From assembly GCA_947646015.1 (NCBI GenBank), contig CANSEY010000002.1:62001-126000 (forward strand): DNA of 64,000 nucleotides, given 5' to 3'. This document shows, in pieces, positions 1 through 64,000 of the stretch (positions within the stretch are counted from its first letter, which is position 1; the number at the start of each line of letters is the position of its first letter). The notes beneath the pieces are model-generated. The model saw only the letters and a program-made list of their open reading frames with translations, was not told the DNA's origin and did not search any database. Both the position numbers and the translations under genes were made by a program. The DNA comes from an uncultured Bacteroides sp. GTDB lineage: Bacteria; Bacteroidota; Bacteroidia; Bacteroidales; Bacteroidaceae.

Positions 1-743
1 CCGCTATCGGCATACAACGTTCCGTCAGCCAATGTCAGTTGAACAGCCGGGAAGCTATTCAGAAATTCAGTCTGAGAACCGTCCTGACGGATCAGGTTCA
101 GTAATTCCTTTTCTGTCAGTGAAAAGTAAACGTACATCTGAGTGATGTCCGAGATCACAGTGAGAGGTGACGGGCTTGAAGCGCTTACCAAGCTACCTAC
201 ACGGTAAGGGATTGTTCCGGCTACACCGTCCGAAGGGCTTGTTACGCGTGTGTATGCCAGATTTTGGTTAGCGCTGATCAGCTGGGCTTCGGCAGATGCC
301 AATTGAGCTTTTGCAGATGCAAGTGTATTTTCAGCCATTTCCAGATCATAGTCGCTGATGATGTTTTTCTTGTTTAATTCACGTTTGTTTTTTACAGTGA
401 TTTCCTGAGTAGAAACATTCGCTTTAGCTGTGGCTACAGCGGCTTTTGCTGCACGGGCGGCAGATTCATACTGCACCGGATCGATGACGAACAGTACCTG
501 TCCTTTTTTGACCATAGATCCTTCATCAATATTCAGTTTAGTGATAAACCCGGAAACCTGCGGGCGGATTTCGATATCCTGTTTACCCTTGATTGTGGCC
601 GGATAGGAGCTTTTCAGATTGACAGTGGTGGGCTGCAATGTCTCTACTGCACATTCGGGAGTTCCTCCCATGTTGAAGCCCTTTTTGCCGCAACCCGACA
701 ACAAGGCTAAACAAAATGCAAACAAAACAATTTTACTTTTCAT
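1..743 (-). CDS. RND efflux periplasmic adaptor (membrane fusion protein), 3' end outside window
   Basis: This is the N-terminal part of an AcrA/MexA-type adaptor, which links an inner-membrane RND pump to a TolC-like outer-membrane channel. The gene runs off the left edge of the window, so about 247 residues are visible. It starts with a lipoprotein signal whose lipobox is LLSGC (Cys17). A biotinyl/lipoyl-like half (around GFITKLNIDEGSMVKKGQ) follows, then an alpha-helical hairpin rich in Ala, Lys and Gln, then the second lipoyl half and the start of the beta-barrel domain. The order matches the family. The pump and channel genes would lie further left and are not seen. The ATG at 741-743 is preceded by a good -7 box at 856-863. 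The substrate cannot be inferred. Confidence 0.9.
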   Translation of the reverse strand, partial: MKSKIVLFAFCLALLSGCGKKGFNMGGTPECAVETLQPTTVNLKSSYPATIKGKQDIEIRPQVSGFITKLNIDEGSMVKKGQVLFVIDPVQYESAARAAKAAVATAKANVSTQEITVKNKRELNKKNIISDYDLEMAENTLASAKAQLASAEAQLISANQNLAYTRVTSPSDGVAGTIPYRVGSLVSASSPSPLTVISDITQMYVYFSLTEKELLNLIRQDGSQTEFLNSFPAVQLTLADGTLYADS

Positions 744-855
744 ACCTTCTTTATATTCAATTTTTAATGATGTTCATTTTGTGGCAAAGTGGTTTATCGT
801 GATAACCTTATCAGGTATAGGTGAAAACTGATTACCCTTAATTAGTTTTCCGCGA

Positions 856-863
856 CAAAAGTA
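856..863 (-). promoter_or_regulatory. Bacteroides -7 box TACTTTTG for the efflux adaptor gene
   Basis: On the minus strand this reads TACTTTTG, a match to the Bacteroides sigma-ABfr -7 consensus TAnnTTTG. It lies about 112 bp before the adaptor start. No clear TTTG -33 element is visible at 19-21 bp upstream. Confidence 0.55.
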
Positions 864-992
864 CTCTTTATTTTCTATACCGTTGTTTTTTAATATCTGT
901 TTTTAACGATGTTTTTCTCTAATTAATATAGGTGTAAAGCTCAAAATTACTTCAGATGGGTGCGAAACAGGCGGGGGCAGAAAAAAGATGAT
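864..992. other. Intergenic gap with no gene seen
   Basis: This is the remainder of the 308-bp gap between the adaptor gene and the beta-galactosidase gene. Apart from the promoter and terminator listed separately, I see no open reading frame or structure that I can support. Confidence 0.5.
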
Positions 993-1028
993 AAAAAAAC
1001 AGTGATCCGGAAAATTCCGGACCACTGT
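993..1028 (-). terminator. Intrinsic terminator of the beta-galactosidase gene
   Basis: Arms 999-1012 and 1015-1028 form a 14-bp inverted repeat with one mismatch around TCCGGA. In the minus direction it is followed by seven T residues (A-run 993-999). It sits about 23 bp beyond the stop codon at 1052. Confidence 0.8.
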
Positions 1029-1051
1029 CCCTGTTGTCATGGAATCTTGTT

Positions 1052-4189
<3,138 letters not shown>

Positions 4190-4190
4190 T

Positions 4191-4198
4191 CAAAGATA
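4191..4198 (-). promoter_or_regulatory. -7 box TATCTTTG of the beta-galactosidase gene
   Basis: The minus strand reads TATCTTTG, an exact TAnnTTTG match, about 34 bp before the start at 4156. No good -33 TTTG was found at the usual spacing. Confidence 0.65.
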
Positions 4199-4273
4199 CG
4201 TTTTTTGTCTTGTCGGACAGAGTCTTTTTGGATAAATTAGTGTAAAGTATAGCATTAATTAATGGATAAGGCT

Positions 4274-4281
4274 TATTTTTG
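4274..4281 (+). promoter_or_regulatory. Possible -7 box TATTTTTG
   Basis: This is an exact TAnnTTTG match, but it lies only 4 nt before the preferred ATG at 4286. It would imply an almost leaderless mRNA, so it may be coincidental. Confidence 0.35.
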
Positions 4282-4285
4282 CAGC

Positions 4286-6181
4286 ATGTTAAAAGACAAT
4301 ATATATAGAAAAAAACGACTCATCCGTAGTCTGTTGGGAGTTGCTGCTCTGGTAGCTACCCTTTATTCTTGTGCCAGTATGGGACGTCCGGATGGGGGAC
4401 CTTTTGATGAAACTCCACCCCGCTTCATCGGCAGTACGCCGGCAGCAGGAGCCGTAAATACTAAAAAGTCAAAGATTGTCCTTGATTTCGATGAGTTTAT
4501 TAAACTTGAAAAGGCCAGTGAAAAGGTAGTGGTTTCGCCTCCCCAGTTGCAACAACCGGAGATTAAACCCGGAGGGAAGCGGATTACTGTAAACCTGCTC
4601 GACTCTTTGAAGCCCAATACCACCTATACAATCGATTTCTCGGATGCGATCGTCGATAACAACGAGGGCAATCCGCTCGGTAATTTTGCGTTTACATTCT
4701 CTACAGGGGCCTCTATCGATACAATGGAGGTATCGGGCACCTTGCTTGAAGCTTCTGATCTGGAACCCATTAAAGGTATGTTGGTGGGACTACATTCCAA
4801 CCTGAATGACTCGGCTTTTACCAAACTTCCTTTTGATCGTGTAGCTCGTACCGATAGTCGTGGACACTTCACGATTCGTGGGATTGCACCGGGCAAATAT
4901 CGTATTTTCGGTTTAATGGATGCCGATCAGAATTTCTTCTATAACCAAAAAGGTGAAGCGGTGGCTTTCAATGACTCGCTGATTATTCCCCGCTTCGAAG
5001 AGCGGATACGCCAGGATACTGCCTGGGTCGATTCACTGACCATCGATACGATTGTTGAGCAGAAATATACCTACTTCCTGCCCGATAATATTGTGCTTCG
5101 CTCATTTAAAAAGCCTTCTGTTTCACAATACCTGGTTAAGAGCGAACGCCTTACTCCGAATAAATTTTCTTTGTATTTTTCGGCTCCGGCAGATTCTTTG
5201 CCTGTGTTGAAAGGCTTGAATTTCGACGAGAAGGATGCTTTTGTGATAGAAAAGACATTCCGCAACGACACTATTCATTATTGGATACGCGACTCTTTGC
5301 TTTATCAGCAAGATACACTTACGTTGAGCCTGAACTATTTGTACACTGATACGTTAAATCAATTAGTTCCTCGTACGGATACGCTAAGGTTGGCCGCAAA
5401 GAAAGTGAAGAAAGAAGAGCCTAAAAAGAAAAAGAAGAAAGACGATGAGCCGGAACCGACTAAGTTCTTGTCGGTAAACACACACGCTCCTTCGTCTATG
5501 GACGTGTTCGATTATATCACCATGACTTTTGAAGAACCGGTAGCCCGCTTTGACAGTGCGGCTATTCATCTTCGCCAGAAAGTAGATACGATATGGACCG
5601 ACGTTCCTTTTGAGCTCGAACATGATTCGCTCGATGTGCGCCGCTATAACCTCTATTATGATTGGGAACCCGGAGGCGAGTATGAATTTGCCGTCGATTC
5701 CACAGCTTTTCATGGCATTTACGGGCTGTTTACCGATAAGATAAAGCAAGCCTTCAAGGTTCGTCAAATCGAAGAATACGGTAATGTGTTCCTCAACATA
5801 ACCGGAGCAGATTCTATCGCTTTTGTCGAACTGTTGGATAATCAGGATAAAGTTCTTCGCAGGCGTCCGGTGATTGACGGGAGAGCGGAGTTTTACTATC
5901 TGAATCCCGGCAAATACGGAGCCCGGTTGGTAAACGATACCAATGGCAACGGAGTGTGGGATGCCGGTGACTATGAGAAGGGTATACAGCCTGAGATGGT
6001 ATACTATTATCCGCATATTATTGAATTTAAAGCAAACTGGGATGCTACTCAGGACTGGAATGTGACAGCTGTGCCTCTGGATAAGCAAAAGCCGGACGAA
6101 CTTAAAAAACAGAAACCAGATGAAGATAAGAAGAAAAAGACCCGAGATAGTCAAAACGCAAACCGTAGCCGCCGCAATTAG
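4286..6181 (+). CDS. Ig-like domain lipoprotein (SbsA/Big_5-like)
   Basis: This is a predicted lipoprotein of about 631 residues. After a basic N terminus and hydrophobic stretch it has a lipobox-like TLYSC. An SbsA-type Ig-like domain follows immediately (DETPPRFIGSTPAAGA, then KPNTTYTIDFSDAIVDNNEGN), which is the Big_5 pattern. A carboxypeptidase-regulatory-like segment comes next (GHFTIRGIAPGKYRIFGLMD), then a Lys-rich linker (about KKVKKEEPKKKKKK) and a C-terminal part with GNGVWDAGDYEKG. Members are widespread in Bacteroidetes without a clear function; an envelope role is likely. I chose 4286 over the upstream in-frame ATG at 4262 because a possible -7 box (4274-4281) lies between them. 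The reading frame overlaps the next gene by 62 nt. Confidence 0.75.
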   Translation: MLKDNIYRKKRLIRSLLGVAALVATLYSCASMGRPDGGPFDETPPRFIGSTPAAGAVNTKKSKIVLDFDEFIKLEKASEKVVVSPPQLQQPEIKPGGKRITVNLLDSLKPNTTYTIDFSDAIVDNNEGNPLGNFAFTFSTGASIDTMEVSGTLLEASDLEPIKGMLVGLHSNLNDSAFTKLPFDRVARTDSRGHFTIRGIAPGKYRIFGLMDADQNFFYNQKGEAVAFNDSLIIPRFEERIRQDTAWVDSLTIDTIVEQKYTYFLPDNIVLRSFKKPSVSQYLVKSERLTPNKFSLYFSAPADSLPVLKGLNFDEKDAFVIEKTFRNDTIHYWIRDSLLYQQDTLTLSLNYLYTDTLNQLVPRTDTLRLAAKKVKKEEPKKKKKKDDEPEPTKFLSVNTHAPSSMDVFDYITMTFEEPVARFDSAAIHLRQKVDTIWTDVPFELEHDSLDVRRYNLYYDWEPGGEYEFAVDSTAFHGIYGLFTDKIKQAFKVRQIEEYGNVFLNITGADSIAFVELLDNQDKVLRRRPVIDGRAEFYYLNPGKYGARLVNDTNGNGVWDAGDYEKGIQPEMVYYYPHIIEFKANWDATQDWNVTAVPLDKQKPDELKKQKPDEDKKKKTRDSQNANRSRRN

Positions 6182-6998
6182 GCGGAAAGAGTGGATATGT
6201 CTTATTATCGCCCTGCTTTTTGCTTTCCCATCATCGGGCAATGCCCAGTGTGAAGCAAAGAACGATGCGTTTAAGTCCGGTGAGCACGTCATGTACGAAC
6301 TTTATTTCAACTGGAAATTCATTTGGAAGAAAGTGGGACTTGCCAGCCTTACTACTAACTCGACGACTTATCACTCCGAGCCGGCCTATCGGGTCAATTT
6401 ATTGGCCATTAGCAGTAAAGAGGCCGACTTCTTCTTTAAGATGCGGGATACGCTGACAAGCGTCATGACTGAAAAGCTGGAACCCCGCTATTTTCGGAAG
6501 GGAGCCGAAGAAGGAAAACGTTATACCGTCGATGAAGCCCGTTTCTCGTTTCGGGAGGGCATGTGTTATGTCAATCAAAAACGGGTGCGTAAAGACGGGA
6601 GTATCACCGAGACGGAGCAAAGTGACAATCGTTGTATCTATGATATGCTTACTATTCTGGCGCAGGCCCGTTCGTTCGATCCAAAGGAATATACCATCGG
6701 TCAACGTATCCAGTTCCCGATGGCGACGGGGCGTAGAGTAGAAGAACAGACCCTGATTTACCGGGGAATTAAGAAGATTACTGCCGAGAACGATACTACC
6801 TATCGCTGCCTGATATTCTCACTCGTGGAATATAATAAAAAGGGAAAGGAGAAAGAGGTCATAACGTTCTATGTGACGGACGACCGGAATCACCTTCCGG
6901 TACGTCTGGATATGCACCTTAACTTTGGTTCGGCCAAGGCATTCCTGAAGAGTGTCAGTGGTTACCGACATCCTCAGACTTCTATTGTCACAAAGTGA
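6120..6998 (+). CDS. DUF3108 family exported protein
   Basis: This 292-residue protein has a long N region, then a hydrophobic core (about residues 26-41, WICLIIALLFAFPS) ending in GNAQ, a plausible Sec signal. The mature part looks like DUF3108: FKSGEHVMYELYFNWKFIWKKVG near the start, the middle segment RYTVDEARFSF, and a beta-rich C terminus with YVTDDRNHLPVRLDMHLNFGSAKA. The family's function is unknown; these proteins are periplasmic and often conserved near envelope genes. The only in-frame ATG before the signal is at 6120, inside the previous gene, so the two overlap by 62 nt and are probably translationally coupled. The 3' end overlaps the convergent thioesterase gene by 11 nt. Confidence 0.75.
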   Translation: MKIRRKRPEIVKTQTVAAAIRRKEWICLIIALLFAFPSSGNAQCEAKNDAFKSGEHVMYELYFNWKFIWKKVGLASLTTNSTTYHSEPAYRVNLLAISSKEADFFFKMRDTLTSVMTEKLEPRYFRKGAEEGKRYTVDEARFSFREGMCYVNQKRVRKDGSITETEQSDNRCIYDMLTILAQARSFDPKEYTIGQRIQFPMATGRRVEEQTLIYRGIKKITAENDTTYRCLIFSLVEYNKKGKEKEVITFYVTDDRNHLPVRLDMHLNFGSAKAFLKSVSGYRHPQTSIVTK

Positions 6999-7392
6999 AC
7001 GGAACTTCGTCTTTTTTGCGGAATACGCTCGACTCGAAGGTAGCTATCAGTCTGCCTTCCTGATCGGTTACATCTATCTGATAATAACCTGTGCTGCGTC
7101 CGGTATAGCGTTCGCGTGCTTCGGCATAGAGTGTGTCTCCGGGGCCGCTGGCGCGCAAGAAAGTGATATTGGAAGAGAGCGAAAAGGCCAATGTGCCATG
7201 TGAGTTAGCTGCTGCCGCAAGTGCCAGATCGGCTAAAGTAAAGATGGCGCCTCCCTGTGTCCGTTGTCCCGCATTCAGATGTTCGGGTTTTATTTCCAGT
7301 TTTGCTTTGCTGTATCCTTCTCGTATCTCGATCAGCTCTACACCCGCATTGGTGGCAAACAGGTCGTTTTTGAAAAATTCTTGTGCTGTCAT
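6988..7392 (-). CDS. PaaI-type hotdog-fold thioesterase
   Basis: This 134-residue single-domain protein has the typical length for hotdog thioesterases that hydrolyse acyl-CoA thioesters. The signature LNAGQRTQGGAIFTLADLALA (about 39-59) contains the GG-x4-LAD motif, with Asp55 as the likely catalytic acid. The fold's final strands are seen in SLSSNITFLRASGPGDTL and YQIDVTDQEGRLIA. PaaI relatives act on phenylacetyl-CoA pathway intermediates, but no paa gene is present, so the substrate is unknown. It lies downstream of cysS on the same strand, with a 110-bp gap that holds a large hairpin. Its 3' end overlaps the DUF3108 gene by 11 nt in the opposite orientation. Confidence 0.85.
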   Translation of the reverse strand: MTAQEFFKNDLFATNAGVELIEIREGYSKAKLEIKPEHLNAGQRTQGGAIFTLADLALAAAANSHGTLAFSLSSNITFLRASGPGDTLYAEARERYTGRSTGYYQIDVTDQEGRLIATFESSVFRKKDEVPFTL

Positions 7393-7415
7393 TTTTATAT
7401 CTGTTCTGAATTAGC

Positions 7416-7471
7416 CACAGAGGACGCGGAGCATACAAAGCTATTACTTTGTTCCCTCCGCATCCTCTGTG
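7416..7471. repeat. Large intergenic hairpin built on a CACAGAGGA repeat phrase
   Basis: Arms 7416-7431 and 7456-7471 form a 16-bp inverted repeat with one mismatch. Inside it, ACAAAG and CTTTGT add a second stem. There is no T-run on the minus side, so it is not a typical terminator. It resembles dispersed intergenic palindromes of Bacteroides. Confidence 0.7.
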
Positions 7472-7502
7472 ATGTTTTCTAAATACAACTTTCTGAAGTT
7501 TT

Positions 7503-8978
7503 TTATTTACTCAGTTTCCACTCAAATCCGTCCTTAGTATCTTTAATTTCGAATCCCAATGCAGTCAGTTCGTTACGGATCAAGTCACTGGTTGCCCAGT
7601 CTTTGTTGGCTTTTGCCTTCACACGTTGTTCCAGCAACATATCGACCACTTTTCCATAAGCGGCTTCACGTCCGTCCGACGAACCGATTTCTTCTTTCAG
7701 ACCCAGGATATCGAAGCAGAATGTATGGAATACTTCTTTCAGGTCTTTCAGGTCATCGGCAGAAATGGTGTTGTTGCCGGCAATGATATTATTGATCATC
7801 TTGGCTCCGTCAAAGAGATGTGAAATCACAATCGGAGTATTCAGGTCATCGTTCATTGCTTCAAAACACTTCGTGCGCAAGCTTTTTACATCGACGTTCG
7901 AAGTAGCTGCGGGAGTGATTTTTTCCAGACTGTCTACTGCTTCCATCAGTCGGCTCAGTCCCTTTTCTGCTGCTTGCAAGGCTTCGTTGCTGAAATCCAC
8001 CGGACTGCGGTAGTGTGCCTGTAAGATAAAGAAGCGTATGGTCATCGGGCTGTAAGCCTGAGTCAGCAATTTGTGCGAGCCGCTGAAGAATTCATCCAGC
8101 GTGATGAAGTTTCCGAGACTCTTGCCCATCTTGGTGCCGTTGATGGTGATCATGTTGTTGTGCATCCAGTAGTGAACCATATCGTCACCCTGTGAAGCTA
8201 CCGACTGTGCGATTTCGCATTCGTGGTGCGGGAAGATCAGATCCATGCCTCCTCCGTGAATGTCGAAGTGTTCGCCCAGATACTTACGTCCCATAGCCGT
8301 ACACTCGGCATGCCAGCCGGGGAAACCGTCACCCCATGGTGAAGGCCAGCGCATGATATGTTCCGGTTGTGCCCGTTTCCAAAGAGCAAAGTCGGCAGGA
8401 TTATGTTTTTCTTCCTGGCCGTCCAGCTCGCGGGTTGTATTCAGTACATCGTCCAGGTTACGTCCCGAGAGTTTGCCATAATGGTGGTCTTTATTGTATT
8501 TGGCTACATCGAAATATACCGAACCCTGACTTTCGTATGCATAGCCGGCATCCAGAATCTTTTTTACCAGTTCGATCTGTTCGATGATATGTCCCGAGGC
8601 ATGTGGCTCAATGCTGGGGGGAAGTACGTTCAGTGCCTCCATGGCTTTATGATACCGGTTCAGGTAGTATTGCACTACTTCCATGGGTTCCAATTGTTCC
8701 AGACGGGCTTTCTTGGCAATCTTATCTTCGCCTTCATCTGCGTCATGTTCCAGGTGGCCTACGTCGGTAATGTTACGCACGTATCGCACTTTATAACCCA
8801 ACCGGGTGAGATAACGGAAGAGTACGTCGAACGTGATGGCCGGACGGGCATGTCCCAGATGTGCATCGCCATATACCGTCGGTCCGCAGACATACATGCC
8901 CACATGTGGAGCGTGCAAAGGCACAAACAGCTCTTTTTTTCTATCTAAAGTGTTGTAAATCGTCAGTTGATGTTCCAT
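7503..8978 (-). CDS. cysS: Cysteinyl-tRNA synthetase
   Basis: This 491-residue class I synthetase charges tRNA-Cys with cysteine in the cytoplasm. Near the N terminus are the zinc-ligand Cys31 and the HIGH-like HLGH (40-43) within [16 protein letters not shown]. The further zinc-site motifs [10 protein letters not shown] and [10 protein letters not shown] follow. The KMSKS loop appears as KMGKSLGN. The C-terminal helical and DALR-type region ends in GFEWKLSK. Length and motif order are standard. The gene has its own -7 box 30 bp before the ATG. The upstream gap to the HAD gene is unusually rich in repeats. Confidence 0.97.
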
Positions 8979-9008
8979 AACGTTTGAGATTTATTCTGTT
9001 TTAAACCA

Positions 9009-9016
9009 CAAAGTTA
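9009..9016 (-). promoter_or_regulatory. -7 box TAACTTTG of cysS
   Basis: This is an exact TAnnTTTG match on the minus strand, 30 bp before the cysS ATG at 8978. Confidence 0.65.
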
Positions 9017-9116
9017 GAATAAATAATTTGAATTGGGACGTGTTCTGCCGGATTATTCTCTGTAAGTATATGTGTCTGATGTAAGATCGGGCCACTCATA
9101 CGAAAAATGCATTCCG

Positions 9117-9232
9117 ATCTTCCATCTTCCACCTTTTTCTGTTTACTTATCTAATTATCAACGAAATGAATGGGTGGAAGATAGCGTTTTCAAGCCGTTT
9201 ATCTTCCACCTTTATCTTCCATCTTCCACCCA
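9117..9232. repeat. Cluster of ATCTTCCA-type direct and inverted repeats
   Basis: The phrase ATCTTCCATCTTCCACC occurs at 9117-9133 and 9214-9230. Its complement TGGGTGGAAGAT lies at 9171-9182 and pairs perfectly with 9221-9232 (12 bp). A third partial copy is at 9200-9210. The block is in the 554-bp gap between the HAD gene end (9533) and cysS start (8978). No gene is seen in that gap. Confidence 0.75.
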
Positions 9233-9345
9233 CTGTTTTTGATGGATAAGGTATTGATCTGTAATTGTATATAGCGTATTATCTATCTGTTTATGCCGTT
9301 TAAAGCATTTCCTTTTCCTTAGTATCTTTAGTGAAAATGGTCCGG

Positions 9346-9449
9346 ACTTTATCTCGTCCCGCATGCCCGGGCCCATAAGCCCGCATACCTGTGCCCATGA
9401 GCCTGTATACCCGGGCCCACCGGCTCGGGTATACGGGCTGAGATAAGTT
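9346..9449. repeat. GC-rich interspersed palindrome, copy A
   Basis: A GC-rich island in AT-rich surroundings is framed by imperfect outer arms (9346-9360 and 9435-9449, ACTTTATCTC versus GAGATAAGTT). Inside, GTATACCCG (9405-9413) pairs with CGGGTATAC (9426-9434). The phrase CATAAGCCCGCATA recurs in the element at 45862-45922, about 36 kb away. It has no open reading frame. Confidence 0.75.
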
Positions 9450-9532
9450 TAGTATGATGAATGATAATATACTTATATATAACGCGTTAATATCATGGAG
9501 AAATCAACTTGCTTTCTTATTAATTTCTGTGT

Positions 9533-10369
9533 TTAAGCTGTTGTCTCCCCCTTCTCGGGTGCTTTTGTAAAGAACTTGTTTACGACCGCAGCTACACCGT
9601 CCTCCTCGTTGCTAAGGGTAATGTAGTCGGCGGCTTTCTTTACCGGTTCCTGTGCATTGCCCATGGCTACACCCAATCCGGCAAATTGAATCATTGAAAG
9701 ATCGTTGTAGCCGTCGCCTACAGCCACTATCTCTTCCCGGTTCATGTTCAGCTTGTTAAGTAAGACAGATAAAGATTGTGCCTTGTCTATTCCCTGTGGT
9801 ACCAGTTCGAGGAAGAAGGGCTCCGAGCGGTAAACACTCAGTTGACCTTGCAGTTCTACCGAAAGTTCGGCTTCAATGGGAATCAGACGATGTGGCTCAC
9901 CCACAATCAAGCACTTAGGAAGCGGCAGACGGATATCTTTCAGAAAATCCTTGGAAGGATATATCTGCATTTTATTGAGGAAAGCCTCTTTCCGGACATA
10001 CACGTCATCGGGATATTCAGTGATGATATATTGCCGGTCGTAAGTCAGGATAGGGAGTTGGTTGCGTGTGGCGCATTCGTATAGCCGAGGTATCACTTCG
10101 TCCGGCAATACATTGGCATAAACGATCTCTCCGGTACTCCAGTCGATAATTTCTCCGCCGTTATAGGAGAGGATAAATCCGCCGAACTCCTTCATGCGCA
10201 GTTCGTCGGCCAAGGGTGCAATGCCGAAGGTAGGACGTCCCGATGCAAGTATCAGTTTCACACCCTGTTGCTGTACACGTATCAGTGCTTCTCGGTTGCG
10301 TGGAGTTATCTCTTTTTTAGCGTTGGTCAGTGTTCCGTCCAAGTCGAGTACGAGGAGTTTGTATTTCAT
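9533..10369 (-). CDS. Cof-type HAD hydrolase (sugar-phosphatase-like)
   Basis: This cytoplasmic phosphatase of 278 residues belongs to the Cof/IIB HAD subfamily, which typically dephosphorylates sugar phosphates or similar metabolites. Motif I is LLVLDLDGTLTN at residues 5-16, with Asp9 and Asp11. Motif II (ILASGRP) follows, then the cap domain, and motif IV VAVGDGYNDLSMIQFAG near the C terminus. An upstream in-frame ATG at 10429 would add 20 residues before the conserved start. I reject it because a clean -7 box (10399-10406) lies downstream of it and because family members begin at MKYKLLVLDLDG. The substrate is unknown. Confidence 0.9.
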   Translation of the reverse strand: MKYKLLVLDLDGTLTNAKKEITPRNREALIRVQQQGVKLILASGRPTFGIAPLADELRMKEFGGFILSYNGGEIIDWSTGEIVYANVLPDEVIPRLYECATRNQLPILTYDRQYIITEYPDDVYVRKEAFLNKMQIYPSKDFLKDIRLPLPKCLIVGEPHRLIPIEAELSVELQGQLSVYRSEPFFLELVPQGIDKAQSLSVLLNKLNMNREEIVAVGDGYNDLSMIQFAGLGVAMGNAQEPVKKAADYITLSNEEDGVAAVVNKFFTKAPEKGETTA

Positions 10370-10398
10370 CAGTCGCTTTTGTTTGGGTTTTGAGGGTG

Positions 10399-10406
10399 CA
10401 AAGGTA
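10399..10406 (-). promoter_or_regulatory. -7 box TACCTTTG of the HAD hydrolase gene
   Basis: This is an exact TAnnTTTG match on the minus strand, 30 bp before the ATG at 10369. It decides the start codon, since the longer reading frame begins upstream of it. Confidence 0.65.
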
Positions 10407-10586
10407 GTGGTTTTGGGTATATCACCCAAACAGGATGCGAGTAAATAAAGAATGAATGATACGTAGTCTGTTTGATGCGCTTTGATACGTTTATGCTATT
10501 GGGGAATTTATTGTCTTGAAATTTTTCTTTATTTTCTTTAAAATCAGAAATAAATACACGATATTTGTATAAATAGAGAATTAGAT

Positions 10587-11978
10587 ATGAGGCCGATAAA
10601 ACTAATTTGGGGTATTGGAGGGACACTATTGGTAGCTTTATTAATAGGTTGTTATTTCTATCAGAGAAGTAATGAGATGATGCGTGTGGAATCAAAAAAT
10701 CTATTCATACAGGCATTAAAAGGTGAAATGCTGCGAATGGAAAGGGAACTGGATCTATCATGTGTGTCTATGAATGTATCGGGTGCAACGGCTCTTTGGA
10801 CCAGACTTTCTGTGAAAACTGAGTTTGGTACAAAAGATTATGTTGTAGATGTAAAAAAGGATTTGAAAAATATATCTTCTGATTTTAATGAGCGTTCTTT
10901 GCATTCTGTTGTTTGCATGGAGAAGCAGCTTTCTGCTGATACTTTGAATCGGATTTGGGCAGATAGTTTGAGAATGCGGCATATTGTCGCTAAAACCTCT
11001 GTACAGGTAGTTAGTGCCGATTCAAGTAAATGTATTCGTTCTGAAGGGAGTTGTGACAATAATTGTTTTGTATCGCCCATTTGGATTGCCTATGTCGGGA
11101 ACGAGTGTGAGGTAGAGGTTGCCGGTTTTTTATCTTCTACTTGTTGGTCGGTGATTCGATACTCTTCTTCTTCATTTGTCCTTATTGTTGGAGTGACTTT
11201 TATACTTTTTGCTTTTTTCTACTATGTGTATAAGGTGAAAAAACATTTGTCTGATTCGGAGGTTGAAGAAGAGCTTCTAAAGGAAAGGCTGGAGAAGGAG
11301 AGAGAGCGGTATCAAGATTTAGAAGAGAAACGCAGGCAATATGAACAACAATTGAATTTGCTTCAACAAGAAGAAAAAATGCGGATAAGAGAACTGAGTG
11401 ATCTACGGGAGAAGCATAAACAAAAAGAAGCTCAGATTGAAGTATTGTCAGTAGAGAAGAAACGTAGCAAAGAACAGCAAAGTATTCTTGAAAAGGAATG
11501 TCAAGAGGGTATGCTCCAAATAACGATGCTTTCCGATAAATTGGAAAAGGAAAAGATAGACCGGGGAGAGCTTCAACAAAAGTTGGCTGCATGCGAACTG
11601 CAAATAGCGGAACTGAGAAAAATAAAAGAAATGTTGGGTGAAGAATTAGTCATTTATAAACTCTGTTCAGGGTTGACTTTTGATCCTCGAAATCATATTT
11701 TGGATTGTGCCGGAAACCGGATAAAACTGGATGCTCAGGGTAGCCGGCTTTTACTCCTTTTTTTAGAGGCCTCTGAAAATAAACTATCATATGAAGAACT
11801 GCTTGAAATGATGTGGGCTGATCGTCGAAAGGATAAGAATCGTTTATGGACGGCTGTTTCTCGTTTGCGTAAAGCTTTAGCGCCTACTCGTGTTATCATA
11901 AAGGTGAAAAATGAAGGCGGGTATCAGTTAGTGCTGCCTAAGGAGAGTGATGACTTCTCGCAGAGAGAACTCTTTTGA
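10587..11978 (+). CDS. Membrane-bound winged-helix regulator of NVEALA locus 1
   Basis: This 463-residue protein has TM1 (about 7-24), a periplasmic domain (25-195), TM2 (about 196-215), a long Glu/Lys-rich coiled coil (about 222-355) and a C-terminal winged helix (about 362-452). The winged helix resembles OmpR/Trans_reg_C domains (LSYEELLEMMWADRRKDKNR, then WTAVSRLRKAL and GGYQLVLP). It has no receiver or kinase domain, so it reads as a one-component sensor that binds DNA from the membrane. The topology is the reverse of ToxR/CadC, whose winged helix is N-terminal. The periplasmic domain is homologous to the regulator at 60228: LHSVVCMEKQLSADTLNRIW (105-124) and YVGNECEVEVAGFLS (169-183). 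It is followed at once by putative operator repeats and the first NVEALA gene. The function is inferred. Confidence 0.8.
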   Translation: MRPIKLIWGIGGTLLVALLIGCYFYQRSNEMMRVESKNLFIQALKGEMLRMERELDLSCVSMNVSGATALWTRLSVKTEFGTKDYVVDVKKDLKNISSDFNERSLHSVVCMEKQLSADTLNRIWADSLRMRHIVAKTSVQVVSADSSKCIRSEGSCDNNCFVSPIWIAYVGNECEVEVAGFLSSTCWSVIRYSSSSFVLIVGVTFILFAFFYYVYKVKKHLSDSEVEEELLKERLEKERERYQDLEEKRRQYEQQLNLLQQEEKMRIRELSDLREKHKQKEAQIEVLSVEKKRSKEQQSILEKECQEGMLQITMLSDKLEKEKIDRGELQQKLAACELQIAELRKIKEMLGEELVIYKLCSGLTFDPRNHILDCAGNRIKLDAQGSRLLLLFLEASENKLSYEELLEMMWADRRKDKNRLWTAVSRLRKALAPTRVIIKVKNEGGYQLVLPKESDDFSQRELF

Positions 11979-12034
11979 TGTAAGTTCTTGTAAGGAGGCA
12001 TTTTATTGATTTTCAACTTGTAAGTTTTAGTAAG
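11979..12034 (+). promoter_or_regulatory. Putative regulator operator: GTAAG half-sites at 10-bp spacing
   Basis: GTAAG occurs at 11980, 11990, 12020 and 12030: two pairs with exact 10-bp internal spacing, set 40 bp apart, all on one face of the helix. The pairs share TGTAAGTT-x-T-x-GTAAGGA. The proximal pair ends about 33 bp before the -7 box at 12067, the usual place for an activator. The array starts directly after the regulator stop codon. Similar TGTCAG half-sites precede the paralogous peptide gene at 61444. Confidence 0.6.
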
Positions 12035-12066
12035 GAACGTTTTCTTAATAGATAGAAAAAATCGTC

Positions 12067-12074
12067 TATATTTG
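12067..12074 (+). promoter_or_regulatory. -7 box TATATTTG of the first NVEALA gene
   Basis: This is an exact TAnnTTTG match 27 bp before the ATG at 12102. There is no good TTTG at -33, consistent with an activator-dependent promoter. Confidence 0.6.
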
Positions 12075-12101
12075 TTATGTGTTACTAAAACAACCGAGTA
12101 T

Positions 12102-12323
12102 ATGAAAAAGTTTTTAAAAGCAATTGGCTGCTTTGCCATTTTTGTATTGGCTGTATTCTCGTATTTCAGAGAGCAACCTTATAAGTTGGATTCTTTGTCG
12201 TTACAGAATGTTGAAGCATTGGCTGAAGGTGAGGAATATACACATATTTCTTGTATAGGTGTAGGCTCTTTGGATTGTCCTGTTAATCATAGTGGTGTGA
12301 AGTATATATTTAAAGGATATTAA
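12102..12323 (+). CDS. NVEALA-family small exported peptide, locus 1 peptide A
   Basis: This 73-residue protein has a basic start and a hydrophobic segment (about 6-22), then LSLQNVEALAEGE with the exact NVEALA motif that names the family. The remaining C-terminal part has two cysteines (SCIGVGSLDCP). The tail is clearly related to that of the peptide at 61444 (TSCYGSGNVDCP), so the two are orthologous positions in paralogous loci. The family's function is not established. I infer export through the N-terminal hydrophobic segment and a mature tail with one disulfide. An upstream TTG at 12072 in the same frame overlaps the -7 box and is rejected. Confidence 0.82.
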   Translation: MKKFLKAIGCFAIFVLAVFSYFREQPYKLDSLSLQNVEALAEGEEYTHISCIGVGSLDCPVNHSGVKYIFKGY

Positions 12324-12555
12324 ATATTTAATTGGGTTGGGAAGGGGGTGGAACGATGCATGCTCTGGAAAAGTTTAGAATCGTCCACTCCCGGAAAAAC
12401 CTTCAAAAGAAAGGAGGTTTATAGGTTACAAAGGTAATGAATTTAAGTAAGAATCAGTAGGTGCATCATTTACTTTTTCTGCGGGTGGATGATTCCCCGA
12501 AAAAGAGACACAAGAAACAACAAAATTATTAACCTCATAAAAATGTATAAAAATT
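12324..12555 (+). other. Structured 232-bp spacer between NVEALA peptides A and B
   Basis: No gene is seen. One hairpin is clear: AACCTTC (12398-12404) with GGAGGTT (12413-12419) and an A-rich loop. A weaker GTGGAACGAT/ATCGTCCAC pairing lies upstream of it. The spacer may attenuate or stabilise the peptide mRNA. A corresponding 179-bp spacer separates the two peptide genes of locus 2. Confidence 0.4.
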
Positions 12556-12825
12556 ATGGGTAAGAAAATCTTCGCGACCTTGATAGTCGCTGTAGTCGCA
12601 ACTTTTGCAGGCTACAATATATATCAGTCACAGAGAGCGAAAAATACAATGTCGGAATTGGCGATGGCTAATGTGGAAGCATTGGCTGATATTAATGAAA
12701 CAGATTCTTCTGGGCAAACATTATATTGTTGCGGTAATGAAGATACATGCGCTAAAGGAGAAGATGAGGATACTGGCGAAGAGTTTATCATTCATGGTGT
12801 ACTATCTAGTAAAAAATGTAAATAA
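12556..12825 (+). CDS. NVEALA-family small exported peptide, locus 1 peptide B
   Basis: This 89-residue protein has an N-terminal hydrophobic segment (about 4-20), a short polar spacer, then SELAMANVEALAD with the exact NVEALA motif. The tail after the motif is acidic and has four cysteines: YCCGNEDTC and a terminal KKCK. The CCGNED core is shared with the next gene at 12840. The even cysteine count suggests two disulfides or a metal site; this is an inference. The 14-nt gap to peptide C implies co-transcription. Confidence 0.8.
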   Translation: MGKKIFATLIVAVVATFAGYNIYQSQRAKNTMSELAMANVEALADINETDSSGQTLYCCGNEDTCAKGEDEDTGEEFIIHGVLSSKKCK

Positions 12826-12839
12826 AATAGATGTAATAT

Positions 12840-13079
12840 ATGAAAAAATATATATATGCGTTCTTTTTTGCTTCTTTGATTATTGTCGCTTTGGGATTAA
12901 AGGCAAAGATAAAGAGTGATACTGAATTTTCGGAACTTACTTTAAGTAATATTGAGGCTTTAGGAATGGAAGAAACCGATGGGGCTAAAGACTATTGGTG
13001 TTGTGGAAATGAGGATGTTTGTGCAGAGGGACCTCACTATAAAATAAAAGGAAAACTTAAAGAGAATCCTTGTAAATGA
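12840..13079 (+). CDS. NVEALA-like small exported peptide, locus 1 peptide C
   Basis: This 79-residue protein has an N-terminal hydrophobic segment (about 4-20) and the diverged motif SELTLSNIEALGMEE (Ile for Val, Gly for the last Ala). The tail has four cysteines in the same pattern as peptide B: YWCCGNEDVC and a terminal NPCK. Peptides B and C look like a tandem duplication. Family membership rests on the motif, size and position; the function is unknown. Confidence 0.78.
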   Translation: MKKYIYAFFFASLIIVALGLKAKIKSDTEFSELTLSNIEALGMEETDGAKDYWCCGNEDVCAEGPHYKIKGKLKENPCK

Positions 13080-13102
13080 GTGTAATAAGAAAGGGGTGAT
13101 TT

Positions 13103-13145
13103 AAACTGCTTCATGTTAGGAATGTGTCATTGAGGCAGTTTTGAC
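13103..13145 (+). terminator. Probable terminator after the NVEALA peptide genes
   Basis: AAACTGCTTCA (13103-13113) pairs with TGAGGCAGTTT (13131-13141) apart from one G-U. The T-run after it is short (TTTTGACTTTT), so termination may be partial. Confidence 0.55.
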
Positions 13146-13328
13146 TTTTGAAAAAATACGTTTGATTTCAGTTGTATGAGCATATGTGTTATAAAGTAAA
13201 AGAAAAAAATGCTAACTTGATACAGTTTATTTTACCTCATTCTGGTTATGGTTAAGAAAATACTGGTTGATAAATATGATCTTTTTGTTTTATCCAGTCT
13301 TATTCATTATTTAATAAACTTATTATAT

Positions 13329-14396
13329 ATGTGTGAAATAAGATTTCTTTTATTTATATTATTTATGGGGTGCTTATGTGCTTGTGGGCGCGTTGACTTA
13401 AAATCTCCCAAGACCTTGTTCTCTAGCGTATCAGAGATATCAGAAGTTGAATGGAGTATAGAAGCTGATTCTTTAGCTAGAGTTGAAGGTATACAATGTA
13501 ATGATTCTGTTTTATTGGTCTTTGATTTTTATTCAGGTAAGAGTTACTCTTTATTTGATATTTATTCAGGTAAGATGATATCTCGTTTAGGCTCGATTGG
13601 GCAGGGAAGGGATGAAATACCATTAGGCGTTTTTGGATATATTGAGAATAATAGATTTTATATTTACTATGATCAGACAGGTTATATTGGCAAATTTAAT
13701 CTCGATTCTTGTTCTGTTATTCTTGACTGTCCACCTGTTTGTCTCGCTAAGTATAAAATACCCGGAGCTCAGATTTCTAAAATCGCAGTAGTGAATGATA
13801 GCCTTTTTTTAGGGGCAGGTACTTACAACGCAGAATATCAATATCTACTTTTTGATAATAAAAGTAATGTAATTGATTCTGCGGTGACTATATATAATTC
13901 GAATGAAGCGAATTTAAATATATATCATAAATTTTTGTCTAATCAGGGACGATTAAGGAAACGTCCAGGAAAATCTCAATTTGTATATTCAATAAACAAT
14001 TCATCTAACATTGATTTTTTCGAAATTAAAAACAATAAGATTAATTTGATTAAATCTTTGCGATTTAATAATCCGGAATATACACCTACCCAAGATGGTG
14101 ATTATAGCAGGGTTCTTTTTTCAGACAACAATGTTATTGGTTATATTGATATAGGTGTTACAGATAAATATGTATATACATTATATACAAATAAGAAAAT
14201 ATGTGATAATAATACTTATAATGATCTAAGTTCAACCACTGTATTGGTTTTTGATTGGAATGGAAATCCTGTGAAACAATATGAGTTATCAAAAGAGGCA
14301 TATTATATTACTATAGATAAAACATTACAAAGAATGTACGCAGTGGTGAGAAAGCCAGATATGGGTTGGACTATTGTATGCTATGCTATAGATTAA
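13329..14396 (+). CDS. BF3164-like lipoprotein (six-bladed propeller type), locus 1
   Basis: This 355-residue lipoprotein has a lipobox around LCAC (Cys19), then repeated beta-rich blades (for example DSVLLVFDFYSGKSYSLFD and SIGQGRDEIPLGVFGYI). This matches the TolB-like 6-bladed propeller family named after BF3164, common beside NVEALA genes in Bacteroides. The GQGRDE segment parallels GQGPEE in the locus 2 homologue at 62188. Its ligand is unknown; a surface or periplasmic binding role is likely. I start at ATG 13329 because the upstream ATG at 13248 adds 27 residues before the signal sequence. The sequence is more AT-rich than the housekeeping genes. Confidence 0.78.
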   Translation: MCEIRFLLFILFMGCLCACGRVDLKSPKTLFSSVSEISEVEWSIEADSLARVEGIQCNDSVLLVFDFYSGKSYSLFDIYSGKMISRLGSIGQGRDEIPLGVFGYIENNRFYIYYDQTGYIGKFNLDSCSVILDCPPVCLAKYKIPGAQISKIAVVNDSLFLGAGTYNAEYQYLLFDNKSNVIDSAVTIYNSNEANLNIYHKFLSNQGRLRKRPGKSQFVYSINNSSNIDFFEIKNNKINLIKSLRFNNPEYTPTQDGDYSRVLFSDNNVIGYIDIGVTDKYVYTLYTNKKICDNNTYNDLSSTTVLVFDWNGNPVKQYELSKEAYYITIDKTLQRMYAVVRKPDMGWTIVCYAID

Positions 14397-14453
14397 TTTT
14401 TATACTTATGTAATGATTGATTTTATTGATAATTCTTGTTGGATATATTGAGT

Positions 14454-15317
14454 ATGCGTATTTTATATGTTTTGTTTTTTCTTTTGACTTTAAACTCATG
14501 TCAAAAAGTGAAAGAAAAAGAAGTTGTCAGGCTGATGAAAGAGTGGAATAGAAAAGAAGTTCTTTTTCCTGATGATTTGCTATTTACTGTATTGGAAAAA
14601 GATACATTAAAGGAGATTCCTAAGAGTGATTATACTATAATTACTTATGTTGATTCTATTGGTTGTACGAGTTGCAAATTGAAATTGCAGAACTGGCTTC
14701 TTCTTGAAAGAAAATTGAGAAGCATAACAAATAAAAGGGTCTCTTGTCTATTTGTTATACATCCCAAGAGTAAAAAAGAGGTTAACTATATTTTACAGGA
14801 GAATCATTTTGATTGTCCTGTCTGCATTGATGATTCTGATATATTCAATAAGTTGAATAAATTTCCTGCAAATATTATGTATCAGACATTTTTACTTGAT
14901 GCGGGCAATAAAGTAGTGGCTATTGGAAATCCCATTCATAATGATAGAATAAAGAAATTATACTTGGATATTATTTCTGGAAATAAGATGACTTCTAAAA
15001 AGGGAAGTATGCAAACAGAAATAACTGTTTCTGAAACATTATTTGATTTTGGGAAAATTTCGTTTAAAGAATCACAAAAGTGTATTTTTACATTACAAAA
15101 TACTGGTAAGGCTTTACTAGTTATTGATGATGTGAATACTTCTTGCGGTTGTACTTCTGTACAGTATTCTAAAGAACCTGTCAAACCTGGGGAGTCTTTA
15201 AGAATAACTGTGATCTATAAAGCGGATCATCCGGAACACTTTAGGAAAACTATTACAATATATTGTAATGTTCCTACTTCTCCTCTGCAATTGAAAATAA
15301 CTGGAAATGCTGAATAA
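14454..15317 (+). CDS. Lipoprotein with thioredoxin-like (CTSC) and DUF1573 domains
   Basis: This 287-residue protein has a lipobox LTLNSC (Cys16). The N-terminal domain looks thioredoxin-like: a strand YTIITYVDSIG leads directly into CTSC (71-74), and a later segment matches the strand LLDAGNKVVAIGNP. From about residue 187 there is a DUF1573 domain (TLFDFGKISF, then SCGCTSVQYSKEPVKPGE), an Ig-like fold common in Bacteroidetes lipoproteins. The gene follows the BF3164-like gene. A TTG at 14436 is in frame but ATG 14454 precedes the signal directly. Given the cysteine-rich peptides nearby, a redox role on them is plausible but unproven. The locus 2 counterpart (63393) has only the CxxC part. 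Confidence 0.75.
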   Translation: MRILYVLFFLLTLNSCQKVKEKEVVRLMKEWNRKEVLFPDDLLFTVLEKDTLKEIPKSDYTIITYVDSIGCTSCKLKLQNWLLLERKLRSITNKRVSCLFVIHPKSKKEVNYILQENHFDCPVCIDDSDIFNKLNKFPANIMYQTFLLDAGNKVVAIGNPIHNDRIKKLYLDIISGNKMTSKKGSMQTEITVSETLFDFGKISFKESQKCIFTLQNTGKALLVIDDVNTSCGCTSVQYSKEPVKPGESLRITVIYKADHPEHFRKTITIYCNVPTSPLQLKITGNAE

Positions 15318-15413
15318 TTTAATGTTTATATTTAGTACTTATGATCTCTGTTGACAGATTTTATATATGTATGTCCCCTCAGCTTGAATATATGTTGCTA
15401 AATATAGGTAGTT

Positions 15414-15472
15414 AACCTTGGATCATTGCATTGGAACCTATAAATGTTATGGTTCAAGGTTGATTTTTATTT
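15414..15472 (+). terminator. Hairpin terminator after the DUF1573 gene
   Basis: AACCTTG (15414-15420) pairs with CAAGGTT (15455-15461), and GAACC (15434-15438) with GGTTC (15451-15455). The stem is followed by GATTTTTATTT. It separates the propeller/DUF1573 genes from the kelch gene. Confidence 0.6.
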
Positions 15473-15484
15473 AATATTTGTTAT

Positions 15485-16765
15485 ATGAGAAGTCTGTTTT
15501 TAATATTCTTTTTTTGCTATGTAACTGGGAAAGCCCAGGACAGAGCGTGTGTCGTGAGTGAAAAGGATAGCATTCCTCTTTCAAATGTATATATCTGTTT
15601 GAAAGATAGGAGAGTCATAGTTATCAGTGATGAAAATGGGGTGTTCTCATTAGAGAAATATGATTCGTTGTCATTGAATGATACTTTATATTTTTCTCAT
15701 ATTAATTATTTGCACAAGAAATTGTCTTATGGTGATTTAATTAAAAATAGATGTACCGTTTTTTTGAAAGAAAATAATCGGGTTTTAGAAGAAGTATCTA
15801 TTTTTAGCAATAGGCATTTAAATCGCTTTTTGCATTATGAAATATTGTCTCCATTGAAAAGAGGAGTCTATTCGTTTGCTTCGGTCTTGGTAGATGGGCA
15901 GATTTATATTGTAGGAGGGAGTACATCGTGCGGTCCCTTTCAGAGTAATATACGTTCTACTCTATTTTGGGAGAAATATAGTAACATGATGTATAGATAT
16001 GATATCAAGCAAGATAAGTGGGAGACGATCAGGCATAAGTTTAGAGAAAGGGCATATCATACGGCGGGTTATTATGATGGAAAAATTTTTATTTTAGGGG
16101 GAAAGAGATTATCTGAAACCAGAATTGTTGATTATCTGGATAATGCAATAGAAATATATGATATTAAGCGTGATACCGTCTGGACAGATTATACTAATCC
16201 GCATCAAGCGACTTTATTGGGATCCGTTGTGTATAAAGACAATATGATTGTTTTAGGCGGTGTTAAAAAGGTTTTGCAAAATAATGAAGGAGTCTATTCG
16301 GATGAAATGCATTTATGGAATTTAAAATCCGGCTATTGGTATGAATTGGGAAAAATGCCGATTGGGCAAGCTCCTGAAACAATTCTGGTTGATCATTGTA
16401 TTTATTTAATCGGAAATCGTAACGGTGGCGGACGGAGTATTGAATGTTATAACTTATTGACAGGGGCATGGGCCAATGCCGGACGTTTGTTATATCGGCT
16501 TGGCTGGCCTAGTTTGGCTTATCATAATGATATAATTTATATTTTTGAACAAGGTGTTGTACAGACGTTTAATATAAAAAGCAGGCAAGTTCGTTCGTAT
16601 ATGATAGATCTGAAATTGAAATCTCCAGCTTTGTATTACTTTGATGGGAAATTATATATTTTGGGCGGATTTTATATGGGAGATCCTTCGCGCAATGTAT
16701 ATAGTGTTGATCTGAAGGAATTTGATAAAACAGAAGTCGATTATTATTATAACAATGTAAGATAA
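15485..16765 (+). CDS. Exported kelch-type beta-propeller protein
   Basis: This 426-residue protein has a signal peptide (about 1-18, ending in GKAQ). It continues with a short carboxypeptidase-regulatory-like domain (about 20-105: DSIPLSNVYICL, SDENGVFSLEKYD). From about residue 120 there are kelch repeats: GQIYIVGGST, GKIFILGGKR, DNMIVLGGV, GKLYILGG, each with the typical hydrophobics-GG-W spacing. This suggests a galactose-oxidase-like or kelch propeller that binds ligands rather than a catalytic protein. It lies at the end of locus 1 behind a terminator and has no counterpart visible in locus 2, so its membership in the NVEALA system is uncertain. Confidence 0.75.
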   Translation: MRSLFLIFFFCYVTGKAQDRACVVSEKDSIPLSNVYICLKDRRVIVISDENGVFSLEKYDSLSLNDTLYFSHINYLHKKLSYGDLIKNRCTVFLKENNRVLEEVSIFSNRHLNRFLHYEILSPLKRGVYSFASVLVDGQIYIVGGSTSCGPFQSNIRSTLFWEKYSNMMYRYDIKQDKWETIRHKFRERAYHTAGYYDGKIFILGGKRLSETRIVDYLDNAIEIYDIKRDTVWTDYTNPHQATLLGSVVYKDNMIVLGGVKKVLQNNEGVYSDEMHLWNLKSGYWYELGKMPIGQAPETILVDHCIYLIGNRNGGGRSIECYNLLTGAWANAGRLLYRLGWPSLAYHNDIIYIFEQGVVQTFNIKSRQVRSYMIDLKLKSPALYYFDGKLYILGGFYMGDPSRNVYSVDLKEFDKTEVDYYYNNVR

Positions 16766-17062
16766 AAATATTTAATTGCAGCCCGGTTCTTATACCATTT
16801 CTTTATGATGGGAATACTTTTTCTATAAGATTATTTATTAGCAACTGATATATCACAAGGAATTGTATAAATATAGTCCTCAGTCAAAGCAGGATAGTGA
16901 GAAAATTAACTTCTTCTTTTGTTCTCAGCGGAATAAGAGATATGCCATCAGATAGGTCATTTTGTTAGCTTCGTTTTGCTGATATATGCGGGATTGGAAG
17001 TACTTTATTATAGGATTGACCCTCTTTCTATCCGCATGACATTCAGGATAGGAAAAAAGTCT
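16766..17062. other. Intergenic gap with no gene seen
   Basis: This AT-rich gap lies between the kelch gene and the two-component operon. I see no conserved open reading frame, clear hairpin or repeat before the promoter box at 17063. Confidence 0.5.
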
Positions 17063-17070
17063 TAACTTTG
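17063..17070 (+). promoter_or_regulatory. -7 box TAACTTTG of the two-component operon
   Basis: This is an exact TAnnTTTG match 50 bp before the response regulator ATG at 17121. Confidence 0.6.
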
Positions 17071-17120
17071 TGCCGTTCAGGTTGATCGGGACGAATAACA
17101 TACAATAAAAAAGACTCTTT

Positions 17121-17807
17121 ATGTACAGCATACTAATCATTGAAGACGAACAGCGGGTGGCCGATTTGCTTCGCGCCGGTTTGGAAGAGAACGGTTACAA
17201 CTGTCTGGTAGCTTACGATGGAGCTATGGGGCTGAGAATGTTCCGGGCAAATACGTTCGACCTTGTCATTTCGGACATTGTGCTCCCCAAGATGGACGGA
17301 TTTGAATTGTGCAAAGAGATTCGGGCTGCTAACCCTGCCATTCCTATCCTGATGCTCACCGCATTGGGCAGTACGGACGACAAACTGGATGGGTTTGATG
17401 CCGGAGCGGATGATTACATGGTGAAACCCTTCGACTTCAGGGAGCTGTATGCTCGTATCCGGGTTCTTCTGAAACGAAAACTTGCAGTAGTGACTGATGT
17501 GGAGGAAGAGTTAAATTATGCAGACTTATCCGTAAACCTGTTGGACAAGAGCGTAAAGAGGGCGGGACGGGACATTAAGCTCTCTCCCAAAGAATACAAC
17601 CTGCTGGTATATATGATCGAGAATGCAGAGAAAGTTGTCAGTCGGATGGATATAGCCGACAAAGTGTGGAACACGCACTTCGACACGGGTACGAACTTCA
17701 TTGATGTCTATATCAACTATCTCCGTAAGAAAATAGACCGTGACTTCGATACTAAACTCATACACACAAAGACAGGCATGGGATTTATTCTCACCGATAA
17801 GTTATGA
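17121..17807 (+). CDS. OmpR-family response regulator
   Basis: This 228-residue regulator has an N-terminal receiver (1-115) with Asp52 as the phospho-acceptor in LVISDIVLPKMDG, acidic residues EDE at 8-10 and the conserved Lys in DYMVKPFD. The C-terminal winged helix (about 125-226) contains LSPKEYNLLVYMIENAEKVV and TNFIDVYINYLRKKID. The stop codon overlaps the kinase start by 4 nt, so the two are coupled. Four TCTAA half-sites at 11-bp spacing occur just before the adjacent Mg2+ ATPase gene and are its likely targets. It resembles CusR/RprY-type regulators, but its stimulus is not shown. Confidence 0.92.
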   Translation: MYSILIIEDEQRVADLLRAGLEENGYNCLVAYDGAMGLRMFRANTFDLVISDIVLPKMDGFELCKEIRAANPAIPILMLTALGSTDDKLDGFDAGADDYMVKPFDFRELYARIRVLLKRKLAVVTDVEEELNYADLSVNLLDKSVKRAGRDIKLSPKEYNLLVYMIENAEKVVSRMDIADKVWNTHFDTGTNFIDVYINYLRKKIDRDFDTKLIHTKTGMGFILTDKL

Positions 17808-19171
17808 AAATAAGAAGTATCCTTACCATCAAATATGCAGGTATCACGGCCACTATCTTTCTCGTGTTTATGGCCACTATCTATTGTGTGAACGAACATC
17901 TGCGCAGTGATTCTTTTTATCGTAGCCTGCGAAGCGAAGCTATCACTAAAGCCCATCTGTTTCTTAACAATCAGGTTGATGTAGAAACCATGCAGTCGAT
18001 ATATCTCAATAATCGTCAGTTCATTGATGAGGTGGAAGTAGCTGTATACACTCCCGATTTCCGGATACTCTACCACGATGCGTTGCACAACGATATCATT
18101 AAGGAGACTCCCGGAATGATCGATGAGATTGTCCGGAAAAAGGAGATCGACTTCCGTACAGGAGACTATCAGGGGATAGGGATTTTATATGAGTTCGGGG
18201 GTAAAAATTATGTGGTGACAGCTGCCGCTTACGACCGTTACGGACATATTAATCAGGTCATAATGACGCGGCTGCTTCTCCTTTTATCTATCGGCGGACT
18301 GAGTGTGCTCGTCATTGTGGGTTATATGCTTGCCAAAAGTTCACTTGCCCCTATCCGTAGCATCGTACGTAAAGCCGAGGGTATCACCGTCACTCAAATC
18401 GACGAACGGTTGCCTGTCAAGAACGAGCATGATGAACTGGGAGAACTAGCCCTTGCCTTCAATGCACTGCTGGACAGGGTGGAAAAGACTTTCAATGATC
18501 AGCGGATGTTTGTGAGCAATGTATCACACGAACTTCGTACACCTATGGCGGCACTGTCGGCAGAACTTGACTTGGCGCTGCAAAAGGAACGTACTGTCAC
18601 ACAATATCAAAATTCAATACACAATGCGTTACAAGATTCCCAGCGCGTCATTGAACTGATAGATGGCTTGTTGAACCTTGCCAAAGCGGATTATTATCCC
18701 GAGCAAATCAAGAAAGAGGAAATCCGGCTGGATGAATTGCTGTTGGATGCCAATGAGCTTGTGCTCAAAGCCCATCCGGATTATCACATAGAACTGATTT
18801 TCGAGCAGGAGGCAGATGATGACCGTGTGTTGACTGTGATCGGGAATCCGTATCTGCTTACCACTGCTTTTGTGAACCTCATAGAGAATAACTGCAAGTA
18901 TTCTGATAACCGGACGTCGTTTATCCAGATCTCATTCTGTGATCAGTGGACCATCGTAAGTTTATCCGACAACGGTGCCGGGATGTCCGAAACGGATAAG
19001 GAGAACTTGTTCAAGCTCTTCTACCGCGGAGAGAATAAAAACCAGGCTCAGGGACATGGTATCGGAATGACGCTTACAAAGAAGATACTCACCCTCCATA
19101 AGAGTGAGATCTCGGTGTATTCACACCAAGGAGAGGGCACTACCTTTGTGGTAAGGTTTCATCATTTATAA
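17804..19171 (+). CDS. Sensor histidine kinase
   Basis: This 455-residue inner-membrane kinase has TM1 (about 11-29), a periplasmic sensor (30-154) and TM2 (about 155-177). A HAMP domain follows (178-232, LAPIRSIVRKAEGI). The HisKA dimerisation domain carries His242 in VSNVSHELRTPMAAL. The HATPase domain shows the N box LIENNCKYS, the G1 box LSDNGAGMSE and the G2 box GHGIGMTLTKKIL. It should phosphorylate the regulator encoded just upstream. The neighbouring mgtA-type gene suggests that Mg2+ or envelope stress is the signal, but the sensor domain is not diagnostic. Confidence 0.92.
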   Translation: MKIRSILTIKYAGITATIFLVFMATIYCVNEHLRSDSFYRSLRSEAITKAHLFLNNQVDVETMQSIYLNNRQFIDEVEVAVYTPDFRILYHDALHNDIIKETPGMIDEIVRKKEIDFRTGDYQGIGILYEFGGKNYVVTAAAYDRYGHINQVIMTRLLLLLSIGGLSVLVIVGYMLAKSSLAPIRSIVRKAEGITVTQIDERLPVKNEHDELGELALAFNALLDRVEKTFNDQRMFVSNVSHELRTPMAALSAELDLALQKERTVTQYQNSIHNALQDSQRVIELIDGLLNLAKADYYPEQIKKEEIRLDELLLDANELVLKAHPDYHIELIFEQEADDDRVLTVIGNPYLLTTAFVNLIENNCKYSDNRTSFIQISFCDQWTIVSLSDNGAGMSETDKENLFKLFYRGENKNQAQGHGIGMTLTKKILTLHKSEISVYSHQGEGTTFVVRFHHL

Positions 19172-19214
19172 TTCCGGTAAGATTGTAGAATCGATCTCTT
19201 CCGATCCGGCAAAC

Positions 19215-19252
19215 TCTAATACTTTTCTAATACTGCTCTAATTTGTTTCTAA
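19215..19252 (+). promoter_or_regulatory. Response-regulator operator: four TCTAA half-sites at 11-bp spacing
   Basis: TCTAA occurs at 19215, 19226, 19237 and 19248, each exactly 11 bp apart, embedded in TCTAATACTTT-like units. The last copy starts 28 bp before the -7 box of the ATPase gene. Direct repeats of about one helical turn are typical of OmpR-family sites. Confidence 0.65.
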
Positions 19253-19275
19253 CTACCTTCTCATAAGGTGGTTTG

Positions 19276-19283
19276 TACCTTTG
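19276..19283 (+). promoter_or_regulatory. -7 box TACCTTTG of mgtA
   Basis: This is an exact TAnnTTTG match 48 bp before the ATG at 19331, directly downstream of the TCTAA array. Confidence 0.65.
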
Positions 19284-19330
19284 TGGCGTTAAAAACGAAC
19301 CGAGTGTCTACTTATTAAAGCGCAAAGATT

Positions 19331-21982
19331 ATGATTTGGAGAAAGAAAGAAAAAAAGAAAGCGCAGTATCAATTTAATTCCGAACGGGTATTCCTGGTTG
19401 CCACACAACCTGCTAAGACTGCATATTCTTATTTCCAGACTTCGAGTGTGGGACTGAGTGAAGAAGAGATCGGGCAACGACAATCCGCCTATGGTAAAAA
19501 TGAAATCTCACGAGAGCAAAAGAAGAATCCACTCGTACTTTTCATCCGTACGTTCATCAATCCGTTTATCGGTGTGTTGACGGCGCTGGCTGTCATCTCT
19601 CTGGTCATCGATGTAGTAATGGCCCGTCCTGAAGACCGTGAGTGGACGGCTGTTCTGATTATTATCTCGATGGTAGTTTGCAGTGCCATTCTCCGCTTCT
19701 GGCAGGAGTGGAAAGCAAGTGAAGCTACTGACTCATTGATGAAGATGGTCAAAAATACCTGTTTCGTAAAGCGGTTTTCGGGAAGTGAGGAGGTTGATAT
19801 TACGGAATTGGTACCGGGTGATGTTGTTTGCCTTGCTGCCGGTGACATGATTCCGGCAGACATCCGCATCATTGAATCGAAGGATCTGTTTGTCAGCCAG
19901 GCATCACTTACCGGTGAGTCCGATCCAGTAGAGAAATTTCCTGAAATAAACGGTAGGAGACACAGTCACGGAAGCGTCATCGAGCTTGACAATATCTGCT
20001 ACATGGGTTCCACTGTTATCAGCGGATCTGCCAAAGGAATCGTTTTCGGGACGGGTAACGATACCTATCTCGGAACGATAGCCCGAAGTTTAGTGGGTGA
20101 ACGTGCGACTACCGCTTTCGACAAGGGAATCAGTAAGGTCAGTTTCTTACTGATACGCTTTATGCTGGTGATGGTTCCATTCGTCTTCTTTGTCAACGGT
20201 TTCACAAAAGGCGATTGGTTCGAGGCATTCATATTTGCCTTATCGGTGGCTGTGGGATTGACTCCTGAGATGCTTCCGATGATAGTCACAGCAAACCTCT
20301 CGAAAGGTGCTGTATCAATGTCGAAGAAAAAAACGGTCGTGAAGAATCTCAATGCCATCCAGAACTTCGGGGCCATGAACATTCTTTGTACCGACAAGAC
20401 CGGTACGCTGACCTGCGATAAAATCGTATTGGAGAAGTATATCAATGCGGACGGCAGCGATGATCATTCCCGAAGGATATTGCGCCACGCATTCCTTAAC
20501 AGTTACTTTCAGACAGGTCTCAAGAACCTGATGGACAAAGCTATCCTTGCCCACGTACGCGAAGAAAATCTGGAACATCTGACGGAAGGTTACACGAAGA
20601 TAGATGAGATACCGTTTGATTTCAGTCGACGTCGGATGTCGGTAGTTATTGAAGATCAGCAGGGAAAAAGGCAAATCATCACGAAGGGAGCTGTGGAGGA
20701 GATGCTGAATATTTGCTCTCATGCCGAGTTCAACGGTCAGGTATATGAATTGACCGATAAACTCAGAAGTAAGGCAAAGAGAATCAGTGATGATATGAAT
20801 CGTAACGGGATGCGGGTACTTGCCATCGCACAAAAAAGCTTTATCAGCAAGGCACGGGACTTTGCCGTCACCGACGAGGACGAGATGGTACTTATTGGTT
20901 ACCTGGCGTTTCTTGATCCCCCCAAGCCCTCTTCTGCCGAGGCTATCCGCCAATTGCGCGAATATGGTATCGAGGTTAAGATACTTTCCGGTGATAATGA
21001 TGTAATCGTGAACGCCATTGCCCGGCAGATAGGCATTGATACGTGCCATTCGGTAACAGGGGTTGAGCTTGAAGGCAAGGACGGGGAAGAATTACGTGAA
21101 ATAGTGGGACAAGCCACTCTCTTTTCCAGGCTGACGCCTTTGCAGAAGAGCGAGATAATCATGATTCTTCAGCAAAATGGCAACACGGTAGGATTTTTGG
21201 GTGACGGGGTGAATGATGCCGGAGCATTGAGGCAGTCGGACATTGGTATTTCCGTAGATTCTGCCGTGGACATTGCGAAGGAGAGTGCCGATATCATTCT
21301 TTTGGACAAAGATTTGAGTGTGCTCAAAGAGGGTGTCTTGGAAGGGCGTAAGACCTTTGGCAATATCACCAAATACATAAAGATGACCGCCAGTTCCAAT
21401 TTCGGCAATATGTTCAGTGTGATGTTCGCCAGTGCATTTCTGCCGTTTCTGCCCATGTTGCCGATACATCTGCTCATTCAGAACCTTTTGTATGATATCT
21501 CGCAAACTACCATTCCGTTTGACCGGATGGATGCCGAGTTTCTGAAGCAACCCCAGAAGTGGGACGCATCCGATCTGAGTCGGTTTATGATTTACATCGG
21601 GCCGATAAGTTCCGTTTTCGATATTGCCACCTATTGTTTGATGTGGTACGTGTTTGCCTGTAATTCACCTGAGCACCAGACTCTCTTTCAGTCCGGTTGG
21701 TTTGTCGAGGGATTATTGTCACAGACATTGATCGTACATATGATCAGGACTCGTAAGATACCGTTTTTTCAGAGTCGTGCCACCTGGCCGGTGCTAGGGT
21801 TGACCTTCCTGATCATGGCAATGGGCATAGCTATTCCTTTCACATCGTTTGGCCTGTCGATAGGACTTGAACCGTTACCGTTGAGTTACTTCCCCTGGCT
21901 GGTGCTTATCTTGGTATCCTACTGTGTTCTTACACAATTTATGAAGAGCTGGTATATTCGAAGATTTTCGAAATGGTTATAA
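19331..21982 (+). CDS. mgtA: Magnesium-translocating P-type ATPase
   Basis: This 883-residue P3B-type ATPase imports Mg2+ across the inner membrane. The actuator motif is SLTGESDPVEKF (193-204). The phosphorylation site is Asp355 in ILCTDKTGTLTCDKIVLEKY, and the hinge is GFLGDGVNDAGALRQSDIGI. TM4 carries VGLTPEMLPMIVTANL, which is characteristic of MgtA/MgtB rather than Ca2+ or K+ pumps. The C-terminal TM bundle ends near residue 880. A long Lys-rich N terminus (WRKKEKKKA) is seen, as in the family. The gene lies behind a two-component system and TCTAA operator repeats. No Mg2+-sensing leader like that of Salmonella mgtA is apparent in the 48-bp 5' region. Confidence 0.93.
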   Translation: MIWRKKEKKKAQYQFNSERVFLVATQPAKTAYSYFQTSSVGLSEEEIGQRQSAYGKNEISREQKKNPLVLFIRTFINPFIGVLTALAVISLVIDVVMARPEDREWTAVLIIISMVVCSAILRFWQEWKASEATDSLMKMVKNTCFVKRFSGSEEVDITELVPGDVVCLAAGDMIPADIRIIESKDLFVSQASLTGESDPVEKFPEINGRRHSHGSVIELDNICYMGSTVISGSAKGIVFGTGNDTYLGTIARSLVGERATTAFDKGISKVSFLLIRFMLVMVPFVFFVNGFTKGDWFEAFIFALSVAVGLTPEMLPMIVTANLSKGAVSMSKKKTVVKNLNAIQNFGAMNILCTDKTGTLTCDKIVLEKYINADGSDDHSRRILRHAFLNSYFQTGLKNLMDKAILAHVREENLEHLTEGYTKIDEIPFDFSRRRMSVVIEDQQGKRQIITKGAVEEMLNICSHAEFNGQVYELTDKLRSKAKRISDDMNRNGMRVLAIAQKSFISKARDFAVTDEDEMVLIGYLAFLDPPKPSSAEAIRQLREYGIEVKILSGDNDVIVNAIARQIGIDTCHSVTGVELEGKDGEELREIVGQATLFSRLTPLQKSEIIMILQQNGNTVGFLGDGVNDAGALRQSDIGISVDSAVDIAKESADIILLDKDLSVLKEGVLEGRKTFGNITKYIKMTASSNFGNMFSVMFASAFLPFLPMLPIHLLIQNLLYDISQTTIPFDRMDAEFLKQPQKWDASDLSRFMIYIGPISSVFDIATYCLMWYVFACNSPEHQTLFQSGWFVEGLLSQTLIVHMIRTRKIPFFQSRATWPVLGLTFLIMAMGIAIPFTSFGLSIGLEPLPLSYFPWLVLILVSYCVLTQFMKSWYIRRFSKWL

Positions 21983-22046
21983 AGACGGGGAAGAAGTAGG
22001 CTGAATCGAACTCTATTTACTGACTGAATTACAAGAATGGGAAATT

Positions 22047-23132
22047 ATGAACTATATTGCAATAGTCTGTTGGATGCTTTTCGGGAGCGTCCTCCGCCTT
22101 TGCGCCCAGACGTGTGGCGCCACTTATATTACCGAGTTCCAATATGATCTGAAGAAGAGGACGAACTGGTGCAACCTGTTAAGATTGGACGCATACGTGC
22201 CCATCGGTACGAAGGGAATCTTGGAGTTTGCTTCGATACACGTATATAAGACGCGTCCGGAACGGATCATTAATGACCTGCAAACCTTCTCGAATATTGA
22301 AGAGGATAATTTGCCTTGTGCCATTGCTGTGCTGGGATATACCCGGCTTGTCGGAAATGTCACTTTGTTTGCCGGGATTCGCAATCTGAATGAAGATTAT
22401 TTCACAACTCCTTGTATGTCACTGTTTACAAACAGTTCGTGCGGGATATTCCCTACTTTGTCCGCTAACTATCCGATAGCCAATTATCCTCTGGCTGCAT
22501 TATGTCTCGATTATAAGATGACGCTGGGCCGGTTCGGTATTGAAAGCAGTCTGTACAACGGTAAAGGGTACAACGGATGGAGTAAAGGTAAGCATCCGTT
22601 CACATTCAATCCCCGCAAGGACGGAGTATTCAGTATAACGGAAATTAATTATCAAACAGAATATGGAAAGTGTTTTGGCGGTTTCTCTCTACATACTAAC
22701 GGTGATATGCCTGATGTGGCTGGAGAGTGTAAGACCCGGGAAAGGGAAAAGAAAGTCTCCCCGAAGATGACGTTTGCCTGGTGGGGGTATGCAGAACGAA
22801 AGTTATGGAGTAGAGTTCGTCAGGAGGTAAACCTGTTAGTACAATACACCCGTACTTCTTCTGTGTTCAGTGAATGCAGAAATTATATGGGAGCAGGTGT
22901 GACGTGGATTCATGCTCCGGGCGGTCAGAAGCGGCATGAGGCAGGCTTGTTCCTGTCTGCCGCTCAGTTCAAATCGTGTAATGAGGTTGCCGGAGAAGTG
23001 ACATATCGTTATTCGTTTAATCGGGATACATATATACAGCCGGCAATACATCTGATAAAGAATGGAGGAGGGCTTCATGAAGTTTTTCTGATAAGGATGG
23101 GGTATGTATTGAATGGTGGAAGAGTCAGATAG
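22047..23132 (+). CDS. Outer-membrane carbohydrate-porin-like protein
   Basis: This 361-residue exported protein has a signal peptide (about 1-21, ending in LCAQ) and long amphipathic beta-strands rich in aromatics. The block ANYPIANYPLAALCLDYKMT and later RFGIESSLYNGKGYNGWSKG resemble OprB-type carbohydrate porins found in Bacteroidetes beside ion-transport genes. It begins 64 bp after the mgtA stop with no terminator seen between, so it is probably co-transcribed with it. A role in passing Mg2+ or a solute through the outer membrane is an inference. The C terminus (IRMGYVLNGGRVR) does not end with a classical terminal Phe. Confidence 0.65.
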   Translation: MNYIAIVCWMLFGSVLRLCAQTCGATYITEFQYDLKKRTNWCNLLRLDAYVPIGTKGILEFASIHVYKTRPERIINDLQTFSNIEEDNLPCAIAVLGYTRLVGNVTLFAGIRNLNEDYFTTPCMSLFTNSSCGIFPTLSANYPIANYPLAALCLDYKMTLGRFGIESSLYNGKGYNGWSKGKHPFTFNPRKDGVFSITEINYQTEYGKCFGGFSLHTNGDMPDVAGECKTREREKKVSPKMTFAWWGYAERKLWSRVRQEVNLLVQYTRTSSVFSECRNYMGAGVTWIHAPGGQKRHEAGLFLSAAQFKSCNEVAGEVTYRYSFNRDTYIQPAIHLIKNGGGLHEVFLIRMGYVLNGGRVR

Positions 23133-23314
23133 TTGATGCGGGGAAACGATGTAAATGGTATCGGAGGGAAAAGAGTGGACCGGGATTTTAGGTTCAGCGA
23201 TTTTTAGGGCGGGAGAGGAGATATGCTGTCAGATTTAGATTGGGTGATAAAAAGATTCTGAATGATAATTTTCTAAAAAAGAGAGAAATAGAAACTCTCT
23301 AAACAAAAAATGCA

Positions 23315-23322
23315 TATCTTTG
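23315..23322 (+). promoter_or_regulatory. -7 box TATCTTTG of the lipoprotein gene at 23353
   Basis: This is an exact TAnnTTTG match 30 bp before the ATG at 23353. Confidence 0.65.
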
Positions 23323-23352
23323 TCTGATAAGTAACCATAAAAACACAAAAAC

Positions 23353-24150
23353 ATGAAAACTCGGACATTACGAAGCTATCTATGCTTTACTTTACTGGCT
23401 ACAGCCTTTCTGCTGGGACTGGCCGGCTGTGATAAGGAGGAATCCGAACCGTTAAGAATTGGAGACGATTCATTTAATAATATTGAAAATGGTGTCTGGA
23501 CTGCTTATTATCCGAATACAAATCAGACGTCTATCACCATTTATGGAGGAGTAAAACCCTATACCGTAAGTAGCAATTCTGATATCCTCAAAGTGAATAT
23601 GGATAAGCTTTCGGATGCTTTCAACTACGAAACACTGGGCGTTGGTGATGCGGAAGTGACTATTACCGATGCGAAAGGAGAATCCGTCGGTTTAAAAGTG
23701 AAAATAGATTATCGGTCTGATAAAATGAAGATCGTTAAGCTGGATGCTTATGTGAAAGGCGATAAGATGACGGTGGCTGCACAAAAGGAACTGAAAGAAA
23801 AAGCCTTGGCTTCCATTCCTGTAAAAGCAGGAGGCGGTTATCAGTTTATATATACAAAGGATCAAGGGGGAATTGTATATGTCTATCCGGATAAATACGG
23901 TGAGAAATATAAAGAAGGGACTTTCACCCGTAGTTCTCTTGCGGTTGGGAATAGTTCATATCGGAAATATGAAATAAAGTTGGATGGTATGGAAAGGACA
24001 TATATTGTTCAGAGATATTATCCGTCGAAGACACGAAGTGTGGCTATGGTGCCTTATGGCTTTTATGAGGATCTCCTGGATCAGTTTACAGATGACTATC
24101 CCGAAGTGGAAAGTGTATACACCATGCAGGTTGTCAGTGCGGTTTTCTGA
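23353..24150 (+). CDS. Lipoprotein of unknown function
   Basis: I do not recognise this protein. Its 265 residues begin with a lipoprotein signal whose lipobox is LAGC (about Cys27). A beta-sandwich-like segment follows (TSITIYGGVKPYTVSSNSDI, then GVGDAEVTITDAKGE), similar to Bacteroides Ig-like or Big_2-type modules. The C-terminal half has Tyr/Lys-rich strands (YQFIYTKDQGGIVYVYPDKYG). It is monocistronic, with its own -7 box, and convergent with the SNF2 helicase gene. A surface or periplasmic structural role is all that can be suggested. Confidence 0.6.
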   Translation: MKTRTLRSYLCFTLLATAFLLGLAGCDKEESEPLRIGDDSFNNIENGVWTAYYPNTNQTSITIYGGVKPYTVSSNSDILKVNMDKLSDAFNYETLGVGDAEVTITDAKGESVGLKVKIDYRSDKMKIVKLDAYVKGDKMTVAAQKELKEKALASIPVKAGGGYQFIYTKDQGGIVYVYPDKYGEKYKEGTFTRSSLAVGNSSYRKYEIKLDGMERTYIVQRYYPSKTRSVAMVPYGFYEDLLDQFTDDYPEVESVYTMQVVSAVF

Positions 24151-24196
24151 TCTTGAATGTATGAGAGAACCGGCCTGATAAGCAGCGGGAAGAAGG

Positions 24197-27100
24197 CTAT
24201 GATCCTAAAAGTCGGGCCCACTCTCGGTTGGTTAGTGTCGGAAGCTGCTCGGTATCTGTAATAAAGGTTTCGGCCAGTTTGCGCTTTTCTTCTTGCAGTT
24301 GTATAATTTTCTCCTCTATGCTGCCTTGAGTGATAAAACGGTAAGCAATCACCTGATTGTTTTGTCCGATACGGTGGGCTCGGGCGATGGCCTGTGATTC
24401 GGCTGCCGGGTTCCACCAAGGATCGATAATGAATACATAGTCTGCCTGTGTCAGGTTGAGGCCTACACCTCCGGCTTTGAGTGAGATAAGAAAAGCCTGT
24501 ATCTTGGGGTCACGGTTAAAGCGTGCTATTTCTTCCGGACGATTGGTTGAAGAGCCTGTCAGGAAGGCGTAATCCCATTTGCGTTTACGAAATTCACTGG
24601 CAACTAATTCCAGGTGTTTAACGAAAGAAGAGAAGATCAGAACTTTATGTCCTTCGCTGCGGAGCGTTTCGAAGGTTTCTATAATCTGATATAATTTACC
24701 CGAATCACCGATGAAATCGGGTAAAACCAATTGCGGATGACAGGAGAGTTGTCTTAGACGGAGGATTCCATTGAGTACCGTGAAAGATTGTTGTCCCTTC
24801 TCTGCAGTCTGTTCCAGTAAGATGTTCCGAAGGCTGTTCTTTTCATGTTGATAGAGTTCGTTTTGTCTTTCTGTCATATCGCAATAAACTACTTCTTCGG
24901 TTAATGATGGCAGTTCCGGGGTTACCTCCTGCTTACTTCTGCGTAGGATGAATGGTGTGATGAGCTGACGTAAGCGATCCTTCATTCGTTCGTCTCCTTG
25001 CCGGATGGCATTGATAAAATGCTTGCTGAAAGTGGTTTCATTTCCTAAAAGTTCGGGTTGAAGAAAATGAAATTGTGCCCAAAGGTCTTTCAGTGAATTT
25101 TCGATGGGAGTTCCTGTCAGGATCAGCCTGTGTTTGCTGCGTAGCTGTATGGCCGAACGAAACGTGAGGGATTCGCTGTTTTTAATGTTTTGACTCTCGT
25201 CAAGGACAATGCATTCGAATGTATATTGGCTTAAGGTTGCTATGTTGTTGCGCATCGCACCATAAGTAGTGAAAATCAAATGATAACGGTCGAAATATTT
25301 TTTCAATCGGGTAATTTCGTTGGGTGAACTTCCATTGTATTCCATCATTGACAGATTGGTGAAACGAGATGCCTCACGTTTCCAATTATGTAAAAGGGAG
25401 GTAGGTACGACTATCAGGGTACCGTGTAAGGGGGATATCCGGTTTTGCTTTTGAACCGGTTCCGGAATTTGTGGAACTTGGGGGGCGATCCGGGAGTTTT
25501 CTTCCTCTTTGCTTTGCATGGGAAAGAGTGAAAATTGTCCCTTTTCATCGAAGAATATTTGTTTTTGAGGGAGGCAATCCGAAGTGCTTTCCGCTTTTTT
25601 CAAATCGATTGTTTCCCGAATTGCTTCGGTTGTATTTCCCGGTTTGTAGACATATTGCAGGAGAGCGAGTGTCTGTAAAGTCTTGCCCAATCCCATATCA
25701 TCGGCCAGGCATCCGCCAAATCCTTCAAGATAGAGGTTTGCCAACCATGAAAAGCCTTTCTGTTGATAAGAGCGAAGATTAGCCTTAAGCCCGATGGGTA
25801 CGGGAATTTCTTTGCTCAGCAGCGTTTTGATGCTTGTGCTTTGTCGGTCTTTTTCTAAAATAGATTCTATTACACCGATAAAGGGGCGTTTTAGACGGAT
25901 CGTTTTGTCTGATTCTTTGCCTGCTTCAAGAAGGTTGGCATACTTGCTGAACCATTCTTCGGGTAGAAGGACAATGCGTCCGTCGGGGAGGATATATTCT
26001 CTATTGCCTTCCAGTATGTTTTTTCGGAAGCGGCTGAAAGGAATTCTCTGATTGCCGATGACAACAGTGATGTGTAGGTCAAACCAATCGGGACCGTCTT
26101 CACAACTCTGTTCTATCCGGATTTCGGGAAGATAGTACGGTTTGTTTTGTGTATCACTGGACAAGACAAACTCTTCGAGCAACATTTGGCGATGGTGGCT
26201 GATCCATTCGGTAATGTTCTTTTCGGGAGCCGCGGATGATAGCTTGAAATGGGAGTCACTGATGCATTGCAAGCCGGCTTTCTGAAGCAGATGTACAGCT
26301 TTTCTTTCAGCGGTTGAATTACGCTGGAAATAGTGTATGACGATTTCCTCCTCTTCTTGCTCACGAAAGACAAATTTCCTGGTTTCATCGGAGGGCTGCG
26401 GTGAAAAGGACTGTTCGCCGTAACGAAAATCAAGCCGTAACAATGTATCGTTATAAATCGTATCTTCAAGATAGAGATAAGCATTACACGGACGTTTCTC
26501 TCTGACGACTTTTAATCCTTGTATACTGATGTCGTGATAACGTGCGAGAGGAATTATGATATTATCTATATATTTTTCGGTTAGTGAAGCATCTGCGCTG
26601 ATGCGTTCTTTTTTAGTGAAGGGTAACAAACGTGAGGCTTCGATGTGGCTAAAAGTATATAAATCCATACCCAGCAGCAGAGTGGCAGGATTTGAGGTAA
26701 GGACGACGACAGGTTTCTGCTCCATTAATGAAACCGGAGTATCATCATCGTAGCACTGCAACTGATAACTGAAGTGTTCTTCGGTTACTTTGAATGAAAA
26801 ATGAGTTTTTAGGTTGTGAGGATGGACGCGGTACGCGTGGTGTTCATAAAGTTGTTTGCTGCCACTTGGCTTTTGATAGAACGGAAGCTGTCCGTTACAT
26901 ATCAGTTCTAGCATTTCCAAGAGCTTTTTCTCGATGAAAGGGCGGATTTGCTGCTTTAGCTTATTGCTGTCCTCGGTTAGTTTACGGAGGAATTTGGGAA
27001 CTGTCTTCTCACGTGAATAGACTCCCATCAAATATTTCTCAGTATAGTGTGAAGCTATGTCGATAGCTTTTTGTTCCGCTTCATTCATTTTTTTCAGGGC

Positions 27101-27247
27101 ATCGGGAGAAGCATGAAAAGCCTGTTCGATCACTTCCAACGTATTGTCCAAGGCCCGGCCGATGGTGTACGGTACGAGCAATAGTCCCAAAACAGGGTGC
27201 TCTACGAGTACAATGACAACTTGGTTCGTGGTAAGTGCTTCTTTCAT
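24197..27247 (-). CDS. SNF2-family DEAD-like helicase
   Basis: This 1016-residue protein has a large N-terminal region (about 1-480) without a recognised domain, then the SNF2 ATPase. Walker A is CLADDMGLGKTLQTLALLQY, followed by TLIVVPTSLLHNW (motif Ia). The motif II box is LDESQN rather than DEAH. Motif III is HRLILTGTPIENS, and the C-terminal helicase half contains VLIFSSFVKHLELVASEFR and FLISLKAGGVGLNLTQADYV. The arginine-finger motif VI is QAIARAHRIGQ. Such bacterial SWI/SNF proteins act on nucleic-acid-protein complexes, as RapA does. It is divergently transcribed from mnmA with a very short shared promoter region. Confidence 0.9.
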   Translation of the reverse strand: MKEALTTNQVVIVLVEHPVLGLLLVPYTIGRALDNTLEVIEQAFHASPDALKKMNEAEQKAIDIASHYTEKYLMGVYSREKTVPKFLRKLTEDSNKLKQQIRPFIEKKLLEMLELICNGQLPFYQKPSGSKQLYEHHAYRVHPHNLKTHFSFKVTEEHFSYQLQCYDDDTPVSLMEQKPVVVLTSNPATLLLGMDLYTFSHIEASRLLPFTKKERISADASLTEKYIDNIIIPLARYHDISIQGLKVVREKRPCNAYLYLEDTIYNDTLLRLDFRYGEQSFSPQPSDETRKFVFREQEEEEIVIHYFQRNSTAERKAVHLLQKAGLQCISDSHFKLSSAAPEKNITEWISHHRQMLLEEFVLSSDTQNKPYYLPEIRIEQSCEDGPDWFDLHITVVIGNQRIPFSRFRKNILEGNREYILPDGRIVLLPEEWFSKYANLLEAGKESDKTIRLKRPFIGVIESILEKDRQSTSIKTLLSKEIPVPIGLKANLRSYQQKGFSWLANLYLEGFGGCLADDMGLGKTLQTLALLQYVYKPGNTTEAIRETIDLKKAESTSDCLPQKQIFFDEKGQFSLFPMQSKEEENSRIAPQVPQIPEPVQKQNRISPLHGTLIVVPTSLLHNWKREASRFTNLSMMEYNGSSPNEITRLKKYFDRYHLIFTTYGAMRNNIATLSQYTFECIVLDESQNIKNSESLTFRSAIQLRSKHRLILTGTPIENSLKDLWAQFHFLQPELLGNETTFSKHFINAIRQGDERMKDRLRQLITPFILRRSKQEVTPELPSLTEEVVYCDMTERQNELYQHEKNSLRNILLEQTAEKGQQSFTVLNGILRLRQLSCHPQLVLPDFIGDSGKLYQIIETFETLRSEGHKVLIFSSFVKHLELVASEFRKRKWDYAFLTGSSTNRPEEIARFNRDPKIQAFLISLKAGGVGLNLTQADYVFIIDPWWNPAAESQAIARAHRIGQNNQVIAYRFITQGSIEEKIIQLQEEKRKLAETFITDTEQLPTLTNREWARLLGS

Positions 27248-27266
27248 TCTATCGGGTTTGGAGGAT

Positions 27267-27274
27267 CAAAGATA
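27267..27274 (-). promoter_or_regulatory. -7 box TATCTTTG of the SNF2 gene
   Basis: This is an exact TAnnTTTG match 19 bp before the ATG at 27247. It lies only 12 bp from the mnmA box on the other strand, giving tightly divergent promoters. Confidence 0.6.
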
Positions 27275-27286
27275 CGGGATTTTATG

Positions 27287-27294
27287 TAATTTTG
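27287..27294 (+). promoter_or_regulatory. -7 box TAATTTTG of mnmA
   Basis: This is an exact TAnnTTTG match ending 4 nt before the first ATG (27299). The transcript may be leaderless or use the second ATG at 27302. Confidence 0.5.
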
Positions 27295-27298
27295 CGGT

Positions 27299-28393
27299 AT
27301 GATGGAAAAAAACAAACGAGTCTTGTTGGGAATGAGTGGCGGTACAGACAGTTCTGTGGCTGCTATGTTATTGCTTGAAGCCGGTTATGAAGTAACAGGG
27401 GTTACTTTTCGTTTTTATGAGTTCAACGGTTCTACTGAATATTTGGAGGATGCCCGTGCGTTAGCTGCTCGTTTGGGTATCGGTCATATTACGTATGACG
27501 CTCGCAAAGTTTTTCAAGAACAGATTATAGATTACTTCATTGATGAATATATGTCCGGTCATACTCCGGTACCCTGTACTCTTTGCAATAATCAGTTGAA
27601 ATGGCCCTTGTTGGCAAAAATCGCCGATGAAATGGGCATTTTTTATTTGGCTACGGGACATTACGTGAGAAAACAGTGGGTAGATGGGAATTATTATATT
27701 GCACCTGCTGAGGATGTGGATAAGGATCAGTCCTTTTTCCTGTGGGGGTTAAGGCAAGAGATTCTGCAACGTATGTTACTCCCGATGGGTGGAATGACTA
27801 AGTCTGAAGCACGTGCTTATGCCGCCGGGAGGGGATTTGAAAAGGTATCGAAAAAGAAAGATAGTATCGGTGTTTGTTTTTGTCCGCTCGATTATCGTAG
27901 CTTTCTGAAGAAATGTCTTTGTGATGAGTCCGGAGATAAGAACCGTAACATATACAGAAAAGTAGAGAGAGGACGATTCCTCGATGAAAGCGGCAATTTT
28001 ATAGCTTGGCACGAGGGATATCCTTTTTATACGATTGGCCAACGTAGAGGATTGGGCATTCAGTTGAATCGTGCTGTTTTCGTAAAAGAAATCCATCCGG
28101 AAACGAATGAAGTGGTATTGGCATCCTTGAAATCACTTGAGAAATCAGAAATGTGGCTGAAAGATTGGAACATAGTGGATGAATCTCGTCTGTTGGGCTG
28201 TGATGATGTCATAGTGAAAATACGGTATCGGAAACAAGAAAACCATTGTTCGGTTACAATCACTCCTGAAGGGTTGCTACACATACGATTGCACGAACCT
28301 TTATCTGCTATTGCAGAAGGACAAGCTGCCGCTTTTTACAAAGACGGTTTGTTGTTGGGAGGAGGGATCATAACGATGAGCGATCAACGATGA
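27299..28393 (+). CDS. mnmA: tRNA-specific 2-thiouridylase (MnmA-type)
   Basis: This 364-residue protein carries out sulfur transfer to U34 of Lys, Glu and Gln tRNAs. The ATP-PPase P-loop is SGGTDSSV at 13-20 (usually SGGVDSSV). The first catalytic-cysteine region is PCTLCN with Cys93 and Cys96. The second is [12 protein letters not shown] with Cys193 and Cys195, where family members usually have [17 protein letters not shown] and a C-terminal beta-barrel complete the protein. Bacteroides often encode two MnmA paralogues; this looks like the more divergent one. The last codons (MSDQR) fall inside an intergenic-type inverted repeat that extends past the stop. Confidence 0.88.
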
Positions 28394-28431
28394 GTGGGCT
28401 GCGCTATTTACATTATATTCATCGTTGATCG
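28381..28431. repeat. Perfect 13-bp inverted repeat overlapping the mnmA stop
   Basis: CGATCAACGATGA (28381-28393) pairs perfectly with TCATCGTTGATCG (28419-28431). The left arm encodes the end of mnmA, including its stop. Further ATCGTTC-like phrases continue to about 28452. The hairpin separates two convergent genes and may act as a terminator, though T-runs are absent. Confidence 0.75.
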
Positions 28432-28452
28432 TTCAAAACCACCGGTCGTTCA

Positions 28453-29964
28453 TCACCGTTCATTCAAAGCAATCATTTCTTCAATATAATCTCTTGTATT
28501 GCTTAGTCTTGGAACTTTATGCTGACCGCCTAATTTTCCTTTCTTCGCAAGCCAGTCATGAAAGAGGCCCTTGCGTGCTACAATTACCTCTAATGGCTGG
28601 AGAGCAATATCTTTCCATCGTTTTGCTTCATAATCCGAATTGACCTCTTTCAGGGTAGCATCCAGTATCATTGCGAATTTCTCGATGGAATCGGGCATTT
28701 TGGCAAATTCAATAAGCCATTGATGACGGCATTTGGCATTTGCATCCATAAATACGGGAGCAGCAGAATATTCGCTGACCTGAGCTCCTGTTTCGGCGCA
28801 GGCTTTGGCAAGTCCTTTCTCGGCATTATCTACGATTAGCTCTTCGCCGAATGCGTTGATGAAGTGCTTGGTACGTCCGGTAATGACGAATTTATACGGA
28901 TTCTTTCGGGTGAATTTTACTGTATCCCCAATCATATAGCGCCATAATCCACAAGAGGTGGAAATCACCATTGCATAGTTTTTATTTAATTCTACTTCTT
29001 CCAGGCAATAAGTACGGGGATTTTCTTTTTCTACATCCTCCAAAGGAATAAACTCGTAGAAAACACCATAGTCGATCATCAATAGCATAGACGGGTCGGA
29101 AAGGTCATTCTGTGTGCCGAAATAGCCTTCCGATGCATTATAAGTTTCGACATAATGCATTTTAGAAGAATGAATGACTTGTCTGTATTGTTCGCGGTAG
29201 GGGGTAAAAGCCACACCGCCGTGGAAAAATACTTCCAGATTGGGCCATACCTCTTCTAAGGTTTGTTTGCCTGTTTTCTCAAGGATACGTTTGATGAGTA
29301 CCAGCATCCAGGAAGGAACACCGGAAAGGTTGGTCACATCCACCGGTATGGTACTGTTGGCGATAGCTTCAATCTTAGCCTCCCATTCGTCCATTAACGC
29401 GATTTGTTTGCTTGGCACGCGTATCAGGTTGATCAGTGGACTGACATTTTGAATCAATATGGCCGAAAGGTCGCCCACCAGGCTGTGGTTGGAGTTGAGG
29501 TTCGGGCTGTGGCTACCTCCCAGAATTAATCCTTTACCGGAAAAGAAACGACTTTCGGGGTTCATGCGAAAGTAGATTGCAGCTGCATCTTTTCCGCCCC
29601 GGTAATGAATATCCTCCAAGGCTTCCTTGCTGACCGGGAGGAATTTACTCTTATCGTTTGTTGTACCCGAAGATTTGGCAAACCAGCGTATCTCCGAAGG
29701 CCACAACAAGTTTTGTTCGCCCGCGCGGAGACGCTCTACATAAGGTTTAACTTCTTCGTAGGTTTGTATGGGGAGGCGATTTTTAAAGTCTTCGTAATTG
29801 CGGATAGATTTATAATCGTACTTCTTTCCCCATTCGGTATTTTCTGCTTGTTTCACCAGACGAGTCAATACCCGGTGTTGTATTTCTCCGGCTTGTGTAT
29901 CGTAAAGATCTATTGCTTTTAAACGGGAATCAAAAACTTTGCTTATAATCTTTGTAATATTCAT
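28453..29964 (-). CDS. GH3 auxin-responsive-promoter-family protein
   Basis: This 503-residue protein belongs to the GH3 family, acyl-adenylating enzymes which in plants conjugate amino acids to hormones. Family motifs include KSSGTTNDKSKFLP (phosphate binding, about 95-108), YNASEGYFGTQ (about 276-286) and YMIGDTVKFT (about 350). Bacteroidetes carry a single, full-length GH3 gene of this kind; its physiological substrate is unknown. The gene is monocistronic and divergent from pfkA, with a clear -7 box. Confidence 0.88.
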   Translation of the reverse strand: MNITKIISKVFDSRLKAIDLYDTQAGEIQHRVLTRLVKQAENTEWGKKYDYKSIRNYEDFKNRLPIQTYEEVKPYVERLRAGEQNLLWPSEIRWFAKSSGTTNDKSKFLPVSKEALEDIHYRGGKDAAAIYFRMNPESRFFSGKGLILGGSHSPNLNSNHSLVGDLSAILIQNVSPLINLIRVPSKQIALMDEWEAKIEAIANSTIPVDVTNLSGVPSWMLVLIKRILEKTGKQTLEEVWPNLEVFFHGGVAFTPYREQYRQVIHSSKMHYVETYNASEGYFGTQNDLSDPSMLLMIDYGVFYEFIPLEDVEKENPRTYCLEEVELNKNYAMVISTSCGLWRYMIGDTVKFTRKNPYKFVITGRTKHFINAFGEELIVDNAEKGLAKACAETGAQVSEYSAAPVFMDANAKCRHQWLIEFAKMPDSIEKFAMILDATLKEVNSDYEAKRWKDIALQPLEVIVARKGLFHDWLAKKGKLGGQHKVPRLSNTRDYIEEMIALNER

Positions 29965-29993
29965 TGCTCTTTAACATATAATGTTTAGTCGTG

Positions 29994-30001
29994 CAAAAAT
30001 A
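29994..30001 (-). promoter_or_regulatory. -7 box TATTTTTG of the GH3 gene
   Basis: This is an exact TAnnTTTG match on the minus strand, 29 bp before the ATG at 29964. A near match TATCTTTA on the plus strand may serve pfkA. Confidence 0.55.
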
Positions 30002-30133
30002 GCCTTAATTATCTTTTTTTTCTATCTTTACGACGGAAATAATAGTTAAAAGTGAGGATATGTCATGCTTTTGTATGTAATAGAGTAGCTTTTTTCTTTT
30101 AAATACGTAATATTCAATAAAAAAAGAGCAGCA

Positions 30134-31144
30134 ATGAAGATCGGAATTCTTACATCAGGCGGCGATTGCCCCGGTATAAACGCTACAATTCGTGGGGTAT
30201 GCAAAACAGCTATTAATCATTACGGGATGGAAGTTGTAGGGATTCACAGTGGTTTTCAGGGACTGTTGACGAAAGAAGTAGAATCGTTTACTGAAAAATC
30301 TTTGTCCGGATTGTTGAATTTAGGCGGTACCATGCTGGGAACTTCGCGGGAGAAACCGTTTCGTAAGCAAGGCATTATCTCGGATGTAGATAAACCTGCG
30401 TTAATACAACGTAATATTGCAGAATTGGGTCTTGATTGTGTAGTGTGTATCGGGGGGAATGGTACACAGAAAACCGCTGCAAAGTTTGCTGCGATGGGAA
30501 TCAATATTGTTTCTGTGCCCAAAACGATCGATAACGATATCTGGGGTACCGATATCTCTTTCGGATTCGACTCGGCAGTGAGTATTGCTACGGATGCTAT
30601 TGACCGGCTTCATTCCACGGCGAGTTCGCACAAAAGGGTGATGGTGATCGAGGTGATGGGACATAAAGCCGGTTGGATTGCTTTATATTCGGGCATGGCA
30701 GGTGGAGGCGATGTTATTCTGGTACCGGAGATACCTTACAATATTAAAAATATAGGAGATACGATTTTAAATCGCTTGAAGAAAGGAAAACCCTATTCGA
30801 TTGTAGTGGTTGCCGAGGGCATCCAGACCGATGGACGTAAACGTGCTGCCGAATATATTGCTCAGGAGATTGAATATGAAACGGGTATTGAGACACGTGA
30901 AACTGTATTAGGTTATATTCAGCGTGGTGGGTCGCCTACACCTTTCGACCGTAACTTGTCTACCCGTATGGGAGGACATGCAACAGAACTGATCGCTAAT
31001 GGACAGTTCGGTCGTATGATTGCTTTGAAAGGGGATGAGATATCTTCTGTTGCATTAGAGGAGGTAGCCGGAAAGTTGAAGTTGGTGACCGAGGAACACG
31101 ATCTTGTGGTGCAGGGACGCCGGATGGGAATCTGCTTTGGATAA
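30134..31144 (+). CDS. pfkA: 6-phosphofructokinase
   Basis: This 336-residue enzyme phosphorylates fructose 6-phosphate in glycolysis. Conserved motifs are GGDCPGINATIRG (9-21), IGGNGTQKTA (106-115), PKTIDNDIWGTD (129-140, catalytic Asp133) and EVMGHKAGWIA. By alignment with the E. coli enzyme, Gly110 matches Gly104 (ATP-type) while Lys130 matches Gly124 (Lys is typical of PPi-type enzymes), and Asn109 replaces the usual Asp. It therefore falls in a mixed group, and ATP use is likely but not certain. The C terminus is convergent with rnc, with 18 bp between the stops. Confidence 0.92.
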   Translation: MKIGILTSGGDCPGINATIRGVCKTAINHYGMEVVGIHSGFQGLLTKEVESFTEKSLSGLLNLGGTMLGTSREKPFRKQGIISDVDKPALIQRNIAELGLDCVVCIGGNGTQKTAAKFAAMGINIVSVPKTIDNDIWGTDISFGFDSAVSIATDAIDRLHSTASSHKRVMVIEVMGHKAGWIALYSGMAGGGDVILVPEIPYNIKNIGDTILNRLKKGKPYSIVVVAEGIQTDGRKRAAEYIAQEIEYETGIETRETVLGYIQRGGSPTPFDRNLSTRMGGHATELIANGQFGRMIALKGDEISSVALEEVAGKLKLVTEEHDLVVQGRRMGICFG

Positions 31145-31162
31145 ACAGTGTCTGTATTTGGA

Positions 31163-32035
31163 TTACACACTGATCTCTTCGGTTGATATAATTTCGTCGA
31201 TCTGTTGATTTTCTGCGGTCAGAGACGTTTCTGATTCGGGAGTCGTATCTTCTGCAGGTACATTATTCTGTGTTTTGGCTTCTTGTACACTTGCCATAAA
31301 CTCAGGATCTCCTTTAATCTTTTTGAGGGTCATCTGTGCTGCATTCTGTTGGGATTCTTTTTTAGAGTATCCTGTTCCTGATCCACCGAGTATGCCTTCG
31401 ATTCGCACTTCTGTCTGGAATACAGGATTATTTTCTTTGTCGAGGGACTGCTCAATCAATTCGAAAGAAACTTCCATCTTGTTTTTTTGACTCCATTCAA
31501 TCAATTTTGACTTGAAGTTGACCTCCTTACGTGAAAGTTTATCCAAATCGATATAAGGTTCGATGATTCTTCTTTCCATGAACTGTTTGCAGCATTCATA
31601 TCCGCGGTCAAGATAAATTGCACCGATGAAGGCCTCAAATGCATTGCCATACATGTAGCTGTTGTGGGAGGAAGAGCGTGTCGAATATTTGATGAGTTTA
31701 TCCAAGCCTATTTCGACAGCCAGTTTGTTCAAAGTCTCACGTTGAACGATTTTAGAACGTGTATTGGTCAGGAATCCTTCCCTTTTACCTTCGAAGTGTT
31801 GATAGACAATATCTCCTACGATGGCGTCAAGGATGGCGTCACCGAGGAATTCCAGGCGTTCATTGTTCAACGGACGTCCTTTTTCCGAACGTACTGCCGT
31901 TGATTTATGCAGTAGAGCCTGCTCGTACAGCCTGATGTTGCGGGGATAGAACCCGAGTATACGGTAAAAACAAGAATAAGACTCTCTATCCTTGCGGAAC
32001 AGGAGTCTTATCTTATCTATTTTATTACGTAACAC
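31163..32035 (-). CDS. rnc: Ribonuclease III
   Basis: This 290-residue endonuclease cleaves double-stranded RNA in rRNA and mRNA processing. The signature motif is ERLEFLGDAILD (59-70) with the catalytic acidic residues. A second acidic motif lies in YGNAFEAFIGAIYLDRGY. The double-stranded RNA-binding domain follows (about 172-245, ending GYSKKESQQNAAQMTLKK). The C terminus has an extra low-complexity Glu/Thr-rich tail of about 40 residues. It is the last gene of the acpP-fabF-rnc operon, 4 nt after fabF. Confidence 0.95.
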   Translation of the reverse strand: MLRNKIDKIRLLFRKDRESYSCFYRILGFYPRNIRLYEQALLHKSTAVRSEKGRPLNNERLEFLGDAILDAIVGDIVYQHFEGKREGFLTNTRSKIVQRETLNKLAVEIGLDKLIKYSTRSSSHNSYMYGNAFEAFIGAIYLDRGYECCKQFMERRIIEPYIDLDKLSRKEVNFKSKLIEWSQKNKMEVSFELIEQSLDKENNPVFQTEVRIEGILGGSGTGYSKKESQQNAAQMTLKKIKGDPEFMASVQEAKTQNNVPAEDTTPESETSLTAENQQIDEIISTEEISV

Positions 32036-32039
32036 GACT

Positions 32040-33302
32040 TTATTCAGCGTATTTCTTGAAGATTACACAAGCATTGTGACCGCCGAATCCGAATGTATTC
32101 GAAAGGGCAACATTAATTTCGCGTTTCTGTGCTTTGTTGAACGTGAAATTAAGATTATAGTCAATGTTCTCGTCATTGTCACCTTCGGCATGATTGATAG
32201 TCGGAGGAACGATGCCGTTCTTAATAGCCAGAATACTTGCAATTGATTCTACCGCACCGGCAGCGCCCAACAAGTGACCTGTCATTGATTTGGTTGAACT
32301 GATATTCAACTCAAAAGCATGTTCACCAAATACTTCTTTGATTGCTTTGGCTTCCGATATATCTCCGACCGGAGTAGATGTTCCATGAACATTGATGTAA
32401 TCCACTTCTTCAGGACTCATCTCTGCGTCTTCCAGGGCATTCTTCATCACCAATTTTGCACCGAGTCCTTCCGGATGAGATGCTGTCAGGTGGTGAGCAT
32501 CAGCAGACATACCTACGCCGGCAACTTCTGCATAGATTTTTGCGCCACGGGCTTTTGCATGTTCCAGTTCTTCAAGAATCAAACATCCACCACCTTCACC
32601 CATTACAAAGCCGTCACGGCTTGCACTGAACGGACGAGATGCAGATTGTGGTTCGTCGTTACGAGTTGACAATGCATGCATAGCATTGAAACCTCCTACA
32701 CCGGCAGCTGCGATAGCGGCTTCCGAACCACCGGATACAATCACGTTTGCCTTACCCAGACGGATCAGGTTGAATGCATCGGCGATGGCGTTAGTAGAAG
32801 TTGCACATGCAGAACAAGTTGCGTAGTTCGGGCCGTGGAAGCCATACATAATAGAAATCTGTCCGGCAGCAATATCTGAAATCATCTTAGGGATGAAGAA
32901 CGGATTGTACTTAGGACCGTTTTCTTTGTGAAGGGCGTAATTACTCGTTTCCTCCTCAAATGTACGTATACCACCGATACCGGCACCAAAAATAACGCCG
33001 ATTCTGTTTAAATCCTCATTTTCGATATCAAGACCCGAGTCTGCAACTGCTTCTTTGGCAACGGCAACGGCATACTGTGTGTACAGGTCCATTTTACGAG
33101 CCTCTTTGCGGTCGATATATTGAGTTGCATCGAAGCCTTTAACTTCACATGCAAATTGAGTCTTGAATTGCGATGCATCGAAATGAGTAATAGGTCCTGC
33201 TCCACTAACCCCGTTCACGAGGTTCTCCCAGAATTCCGGGACATTATTGCCAACAGGAGTAATGGCGCCCAGACCTGTTACTACAACTCTCTTTAATTCC
33301 AT
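32040..33302 (-). CDS. fabF: 3-oxoacyl-ACP synthase II
   Basis: This 420-residue condensing enzyme elongates acyl-ACP in fatty-acid synthesis. The Cys-His-His triad is visible: Cys166 in TCSACATSTNAI, His306 in NVHGTSTPVGD and His343 in SMTGHLLGAAGAVE. The fold's two halves and the GGHNACVIFKKY end are standard. It lies between acpP and rnc with small gaps (15 nt and 4 nt), the conserved order for this operon. Confidence 0.96.
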   Translation of the reverse strand: MELKRVVVTGLGAITPVGNNVPEFWENLVNGVSGAGPITHFDASQFKTQFACEVKGFDATQYIDRKEARKMDLYTQYAVAVAKEAVADSGLDIENEDLNRIGVIFGAGIGGIRTFEEETSNYALHKENGPKYNPFFIPKMISDIAAGQISIMYGFHGPNYATCSACATSTNAIADAFNLIRLGKANVIVSGGSEAAIAAAGVGGFNAMHALSTRNDEPQSASRPFSASRDGFVMGEGGGCLILEELEHAKARGAKIYAEVAGVGMSADAHHLTASHPEGLGAKLVMKNALEDAEMSPEEVDYINVHGTSTPVGDISEAKAIKEVFGEHAFELNISSTKSMTGHLLGAAGAVESIASILAIKNGIVPPTINHAEGDNDENIDYNLNFTFNKAQKREINVALSNTFGFGGHNACVIFKKYAE

Positions 33303-33317
33303 ACTGATGAAATCGAA

Positions 33318-33554
33318 TTACTTAGCGTGTTCTTCGATGTAAGCTACAGCATCCTGTACTGTGCCAATCTTTTCAGCTTGGTCATCAGGGATAGAGATAC
33401 CGAATTCTTTTTCGAATTCCATGATAAGTTCTACAGTGTCAAGAGAATCAGCTCCCAGGTCGTTAGTGAAGCTTGCTGTTTCTGTAACTTCTGATTCTTC
33501 TACGCCCAATTTATCGACGATAATCGCTTTCACTCTTGATGCAATTTCAGACAT
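33318..33554 (-). CDS. acpP: Acyl carrier protein
   Basis: This 78-residue acidic protein carries growing acyl chains on a phosphopantetheine arm. The attachment site is Ser37 in [15 protein letters not shown]. The length and charge fit type II ACPs. It is the first gene of the operon with fabF and rnc. It is divergent from purN across a 149-bp gap; a near-match to the -7 box (TTCCTTTG) is present there but I do not call it. Confidence 0.97.
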
Positions 33555-33703
33555 AACTTTAAGTTTTTAATTAATAATTAGTTTTATTTCTTTAAATTTG
33601 CGGTGCAAAGGAATAAATATTTATCGTCCTGCGCAAATTTTTGATTAAATAAATGCAATCTTTTGCACATTTTTCACTGTTTTGTGCACTAAAAGGTCTG
33701 ATT

Positions 33704-34276
33704 ATGGGAAAAAATATCGCTATTTTTGCTTCCGGCTCCGGTACAAATGCTGAAAACATTATCCGGTATTTCGAAAAAAATGCTTCTGTTAGAGTGAGAT
33801 TGGTTCTTTCTAACAGGAAAGATGCATATGTTTTGGAGCGTGCATGTCGTTTAGGAGTGCCTTATAGGGCTTTTCCGAAGTCTGATTGGGAAGCTGCGGA
33901 GTCCATCTTGGATTTGCTGCGTAAATATCAGATAGACTTTATTGTGCTGGCCGGTTTTCTGTTACGTATTCCGGATGCACTTTTGCATGCTTATCCTGAT
34001 AAAATTATAAATATTCACCCTGCACTTTTACCTAAATTTGGCGGAAAAGGGATGTATGGTGACCGGGTACATGAGGCGGTGGTAATGGCAGGTGAGTCCG
34101 AAAGTGGGATTACTATACATTATATAGATGAGCATTACGATGAGGGAAGTACTGTTTTTCAGGCAAAATGCCCGGTACTTCCCGGAGATACCCCTGCGGA
34201 TGTGGCTAAAAAAGTTCATGCATTGGAATATGAATGGTTCCCCAAGATCATAGAGCGCGTTGTAAACAGCTTATAA
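33704..34276 (+). CDS. purN: Phosphoribosylglycinamide formyltransferase
   Basis: This roughly 190-residue enzyme transfers a formyl group from 10-formyl-THF to GAR in purine synthesis. It shows the N-terminal IAIFASGSGTNAE loop, the catalytic NIHPALLPKFGGKGMYG region and the GITIHYIDEHYDEG segment, which ends the active site. I start at 33704 because the family begins right before IAIFASGSG; the in-frame ATG at 33653 would add 17 extra residues. Confidence 0.93.
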   Translation: MGKNIAIFASGSGTNAENIIRYFEKNASVRVRLVLSNRKDAYVLERACRLGVPYRAFPKSDWEAAESILDLLRKYQIDFIVLAGFLLRIPDALLHAYPDKIINIHPALLPKFGGKGMYGDRVHEAVVMAGESESGITIHYIDEHYDEGSTVFQAKCPVLPGDTPADVAKKVHALEYEWFPKIIERVVNSL

Positions 34277-34313
34277 GATGATCGGGGACATTCTCCACAG
34301 ATTATATCCATGA

Positions 34314-35360
34314 TTATTTAGTTATTACGATCCGATACGCACCTTCCTCTCTTCTTAAAGGATAGTCTCCCCGAAGTTGTTCGAAGAGCCCCGGGTGAGA
34401 TTTCAGGGCATCACTGTCTCTGCGAGGATCGTAAATCATAAGGGATGCCTCTTCATAAGTTGCAGTAGAAATCAGTTTATTCTTCGGTTCCGGAGGAGTA
34501 ATCCGATAGTCGGTTTCTATCCGGAAGAACCGGCATAAGGCTTCGAGTGACATTCGGGTTGCATTTGCTTTCCCGTCCGCTGAATATCCGGCGATGTGGG
34601 GAGTGCCTATAATTACTTTCTCCAGCAGTTCAAGGTCGATATCCGGTTCATGTTCCCATACGTCAATGACAGCATCAGACAGAATGCCGGACCGGAGAGC
34701 TTCAAGCAGTGCTTCTGTTTCGATGACTTCACCGCGTGAAGTGTTCATGATTACCGCTCCTTTTTTCAGTGAATGGAAGAAATGCTTGTCCGCCAAATGA
34801 TACGTTTTATATTTCCCCTCCTTATATAAAGGTACATGGAAAGTGATAATATCGCATTTTTCGGCTATACTTTTTAAAGAAGCGAACATTGTACTTTCTT
34901 CTCTCTCTTCTCTCGGAAGGTCATTCAGCATCACTTGTATTCCTAATTTTCGGGCTACATCAGCTACTTTGCTTCCTACATTTCCCACACCTACAATACC
35001 GATGGTCATTTGATTCAATTTCATGCCACGGGTTTGCTGTAAGATAAATAGTGCGGATTGGATATACTGTGCTACGGAAGCCGAATTACATCCCGGAGCA
35101 TTAGTCCATGTGATGCCGGCTTCACGGCAATAAGCCGTATCGATGTGGTCGAATCCGATCGTGGCAGTTGCGATGAACTTTACTTTGCTTCCGGCAAGCA
35201 GTGAACGATCACAACGGGTGCGTGTACGGATGATTAACGCATCGGCATCTTGCACTAGTTCAGGCGTAAAATCTTTTCCGGGGGCGTATATTACTTCGTC
35301 CGCTATTTGTTCGATAGCTTCTCTGATGTAAGGTATTTTGTTATCTACAATTACTTTCAT
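34314..35360 (-). CDS. pdxB: Erythronate-4-phosphate dehydrogenase
   Basis: This 348-residue D-2-hydroxyacid dehydrogenase acts in pyridoxal 5'-phosphate synthesis. It has the NAD-binding motif GIVGVGNVGSKVADVARK, the segment IMNTSRGEVIETEALLEAL and the C-terminal PdxB-type tail (about 280-348). The catalytic His is in IIGTPHIAGYS. The protein is close to the E. coli length. It has its own -7 box and is divergent from the glycosyltransferase cluster. Confidence 0.93.
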   Translation of the reverse strand: MKVIVDNKIPYIREAIEQIADEVIYAPGKDFTPELVQDADALIIRTRTRCDRSLLAGSKVKFIATATIGFDHIDTAYCREAGITWTNAPGCNSASVAQYIQSALFILQQTRGMKLNQMTIGIVGVGNVGSKVADVARKLGIQVMLNDLPREEREESTMFASLKSIAEKCDIITFHVPLYKEGKYKTYHLADKHFFHSLKKGAVIMNTSRGEVIETEALLEALRSGILSDAVIDVWEHEPDIDLELLEKVIIGTPHIAGYSADGKANATRMSLEALCRFFRIETDYRITPPEPKNKLISTATYEEASLMIYDPRRDSDALKSHPGLFEQLRGDYPLRREEGAYRIVITK

Positions 35361-35381
35361 GATTGGTTAGGGGTTTGCATG

Positions 35382-35389
35382 CAAAGGTA
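35382..35389 (-). promoter_or_regulatory. -7 box TACCTTTG of pdxB
   Basis: This is an exact TAnnTTTG match on the minus strand, 21 bp before the ATG at 35360. Confidence 0.6.
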
Positions 35390-35433
35390 GGAAATAAAAA
35401 GCAGGAAAGATTGGCTATATGGAAAATATTGCA

Positions 35434-35441
35434 TAGATTTG
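35434..35441 (+). promoter_or_regulatory. -7 box TAGATTTG of the glycosyltransferase gene at 35493
   Basis: This is an exact TAnnTTTG match 51 bp before ATG 35493. The longer reading frame starts with a TTG inside this box, which rules that start out. Confidence 0.55.
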
Positions 35442-35492
35442 CCCGGTAATGCGCATTACGATAAGTTTGAACTTAGACAATTTATATTCATA

Positions 35493-36209
35493 ATGAAGTG
35501 TATCCACATTATTACTCCGGTAAAAGATTCTATCGAGTTGACGTTGCAAACGGCTGAAGCTATTTTAAAATCAGATTTCACCGTTCCTTTTCATTACACT
35601 ATTTACAATGACTTCAGCACCGATGAAAATACGAAACAATTGAAGGAGGCATCCCTTAAGATGGGATTTGAATTGGTCAATCTGTCCGAGATCACTTCTC
35701 ATCCTTCTCCCAATTATTTGCTGGTGCTCCAGATGGCACAAGAGAAGGCCATTGCCGCCGAAGCGGGATTGTTGATCGTGGAATCTGACGTGATTGTGAA
35801 GAAACATACTTTACAGTCTCTTTTTGATGGTGCGCAGGCTCGCAAAGATTGCGGTATAGCTGCCGCGGTGACAGTAGATGAACATGAGGCGATCAATTAT
35901 CCCTATTTATATGCAAAAGGCAAAGAGAATCAAGTCTTCCCGGAGAAGAAGCATCTTAGCTTCTGCTGCTCTTTGCTGACGACTGACTTTTTACGTGCTT
36001 TTGATTTCCATTCTCTGAACCCGGAGAAAAACTGGTTTGATGTGACCATTTCTCATCAGGCTCTTGAAAAGGGTTTTGTTAACTATCTGTTTACTACCTT
36101 GACTGTTTGGCACCGTCCGCATAGTAGCCGTCCGTGGAAACAGTTGAAATATACTAATCCGCTTAAATATTACTGGTTGAAATTTACTAAAGGATTAGAT
36201 AAAATTTGA
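35493..36209 (+). CDS. Glycosyltransferase family 2 protein
   Basis: This 238-residue protein has a GT-A fold opening (IHIITPVKDSIELTLQ), a nucleotide-binding segment IYNDFSTDENTKQL and a DxD-like site in LLIVESDVIV. The later part KNWFDVTISHQALEKGF is typical of short GT2 enzymes. It acts at the cytoplasmic membrane face on sugar transfer to a lipid-linked acceptor. It forms a two-gene operon with the kinase-like gene 4 nt downstream. Substrate and product are not known. Confidence 0.8.
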   Translation: MKCIHIITPVKDSIELTLQTAEAILKSDFTVPFHYTIYNDFSTDENTKQLKEASLKMGFELVNLSEITSHPSPNYLLVLQMAQEKAIAAEAGLLIVESDVIVKKHTLQSLFDGAQARKDCGIAAAVTVDEHEAINYPYLYAKGKENQVFPEKKHLSFCCSLLTTDFLRAFDFHSLNPEKNWFDVTISHQALEKGFVNYLFTTLTVWHRPHSSRPWKQLKYTNPLKYYWLKFTKGLDKI

Positions 36210-36213
36210 TGGT

Positions 36214-36927
36214 ATGACAAAGAGGCTGACGAAAATTGGTGTAAACCCTGATTTTCAGGAATTATCTTCGTTTGTACATGAGCTCCCTACTGTATTCGAA
36301 ACAGGGGGTAAAGTGATTTACAAAGGACGTAACGAGCTTAAAGAGTTTGATGTAGAGGGTAAGAAGCTGATTGTAAAGTCCTACCAATTACCTCATCTGT
36401 TGAATCGTATTATCTATAATTTTTTTCGTGCCTCAAAGGCCAAACGTTCGTATTCCTATGCTTTGATGCTCCGTAAATTGGGTATCGGATCACCGGCGCC
36501 TGTGGGATATTATTCTACAGGTTCATGGCTTTTGTTCGGTAGAAGTTATTTTGTGTGTTTGAAGTCAGATTGTCCTTATACATATCGTGACTTTGAAAAA
36601 ACGGTGTTTCCGAATCAGGAGCAGATCTTACGTGCCATAGCCCGGACTACAGCCATGTTGCATGAGAATGGACTGTTGCACAAGGATTACTCTGCCGGTA
36701 ACATTCTTTTTCGAACAATTGATGAAAAAGTAGAAGTGGAGATCATCGATTTAAACCGTATGCGTTTTGGAAATGTGGGTATAGAAGCGGGATGTAAAAA
36801 TTTTGAGCGTCTTCCCGGTACTCATGAGATGTTTGCCATATTAGCCGAAGAGTACGCCAAAGCCCGTGGCTTTGACGTACAAACTTGTTTGGAACTTATT
36901 GAGCAAGCTCATAGTCTTTCAGATTAA
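36214..36927 (+). CDS. Lipopolysaccharide kinase-like protein (Kdo kinase/InaA family)
   Basis: This 237-residue protein has a RIO/eukaryotic-type kinase fold with the catalytic loop LLHKDYSAGNILFRT (HKD in place of HRD) and a metal motif IIDLNRMRFG. Lys in the N-terminal lobe and the VGYYSTGSWLLFGRSYFV strand region match the KdkA/InaA-type Kdo kinases that phosphorylate LPS core sugar. It is encoded 4 nt after a GT2 gene. Its 3' end overlaps the convergent GT8 gene by 32 nt. LPS-core phosphorylation is a family-based inference. Confidence 0.8.
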   Translation: MTKRLTKIGVNPDFQELSSFVHELPTVFETGGKVIYKGRNELKEFDVEGKKLIVKSYQLPHLLNRIIYNFFRASKAKRSYSYALMLRKLGIGSPAPVGYYSTGSWLLFGRSYFVCLKSDCPYTYRDFEKTVFPNQEQILRAIARTTAMLHENGLLHKDYSAGNILFRTIDEKVEVEIIDLNRMRFGNVGIEAGCKNFERLPGTHEMFAILAEEYAKARGFDVQTCLELIEQAHSLSD

Positions 36928-37831
36928 TATATTTTGATTTTTTTATTCCTGTTATGTAGAGGAGTCTTTTGAATCCGGTGATGACACGTGTCTGAAAGTC
37001 AATAATAGGGCGTGTTCCTTTCCATGGTGTCATGTCGAGGTATTTAAAATATTCTTGTTTCAAAGGGTGCATACTGTCATAATTCCATGGCTTTTTATTG
37101 GTATAATGAAGAATTGCCGGGTGCAGTAAAGCTTCTTTTAAGCCGCTATGCTCTTTCACCTTGTGACTGTAAGTTCGGCGGTAGAACGTGTCTTGCACAT
37201 TCCAGCGGAAAGGTACGAATAATTTGTTCTTATACAACAGTGCATTGAGAAGATCTTGATCATTGAACCGGATACGATCGGAATGTGCCAGAAAATACTG
37301 TTCACACATTTCGTCTATTTTGTGTTCCCTCCAATACTTCAGGTTGATCAATAATACTCCGGCATTAAAATAAGAGTACTTCTTGTCGTATTGCAAACGG
37401 GAATAGTATTCCTCTTCGTCACTACCGATATCTTCTATACATCCTATTGCATATTGCGTAATATCTGTATTCCAGAATTCACTTATATCATTCAGGACCA
37501 CAATGTCACAGTCTATATATAGGATTTTGTCAATATTTACAGGCAGTATCCGGGATAAGAGACAACGATAGTATGTTGCAATCGAAATTCTGTTTCCACT
37601 TTTCTTGATGGAAAAATTGTTTAAAAGATCTTTTTCCGGGAAATAAAAACAGATTTTGTTTCCGTATGACTCTGCAATGCTGGAAAGTGCTTTTTGATCG
37701 GCCTCCGGCAAAGTACTGGCTATGATATGAACACAAAATTCAGAATTACGATTGTTGGCGAACAATGAAGTCAGGGTTACAGCACAGTGAATCGTAAAGT
37801 TAGAGTCGATGTTACATGCAATGTGTATCAT
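36896..37831 (-). CDS. Glycosyltransferase family 8 protein
   Basis: This 311-residue protein has a GT8 retaining-transferase layout: a start with IHIACNIDSNFTIHCAVTL, the metal motif YIDCDIVVLND (about 100-110), then FNAGVLLINLKYWREH (about 159) and LHYTNKKPWNY near the C terminus. This matches LPS 1,3- or 1,2-glucosyl/galactosyltransferases such as WaaJ/RfaI. It is the last gene of a three-gene minus-strand operon. The terminal 32 nt overlap the kinase gene in antisense. Confidence 0.87.
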   Translation of the reverse strand: MIHIACNIDSNFTIHCAVTLTSLFANNRNSEFCVHIIASTLPEADQKALSSIAESYGNKICFYFPEKDLLNNFSIKKSGNRISIATYYRCLLSRILPVNIDKILYIDCDIVVLNDISEFWNTDITQYAIGCIEDIGSDEEEYYSRLQYDKKYSYFNAGVLLINLKYWREHKIDEMCEQYFLAHSDRIRFNDQDLLNALLYKNKLFVPFRWNVQDTFYRRTYSHKVKEHSGLKEALLHPAILHYTNKKPWNYDSMHPLKQEYFKYLDMTPWKGTRPIIDFQTRVITGFKRLLYITGIKKSKYINLKDYELAQ

Positions 37832-37858
37832 GGTGATTGAGTTTATGGTTTGTAGTTA

Positions 37859-38881
37859 TTACATTTCTCCGCTTTGTCCAGTCGCTTTGAAATATTTGTC
37901 TAAAACAAGAAGTGAAATGAGTCTTTCCCGTTTCTTGTTCTGGAACTGTTTTATATATTCGTGGGCATGATCGATTATTTGTTGAGCCTTTTCCGGATGG
38001 TTTATGTAATAAGTGAGTTTCTCTTCAAAATCAGAGAAATCATTCTTGATTTCGATGTAATGGTAGTCGGGAATTAGTTTTCCTTCCATAAACCAGGTTT
38101 CGCAAGTAGGGCGGGTCATCACCGCAATAGAGTTGGAAGACATGACCCATTTCAGGTTAGATGCAACATCGTTCCCTTCAAGTGACAGAATAAATTTGTA
38201 TTCCAGATGTTCCCGGATCGTCTTCTTGGCAACCATCCATTCCTGAGGTATACCTGCTTCGTGACCTACTACTCCGCAGTCGCATAGAGGATGATTTATA
38301 TACATTTTTATAAATTGAGTCCGGATACGACTGTCACGGATCTTACCACGAAAAATGGCACAGTCCTTTTTGGTTGTGAAAGATCTTTTATCATTTACAA
38401 ACATAAAATGGCGAAGTGCATCTAATTTTAGGATAACGGAGTTTTGGTTATCACCGGCCAACAATCTGCTTTTTACAATGGTAGGTGAATCCGGTGTGAA
38501 ATAAACATCTCCCGGACAATATTGCCATCTTAAATCAGGACTGAACCAACGTGTATATTCTCTGGCATCAAAAAAGTAGGCCTTGTGAAAGTATGACATT
38601 TTGTAGTTGCCTAACTTTCCTCTGTATATCAGATACCTGATTTTATTTTCTACATGCGTTCCCTGCGGGATGGGATGATTATTTCCGGATAACCTGTTAT
38701 AATAACTAACACGCTCTTCAATATAGGCCCTGTCCGGACGTTTTGATAGTTGGGCGATTGTTCTCTTCAGCTGCATTCTATAAAAATAGGAGGGAATAGC
38801 CATCTTCAACATATCATAAGCGAAGTAGATGAATTTAGGCGGTTTCCCACTACGCAATTTATATACCAGACTGTCACCCAT
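37859..38881 (-). CDS. Glycosyltransferase family 90 (CAP10-like) protein
   Basis: This 340-residue protein matches the CAP10/LpsA family. Key features are a middle block with ILKLDALRHFMFVNDK, RGKIRDSRIRTQFIK and a C-terminal block SLEGNDVASNLKWVMSSNS with YHYIEIKNDFSDFEEKL. In bacteria, such enzymes (for example LpsA) add sugars to LPS; in eukaryotes the family adds xylose or glucose. It lies between GT2 and GT8 genes in one operon, with 2 nt before the next upstream gene. Confidence 0.85.
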   Translation of the reverse strand: MGDSLVYKLRSGKPPKFIYFAYDMLKMAIPSYFYRMQLKRTIAQLSKRPDRAYIEERVSYYNRLSGNNHPIPQGTHVENKIRYLIYRGKLGNYKMSYFHKAYFFDAREYTRWFSPDLRWQYCPGDVYFTPDSPTIVKSRLLAGDNQNSVILKLDALRHFMFVNDKRSFTTKKDCAIFRGKIRDSRIRTQFIKMYINHPLCDCGVVGHEAGIPQEWMVAKKTIREHLEYKFILSLEGNDVASNLKWVMSSNSIAVMTRPTCETWFMEGKLIPDYHYIEIKNDFSDFEEKLTYYINHPEKAQQIIDHAHEYIKQFQNKKRERLISLLVLDKYFKATGQSGEM

Positions 38882-38883
38882 TT

Positions 38884-39687
38884 TTATTCTTGTTTTAAGT
38901 ATTTACTTACTCCGTTTTCGCAGTAAACTATATTTTTTTCATTGTTTTTCCGGAAATATTCTGCATTCTTCTGGTCACTTTCCATGCTTTCGTGTCCATG
39001 CCACAAATGATATACGATGCCGGCGAACCTTAAAGAACGTTTTTTGCAGCCTTTCCGTTGTAAACGGTGAGTCAGGTCATCATCTTCTTTTCCCCAGCCT
39101 TCAAAAAATTCATCATATCCGTTAATTGCCAGAAAATCGGATCTCCAGAAAGACATGTTGCATCCCAGTCCGGAAGATACGTTCTTTTTGTATCTGTCAG
39201 CAAAGAAATTAGAAACCGGTGTAGAGTGAATTGCTGTCTCAGCCCTGTTTTGTATACCGATTGTCCAAGGATAAATTCTTCGGTTTACTTTTGATTTACA
39301 GATTTCTTCTGTTAGTTTCTGCCCCAGATTCACTCTGGTTCCCCTCAAATAATGTCCTGGTTTCGCTAATCGTTTGTGGTCTTCTACAAATTTGTTGTGG
39401 AGGAAGATATCTCCATCTATTTCAATGATATAATCTCCTGTTGCTGCCGCAACAGACTTGTTGCGCATCATAGCCAAGCGAAAACCTTTGTCTTCTTGCC
39501 ATAAATGTATAAGAGGCACCGGAAAATCTTTTTTGAAAGACTCTATTAAATCTTTGGTTTCTGAAGTGGAGCCATCATCGCCAACAATGACCTCGTCGGG
39601 CATAACGGTTTGGAAACGAACACTGTCCAGGCATACGGACAAAGCCTCCGGTCGATTGTAAGTAGAGATAATAAGAGTTGTTTTCAT
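38884..39687 (-). CDS. Glycosyltransferase family 2 protein with 7C domain
   Basis: This 267-residue protein has a classic GT2 start (TLIISTYNRPEALSVCLDSV), the DGSTSETK segment and the DxD motif in IIEIDGDIFLH. The C-terminal part has GYDEFFEGWGKEDDDL, the Glyco_transf_7C motif, where ED acts in catalysis. It is the first gene of the minus-strand operon with the GT90 and GT8 genes and has a -7 box at 39757. The substrate is not known. Confidence 0.88.
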   Translation of the reverse strand: MKTTLIISTYNRPEALSVCLDSVRFQTVMPDEVIVGDDGSTSETKDLIESFKKDFPVPLIHLWQEDKGFRLAMMRNKSVAAATGDYIIEIDGDIFLHNKFVEDHKRLAKPGHYLRGTRVNLGQKLTEEICKSKVNRRIYPWTIGIQNRAETAIHSTPVSNFFADRYKKNVSSGLGCNMSFWRSDFLAINGYDEFFEGWGKEDDDLTHRLQRKGCKKRSLRFAGIVYHLWHGHESMESDQKNAEYFRKNNEKNIVYCENGVSKYLKQE

Positions 39688-39756
39688 CTTAGTTCAGTTA
39701 TTATTTAAAACCGGAAAAAGCTTTATGTTACAGCTTCTTCCAAGGTGAGGATGATA

Positions 39757-39764
39757 CAAATGTA
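39757..39764 (-). promoter_or_regulatory. -7 box TACATTTG of the GT2-GT90-GT8 operon
   Basis: This is an exact TAnnTTTG match on the minus strand, 69 bp before the ATG at 39687. Confidence 0.55.
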
Positions 39765-39807
39765 ATACTTATTTTGAAATAAAGGACTTTTATATTGCTC
39801 TTATTGT

Positions 39808-40878
39808 TTAGATATAAAGAATTGATCTCATAGCCGTAGCCAAAGAGGTTGCCACTCGTCTTACAAAGAAGAATTCTGTTGTCGATTTTACCGTTCTTGC
39901 CGGAATATATTTTCTGTAGGTGATAATTACTGAGGCATACGCATTAAAATAATTATATACGAAAAAGCGTCTTAGGGTGGCTGCAACTCCTATTTCCCAA
40001 TTCCTTAAATAATCATAAGTATGTGCTATTTCGAAAGCATCATTGATATACTTCTTCTTTAACGAAGAAGGCGGCAAAATAATAATGTGATTAATAAAAT
40101 GAAACGTTTTTTGAACCAACTTTTTGGGCTTCCTTACTTTTATGTTATTTTCGGCAGCAAACTGAAATTGCTCATGTAACGCTTGCAAATATTGAAACTC
40201 TTTGAGCGGATTACGTGTGCTGTTTGTAATGCTGCCCGGTCGGGTTCGATAATGGTATTTAGGAGTCTGCAATAAAACGATTTTCCGGGCTTTATGAAAT
40301 ATTTTATAACATAAAGCTATGTCTTCAAAACTCCATCCTACCGGAAAACGGAGTTCTGTAAACAATTCACGTTTGAATAGTTTCTCCCAGATATAATTTT
40401 GGATTATTTTGTCTTCAATTAAAGTCGCTATTGCTTTTTGAGAACTAAAAATCTTTGTCTTTTTTGATTTATATTTTACTTTTGTTCTGTTGGGCAGTTC
40501 TGTATAGTGTGTACAAATTGAAATATCAGCTTGATGTTCGTATATCAAGTGATATAGAGTCTCGTACATATCCTCATCAACCCAGTCGTCACCATCAACA
40601 AAACCGATGTATTCTCCCGTAGCCACGTCTAACCCTGCATTACGTGCATCGCTGAGTCCTCCATTTCTTTTATGGATAACTTTAATCCGTTCGTCTTGTT
40701 CGGCAAATTCATCGCAGATAGCAGGCGAATGATCGGTTGAGCCGTCATCTACCAAGATGATTTCAATATTTTTGTAGGTCTGATTGATTAAGGATTGTAT
40801 GCATTCAGAAGCATATTCTGCTATATTGTATATAGGCACAATGATGCTAATAAGCGGCAGAGGTTTATTTACTTCCAT
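39808..40878 (-). CDS. Glycosyltransferase family 2 protein
   Basis: This 356-residue protein has a typical GT2 N-terminal half: ISIIVPIYNIAEYASECIQS, ILVDDGSTDHSPAICDEF, GLSDARNAGLDVATGEYIGF and VDGDDWVDEDMYE (DxD about 95). The C-terminal half is Lys/Arg-rich and helical, as in Bacteroides capsule or LPS transferases. It has its own -7 box 54 bp upstream and a separate transcript from the GT2-GT90-GT8 operon. The transferred sugar is not known. Confidence 0.88.
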   Translation of the reverse strand: MEVNKPLPLISIIVPIYNIAEYASECIQSLINQTYKNIEIILVDDGSTDHSPAICDEFAEQDERIKVIHKRNGGLSDARNAGLDVATGEYIGFVDGDDWVDEDMYETLYHLIYEHQADISICTHYTELPNRTKVKYKSKKTKIFSSQKAIATLIEDKIIQNYIWEKLFKRELFTELRFPVGWSFEDIALCYKIFHKARKIVLLQTPKYHYRTRPGSITNSTRNPLKEFQYLQALHEQFQFAAENNIKVRKPKKLVQKTFHFINHIIILPPSSLKKKYINDAFEIAHTYDYLRNWEIGVAATLRRFFVYNYFNAYASVIITYRKYIPARTVKSTTEFFFVRRVATSLATAMRSILYI

Positions 40879-40931
40879 TCTTTTAAGCAGGTTTAGGTAA
40901 TTGCTATATTCTATATTTTATATAGTTTGTG

Positions 40932-40939
40932 CAAAGATA
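40932..40939 (-). promoter_or_regulatory. -7 box TATCTTTG of the glycosyltransferase gene at 39808
   Basis: This is an exact TAnnTTTG match on the minus strand, 53 bp before the ATG at 40878. Confidence 0.6.
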
Positions 40940-41266
40940 GAACGTTTATATTAGAATGTTACTAAAAAATGGAGAAAAGTGGGATACTTTTATAATATTT
41001 AGAGGTTCTAAAACTAAATTGGGGTCTAAATGTAAGTGTAACAGCACTGTTTGTTCTTGTCGGCGAGTTATAATTTTTGCTATATGTGACTTTGATCGGA
41101 ATTAATAGGGGGGATAGCTTTTGTGGTGGAGAGTGATTGAAAATGGAATGATCTGTTTTAATATATTGGTTATTATTTCGATAACAAATGTTAGTTATTG
41201 GGCTTGAAGTAAGAAATATAGTGTAGGTTTATGCGATGATTTATAAATTCACTAAAGATTTTCTGT
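40940..41266. other. Intergenic gap with no gene seen
   Basis: This AT-rich stretch lies between two divergent promoters. No conserved reading frame, repeat or strong hairpin is visible. Confidence 0.5.
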
Positions 41267-41274
41267 TATCTTTG
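41267..41274 (+). promoter_or_regulatory. -7 box TATCTTTG of the ABC exporter gene
   Basis: This is an exact TAnnTTTG match 25 bp before the ATG at 41299. Confidence 0.65.
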
Positions 41275-41298
41275 TGCCCTAAACATAAATAAGATATA

Positions 41299-43134
41299 AT
41301 GAAGGAATTCTTTCAACTCATGCGGCGGTTTGTGTCGCCTTACAAGAAATTTCTGGGATGGGCTGTATTCTTAAACTTGCTGTCGGCTGTTTTTAATATA
41401 TTTTCGTTTACTTTATTGATTCCGATTCTTCAGATTCTTTTTAAGATGGACAATAAAGTCTATGAGTTTATTCCTTGGGATGCTGCGGGAGAGGGCTTGA
41501 AGGACATCGCTGTGAATAATTTCTATTATTATGTGACTCGGATGATTGAAATAAACGGTCCTTCTCTTACATTGCTGTTTTTGGGTTTGTTCCTGGCGTT
41601 CATGACTTTATTGAAAACATCGTGCTATTTTGCTTCTTCCGCAGTGATGATTCCTTTGCGTACGGGAGTCGTTCGTGATATCCGCATCATGGTTTATTCT
41701 AAAGTGATGAGTTTACCATTGGGTTTCTTTTCAGAAGAGCGCAAGGGAGACATCATTGCCCGTATGAGTGGTGATGTGGGTGAGGTTGAAAACTCGATTA
41801 CAAGTTCATTGGATATGTTGATCAAGAATCCGATTCTGATTGTCATGTATTTTGGAACGTTGATTATCACCAGTTGGCAACTGACTTTGTTTACATTGTT
41901 AGTGGTTCCGGGTATGGGATGGATCATGGGTAAAGTAGGTAAAAAATTAAAGAGGCAATCACTTGAGGCGCAGGCTAAATGGAGTGATACGATGTCTCAA
42001 CTTGAAGAAACTTTGGGGGGACTCCGTATTATTAAGGCTTTTATCGCCGAGCAAAAAATGATAAATCGTTTTACGGAATGCAGTAATGAGTTTCGTGACG
42101 CTACCAATAGGGTTGCCATGCGTCAGGCATTAGCGCATCCGATGAGTGAATTCTTGGGCACATTGCTTATTGTGGTTGTATTGTGGTTTGGCGGATCACT
42201 GATATTAGGAAATCACTCTTCCATTGATGCTCCTACATTTATCTTTTATATGGTAATTCTTTATAGCGTTATCAATCCCTTGAAGGAATTTTCGAAAGCC
42301 GGATATAATATCCCTAAGGGACTGGCTTCTATGGAGCGTGTCGATAAGATACTGAAAGCAGAAAATAAGATTGTGGAGATTCCGAACCCGAAACCGTTGA
42401 ATGGGTTGGAAGAACAAGTTGAGTTCAAAGATATTTCTTTCAGTTATGATGGGAAGAAAGAAGTACTTCAACATATTAACCTGACTGTACCCAAGGGTAA
42501 AACCGTTGCTTTGGTTGGGCAGTCCGGTTCAGGAAAGTCTACGTTGGTAGATTTATTGCCACGCTATCACGATGTGCAGGAAGGGACGATTACTATAGAC
42601 GGAGTCAATATCAAGGATGTTCGTATCTCTGATTTGCGCAGCCTGATAGGAAATGTCAATCAGGAAGCTATTTTGTTCAATGATACATTCTTCAATAATA
42701 TTGCTTTCGGCGTTGAGAACGCGACTATGGAGCAGGTGATTGAGGCCGCCAAAATAGCCAATGCACACGATTTTATCATGGAGAAAGAAGACGGTTACCA
42801 TACTAATATCGGTGACCGGGGCAGCAAGCTCTCCGGGGGCCAACGCCAGCGCATCAGCATAGCCCGTGCCATCTTGAAGAATCCTCCCATTTTGATTCTT
42901 GACGAGGCTACTTCCGCTTTGGATACTGAGTCAGAGCGTTTGGTACAGGAAGCGCTGGAGCGTTTGATGAAAACACGTACGACGATTGCTATTGCCCACC
43001 GCCTCTCTACCATCAAAAATGCAGATGAAATTTGTGTGCTGTACGAAGGGGAAATTGTAGAACGCGGAAAACACGAAGAATTATTGGCTAAAAACGGATA
43101 TTATAAACGACTGAATGATATGCAGTCACTATAG
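41299..43134 (+). CDS. MsbA-like ABC exporter (fused permease and ATPase)
   Basis: This 611-residue half-transporter has an N-terminal six-helix TM domain (about 15-330) and a C-terminal ATPase. Walker A is VGQSGSGKST (406-415), the signature is LSGGQ (511-515), Walker B is ILILDEATSA (531-540) and the switch His lies in IAIAHRLSTI. As a homodimer such proteins flip lipid A-core or other lipids across the inner membrane. Its position next to LPS-type glycosyltransferases and a kinase supports an MsbA-like role, though other lipid-linked substrates are possible. The outer-membrane gene follows after 2 nt. Confidence 0.9.
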   Translation: MKEFFQLMRRFVSPYKKFLGWAVFLNLLSAVFNIFSFTLLIPILQILFKMDNKVYEFIPWDAAGEGLKDIAVNNFYYYVTRMIEINGPSLTLLFLGLFLAFMTLLKTSCYFASSAVMIPLRTGVVRDIRIMVYSKVMSLPLGFFSEERKGDIIARMSGDVGEVENSITSSLDMLIKNPILIVMYFGTLIITSWQLTLFTLLVVPGMGWIMGKVGKKLKRQSLEAQAKWSDTMSQLEETLGGLRIIKAFIAEQKMINRFTECSNEFRDATNRVAMRQALAHPMSEFLGTLLIVVVLWFGGSLILGNHSSIDAPTFIFYMVILYSVINPLKEFSKAGYNIPKGLASMERVDKILKAENKIVEIPNPKPLNGLEEQVEFKDISFSYDGKKEVLQHINLTVPKGKTVALVGQSGSGKSTLVDLLPRYHDVQEGTITIDGVNIKDVRISDLRSLIGNVNQEAILFNDTFFNNIAFGVENATMEQVIEAAKIANAHDFIMEKEDGYHTNIGDRGSKLSGGQRQRISIARAILKNPPILILDEATSALDTESERLVQEALERLMKTRTTIAIAHRLSTIKNADEICVLYEGEIVERGKHEELLAKNGYYKRLNDMQSL

Positions 43135-43136
43135 AC

Positions 43137-44369
43137 ATGACAAAAAAATGGCAATATTTATGTAGATGCCTTTTAGTATTAGTTTTTATAGGAGGAGTTA
43201 TCCCCGCAAAGGCGCAACTGGTAGAGCGAGTTTGCCGTACCGATTATAAAATAAGCCCCGAACGAAAAGGAGAACTTCTTCTGGAGTTGGACAATATCAG
43301 CTTTTTCAAAGACAATGAATTTGCCGGTACAGTGATAAAAGGCTATTCATTGCCGGGACTCTGGATACAACCCAAATTTGTATATTATCCTTTGAAGAAT
43401 ATCAAATTGGAAGGAGGAGTCCATATGTTGTGGTTTAGTGGGGCTTATCGATATCCGAGTGTTTCTTATCAAGACATAGCACTGTGGAAAGGTGAACAAT
43501 ATCAGAAAGGTGCTCATCTTTTGCCTTTTTTCCGGGCACAAATATCGATGAAATCAGTAGACTTGATTTTAGGGAATATATATGGAGGCTCCAATCATGG
43601 ACTGATTGCACCTTTGTATAATCCGGAGTTGAATTTGACTGCCGATCCGGAGACGGGTTTTCAGGTATTGGCAGGTGCTCCCTGGATCGATCTGGATGCT
43701 TGGATTGATTGGCAGAGTTTTATCTTTCGGGATGATACTCATCAGGAAGCTTTTACTGTCGGATTATCTACACGGTTCAAGTTGAATGCCCCTTCTTCGA
43801 CTTTCCATTGCTATATTCCTTTGCAAATATTGGCGCAACATCGCGGAGGCGAGATCGACACGATTCGTGAGAGTTCAGTACAAACGTTGATGAACGGTGC
43901 CGTAGGGGCAGGAGTGACGTGGAACATCGATCGCCGGATCTTGAAGCGTGTTAATGTAGAACTTGATGCTGCCGGTTATTATCAACAGAAAGGTGAGTTA
44001 TGGCCTTATCATAAGGGCATTGGAGTCTATAGTAGTGCTTTTGTTGATTTGGGCAACTTCCGCGTAAAGATGGGGCATTGGATCTGCAACGATTTCATTA
44101 CGATGTTTGGGATTCCCTATTTCGGAACAGTATCTACCAAGAAAGAGGGTATGACTTATGATAAACCGCAAACTCTGTTTTATTCGATAGAGTATTCCCG
44201 CATGTTCGGGAAGCATTATGCACTGGGATTGAAGGCCGATGCATATCAGTTTTTCCCGGGGACAATGCGGAGTGCCAATGGAGAATTAACTTCTCCCGGT
44301 AGCACTACCAGTTTTTCTGTCGGAGTCTATTTCCGGATTAATCCATCATTTTTATTGAAGAAGTTTTAG
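43137..44369 (+). CDS. Exported outer-membrane beta-barrel-like protein, unknown function
   Basis: I do not recognise this 410-residue protein. It starts with a signal peptide (about 1-26, ending in AKAQ). Aromatic-rich alternating strands follow (LPGLWIQPKFVYYPLKNIKL, GAYRYPSVSYQDIALWKG) and continue to a terminal strand FSVGVYFRINPSFLLKKF ending in Phe, typical of an outer-membrane barrel. It starts 2 nt after the MsbA-like exporter gene, so the two are co-transcribed. An envelope-lipid or surface-glycan function is suggested by context only. Confidence 0.7.
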   Translation: MTKKWQYLCRCLLVLVFIGGVIPAKAQLVERVCRTDYKISPERKGELLLELDNISFFKDNEFAGTVIKGYSLPGLWIQPKFVYYPLKNIKLEGGVHMLWFSGAYRYPSVSYQDIALWKGEQYQKGAHLLPFFRAQISMKSVDLILGNIYGGSNHGLIAPLYNPELNLTADPETGFQVLAGAPWIDLDAWIDWQSFIFRDDTHQEAFTVGLSTRFKLNAPSSTFHCYIPLQILAQHRGGEIDTIRESSVQTLMNGAVGAGVTWNIDRRILKRVNVELDAAGYYQQKGELWPYHKGIGVYSSAFVDLGNFRVKMGHWICNDFITMFGIPYFGTVSTKKEGMTYDKPQTLFYSIEYSRMFGKHYALGLKADAYQFFPGTMRSANGELTSPGSTTSFSVGVYFRINPSFLLKKF

Positions 44370-44372
44370 AGT

Positions 44373-45002
44373 CTATTTTCTTCCGAAGTCTGCCGGGATT
44401 TCTCCCCATTCTCTGGTTTCCCATTTCAATATGGGAGTGGTATACTTATTTTCTTTAAGCCATTTTTCTGCGCGTTCTATCAATACAAACAGGGCTTCAG
44501 TTTCTGCCGTACGGGAGAGTTTCGTCTTGCATTTTTTTTGTTTCACCCAACTGATTGCGTTTGCACTGTCGCTATAGATTGGCATGTCGAACCCTTTCTG
44601 CTTCAGCAAAGCAAGACCGTGTACGAGTGCCAGAAACTCGCCGATATTGTTGGTACCTTTCATCGGGCCGAAATGAAAAATTTCTTGCCGGCTTGCCACG
44701 TGGACACCACGATACTCCATCGGGCCCGGATTGCCACTGCATGCAGCGTCCACAGCGAGGCTGTTTTCTATGACTGCTGCCGGTAGCATCTCAGTGGAAG
44801 GTCCGGTTGTTTTTTTCTTTGCATTTTTACCAATATAAGCATAAGGTGATGCAGCGAAAGCTCGTTCTGCTTCTTCCCGGTTATCAAAAGATTTATATTT
44901 GGCACTGTCATATCCCTTCACCTGAAGCTGACATTCGGTCCAGGAGGTATAAATACCAGGAGTGACTCCATCCCATACAACGTAAAATTTTTGTTTGCCC
45001 AT
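44373..45002 (-). CDS. Ribonuclease HI with N-terminal viroplasmin domain
   Basis: This 209-residue protein has a viroplasmin/caulimovirus-type N-terminal domain (about 1-50, FYVVWDGVTPGIYTSW and GYDSAKYKSFDNREEAERAF) that binds RNA-DNA hybrids. The RNase H domain (about 75-209) has the first catalytic Asp in AVDAACSGNPGPMEYRG, Glu in NNIGEFLALVHGL and Asp in PIYSDSANAISWVK. It removes RNA from hybrids during replication. It converges on the outer-membrane gene with only 3 nt between stops. Confidence 0.92.
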   Translation of the reverse strand: MGKQKFYVVWDGVTPGIYTSWTECQLQVKGYDSAKYKSFDNREEAERAFAASPYAYIGKNAKKKTTGPSTEMLPAAVIENSLAVDAACSGNPGPMEYRGVHVASRQEIFHFGPMKGTNNIGEFLALVHGLALLKQKGFDMPIYSDSANAISWVKQKKCKTKLSRTAETEALFVLIERAEKWLKENKYTTPILKWETREWGEIPADFGRK

Positions 45003-45121
45003 ATTTGATGTTTCAACTTATCGGGTGGTAAAGGTACGAATATATTCCATTACCGAACAACTTTCGTTTGTCAGTTGTTTTAATTTAAAAGAATCAATCT
45101 AATAAAGAAAGGAGTATTTTT

Positions 45122-45724
45122 ATGAAAAAATCCTTCGAAGAGGCCCTCAAACACAGAAGGACCTATTATTCGATAACAAACCAGTCTCCGGTTTCTGATG
45201 AGGAAATAGAGCGGATTGTCAATTTAGCTGTCACTCATGTGCCTTCTGCTTTCAACTCTCAATCGACTCGTGTAGTGCTATTGTTGGGTGAGAATCATAA
45301 GAAATTATGGCATATCGTAAAAGAAACATTGCGAAAGATCGTCCCACCGGAAGTTTTTAAAACGACGGAAGCCAAAATCGACAACTCTTTTGCAAGCGGA
45401 TACGGAACTGTTTTATTCTTCGAAGATCAGTCGGTCGTTAAGGGATTGCAGGAAGCATTCAGCAGTTATAAGGATAACTTCCCCGGGTGGTCGCTGCAGA
45501 CTTCTGCGATGCATCAGCTGGCTGTATGGACGATGTTGGAAGATGTCGGCTTCGGAGCTTCTTTGCAACATTACAATCCGCTGATCGATGAAGAAGTACG
45601 CCATACCTGGCATTTGCCTGAAGAGTGGCATCTGATTGCCGAAATGCCGTTTGGACTTCCGGTACAGGGACCTGGCGATAAAGATTTTAAAGATTTGGAT
45701 ACCCGGGTCAAGGTATTTAAATAA
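45122..45724 (+). CDS. Nitroreductase-family FMN protein
   Basis: This 200-residue protein matches the small nitroreductase-like family (FMN-binding oxidoreductases, COG3560 type). It shows an opening FEEALKHRRTYYSITNQSP, a HVPSAFNSQSTRVVLLLG cofactor segment and the C-terminal LIAEMPFGLPVQGPGDKD. The family reduces nitroaromatics or fatty-acid-derived compounds; its natural substrate here is unknown. It is monocistronic. An 835-bp gap with repeats follows before aroK. Confidence 0.88.
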   Translation: MKKSFEEALKHRRTYYSITNQSPVSDEEIERIVNLAVTHVPSAFNSQSTRVVLLLGENHKKLWHIVKETLRKIVPPEVFKTTEAKIDNSFASGYGTVLFFEDQSVVKGLQEAFSSYKDNFPGWSLQTSAMHQLAVWTMLEDVGFGASLQHYNPLIDEEVRHTWHLPEEWHLIAEMPFGLPVQGPGDKDFKDLDTRVKVFK

Positions 45725-45861
45725 GGTTTATTTGTTTCACCGAAGGAGGGGATATCGTTTTATCTTTGGTCAAGACTTGTTGAGTAGCATTACATCGCTT
45801 TGTGTGCAATGTGTTATGATTAAGTCTTTTATGAAAAAGAACGGCATCCTTATCCGAGTTT

Positions 45862-45922
45862 GCATGCCTGTGCTCATAAGCCCGCATATTCGGGCTCATG
45901 GACACAGGCATGCGGGCTTATG
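45862..45922. repeat. GC-rich interspersed palindrome, copy B
   Basis: GCATGCCTGTG (45862-45872) pairs with CACAGGCATGC (45903-45913). Inside and overlapping it, CATAAGCCCGCAT (45875-45887) pairs with ATGCGGGCTTATG (45910-45922). The arms can form mutually exclusive structures. CATAAGCCCGCATA is shared with copy A at 9346-9449. Confidence 0.8.
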
Positions 45923-45981
45923 GGCCTCCGTATTGCCTGAAAAACAGAGGGTGTAAGACGGAAGATCGAAATGATTTTTTG

Positions 45982-46486
45982 GGGTTCTTCTTCGAATTTG
46001 GTGGTAAGTTTTCTTTTACTCATGGAATCTAATTCAGTTTTCGGACGTGTAAGCCCTCTTTTATAGTTGACAAAAAAGGAAGTATCCCGGCTTTCACCCG
46101 AAGAGTCCATCCGTGAGGTGAGGAAGCTAATCTTAGACTAAATCATCTGAAAATCAATGTCTTTAAAAAGTAAGATTTCTCTCCTCAAAAGCTTTGTTTT
46201 AACACAGAGTTAAAACTTGTTCTTTGGATGTGAATAAGAAGTTCTTTAAATGCAAAAGGCTTGTTATTTGCGCACAAGAACCTGCCAACTGCAAAAGACG
46301 TTAACAATGTTAATTGAAGAAAGGTATAAAGATGAAGATACCGGTTCAGACGACGTAAATTCACTTCCGAAGCTTGAGCTATCTTATTCAGCCGATGTCT
46401 GTTTTTTCTTATTAAAGCAAAAAGGACAATAATCAACTTGAAAAAAAAGAAATAAAGAATTTACCACCAAATTTGAAGAAGAACCC
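45982..46486. mobile_element. 505-bp segment bounded by 26-bp inverted repeats (MITE-like or decayed)
   Basis: The ends 45982-46007 and 46461-46486 are inverted copies matching at 25 of 26 bases (TTACCACCAAATT[C/T]GAAGAAGAACCC, in two halves). Both ends translate outward as TTKFEEEP, so they could be duplicated gene starts rather than transposon ends. No transposase is encoded inside; short reading frames at 46250-46432 and 46110-45874 are unsupported. The segment lies between the nitroreductase and aroK genes. Confidence 0.55.
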
Positions 46487-46531
46487 GAAAAGTTACCATG
46501 TGGGTCATTCGGTGTTCTCTCAATAAATATC

Positions 46532-46539
46532 TATCTTTG
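46532..46539 (+). promoter_or_regulatory. -7 box TATCTTTG of aroK
   Basis: This is an exact TAnnTTTG match 20 bp before ATG 46560. A GTG start at 46539 would lie inside it and is rejected. Confidence 0.65.
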
Positions 46540-46559
46540 TGCGAAAATGCCGTTTGCTT

Positions 46560-47099
46560 ATGATCCGTATATTTCTGACCGGCTATATGGGAGCCGGAAA
46601 AACCACGTTAGGAAAGGCTCTCGCACGAGAACTGCACATCCCATTTATCGATTTGGACTGGTATATTGAAGAGCGTTTTCACAAAACGGTCGGAGAGTTG
46701 TTTTCTGAACGGGGAGAAGCCAGTTTTAGGGAACTTGAAAAGAACATGCTACATGAAGTAGGTGAGTTTGAGGATGTGGTGATCTCTACAGGAGGAGGGG
46801 CGCCTTGCTTTTTCGATAACATGGAGTATATGAATCGGGTGGGGACTACCGTCTTTCTGGATGTAGACCCCAAGGTATTGTTTAGCCGGTTGCGGGTTGC
46901 CAAACAACAGCGCCCTATATTGCAGGGGAAGAAAGATGACGAACTACTTGATTTTATCGTACAGGCACTCGAAAAACGCGCGCCTTTTTATCGTCAGGCT
47001 AATTATATCTACTGTGCAGACAAATTGGAAGACCGTAGTCAGATTGAAACATCCGTGCAACAACTGCGTAAACTTTTGAACTTACATATAGCAAGCTAA
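46560..47099 (+). CDS. aroK: Shikimate kinase
   Basis: This 179-residue P-loop kinase phosphorylates shikimate in aromatic amino-acid synthesis. Walker A is GYMGAGKTTLGKAL (8-21). The shikimate-binding acidic motif is FIDLDWYIEE. Later segments are FRELEKNML and STGGGAPCF. The LID region carries KQQRPILQGK. I chose ATG 46560 because the family begins right before IFLTGYMGAGK and because the -7 box lies upstream. Confidence 0.94.
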   Translation: MIRIFLTGYMGAGKTTLGKALARELHIPFIDLDWYIEERFHKTVGELFSERGEASFRELEKNMLHEVGEFEDVVISTGGGAPCFFDNMEYMNRVGTTVFLDVDPKVLFSRLRVAKQQRPILQGKKDDELLDFIVQALEKRAPFYRQANYIYCADKLEDRSQIETSVQQLRKLLNLHIAS

Positions 47100-47245
47100 A
47101 TTTTAAGAAACCTTATTTTCTGCTTCGGCTATCCCTTTTTTCTTCTCTATCCTTTGTTCAGTCGGCCAATATTACTATCTTGCAGTCGCTGTGAGGTTTT
47201 ATGCCTGTCAGTGTGTTACAACATAAATAAAACGATCAGACAATT

Positions 47246-49744
47246 ATGGAAACTTTAAAAGAGAAATTCGAAGCCCTGGCCCATCGTATCCAATCATCCG
47301 GAAAACCGGCTGCCGCATGGTTCCCTCAATTTACACCTGTCACTTTGTTGAACGCCGAAAATTGGTGGGAAGCACTTGCTGTGTGCGAATATGCCTTGGT
47401 CACCCATGAGGACGAAGCACTGACAGCCGGATTTTTTGAATTAATATTCAGTGCATACGATTGTAACGTAGAAGTGGATCTTAATGAGGAAGAGTATGCC
47501 TACTGGTGGGAGAAAGTGATCAGTGTATGCGATCGTGTGGCTGTATTCAACGGTGCCGGGTGGTCACAGAAAGGTGCACAATATTCGGAAGCCCGTTATG
47601 GGAAACGTGATCTCAGCCTGTTATTCCCTTGCTATGAAAAAGCGGCGGAAATGGGAAGCCCGGAAGCAGAGGCAACCGTTGCTTATTGGCGTTATATGGG
47701 TTTCTACTGCGAACAGGATAGGGCAGAAGGAGAGCGTCGATTTGCAGCTTTATCCTCACCCGAAGCTTTGCTATGGGGAAAATATTACCGGGCTTATGCC
47801 GAGCAGCACACCGGCAGTAAAGAGAAAGCCCTGCTTATGCGAAAAGAGCTGCTTGACGAACTTCCCGAAGGCCATCGCCTGCGTGCCCATGTATATGCCG
47901 CGATGGGCGACGCACTTGATATAGAAGAAGGAAGTGTGGCTGAAGAAGCGGCATGCTATGAGAAGTCGCTGGAACTTGTTCCTAATCTATATTCTTTAAA
48001 AAATCTGGCAACTCTCTATTTTCGCTATCCGGAACTAGGGAAGCAAAAAGAACTGGCGTTTGAGTTGTGGGAGAAAGCCTGGCATGCAGGTGTATGGTCT
48101 GCAGCTAATTTCCTTGGATATAACTATCAGGAAGAAGAGTGGCTCGATATGCCTAAAGCCATTGAATGGCTGGAGAAAGGGATGCTTTATTGTGAATCAT
48201 ATTGTGCCTATGAATTAGCATTGATCTATCTTTATAATGATGAGTATAAGAATGTGGAACGTGGGTTGATGTGCCTGCAGCGCTGTGTCGACGACAATTA
48301 TGTAGAAGCTATCGAGACGCTTGCCAATGTTTATTTCAACGGTGAGTTGGTGGAAGAGAATATCTCGTATGCCTGTCAGTTGTTGGAGAGAGCTATCGAG
48401 CTGGGGTCCGGTAGTGCAGCCTATCGTATCGGCTGGATGTATGAGCGTGGATTGCTTTCTGAAGAACCGGATTATCAGAAGGCTATGGAGTATTATGAAA
48501 AAGCTGTGTCTATGGACAATGCTGACGGGTATGCACGGGCGGCTCTTTATTTGGCTAATGGTTATTCCGGAGTTACGGATGCCGGGAAGTCAAAGGCCTA
48601 TTATGAAAAAGCGGCAGAACTGGGTTCATGTTTTGCAATGGTAGAATTGGCATTCTTATACGAAAATGGTGAGGTGGTGGAACAAAGTTATGAGAAAGCT
48701 TTCGACTTGCTCCAAAAAGCTGCCGGACAGGAGTATCCTTATGCGATGTATCGTGTAGGACTTTATTTGGATAGGGGAGTCATCGGTGAGCCACGGCCCG
48801 AAGAAGCGTTTGCATGGTATGCAAAGGCAGCCGAACGGGGAGATGGAGATGCGATCTTCGCTCTTGGGCGTTGCTATAAGAATGGAATTGGTACGGAAGA
48901 GAATCCGGATAAGGCTCTTGAATGGTTTACTAAGGGTGCAGAGAATAACGAACCCCGTTGTCTTACAGAAATGGGGTTGGCTTATGAATACGGTAGTGGG
49001 ATAGAAGAGAATCCTCATCAAGCTGTTGAATATATGACAAAGGCTGCCGAACAAAATTATGGTTATGCCCAATTTAAAATGGGAGACTACTTTTTCTTTG
49101 GTTACGGTGCCTGTCCCGAAGATAACAAACAAGCTGTGGAATGGTACGAGAAGGCTGTTGCAAATGATATACCTTTGGCTATGTTGCGTATGGGTGAATA
49201 TTACCTTTACGATTATGACAAACTGAACGAGTCGGAGAAAGCTTTCAGCTACTTCAAGAAAGCGGCTGAAGCAGAATGTTATAATGAAGGACTGGGAATC
49301 TGCTACGAGATGGGTATCGGTGTGGAAGACAATGAAACAGAGGCATTCAAATATTATACTTTGGCTGCGGGCAGTGGCAATGTTATGAGTATGTATCGCA
49401 CCGGATTGTGTTATTACAACGGAGTAGGTGTAAAACAGAATTATACAGAAGCTTACCGATGGTTTAATGATGCCGCCGGAAATGACAATGTGGCTTCGTA
49501 TTATTATTTAGGTAAGATGCTGATGTATGGCGAAGGCTGTGTGCCCGATGCGGAAGCAGGGCTTCAATGGTTGATGAAAGCTGCTGAGCATAATAGTGAC
49601 AAGGCGCAGTTCGAATTGGGCAATGCCTATTTGATGGGTAATGGAGTAGAGGAGAATGATGAGATCGCTATGGAGTGGTTTGAGAAAGCAGCCGAAAACG
49701 GAAACGCGAAAGCCTTGAAAATTACTGGAAGAAGACAACGATAA
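47246..49744 (+). CDS. SEL1-repeat protein
   Basis: This 832-residue protein is built almost entirely of SEL1-like TPR repeats. They recur from about residue 120 to the end, each with the ALEWFTKGAENNEPRCLTEM / LAYEYGSGIEENP-type pattern of about 36 residues. An N-terminal region (about 1-115) is rich in Trp and Glu. Such repeats form a solenoid that binds partner proteins. The HSP90-like gene follows 7 nt downstream and a helical-repeat protein gene after that, so all three are one operon. A chaperone-partner role is an inference. Confidence 0.85.
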   Translation: METLKEKFEALAHRIQSSGKPAAAWFPQFTPVTLLNAENWWEALAVCEYALVTHEDEALTAGFFELIFSAYDCNVEVDLNEEEYAYWWEKVISVCDRVAVFNGAGWSQKGAQYSEARYGKRDLSLLFPCYEKAAEMGSPEAEATVAYWRYMGFYCEQDRAEGERRFAALSSPEALLWGKYYRAYAEQHTGSKEKALLMRKELLDELPEGHRLRAHVYAAMGDALDIEEGSVAEEAACYEKSLELVPNLYSLKNLATLYFRYPELGKQKELAFELWEKAWHAGVWSAANFLGYNYQEEEWLDMPKAIEWLEKGMLYCESYCAYELALIYLYNDEYKNVERGLMCLQRCVDDNYVEAIETLANVYFNGELVEENISYACQLLERAIELGSGSAAYRIGWMYERGLLSEEPDYQKAMEYYEKAVSMDNADGYARAALYLANGYSGVTDAGKSKAYYEKAAELGSCFAMVELAFLYENGEVVEQSYEKAFDLLQKAAGQEYPYAMYRVGLYLDRGVIGEPRPEEAFAWYAKAAERGDGDAIFALGRCYKNGIGTEENPDKALEWFTKGAENNEPRCLTEMGLAYEYGSGIEENPHQAVEYMTKAAEQNYGYAQFKMGDYFFFGYGACPEDNKQAVEWYEKAVANDIPLAMLRMGEYYLYDYDKLNESEKAFSYFKKAAEAECYNEGLGICYEMGIGVEDNETEAFKYYTLAAGSGNVMSMYRTGLCYYNGVGVKQNYTEAYRWFNDAAGNDNVASYYYLGKMLMYGEGCVPDAEAGLQWLMKAAEHNSDKAQFELGNAYLMGNGVEENDEIAMEWFEKAAENGNAKALKITGRRQR

Positions 49745-49751
49745 AAACAGA

Positions 49752-51518
49752 ATGGAAAAAGAAGGTAATAATCTGTTTCAGGTCAATCTTAAAGGTATGA
49801 TTGCCCTGTTGTCAGAGCATATTTATAGTAATCCGAATACTTTTGTCCGGGAGTTATTGCAAAATAGTGTGGATGCCATCACTGCATTGCACAACATTGA
49901 TGAAAATTACTCCGGACGTATTGATGTCTTCCTGAATGGGGATGGCTCGATGGTCTTTCAGGACAACGGAATCGGACTGAAGGAAGAGGAGGTATACCGT
50001 TTCCTCACAGTGATAGGTGAAAGTTCAAAGAGAGATACTCCCGATGCCGACGATTTTATCGGTCGGTTTGGTATCGGCTTGTTGTCTTGTTTTGTGGTGA
50101 CCAATGAAATCAGGGTAGAGAGCCGGTCGGCAATGGGGGGAAATCCTGTTTGCTGGTGCGGAAAGGTGGACGGTACTTATCAGACTACTTTCCCCGATGA
50201 AGAGTGGGAGATCGGTTCAAGGGTTGTGTTGAGGCCTAAAAATGAATGGGCTCATCTGTTCGAATACGAAGTGTTTAAAAAGATATTGGTAAATTATGGA
50301 GAAGTCTTGCCATATCCTGTCTATTTACATCGTGGAGAAGAAGAAGAGTTGATTAATACCCCATCACCCGTCTGGCTTGATCCGAAAGCTACCCGGAAAG
50401 AGTTATTGGATTATGGGACAAAGGTCTTCCAATCGTCTGCTCTGGATGCATTTCCTATACGGACAGAGCATGGACGGATAGAAGGTGTACTCTATGTATT
50501 ACCTTTCCGTACGCAATTCTCTGTGCGTAATTCGCATAAAGTATATCTGAAGCGGATGTTGCTTAGTGAGGACGATTGCAATCTGTTGCCTTCTTGGGCA
50601 TTTTTTATTCGTTGCCTGGTGAATGCCGACGGACTGCTTTCTACAGCCTCCCGCGAATCATTTGTCAGCAACGATTCATTGAAAGATGCCCGGAAAGAGA
50701 TTGGGGTCGCTATCAAGGAATATCTCCGGGCTTTGGTGCAGAACAATCGGTCCGTTTTTAATAAAATACTGGATGTTCATCACTTTCACATTAAAGCCAT
50801 TGCTTCGGAAGATAATGAGTTACTTCGTCTGTTTATGGATTATCTTCCGTTTGAGACGAATAAGGGAATAAGAAGTTTCGGTAGTATCCGTTCGTCAAAT
50901 AATACTATTTATTATACACGCAATCTGGAAGATTTCAGGCAAGTGCGCAGAATAGCCGGTGCACAAGGCAGGCTGGTAGTTAATGCTGCTTATACATTCG
51001 ATGAAACGTTGTTGAAAAAATATATCCGGCTTAATCAAGAATTGTCTTTAGAGGAGATTTCACCTGCCCGTCTGTTGGAAGAGTTTGCCGAAGTAGAGGG
51101 TAATAAAGAGCACCGGTCTTTTGAAACGAAAGCCAGTGAACTTTTGAAACGTTTTGGGTGTATTTGCCGGTTGAAGCATTTCACTCCGGTGGATACTCCG
51201 GTTATATTCGTAGCCGAAGAAAAAGAAGAGAACAGTAAAGTCGCCAATAATCCGTTGGCGGCGGTATTGGGCTCGGTAAATGCCCAAAAACGTTTGCCAC
51301 CCACATTGACTTTCAATGCCGACAATGAGATGGTGCAGACATTGCTGAGAATCCAGGGAGACAACAAGTTGTTTCAGCATGTTGTGCACATTCTGTATGT
51401 ACAATCGCTTTTGCAAGGAAAATATCCCGTGAACAGTGAGGAGATGGAACTTTTCAATCACTCTCTTTCTGAATTGATGACTGCCAAAATGAATGATTTT
51501 ATAAACTTTCTCAATTAA
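49752..51518 (+). CDS. HSP90-family (HtpG-like) ATPase
   Basis: This 588-residue protein has the GHKL ATP-binding fold of Hsp90. The N box is FVRELLQNSVDAI (31-43, Asn38). The metal/adenine motif is FQDNGIGLKEEE (Asp71) and the lid motif is GRFGIGLLSCF (104-114). The middle domain follows (about 215-340, with PSWAFFIRCLVNADGL and TASRESFVSND). The C-terminal half diverges from HtpG, and the protein is shorter than the usual 620-680. It is placed between SEL1 and helical-repeat genes, which fits a chaperone with dedicated cofactors. It may be a specialised Hsp90 rather than the housekeeping one. Confidence 0.85.
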   Translation: MEKEGNNLFQVNLKGMIALLSEHIYSNPNTFVRELLQNSVDAITALHNIDENYSGRIDVFLNGDGSMVFQDNGIGLKEEEVYRFLTVIGESSKRDTPDADDFIGRFGIGLLSCFVVTNEIRVESRSAMGGNPVCWCGKVDGTYQTTFPDEEWEIGSRVVLRPKNEWAHLFEYEVFKKILVNYGEVLPYPVYLHRGEEEELINTPSPVWLDPKATRKELLDYGTKVFQSSALDAFPIRTEHGRIEGVLYVLPFRTQFSVRNSHKVYLKRMLLSEDDCNLLPSWAFFIRCLVNADGLLSTASRESFVSNDSLKDARKEIGVAIKEYLRALVQNNRSVFNKILDVHHFHIKAIASEDNELLRLFMDYLPFETNKGIRSFGSIRSSNNTIYYTRNLEDFRQVRRIAGAQGRLVVNAAYTFDETLLKKYIRLNQELSLEEISPARLLEEFAEVEGNKEHRSFETKASELLKRFGCICRLKHFTPVDTPVIFVAEEKEENSKVANNPLAAVLGSVNAQKRLPPTLTFNADNEMVQTLLRIQGDNKLFQHVVHILYVQSLLQGKYPVNSEEMELFNHSLSELMTAKMNDFINFLN

Positions 51519-51526
51519 ACGAAAGC

Positions 51527-52606
51527 ATGAAATATACACTTGAAATACAAAAATTACTGTTGCAGGCACAAAACGACAACCTGCATCCCCGCGAAAAGGC
51601 CAATTTGCTGAGAGAAGCTATTCGCATTGCAGACGAGAATGAAGATGTACAATGGGCTGTGGAGATGAGATTGGATCTTATTTACGAGCTAAATCTCCTT
51701 TCGGCTGATGCTGAAGAAATTGCTGTGTTTTCTAAAATCCTGGACAGTTATGAAAATCATAAGGACCAGATAAATGAAGATGATATTTTATGGAAATATA
51801 AATGGATATGGTCTTGTACATTCGATCTTCCCAGCATACCGATGGAACAGGTAGAGGCAGTGGGAGAAGATTATAAAACCCGTATCTTGCGAAATGGTTA
51901 CTCGTTGCGTACGTACTATCATCGTCTGTCTGTGGAGTATACCAAAATGAGGGAATACGCGAAAGCTAAAGAATGCATTGATAAAATGTTGGCGGAAAAA
52001 ATGGATGATCTGACTTGTGAGGCATGCGAACTGAATTTTATGTTGGATTATTATCTTGAAACCGGGCAGTTTGAGGAAGCTTATAATCGTGCCCAACCTT
52101 TAATTACCAGACAGGTCTCTTGTTATGAAGCTAACCTGAGAGCCTATATGAAGTTGGCTTATTATGCCTGTAAAGCCGGGAAGCCGGAAATTGCTGCCGA
52201 TATGTGTGCACGGGCTGAAGAAGCCTTGGTTGGGAGAGAAAAAGATGAATATTTGTTGCTATATCTCGGGTTGTTTATTGCCTATTATTTTATGACCCAT
52301 CCGGATCGGGGCTGGGAGTATGCAGAGCGTTGTATTCCCTGGAGCCTGAATACTAATATGCAGAAAAAATATCGTTTTTCGTGTGATATGGTAGAGGCTT
52401 TGAGTTATGAATCCCGTGAAGAAGTCAGTTTGTCCCTGCCGGAAGAATTTCCGCTTTACCGGGCAGACGGAATATACTCAGTAGCTGCATTGCGTGATTA
52501 TTTTTATAAACAAGCTACCCAATTGGCAAGCTTGTATGACACACGTAACGGAAATAACGGATATCAGGAACGATTATTTAATGTCAATTTAATTGGCAAC
52601 CTGTAG
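51527..52606 (+). CDS. TPR-like helical-repeat protein
   Basis: This 359-residue protein is almost wholly alpha-helical with TPR-like pairs, for example LSVEYTKMREYAKAKECIDK, DYYLETGQFEEAYNRA and LAYYACKAGKPEIAADMCA. No signal peptide or membrane segment is seen, so it is cytoplasmic. It is the third gene of the SEL1/HSP90-like operon, 8 nt after the second. Proteins of this kind bind peptide tails; binding the HSP90-like protein is a plausible but untested role. Confidence 0.75.
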   Translation: MKYTLEIQKLLLQAQNDNLHPREKANLLREAIRIADENEDVQWAVEMRLDLIYELNLLSADAEEIAVFSKILDSYENHKDQINEDDILWKYKWIWSCTFDLPSIPMEQVEAVGEDYKTRILRNGYSLRTYYHRLSVEYTKMREYAKAKECIDKMLAEKMDDLTCEACELNFMLDYYLETGQFEEAYNRAQPLITRQVSCYEANLRAYMKLAYYACKAGKPEIAADMCARAEEALVGREKDEYLLLYLGLFIAYYFMTHPDRGWEYAERCIPWSLNTNMQKKYRFSCDMVEALSYESREEVSLSLPEEFPLYRADGIYSVAALRDYFYKQATQLASLYDTRNGNNGYQERLFNVNLIGNL

Positions 52607-52615
52607 ATTAATACG

Positions 52616-52623
52616 TATTTTTG
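52616..52623 (+). promoter_or_regulatory. -7 box TATTTTTG of speA
   Basis: This is an exact TAnnTTTG match 40 bp before the ATG at 52664 and only 9 bp after the preceding stop. Confidence 0.55.
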
Positions 52624-52663
52624 CCGTCCAATTATTTATTAAAAACAACTGAATAACAGAAAA

Positions 52664-54556
52664 ATGAGAAAGTGGCGTATTGAAGATTCTGAAGAACTTT
52701 ACAACATCACAGGTTGGGGGACTTCATACTTTGGTATTAATGACAAGGGTCATGTTGTTGTTACACCGCGGAAAGATGGCGTAGCCGTCGATTTGAAAGA
52801 ATTGGTCGACGAGTTGCAGTTGCGTGATGTAGCGGCTCCGATGCTCGTACGTTTTCCGGATATTTTGGATAACCGTATTGAAAAGACTGCCTATTGTTTT
52901 AAACAGGCATCTGAAGAATATGGATATAAAGCCCAGAATTTTATCATCTATCCGATTAAAGTGAACCAGATGCGCCCGGTTGTTGAAGAAATAATCAGCC
53001 ACGGCAAGAAATTTAATCTGGGACTTGAAGCCGGTTCCAAACCGGAATTGCATGCTGTAATTGCCGTCAATACCGATTCTGACTCTCTTATTATCTGTAA
53101 TGGATATAAAGACGAAAGCTATATCGAGCTTGCTTTGCTGGCACAAAAAATGGGTAAGCGCATTTTCTTGGTCGTTGAGAAAATGAATGAACTGAAACTG
53201 ATTGCCCGCATGGCAAAACAGTTGAATGTGCAGCCTAATATCGGTATTCGTATCAAACTGGCTTCTTCGGGAAGCGGCAAGTGGGAGGAGTCCGGAGGGG
53301 ATGCCAGCAAGTTTGGTTTGACTTCCAGCGAACTGCTCGAAGCACTCGATTTCCTCGAGAGTAAGGGAATGAAGGACTGCCTGAAACTGATCCATTTCCA
53401 TATCGGCAGCCAAGTGACAAAGATACGTCGCATCAAAACAGCATTGCGGGAAGCCTCTCAATTTTATGTGCAGCTTCATGCAATGGGATTCAATGTTGAA
53501 TTTGTTGATATTGGCGGAGGGCTTGGAGTCGATTATGACGGAACCCGTTCGTCAAGCAGCGAGAGTAGCGTGAACTACTCTATTCAGGAGTATGTCAACG
53601 ACTCTATTTCTACGTTGGTAGATGCCAGTGATAAAAACGGTATTCCCCATCCTAATATCATCACGGAGAGTGGCCGGGCTTTGACAGCACATCATTCTGT
53701 GTTGATTTTCGAGGTGCTCGAAACGGCTACTTTACCTCAATGGGATGATGAAGAAGAGATTGCTCCGGATGCACACGAACTGGTACAAGAACTTTATGGT
53801 ATCTGGGATACGCTGAACCAGAATAAGATGCTCGAGGCGTGGCATGATGCCCAGCAGATACGTGAAGAAGCACTTGACTTGTTCAGTCATGGAATTGTGG
53901 ACCTGAAAACGCGTGCTCAGATCGAACGTCTTTATTGGTCAATTACTCGCGAAATCAATCAAATAGCCGGTGGGTTGAAACATGCCCCCGATGAATTCCG
54001 TGGATTGTCCAAGTTGTTGGCCGATAAATATTTCTGTAATTTTTCACTTTTCCAATCACTGCCGGATTCTTGGGCAATCGACCAGATTTTTCCGATTATG
54101 CCCATTCAGCGTCTGGATGAGAAGCCGGATCGTTCGGCCACTTTGCAAGATATAACCTGTGATTCCGATGGGAAAATAGCCAATTTTATCTCTACCAGGA
54201 ATGTGGCACACTATATGCCGGTTCATAGCTTGAAGCAGAAAGAGCCTTATTATGTTGCGGTATTCTTGGTAGGAGCTTATCAGGAAATTCTGGGTGATAT
54301 GCATAACTTGTTTGGAGATACAAATGCAGTACACGTTTCTGTCAATGAGAAGGGATATAACATTGAACAGATTATTGATGGTGAGACGGTTGCCGAAGTG
54401 CTTGACTATGTACAATATAGCCCGAAGAAACTGGTTCGAACCCTGGAAACATGGGTGACAAAGTCCGTTAAAGAGGGAAAAATTTCGGTAGAAGAAGGTA
54501 AAGAATTCCTTTCCAACTATCGTTCGGGATTGTATGGATACACTTATCTTGAATAA
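52664..54556 (+). CDS. speA: Biosynthetic arginine decarboxylase
   Basis: This 630-residue PLP enzyme makes agmatine, the first step to polyamines. The PLP-lysine is Lys99 in IIYPIKVNQMRP. Later motifs are LGLEAGSKPEL, GFNVEFVDIGGGLGVDYDGT (phosphate binding) and the C-terminal AVFLVGAYQEILGDMHNLFG with the substrate-binding region. Length and motifs match SpeA rather than the shorter ODC family. It is followed by argB, which links it to arginine metabolism, but a repeat-rich gap lies between. Confidence 0.96.
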   Translation: MRKWRIEDSEELYNITGWGTSYFGINDKGHVVVTPRKDGVAVDLKELVDELQLRDVAAPMLVRFPDILDNRIEKTAYCFKQASEEYGYKAQNFIIYPIKVNQMRPVVEEIISHGKKFNLGLEAGSKPELHAVIAVNTDSDSLIICNGYKDESYIELALLAQKMGKRIFLVVEKMNELKLIARMAKQLNVQPNIGIRIKLASSGSGKWEESGGDASKFGLTSSELLEALDFLESKGMKDCLKLIHFHIGSQVTKIRRIKTALREASQFYVQLHAMGFNVEFVDIGGGLGVDYDGTRSSSSESSVNYSIQEYVNDSISTLVDASDKNGIPHPNIITESGRALTAHHSVLIFEVLETATLPQWDDEEEIAPDAHELVQELYGIWDTLNQNKMLEAWHDAQQIREEALDLFSHGIVDLKTRAQIERLYWSITREINQIAGGLKHAPDEFRGLSKLLADKYFCNFSLFQSLPDSWAIDQIFPIMPIQRLDEKPDRSATLQDITCDSDGKIANFISTRNVAHYMPVHSLKQKEPYYVAVFLVGAYQEILGDMHNLFGDTNAVHVSVNEKGYNIEQIIDGETVAEVLDYVQYSPKKLVRTLETWVTKSVKEGKISVEEGKEFLSNYRSGLYGYTYLE

Positions 54557-54592
54557 ATAGAAAGGATTACAATAAACAACGAACAACAAACG

Positions 54593-54647
54593 ACGAGCTA
54601 CAAGTTACGAATACTGCATGATATCAGTCTCGTTTCTTGTAGCTCGT
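54593..54647. repeat. Perfect 12-bp inverted repeat in a phrase-like intergenic block
   Basis: ACGAGCTACAAG (54593-54604) pairs perfectly with CTTGTAGCTCGT (54636-54647). Around it are near-repeats of ACAAC/ACAAG/TTACGA and of CGTGG/TTCATAAC. The block fills much of the 127-bp gap between speA and argB. No gene is seen there. Confidence 0.75.
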
Positions 54648-54683
54648 GGCTTGTAATCCGTGGTTCATAACTCATAATTTGTA

Positions 54684-55469
54684 ATGAAAGAAAAGATGAA
54701 GGAAAAACTGACAGTCATTAAAGTCGGAGGTAAGATTGTAGAAGAAGAAGCTACATTAAATCAGTTGTTGAATGATTTTGCAGCCATTGAAGGGCATAAA
54801 GTGCTGGTGCATGGAGGCGGACGTTCGGCAACGAAAATAGCCGCGCAACTGGGTATAGACAGCAAAATGGTTAATGGCCGCCGTATCACTGATGCTGAGA
54901 CATTGAAGGTGGTGACTATGGTTTATGGCGGGCTGGTGAACAAAAATATCGTAGCCGGATTACAAGCTCGCGGTGTCAATGCTTTGGGATTGACCGGGGC
55001 GGATATGAATGTAATCCGTTCAATGAAGCGTCCTGTGAAAGAGGTTGATTATGGTTTTGTAGGGGACGTAGAGCGTGTGGATTCTACGCTACTTTCCGAT
55101 CTGATTCATAAAGGTGTTGTTCCTGTGATGGCGCCGTTGACGCATGACGGACAAGGTAATATGCTCAATACGAATGCAGATACCATTGCCGGAGAAACAG
55201 CAAAAGCCCTTTCTGCTATTTTTGATGTGACTTTGGTTTATTGTTTCGAAAAGAAAGGCGTGCTTCGTGATGAAAATGACGATGAGAGTGTCATCCCCCA
55301 AATTAATCATGCCGAGTTTCAACGCTACATTGCCGAGGGGGTTATTCAGGGAGGAATGATACCGAAGCTTGAAAATTCTTTTGAGGCAATTAATGCAGGT
55401 GTGTCTGAGGTTGTAATTACCTTAGCATCAGCTATTCATACAGATGGGGGAACTCGGATAAAAAAATAA
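54684..55469 (+). CDS. argB: Acetylglutamate kinase
   Basis: This 261-residue amino-acid kinase phosphorylates N-acetylglutamate in arginine synthesis. The nucleotide-binding LTVIKVGGKIVEEE is at about 8-21 and HGGGRSATKIAAQLG follows. Later motifs are LGLTGADMNVI and the C-terminal GVIQGGMIPKLENSFEAI with the ATP-binding loop. The length is normal. ATG 54696 is an equally possible start, four residues downstream. Confidence 0.94.
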   Translation: MKEKMKEKLTVIKVGGKIVEEEATLNQLLNDFAAIEGHKVLVHGGGRSATKIAAQLGIDSKMVNGRRITDAETLKVVTMVYGGLVNKNIVAGLQARGVNALGLTGADMNVIRSMKRPVKEVDYGFVGDVERVDSTLLSDLIHKGVVPVMAPLTHDGQGNMLNTNADTIAGETAKALSAIFDVTLVYCFEKKGVLRDENDDESVIPQINHAEFQRYIAEGVIQGGMIPKLENSFEAINAGVSEVVITLASAIHTDGGTRIKK

Positions 55470-55530
55470 TTCAAAAAAAATAGGAGTACTTCTGTAACTT
55501 TTCACCAGCTCATCCGTCAACTTAATAGAG

Positions 55531-56040
55531 ATGCAAGAAATCAGCTTCCGAGACGACATATTGCCATTGAAGGATAAACTCTTTCGTTTGGCACTCCGAA
55601 TCACTTTCGACAGGGCCGAAGCAGAGGATGTTGTTCAGGATACGATGATTAGAGTGTGGAATAAACGTGAAGAGTGGACACAATTCGGATCTATAGAGGC
55701 ATATTGCCTGACTGTAGCAAAAAATCTGGCTATAGACAGAAGCCAAAAAAAAGAAGCTCAGAATGTAGAACTCACACCTGAAATGGAAGAAGAATCCGAA
55801 ATATCCGGGCCTTATGATCAATTGGTCAATAATGAACGGATGTCGATTATCCATCGTCTGATTAACGAACTTCCTGAGAAGCAACGGCTCATTATGCAGT
55901 TGAGGGATATAGAAGGAGAGAGCTATAAAGAAATAGCAAAAATCTTGAATCTGACAGAGGAACAGGTAAAAGTGAATCTTTTCAGAGCAAGACAAAAGGT
56001 AAAACAAAGGTATTTAGAGATTGATGAATATGGATTATAA
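55531..56040 (+). CDS. ECF-type RNA polymerase sigma-70 factor
   Basis: This 169-residue sigma factor has the region 2 core LFRLALRITFDRAEAEDVVQ and DTMIRVWNKREEW (about 16-48). The region 4 helix-turn-helix follows (GESYKEIAKILNLTEEQVKV, about 130-149), then a basic end (FRARQKVKQRYLE). There is no anti-sigma domain inside. It starts a three-gene operon with a membrane protein (17-nt overlap) and a DUF4252 protein. The order resembles an ECF/anti-sigma pair. Confidence 0.9.
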   Translation: MQEISFRDDILPLKDKLFRLALRITFDRAEAEDVVQDTMIRVWNKREEWTQFGSIEAYCLTVAKNLAIDRSQKKEAQNVELTPEMEEESEISGPYDQLVNNERMSIIHRLINELPEKQRLIMQLRDIEGESYKEIAKILNLTEEQVKVNLFRARQKVKQRYLEIDEYGL

Positions 56041-56539
56041 GTATATAGAACAGCTTTTAGAGCGATACTGGCAATGTGAGACTTCTCTGGAAGAAGAATC
56101 GGAATTGCGCTCTTTCTTTTCGGAGGAAGAGGTGCCTGCTCATTTGCTCCGTTACAAAGAACTGTTTGTTTATCAGACTGTTCAACAGGAGGCAGGGCTG
56201 GGAAAAGACTTTGATGCACGTATTCTGGCTCAGGTAGAGGCACCTGTGGTAAAAGCAAAACATCTGACAATGGTCGGAAGATTTATGCCTTTATTTAAGG
56301 CTGCTGCCGTGGTTGCATTGATTTTATCATTGGGCAATGTAGCACAACATACATTCTTTGCCGATGAGGCTTTGGATTATAATTATGATGCTTACAAGGA
56401 CACATACGACGATCCCGAAGTGGCTTACAAACAAGTTTCTTCTGCGTTGATGATGTTGTCTGAAGGTATAAATAAATCGCAGGATCAGGTCGTAAGAGAC
56501 AGTGTAAAGGTCGAACCGGTTCGTGTGATGAAGGAATAA
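56024..56539 (+). CDS. Probable anti-sigma-like membrane protein
   Basis: This protein of about 171 residues has an acidic, helical N-terminal half (YIEQLLERYWQCETSLEEES) resembling anti-sigma zinc-finger-free domains. A hydrophobic segment follows (about 86-108, PLFKAAAVVALILSLGN), then a periplasmic Asp/Tyr-rich tail. The start overlaps the sigma gene by 17 nt, which implies tight coupling. A role in holding the sigma factor at the membrane is inferred from position and topology, not from a recognised domain. ATG 56030 is an alternative start. Confidence 0.65.
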   Translation: MNMDYKYIEQLLERYWQCETSLEEESELRSFFSEEEVPAHLLRYKELFVYQTVQQEAGLGKDFDARILAQVEAPVVKAKHLTMVGRFMPLFKAAAVVALILSLGNVAQHTFFADEALDYNYDAYKDTYDDPEVAYKQVSSALMMLSEGINKSQDQVVRDSVKVEPVRVMKE

Positions 56540-56543
56540 AATA

Positions 56544-57020
56544 ATGAAGAGCGTTCTTTTAATGTGCTGGATGGCATTGCTGTCTGTGGCTGTTTCGGCC
56601 CAGGACTTTGCTTCACGTTTCATGGCTGAACATCAGGCAGATTCCAATCTGACTTGTGTTACGATCAGTCCGAAAATGATGGAGGAGATTATGAAAAGCG
56701 ATGCTGAAAAAGATAAGGAGGTGCTGGATATGATCTCTAATCTCAAAAGCATGCAGGTGCTTACTTCTGATGTGGAAGGAAAAAAGTATTTCAATGCAGC
56801 TTTGAAGGTGGTAGAGAAGAATTCCGGTCGGTTTGAATCGTTTCTTTCTTTTAAGGACAAATCTGAGAATTGTCAGATTATGGTTCGTAAGAAAAAAAGT
56901 ACGATTGTTGAACTGGTGATGTTGATGCACGAAAAGAATCACTTTGCTGTGGTAAACTTTACGGGGAATATGAGTCCTGAGTTTATTGCACAAATAAAAA
57001 GACATTTTCATTTGCTTTAA
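56544..57020 (+). CDS. DUF4252 family exported protein
   Basis: This 158-residue protein has a signal peptide (about 1-19, ending in SAQ) and a beta/alpha body with MEEIMKSDAEKDKEVLDMIS and NHFAVVNFTGNMSPEFIA. This layout fits DUF4252, a Bacteroidetes family often encoded next to ECF sigma and anti-sigma genes. It is the last gene of the operon and lies 4 nt after the second. It is followed by a strong hairpin at 57122. The function is unknown. Confidence 0.75.
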   Translation: MKSVLLMCWMALLSVAVSAQDFASRFMAEHQADSNLTCVTISPKMMEEIMKSDAEKDKEVLDMISNLKSMQVLTSDVEGKKYFNAALKVVEKNSGRFESFLSFKDKSENCQIMVRKKKSTIVELVMLMHEKNHFAVVNFTGNMSPEFIAQIKRHFHLL

Positions 57021-57121
57021 ACATATAATATAGTTAGTGTGCTTAATTAAAACAACTTTTTGACTTGAGGCTGTGAAGTTTCAATTCTCTCAATTTCAAT
57101 AAAAAAACTAACTAAATAAAT

Positions 57122-57150
57122 GGGCTACCGCGTGATGCAGTAGCCCTTTT
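57122..57150 (+). terminator. Intrinsic terminator after the sigma operon
   Basis: GGGCTAC (57122-57128) pairs with GTAGCCC (57140-57146), followed by TTTT. It closes the sigma/DUF4252 operon. It also lies downstream of the convergent DUF2807 genes and may act in both directions. Confidence 0.8.
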
Positions 57151-57208
57151 ATGTTTATACTACGTTGTCTTCATAGAGCGAAGTTAAACTAAGAGAGAGT
57201 TTTTATAT

Positions 57209-57988
57209 TTAGAGTTTCTGTAGTCCTCTTTTAGAAAAGTTTATTTGCGGGTTGCCTTTATAGGCTACGTTTCCACTGCCACTGACTCCTCCTGTCAGAT
57301 TTTCTGTGGCGTAACATCTTATACTGCCCGAACCGCTAATACGTGCATTGACATTCTCTACTTTTAATTCGGTAGCATTAATGTCTCCCGAACCGGCAAT
57401 GCGATATTCGGCCTCGGTCGATTTGCCGTCTAGCAGTACATTTCCCGAGCCGGAAATGTTTACTTGGGTGTCGGATGTACTGATTCTTTTCAGGTTGACA
57501 TTTCCTGAACCGTAAATACGTGCTGCCAGTTTTGTGCATGAGAAACTGTTTCCGCTGATGTTTCCCGAGCCATAGATAGACATTTGCAGTTCATCATGGC
57601 TTTTTATTCCATTTGTAAAAGTGGTATTTCCCGATCCATATATAGATAAGTGTTTTAGTGATGGAGAAGATACTCTGATCTCGAGTTTCCCACTATTACT
57701 GATGGAGGTATTCTTTTTGAATTTAATCGTTAATGTTCGACCGCTGACAGAGGTTTCCATCAATTCAACTATATTGTCGGGACCATAAATCTGAACGGTG
57801 GGGGCGCCCTGTTTTTGTGTATAAACAATATCTGAACTACTCATCGATTTTATTTGGTCGAATGAACCGACTTTTATATTTTTAGTGATGTAGTTGGAAC
57901 TTCCACTGATTTGCTTTCCTTGCGAACAGGCTGTGATGCTGAGTAACAAAAAAGTAATTGTAAGACTCGATAGTATATATTTTTTCAT
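57209..57988 (-). CDS. DUF2807 (head-GIN) lipoprotein, GSGN-repeat type
   Basis: This 259-residue lipoprotein has a lipobox ITAC (about Cys21) and a right-handed beta-helix-like repeat. Each turn carries a G-S-G-N motif: IYGSGNTTF, IYGSGNISG, IYGSGNVNL, ISGSGNVLL, VSGSGNVAY. The opening YITKNIKVGSFDQI and IYGPDNIVELMET are typical of DUF2807 or head-GIN domains. The function is not known. The paralogue upstream at 58008 has the same layout with G-V-G-D repeats. Confidence 0.85.
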   Translation of the reverse strand: MKKYILSSLTITFLLLSITACSQGKQISGSSNYITKNIKVGSFDQIKSMSSSDIVYTQKQGAPTVQIYGPDNIVELMETSVSGRTLTIKFKKNTSISNSGKLEIRVSSPSLKHLSIYGSGNTTFTNGIKSHDELQMSIYGSGNISGNSFSCTKLAARIYGSGNVNLKRISTSDTQVNISGSGNVLLDGKSTEAEYRIAGSGDINATELKVENVNARISGSGSIRCYATENLTGGVSGSGNVAYKGNPQINFSKRGLQKL

Positions 57989-58007
57989 GCTCTTCTGATT
58001 TGTTATA

Positions 58008-58742
58008 TTAGATATTCTTGATAGTTCCCACTCCTTTTTTACTGAGTGATTTTATAGTAGGGCTACCTTTATATTTAATACTTCCCACTCCTCGTACGGC
58101 TGCATCAATGGACTCTGTTGCATTACAGGTTATATCTCCTACGCCTTGTGAACTGGCTTCCACTGCGTTGGCTCGTAGATTTCCCGCTTCTATGTTTCCC
58201 ACTCCTTTGGAATGAAGAGCAGCTATCTGAGCTGTGCCTTCAAGCTTTACATCACCTACACCCATCGACTGAACGTTCAATTTTTGGCAAGTCAGCGATT
58301 GAATGTCCACATTACCTACCCCTTTACTCTCTATATCAAGATTATCCGTAGTTAATCCATTTTCGATATGTACATCGCCCACTCCTTTAAAGGAGATACC
58401 ATTTAAGGTGGGAGATGTAATGGTTATTTTCATCTTTTTGAAGTTGCGTACCTTTTTTGATTTATCGATACTCAAAAATAGTGTATTGTCCTTTACGGCT
58501 ACTTGTATCAGTGCTACGATGTTATCCGGTCCGTAGATTTGCAGATCCGTTTTTCCGTCTGTGGATTGTGTATAATAGATGTTGCCCACAGTCCCCGCAT
58601 CAATCTTATTGAACTCCTTCACTTTATAGTCTCTTGTGATGAGCTTCTTGCTGGGTTGGATACCTTCACCTATTTGTATACAGCTACTCAATAAACCTGT
58701 AGTTAGCAGTAATACCGATAACATTCTGAAAATTGTTTTCAT
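58008..58742 (-). CDS. DUF2807 (head-GIN) lipoprotein, GVGD-repeat type
   Basis: This 244-residue lipoprotein has a lipobox LLSSC (about Cys21). The opening is RDYKVKEFNKIDAGTVGNIY with QIYGPDNIVALIQ. Repeats carry G-V-G-[DN]: FKGVGDVHI, SKGVGNVDI, SMGVGDVKL, SKGVGNIEA, SQGVGDITC, VRGVGSIKY. It is a tandem paralogue of the downstream gene, which has Ser in the second position throughout. The two are 19 bp apart and co-transcribed. They may bind different ligands; this is not shown by the sequence. Confidence 0.85.
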   Translation of the reverse strand: MKTIFRMLSVLLLTTGLLSSCIQIGEGIQPSKKLITRDYKVKEFNKIDAGTVGNIYYTQSTDGKTDLQIYGPDNIVALIQVAVKDNTLFLSIDKSKKVRNFKKMKITITSPTLNGISFKGVGDVHIENGLTTDNLDIESKGVGNVDIQSLTCQKLNVQSMGVGDVKLEGTAQIAALHSKGVGNIEAGNLRANAVEASSQGVGDITCNATESIDAAVRGVGSIKYKGSPTIKSLSKKGVGTIKNI

Positions 58743-58862
58743 TTTATTTCGTTTTTAGAGGTTTCTATTGATTTAGACGTAAGTCGGCTATGAAAAGTTG
58801 CATCTATCTTTCTTTTTTATGCAAAATAATCCGTTTATTTGTATTTATAATTAAGAGTAACA

Positions 58863-59561
58863 TTGGATAGGGTTATCGAAGATAAAGAGTTAGGGCGTTT
58901 GGTTGTACGCGATAATGTGCGTGCAAAACGGCTTGTTTTTCGTACGAAAGCGGATGCTATTTACATTAGTATACCTCTGGGAGTTACGATGCGAGAGGTA
59001 AAAGAGGCAATAGAGAAGTTGCGTCCCCGATTACTGGATTCCAGGCAGAAGTTGGTGCGCCCTTTGATTGACCTGAACTATCGGATTGAGACAGAATACT
59101 TCAAATTATCACTGGTTAGTGGTAAACGAGAGAGGTTTTTGGCACATTCAGAGTTGGGAGAGATGCGGATTATCTGTCCTCCAACAGCTGATTTTACAGA
59201 CTCGAATTTGCAGGATTGGCTTCGAAAAGTGATTGAAGAAGCTTTGCGACGGAATGCAAAGATTATCTTGCCTCCCCGGTTGTATATGCTTTCAGAGAAG
59301 CACCGTTTACCCTACGAGAGCGTGCAGATAAATTCGAGCCGTGGGCGATGGGGAAGCTGTTCCTCTCGTAAAAAGATAAATCTCTCTTATTTCCTTGTAT
59401 TGTTGCCAAAACATCTGATAGATTACGTCCTTTTGCATGAACTTTGCCATACTTGCGAGATGAATCATGGAGATCGCTTTTGGGACTTGCTAAATGGGCT
59501 TACCGATGGGAAAGCATTGGAACTACGCGAAGAGTTGAAGAGGTACAAGACTGAGATCTGA
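58863..59561 (+). CDS. YgjP-like (DUF45/M48-type) zinc metalloprotease
   Basis: This 232-residue protein has a C-terminal gluzincin site: HELCHTCEMNHGDRFW with His192, Glu193, His196 and His202. This matches YgjP and SprT-like families. The preceding GRWGSCSSRKKINLSYFLVL is the conserved YgjP block. The N-terminal half is a beta-rich domain. No ATG precedes the conserved start; an in-frame TTG at 58863 right after an upstream stop is the only candidate. The substrate is unknown. Confidence 0.82.
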   Translation: MDRVIEDKELGRLVVRDNVRAKRLVFRTKADAIYISIPLGVTMREVKEAIEKLRPRLLDSRQKLVRPLIDLNYRIETEYFKLSLVSGKRERFLAHSELGEMRIICPPTADFTDSNLQDWLRKVIEEALRRNAKIILPPRLYMLSEKHRLPYESVQINSSRGRWGSCSSRKKINLSYFLVLLPKHLIDYVLLHELCHTCEMNHGDRFWDLLNGLTDGKALELREELKRYKTEI

Positions 59562-59611
59562 CATGGCAGTTACAAAACAATTGTCGTAAAGTTCTTCCCA
59601 CCACAGATTTC

Positions 59612-59656
59612 GCCGATTATTACAGATTAATTGTCTGCATGGATAATCGGCTTTTA
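59612..59656 (+). terminator. Hairpin after the YgjP-like gene
   Basis: GCCGATTAT (59612-59620) pairs perfectly with ATAATCGGC (59643-59651), followed by TTTTA. A second inner CAGA/TCTG pair is possible. The preceding ACCACAGATT phrase resembles other intergenic repeats. Confidence 0.65.
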
Positions 59657-59722
59657 GTTTTTCATGAGTGTGAATCGAATCTTTTATATTCTATGGTTTA
59701 AACTGGAAAAGCTCTTGCCTTC

Positions 59723-60121
59723 TCATTTTTGTGGCAGCTGTTTGATACCGTCAATATCCTTTTCAAAACGGTAAGTACCTCCTTTCTCACTTAGGTCAAA
59801 TGCGGCTACTGTTTCAGTTTGATTGTTTACAATCATCAGTGCACTTTGCTCTGCGAAGCGTCCGACTTCGATGGCAGTAGGTTCCTCTTTGATCTGTTTA
59901 TTCATGATCAGACTGTCGTTAACAAACAGTGAAATAGAATCACCCACGAAGCCTTTTGTCAACTGAATGGAGTATGTTTCACTAAAATGACGATTAGCTT
60001 CTTTTTCTCGTTGTAATCTTAAACTCATATATACAAAGATGACCACGACAAATATGACGGCAAATGCCAAAATGCCGTTTCCTACCATAAATTGCTTGTT
60101 AGTGTTAAGACGATGTGCCAT
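59723..60121 (-). CDS. Small single-pass membrane protein, unknown function
   Basis: I do not recognise this 132-residue protein. It has one TM segment (about 15-34, NGILAFAVIFVVVIFVYMSL) and then a periplasmic, acidic beta-rich domain (KGFVGDSISLFVNDSLIMN). It is divergent from the regulator of locus 2 and separated from it by the regulator's promoter. It may be part of locus 2 or simply adjacent. Confidence 0.6.
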   Translation of the reverse strand: MAHRLNTNKQFMVGNGILAFAVIFVVVIFVYMSLRLQREKEANRHFSETYSIQLTKGFVGDSISLFVNDSLIMNKQIKEEPTAIEVGRFAEQSALMIVNNQTETVAAFDLSEKGGTYRFEKDIDGIKQLPQK

Positions 60122-60196
60122 AATGTTATTCTATTCTTTTTTTATAATATCCGTGATAAAGATAGTGATTTGTTTTATTCATTACAAGAATAACGA

Positions 60197-60204
60197 TACC
60201 TTTG
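60197..60204 (+). promoter_or_regulatory. -7 box TACCTTTG of the locus 2 regulator
   Basis: This is an exact TAnnTTTG match 23 bp before ATG 60228. The reading frame extends upstream to 60039 but that part precedes the promoter. Confidence 0.6.
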
Positions 60205-60227
60205 CTGAAATTAACTGTGAAAAACGA

Positions 60228-61283
60228 ATGGTAATGTCTTGGGGGAAAACAATTCTCGGTTGTTTGATTGGAGGGTATGCCCTTCTTGGTTTGTTAGGGG
60301 GAAACTATGCATATGAACAAGAAGTAAAGGCATTGCATGTATATGCGGATAGTGTTTTTCATGAAGCTTTTCATGTAGAATTGCAAAAACGAGGTATGGA
60401 TCAAGTGGAAAGTTGGAGATATGGATGTGAAGACTCTTTCGTCTCTTCAGTGGATACAGCCTTCAAAAAAGTTACTATACAGGACGAGTACGGTACGTAT
60501 AGCTTTCGGGTTGATGCAATGAAAATTCGCAAAAATATCGTGTCTTCCCCTGGAGAGCAAGGACTGCATACTGTTGTTTGTTTAACACATCCTTTGAGTG
60601 TAGATACGTTGAATATACTATGGAGGACTATGTTGAATGAAAGGCAGAAATTTCCTATTCGTACAGGATTAAAATTAACTGTTTCTGATAATAATGGAGT
60701 GGTCCGCTCTTCTTTTAGTCCGGATAGCCTTTCTTGTTTATCTTATTCTTCGATATTTACTTATTATGTAGGCTATAGATGTGAAATTGAAATCTTAGGG
60801 TTTGTATCTATATCTTTTTTCTCAGTATTTGTAAATCTAGTTTGGACTCTTATTGGAGTTGTTGTTGCTTTTGTGCTTTGTGTGATTCTTACAATCTATA
60901 TATATAAGTTGTCTGTTCACCCTCCTAAAATAAAAGAGGTTACTACTTATATTCAGACAGTTGCTGTTAAAAAGGGGACTCTGCCTATATACGATTTGAA
61001 AGATGATCTTAAACTGGATGTTGGTAAAGGTGTATTGATCTGCGAAAACATGGAAGTATCTCTTACTCCCCAGCAGCGTGTTCTTTTAGTTTTGTTTATT
61101 AAGGCTGAGAATCATACTCTGTCTATGTCTCAAATTATGGCAGATGTTTGGCCGGGAAAATCTATTTCTCCCGATTGTTTCCATAAAGCAATAGAACGTT
61201 TGCGTGATTTGTTAAGGCAGCTTCCTATGACCATACAAATTGAATATTTAGGGGAGGAAATTTATCAGATGCAAATTTTATAA
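60228..61283 (+). CDS. Membrane-bound winged-helix regulator of NVEALA locus 2
   Basis: This 351-residue protein has TM1 (about 6-25), a periplasmic domain (26-195), TM2 (about 196-227) and a C-terminal winged helix (about 262-351, LTPQQRVLLVLFIKAENHTL and SISPDCFHKAIERLRDLLRQ). It is homologous to the regulator at 10587: LHTVVCLTHPLSVDTLNILW (113-132) and YVGYRCEIEILGFVS (180-194). It lacks that protein's long coiled coil, so TM2 joins the winged helix by a linker of only about 35 residues. No kinase or receiver is present. I chose ATG 60228, though ATG 60234 is also possible. A sensor role for the NVEALA genes downstream is inferred. Confidence 0.8.
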   Translation: MVMSWGKTILGCLIGGYALLGLLGGNYAYEQEVKALHVYADSVFHEAFHVELQKRGMDQVESWRYGCEDSFVSSVDTAFKKVTIQDEYGTYSFRVDAMKIRKNIVSSPGEQGLHTVVCLTHPLSVDTLNILWRTMLNERQKFPIRTGLKLTVSDNNGVVRSSFSPDSLSCLSYSSIFTYYVGYRCEIEILGFVSISFFSVFVNLVWTLIGVVVAFVLCVILTIYIYKLSVHPPKIKEVTTYIQTVAVKKGTLPIYDLKDDLKLDVGKGVLICENMEVSLTPQQRVLLVLFIKAENHTLSMSQIMADVWPGKSISPDCFHKAIERLRDLLRQLPMTIQIEYLGEEIYQMQIL

Positions 61284-61309
61284 TGTTTGTATTTGAGAAT
61301 TTTGTATAA

Positions 61310-61370
61310 GCTTTCGGATCTGCTTTCGGAGGTTTATATAGGCTTTTATTGTTTGTCAGTGAATGTCAGT
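61310..61370 (+). promoter_or_regulatory. Putative operator repeats before the locus 2 peptide gene
   Basis: TGTCAGT occurs at 61354-61360 and 61364-61370, exactly 10 bp apart, 48 to 58 bp before the -7 box. A second pair, GCTTTCGGA at 61310-61318 and 61322-61330, is 12 bp apart. The TGTCAGT pair matches the TGTAAGT half-sites of locus 1 (consensus TGT[AC]AG). Confidence 0.55.
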
Positions 61371-61411
61371 CGATTCCTTCTTGTTGTTTTTTTATTCCTT
61401 TTCTTTTTCCA

Positions 61412-61419
61412 TAGATTTG
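61412..61419 (+). promoter_or_regulatory. -7 box TAGATTTG of the locus 2 peptide gene
   Basis: This is an exact TAnnTTTG match 25 bp before ATG 61444. The upstream in-frame start at 61363 lies before this box and is rejected. Confidence 0.6.
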
Positions 61420-61443
61420 CAACCGTTAAAAACAAATCAGAGT

Positions 61444-61671
61444 ATGAGAAATTTTTTTGTAAGTGCCTTTTTATTATTAGTCGGTATTGCCGTTATGACT
61501 GTTTGCCGAATGAATAATAAGCAATATTTGAGTGAATTGGCTTTAGTGAATGTTGAAGCGCTTGCTACAGGTGAAGGAGATGTTCCTACAAGTTGTTATG
61601 GCAGTGGTAATGTAGATTGCCCTATAAGCGATAGCAAAGTTTCCTATGTTATGAATGGGCGCAGTTTTTGA
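61444..61671 (+). CDS. NVEALA-family small exported peptide, locus 2 peptide A
   Basis: This 75-residue protein has a hydrophobic N-terminal segment (about 3-19), then SELALVNVEALATGE with the exact NVEALA motif. The tail has two cysteines: TSCYGSGNVDCPISDSKVSY. It matches peptide A of locus 1 in position, size and tail (SC-x-G-x-G-[SN]-[LV]-DCP). Function is not established. The tail may be released after export and form one disulfide, by inference. Confidence 0.82.
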   Translation: MRNFFVSAFLLLVGIAVMTVCRMNNKQYLSELALVNVEALATGEGDVPTSCYGSGNVDCPISDSKVSYVMNGRSF

Positions 61672-61850
61672 AAGAGTATTAATTTGAAAAGGAGTGAGTT
61701 GTATTATTAGTGTTTAGTAAACCCACTTTGAATCAGTCCAAGGAGGGACTAAGATATGCTTCAAATATAAAATAAAACAATTAGAGATAAGAATGGGAGG
61801 AAAGTTCTTCTCACTGATTTCTTGAAATATGAATTTTAAAAAAAATATTT
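61672..61850 (+). other. Spacer between the two locus 2 peptide genes
   Basis: This is a 179-bp spacer without a gene. It has a small hairpin AGTCC-x-GGACT around 61736-61751. It corresponds in position to the 232-bp spacer of locus 1. Confidence 0.35.
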
Positions 61851-62117
61851 ATGAATTATAAGAAGAAAATTATTTGTCTTTTGGCATTATTTACAATTGT
61901 TGTTGTAAATGTGCTTAATGTCGTTGTGAAATCGGATGATGCTGAGACATTAACTCTATCTGGAATAGAAGCTGTAGCAGCTACTTATGAAAACAGTCCG
62001 GGAAACTATACTGGAGCCCATAATCAATATTGTACAAGTCCCAAAAATGCTACAGGATGTGTTTCGGATCCTGATCCAACCCGCACTTGTTCATATTCAA
62101 TTTTTTGTAAAAAATAA
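61851..62117 (+). CDS. NVEALA-like small exported peptide, locus 2 peptide B
   Basis: This 88-residue protein has a hydrophobic N-terminal segment (about 7-25) and the diverged motif LTLSGIEAVAATYE (Gly for Asn, Val for Leu). The tail has four cysteines: QYCTSPKNATGC, TRTCSYSIFCKK. It shares the four-cysteine count with peptides B and C of locus 1 but not their CCGNED core. Family membership rests on the motif position and neighbourhood. It is followed by a strong terminator. Confidence 0.7.
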   Translation: MNYKKKIICLLALFTIVVVNVLNVVVKSDDAETLTLSGIEAVAATYENSPGNYTGAHNQYCTSPKNATGCVSDPDPTRTCSYSIFCKK

Positions 62118-62137
62118 TAGTTACTTGTTCAAATGTT

Positions 62138-62170
62138 ACCGGAAGAGGTGTTTTCCTCTTCCGGTTTATT
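62138..62170 (+). terminator. Intrinsic terminator after the locus 2 peptide genes
   Basis: ACCGGAAGAGG (62138-62148) pairs perfectly with CCTCTTCCGGT (62155-62165), followed by TTATT. It lies between the peptide genes and the BF3164-like gene, so the peptides can be expressed in excess. Confidence 0.85.
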
Positions 62171-62187
62171 CTAATAATATGTTAGTT

Positions 62188-63381
62188 ATGAAGTACTTGA
62201 ATTTGTTTATATTCGTGTTGTTGTTGGCAGGATGTAATCGACCTGTTAAACACTCCGATATTATCCAAGCCGATACTATGGTAAGTATCATACCCCAAGA
62301 GGATACTATCACATTATCTGCTCTCTTTTCTAGATGTGAAATTGTAAAATTGAATGATATTGTTTTAGCGTCAATAAATAAAGTATTTAAGTATGATTCT
62401 TTGTGGATTGTGCAAGGAAAGTCTGATCAGGGTGGGGTCCATTTGTTTAATAATGAAGGCCGATATTTAAAAACTGTTTTGAAATGGGGGCAAGGGCCTG
62501 AAGAGGCATATGATATTTGGAGTATTAAACTATTAGATGGATCTATCTATTTATTGATTAATTCTGGAACAGAAGTTGTGGAATATTCTTTGCAGAAACA
62601 AAAAATGGTAGAGCGCTTTCGGCTACCGTCTGAGATACTTTCAGCTACAGATTTTGTTGTTGATAATGGTGGAAATTATATATTCTTAAAATCGATCTCC
62701 CGAGAGAAAAAAAAGGAAGAGTATAAACTTTATGTGTATAATAAGAAAGAGGGGACAATCGTAAATAGAATATTGAATATGGATAAAAAGTCTAGTGAGT
62801 ATATTTCTTTTGATCAAAGTGATTGTTTATATCGTGTTCAGGATGAAATCTATTATTACGAGGTTTTTAGAAATGGTATTTGTCGGTTATCTGCTAATGA
62901 TATGACTGGATACATCGCTTTTAAACAAAATGAATATACTTTTCCGGAAAAAGAACTTTATAATGAAGATCATACATTTCAGTCTTTTATAGATGTTTGT
63001 GAAAATAGTCCTTTTATTTGGGCACATCGTAATTTATTTGAAGGAGAGCGCTTTGTGAGTTCTACTTATATGTATAAAAAAGAACTGTTTTGGAATATTA
63101 TAGATAAATCTGATTATAGCGTACATTCATATAAATGGGTATATGATGACTTGATATTAAATGAGGTTGTCCCTGTTGAAGATTATTTATATCGTGCTAA
63201 TGTTCAGGAGAATATCCATTGTTATACATTGTCTTTTTACGATTTTGATAGAATTATGCAGTTGAAAAAGAAGTGTAAAAAAAGCGTAGGAGAAAAGTGG
63301 ATGGTAAAACTAGATGATATGTTAGATGAAAATTCAAATGATATAATAGTTTGTTTTTATGAAAAAAAAGTAATGATATAA
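62188..63381 (+). CDS. BF3164-like lipoprotein (six-bladed propeller type), locus 2
   Basis: This 397-residue lipoprotein has a lipobox LLAGC (Cys16). Repeated blades include SIPLNDIVLA-like strands, DSLWIVQGKSDQGGVHLFN, LKTVLKWGQGPEEAYDI and GGNYIFLKSISREKKK. It is homologous to the lipoprotein at 13329 (GQGPEE versus GQGRDE). ATG 62179 is an equally plausible start, three residues upstream. It is followed 11 nt later by the CxxC protein gene. Ligand and location (periplasm or surface) are unknown. Confidence 0.78.
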   Translation: MKYLNLFIFVLLLAGCNRPVKHSDIIQADTMVSIIPQEDTITLSALFSRCEIVKLNDIVLASINKVFKYDSLWIVQGKSDQGGVHLFNNEGRYLKTVLKWGQGPEEAYDIWSIKLLDGSIYLLINSGTEVVEYSLQKQKMVERFRLPSEILSATDFVVDNGGNYIFLKSISREKKKEEYKLYVYNKKEGTIVNRILNMDKKSSEYISFDQSDCLYRVQDEIYYYEVFRNGICRLSANDMTGYIAFKQNEYTFPEKELYNEDHTFQSFIDVCENSPFIWAHRNLFEGERFVSSTYMYKKELFWNIIDKSDYSVHSYKWVYDDLILNEVVPVEDYLYRANVQENIHCYTLSFYDFDRIMQLKKKCKKSVGEKWMVKLDDMLDENSNDIIVCFYEKKVMI

Positions 63382-63392
63382 TTTTTTATTCG

Positions 63393-63920
63393 TTGTTAGC
63401 ATTGTGTCTATTTACTAACTGTCTGTTTATAGGATACTACTATTACCAACAAAACAGGGAAGTGCTGTTGGGGCAAGAGTTGGAACATCAGAAAAAACAA
63501 AATTATGAATTAATAGTTAATCAAATAGAATCAGGGATTATTCCACATGTAATTTCTGATAAAAAAGAATTTGCAGGATATTTTGTCCTTGTGTTTCCTA
63601 ATGGTATTTGTGATGTTTGTAATAAATGGTTGTTTAAACAAATCTCTGAATTATCCAGTACTTCGGATTTAGTGGTGGTTGTCCCTGATAAATTGAAGAA
63701 GAATATGGAAATCTATAATACCGTTTATAAACTTAAGTTGTCGTCTATTTTTTGTTCGGAAAAGTATGCCATCTCTCAGGAGGAATTTAAAGATATGACA
63801 TATATATTCTATTGCTCAAAAACTGGAACGGTTTTATATCCTTTGGCACTTCATCATAAAAATATAGACTTGAACTTGTACTTTAAATTAGTAAAGTCAA
63901 TAGATTTAGATTTCTTGTAA
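63393..63920 (+). CDS. Membrane-anchored CxxC (thioredoxin-like) protein, locus 2
   Basis: This protein of about 175 residues has an N-terminal membrane anchor (about 1-18) followed by a Glu/Lys spacer. A strand YFVLVFPNGICDVCNKWL places a CDVC motif at 73-76. The layout resembles the N-terminal part of the locus 1 protein at 14454 (IITYVDSIGCTSC). There is no DUF1573 domain. No ATG is available after the upstream stop; the best start is TTG 63393, or ATT 63381 overlapping the previous stop. A redox role is inferred from CxxC only. The window ends 80 bp later. Confidence 0.65.
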   Translation: MLALCLFTNCLFIGYYYYQQNREVLLGQELEHQKKQNYELIVNQIESGIIPHVISDKKEFAGYFVLVFPNGICDVCNKWLFKQISELSSTSDLVVVVPDKLKKNMEIYNTVYKLKLSSIFCSEKYAISQEEFKDMTYIFYCSKTGTVLYPLALHHKNIDLNLYFKLVKSIDLDFL

Positions 63921-64000
63921 CACAAGGGATGCTTTTCTATATTTAAGTAAGAGTAGCTTTGTTGGTTGTAGAGTAAATGATTACTATAAATAATTGCTTT

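Follow-up and report, generated by a model that had tools for sequence, protein, structure and literature searches.

In streptococcal Blp-type loci, made up of an inducing peptide, a sensor and a bacteriocin-immunity region, the same leader is found on inducer-like and on effector-like peptides, each peptide gene is followed by the gene of a cognate partner, orphan partners occur, cassettes are exchanged, and one processing enzyme serves all peptides. By analogy, the locus analysed here resembles them in these features, but its parts are unrelated. Its leader is of Sec type, ends in A-x-A and goes with an S26 signal peptidase, whereas Blp peptides have a double-glycine leader and a C39 ABC exporter. 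A one-component membrane regulator (R) stands in place of a two-component pair, the partner is a propeller lipoprotein of about 360 residues, the peptides are acidic and the host is Gram-negative. The immunity lipoproteins NisI and SpaI bind the cell's own peptide, a role that the propeller may share; it is of a different, six-bladed family. ToxR, CadC and TcpP are, like R, membrane proteins that combine a periplasmic domain with a winged helix of the ToxR type. R lacks an N-terminal cytoplasmic winged helix with a single transmembrane segment (TM). It starts with a hydrophobic segment instead, and its winged helix comes at the C terminus, after a second TM and a coiled coil, whereas that of ToxR is N-terminal.

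The class II bacteroidetocins are likewise small exported Bacteroidales peptides with a conserved leader and a variable product, and they have a predicted GG leader and a PCAT (PMC10352776). A GG-leader/C39 system (class II or Blp-type bacteriocin) was rejected for the present locus. In contrast to the bacteroidetocins, the leaders had no double glycine, and a pattern (not profile) search of 715 unlabelled open reading frames (ORFs) in the fetched regions gave no C39-like match and three ABC-type ATPases. BfUbb of B. fragilis is a secreted, signal-peptidase-I-processed toxin, ubiquitin-like and of 76 residues, with a 27-residue signal sequence, and its gene lies in a strain-variable region beside divergent beta-propeller genes (PMC5705921). 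No mutL or ubiquitin pattern was matched in the loci searched. PMC10434189 gives BT0662 as O-antigen ligase, BT0664 as 6-bladed propeller and BT0667 as lepB; these are perhaps a B. thetaiotaomicron copy of the system.

NVEALA was named in no paper of the literature searched, which covered few subscription journals. Matches to the letters PF14055 concerned malaria or enzyme prediction by title and are probably gene names. The combined searches (few subscription papers covered) returned nothing recognised as describing the system, which is apparently undescribed and widespread in gut Bacteroides and relatives. NVEALA-positive genomes made up 33 of the 60 sampled Bacteroides genomes, about half. 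The system also occurs in relatives, for example Phocaeicola vulgatus ATCC 8482 (among the best 80 of 545 S26 relatives).

Genes of the two window loci

The window, a 64,000-nucleotide stretch of DNA from an uncultured Bacteroides sp., contains two loci (Table 1). A sequence-only reading had listed six genes in 10587..15317, and all six were found in the claimed place and orientation. It had treated the three peptides as one kind. All three match PF14055 (NVEALA; Pfam gathering cut-off 27 bits), but they fall into two types: peptide 1 (type A) is the companion of R, and peptides 2 and 3 (type B) belong with the propeller. The same reading called the last gene thioredoxin-like/DUF1573; DUF1573 was borne out, and 'thioredoxin-like' came down to the CTSC motif and a weak, sub-threshold match to NCBIfam StoA_CxxC (16.2 bits, cut-off 210).

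Table 1. Features of locus 1 (10587..15317) and locus 2 (60228..63920), in window positions
Feature	Position	Strand	Detail
Locus 1: R, membrane regulator	10587..11978	+	Trans_reg_C, E 8.9e-10, residues 376-448
Layout of R: TM; periplasmic alpha/beta sensor domain; second TM; coiled coil	TM residues ~8-25; sensor domain ~26-193		TM limits by inspection
R, C-terminal ToxR/OmpR-type winged helix	residues 355-451 of 463		
Peptide 1, type A NVEALA peptide	12102..12323	+	tail CIGVGSLDCP...; PF14055, 37.4 bits
Strong hairpin, directly 3' of type A gene	12345..12393	+	66-nt window, -23 kcal/mol, z -2.7
Peptide 2, type B NVEALA peptide	12556..12825	+	PF14055, 50.0 bits
Peptide 2 leader, NVEALA at its end	12556..12687	+	
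Peptide 2 variable Cys-rich tail	12688..12822	+	
Peptide 3, second type B peptide	12840..13079	+	tail CCGNED..., related to peptide 2 tail; PF14055, 33.7 bits
P, TolB-like six-bladed propeller lipoprotein	13248..14396	+	PF15869, 70.9 bits
D, CxxC (CTSC) + DUF1573 lipoprotein	14436..15317	+	PF07610, 108.1 bits
Locus 2: regulator R	60228..61283	+	
Locus 2: type A peptide	61444..61671	+	CYGSGNVDCP...; PF14055, above cut-off
Locus 2: type B-like peptide	61851..62117	+	SGIEAVA; no PF14055 match
Locus 2: six-bladed propeller lipoprotein	62188..63381	+	PF17170, 81.4 bits
Locus 2: CxxC protein	63393..63920	+	CDVC; no Pfam match, no DUF1573

Likely starts of P and D were placed, by our own reading of the sequence, at 13329 and 14454, giving the lipobox signals LCAC and LNSC. 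Both window propellers have the Pfam match and lipobox of six-bladed propeller lipoproteins (TolB_like/DUF5128). PDB sequence searches returned no match for P and one marginal match for D. D has 0.29 acidic residues per position after its lipid cysteine. The best Foldseek match of R was ToxR (8b4b); a fold search with its sensor domain (residues 26-193), with PDC/Cache among the candidate folds, gave no clear match, and PADLOC gave only weak coiled-coil matches, in R. Hairpins like the one behind the type A gene are kept at other loci, upstream of type B genes, and a terminator scan found no terminator-like sites. An element upstream of type B genes, ACTTTTTCTNCGG, was exact in only 8 of 237 loci.

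Locus 2 keeps the proposed gene order but is a looser copy. Its regulator is 29% identical to that of locus 1, the two propellers belong to different Pfam families, and its last protein has no Pfam match and hence no DUF1573. Neither window locus has an S26 signal peptidase, Wzy_C+TPR or transglutaminase-like gene nearby; a shorter S26 signal peptidase is encoded elsewhere in this genome, on contig C11.

Recurrence and two peptide classes

Absence of the neighbourhood from other genomes had been named as evidence against a functional unit. The locus recurs across Bacteroidota, and membrane regulator, exported-looking peptides, propeller and CxxC lipoprotein form a real unit. Counts were made on 66 regions (67 fetched minus the duplicate L089), picked from NVEALA matches and in several cases from one genome. 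A simple script called the ORFs, and the profiles behind the family labels had been iterated on these very regions. As the genomes are related, the p values below do not stem from independent events. A propeller gene came next on the same strand at 124 of 154 NVEALA-family ORFs (median gap 72.5 bp), and this peptide-then-propeller order exceeds chance.

Classes A and B were assigned by a tail pattern written after the peptide list had been read, with gene position unused; the patterns varied slightly between the tail-propeller, neighbour-count and S26-selected analyses. Type A tails read CxGxGSxDCP, usually with two cysteines, and type B tails are variable, mostly with 4-6. Type A genes pair with the regulator: all 41 lay beside a gene for a ToxR-like membrane regulator, with R of full length at 38 (the label also took in two or more response regulators and a number of fragments), whereas type B genes did so in only 2 of 113 cases. 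Type B genes pair with the propeller lipoprotein, which followed 101 of 113. It also followed type A in 23 of 41 cases, so propellers are not for B alone. In a repeat on named loci selected by S26 (from the best 80 of 545 relatives), A adjoined R in 19 of 23 cases and B in 1 of 92; without 14 loci on records already used, the counts from the same best 80 of 545 were 10 of 13 and 1 of 74. Over 36 pairs, A-tail similarity tracked similarity of the sensor domain (Mantel 0.55, p 0.001; partial given winged helix 0.35), and its correlation with the winged helix of R was nearly as strong (0.48), as plain co-inheritance would also give. Type A may be the cognate peptide, or inducer, of R.

Loci in their complete form also encode an S26 signal peptidase, a Wzy_C+TPR protein and a transglutaminase-like lipoprotein. 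The P. vulgatus ATCC 8482 locus, for instance, has R, type A and type B peptides, D, a propeller and all three of these genes. Per region (n=67), R was present in 48, S26 in 38, Wzy_C+TPR in 30 and the transglutaminase-like gene in 44, the last label overlapping that of the propeller in a few ORFs. One possible reading is that the peptides form structural or adhesive parts of the surface, to which the Wzy_C+TPR and transglutaminase-like proteins would add glycans or cross-links; the propeller would hold them, and cassette exchange would vary them in a pilin-like manner, with escape from phages or immunity. Wzy_C+TPR genes at 67 and transglutaminase-like genes at 51 of the best 80 S26-selected loci (of 545) agree with such display, and a dedicated peptidase, constant leader and variable tail follow the logic of pilin systems. 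The link of type A genes to a regulator at 41 of 41, the short tails and a transglutaminase-core match that stayed under the Pfam cut-off in the three scanned proteins speak against it, and we consider display unlikely.

Leader, signal peptidase and cassette exchange

Leaders end in N-[VI]-E-A-L-[AG]. The profile alignment had 159 rows from 154 members, four of them gapped, with no residue limit at -3 or -1. In all but one of the 155 ungapped rows, -3 was A, S, V, G or C and -1 was A or G (A 151, G 3, P 1 at -1; L 144 at -2). In the named set, S stood at -1 in 13 rows. As a sequence, NVEALA fits the -3/-1 signal-peptidase rule. Signal peptidase I usually cuts a few residues past the hydrophobic stretch; here the median distance from the end of that stretch to the proposed cut was 23 residues (10th-90th percentile 20-24).

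Of the NVEALA-positive Bacteroides genomes, 27 of 33 have the S26 class; of the NVEALA-negative ones, none of 27 does (p 1.5e-11, related genomes), presence being a bit score >330 (for R, > about 130), thresholds that we set on the listed scores. With S26 as sole query, an NVEALA-type peptide was found at 56 of the best 80 loci (of 545 relatives) and none at the other 24. Two members scanned matched PF10502 (E 1e-27 and 5e-31), and the Ser/Lys dyad motifs P[ST][DE]SM and KRC...GD were found in all 32 members of 270-330 aa (39 labelled). S26 is linked to NVEALA systems, and motif and co-occurrence together suggest that it cuts after NVEALA. Alternatively, NVEALA could be a retention or sorting signal, leaving the peptides membrane-anchored to act on envelope partners, with S26 serving another substrate. 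The unusually long and constant spacer would suit this, as would the fixed N and E (149 and 151 of 155 ungapped rows), which go beyond the needs of signal peptidase I. Against it stand the strict small-residue rule at -3/-1, the 13 rows with S at -1 and the co-occurrence of S26 with NVEALA, and we judge it very unlikely.

Cassettes are exchanged at NVEALA. Compared with a sister genome, G509, the window shows 96.8% identity that stops one base or less from the end of NVEALA in peptide 2. In G509, 12687..15123 is replaced, which covers the peptide 2 tail, the propeller and the greater part of the DUF1573 gene, between flanks that are 96.8% and 94.5% identical. Elsewhere, 129 of 143 leader alignments stop within -12 to +18 nt of the NVEALA codon.

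Tail-propeller pairing and a proposed mechanism

Tail-propeller data comprised 123 pairs; 112 were left once those with a short propeller, tail or leader had been taken out, and 110 once duplicates had gone. Similar tails went with similar propellers. For 120 tail-similar pairs, of which 85 were A-A pairs, median propeller similarity was 0.62 versus 0.03 (Mantel 0.13, p 0.001). For type B alone (33 tail-similar pairs) it was 0.48 versus 0.03, a weak correlation (Mantel 0.079, p 0.002). Leader similarity was no predictor of propeller similarity (-0.02). Tails were acidic and rather hydrophilic, with a median net charge of -2 in A and B alike, which counts against a classical (cationic) bacteriocin.

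The locus is best explained as a copy of a modular Bacteroidota peptide system, whose small peptides all start with a membrane-targeting leader that ends in NVEALA. The module S26 would cut after the final Ala and release a Cys-rich tail of ~36-43 residues into the periplasm; in this genome the shorter S26 from contig C11 would act instead of a module-encoded one. D would handle the tail thiols. The type A tail would bind the periplasmic domain of R and so switch the locus on, and each type B tail would be an effector, bound and neutralised in NisI-like fashion by the propeller lipoprotein of the same cassette. Since leader and flanks stay constant and tail and propeller vary, whole B-propeller cassettes are swapped from one locus or strain to another, and the crossovers lie at NVEALA. 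Gene architecture, the pairings of A with R and of B with the propeller, cassette exchange and the link with S26 are observed; we infer cleavage by S26, induction by A, secretion, killing, B as effector, propeller as immunity and the thiol role of D. The model as a whole (A as ligand of R, B plus propeller as exchangeable effector/immunity-like cassettes, S26 cutting the leader) has in our estimate a little under an even chance of being right. Against it count the acidic tails, the long spacer before the proposed cut, the propellers behind type A, the weak correlation for type B alone, the co-inheritance reading of the A-tail data and the lack of a clear fold match for the sensor domain. The same holds for the absence of R, S26, Wzy_C+TPR or transglutaminase-like genes from part of the regions, of the last three from the surroundings of both window loci, and of NVEALA-type peptides from 24 of the best 80 S26-selected loci (of 545). 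We put forward tentatively, as a possibility short of even, that self-regulated peptide conflict systems of a new class are at work here: a dedicated S26 would mature a family of disulphide peptides with a common leader, A would be the pheromone of a membrane receptor with a C-terminal winged helix, the B peptides would be polymorphic effectors neutralised by cognate propeller immunity lipoproteins, and cassettes would recombine at the leader/tail junction.

Overall it has the look of a peptide weapon or a signalling system that is under signal control and swaps its cassettes. Signalling or kin recognition without killing would have A act through R, with B peptides as strain-specific signals and propellers as their periplasmic or surface receptors. 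Acidic, disulphide-type tails, the propeller after type A in 23 of 41 cases and the co-variation of tail and propeller expected of ligand and receptor all favour this. However, type B was rarely without a propeller and propellers were often without a peptide (119 of 233), the asymmetry of effector and immunity. In addition, no neighbour family beyond those named clustered with >5 members in the fetched regions, so no recurrent signalling output was seen. We consider pure signalling unlikely. Among the orphan propellers, 70 of 119 resemble another region's paired propeller.

Should the preferred conflict model hold, a peptide system for communication and competition is present in about half of the Bacteroides genomes sampled and in relatives. 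PF14055, many orphan propeller lipoproteins and a second class of signal peptidases would gain a function, and the ligand of a ToxR-like regulator could be put to a direct test in gut commensals.

An acidic surface-export signal on propellers had no support (0.12 acidic residues per position after the lipid cysteine, as in other lipobox ORFs). The lipobox pattern itself was present in 159 of 240 propeller-labelled ORFs (>=250 aa) versus 43 of 287 unlabelled ones.

Recurrence of the NVEALA neighbourhood

All six genes that the sequence-only reading had placed at locus 1 (a ToxR-like membrane regulator, three NVEALA (PF14055) peptides, a six-bladed propeller lipoprotein and a CxxC/DUF1573 lipoprotein) were found and matched that description. 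PF14055 gave 15 matches in the window's genome, 11 of them above cut-off. It was detected in 33/60 genomes of the genus sample and 58/301 of the family sample (E ≤ 0.001 for both), and in 16/198 of the order sample (E ≤ 0.01).

We collected 67 regions surrounding NVEALA matches, each at most 20 kb long (two are slices of the window and region L089 duplicates one). Genes were labelled using profiles grown from proteins of the window and its neighbours. The proposed recurrence of the neighbourhood was borne out, with propellers in 67/67 regions, regulator-type genes in 48/67 and CxxC/DUF1573 genes in 49/67. NVEALA peptides were labelled in 66/67, a transglutaminase-like lipoprotein in 44/67, an S26 signal peptidase in 38/67 and a Wzy_C+TPR membrane protein in 30/67. 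A common gene order was regulator, type A peptide, (propeller), type B peptide, propeller, CxxC/DUF1573, transglutaminase-like, S26, Wzy_C.

Features of the window (plain positions), of other contigs (C) of its genome (G000) and of fetched regions (L)
Feature	Location	Remark
Window	G000:C2:62001-126000	Parent assembly 74.7% complete
Hairpin	12345-12393	Strong; immediately 3' of type A gene; kept in A-B spacer of several loci, window's and sister genome
Peptide 2	12556-12825	
Peptide 3	12840-13079	
First block aligned to G509	4000-12686	96.8% identity
End of NVEALA codons, peptide 2	12687	
Second block aligned to G509	15124-16765	94.5% identity
Kelch-type protein	15485-16765	3' of locus 1; kept in sister genome, not part of exchanged cassette
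Additional NVEALA loci	C2:266-274 kb; C3:44-46 kb	
Two more tandem propeller-labelled ORFs	C2:~134.7-137.0 kb (L089:16700-19001)	Just past window; no labelled peptide alongside
Regulator winged-helix leftover	L087:2810-3022	70 residues, between type A gene and propeller piece; locus-copy decay
Prevotella locus	L216:15689-20544	Seven NVEALS/NVEALC-type peptides, five in tandem with related tails ahead of one propeller
Small Cys-rich secreted-looking peptide	L086:7095-7388	No NVEALA
Propeller lipoprotein	L086:7394-8137	Follows the preceding peptide

Peptide classes and their partners

Peptides were classed by tail pattern. Type A tails are short (CxGxGSxDCP...KV), with exactly two cysteines in 36/41; those of type B vary and are longer, 55/112 having four cysteines and 21/112 six. 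A regulator adjoined type A in 41/41 cases (28 same strand, 13 divergent; 38 full length, 3 fragments) and type B in just 2/113. Type B was followed by a propeller in 101/113 and by a DUF4221 gene in 3/113; type A was followed by a propeller in 23/41. The hairpin in the A-B spacer is perhaps not a plain terminator, as no terminator-like T run was found.

A second set comprised 80 loci from named genomes, picked by S26 alignment alone (best 80 of 545 relatives). Here the regulator adjoined type A in 19/23 and type B in 1/92, and type B was followed by a propeller in 75/92 and a DUF4221 gene in 6/92. After removal of 14 loci on already-seen records, regulator adjacency was 10/13 for type A and 1/74 for type B.

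Tail similarity tracked propeller similarity across 110 peptide-propeller pairs (Mantel 0.13, p 0.001); no such relationship was seen for leaders in these pairs (-0.02). Median propeller similarity was 0.62 for 120 tail-similar pairs versus 0.03 for the rest. The tail-similar pairs included 85 A-A (median 0.65) and 33 B-B (median 0.48), and the correlation within type B alone was weak yet beyond chance (0.079, p 0.002). Orphans made up 119/233 propellers, and resembled paired propellers of other regions (>0.3) in 70/119 cases, as well as paired ones did (67/114). Judging by the L086 case, peptides with leaders of another kind may also be paired with propellers. Four regions (L107, L108, L139, L140) carry 6-10 propeller genes in succession with few or no peptides.

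Exchange at the leader/tail junction

The comparison with sister genome G509 supplies the direct argument for exchange. The first aligned block ends one base short of the NVEALA-codon end in peptide 2, and the block replaced comprises the peptide 2 tail, peptide 3, the propeller and most of the CxxC/DUF1573 gene. The G509 cassette is a 95% match to another locus in the window's own genome. General alignment endpoints show that the junction is sharp: 129/143 alignments covering the leader end within -12 to +18 nt of the final NVEALA codon, and 13/143 continue through the gene.

We favour a putative peptide-induced, cassette-based effector/immunity system, because type B is rarely alone, propellers are often alone, partners match and cassettes move. 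The acidic peptide tails, and the frequent presence of a propeller with type A too, count against this reading.

Proposed leader processing and the S26 class

Residues before the proposed cut were counted from the profile alignment. The first set (155 ungapped rows) had A 147, S 4, V 2, C 1 and G 1 at -3, and A 151, G 3 and P 1 at -1. Named loci that were new relative to the first set (83 ungapped rows) had A 81 and V 2 at -3, and A 65, S 13, T 3, G 1 and C 1 at -1. A long and constant spacer (median 23 residues) separates the hydrophobic stretch from NVEALA. Such a spacer is atypical of signal peptides and may account for the existence of a dedicated peptidase.

The S26 genes form a distinct class, with catalytic motifs intact in 32/32 long members. 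Within the genus, the class occurred in 27/33 NVEALA-positive and 0/27 NVEALA-negative genomes (Fisher p 1.5e-11; the genomes are related and events not independent), and regulators in 26/33 and 0/27. Among 36 better genomes, 21 were NVEALA-positive and 18/21 of these had the class. The window's genome scored as without it (best 122 bits). A shorter S26 gene (240 aa) lies on its contig C11, where the surrounding locus also encodes an NVEALA-like peptide, propellers and Wzy_C and transglutaminase-like proteins; peptide processing would therefore act in trans.

Within 10 kb in the S26-picked loci (best 80 of 545; counts minus the 14 repeats follow each), NVEALA-type peptides occurred in 56/80 (42/66), propellers in 64/80 (50/66), Wzy_C in 67/80 (54/66), transglutaminase-like genes in 51/80 (39/66), CxxC/DUF1573 genes in 47/80 (34/66) and regulators in 25/80 (15/66). 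One full gene set was found in Sphingobacterium haloxyli (order Sphingobacteriales).
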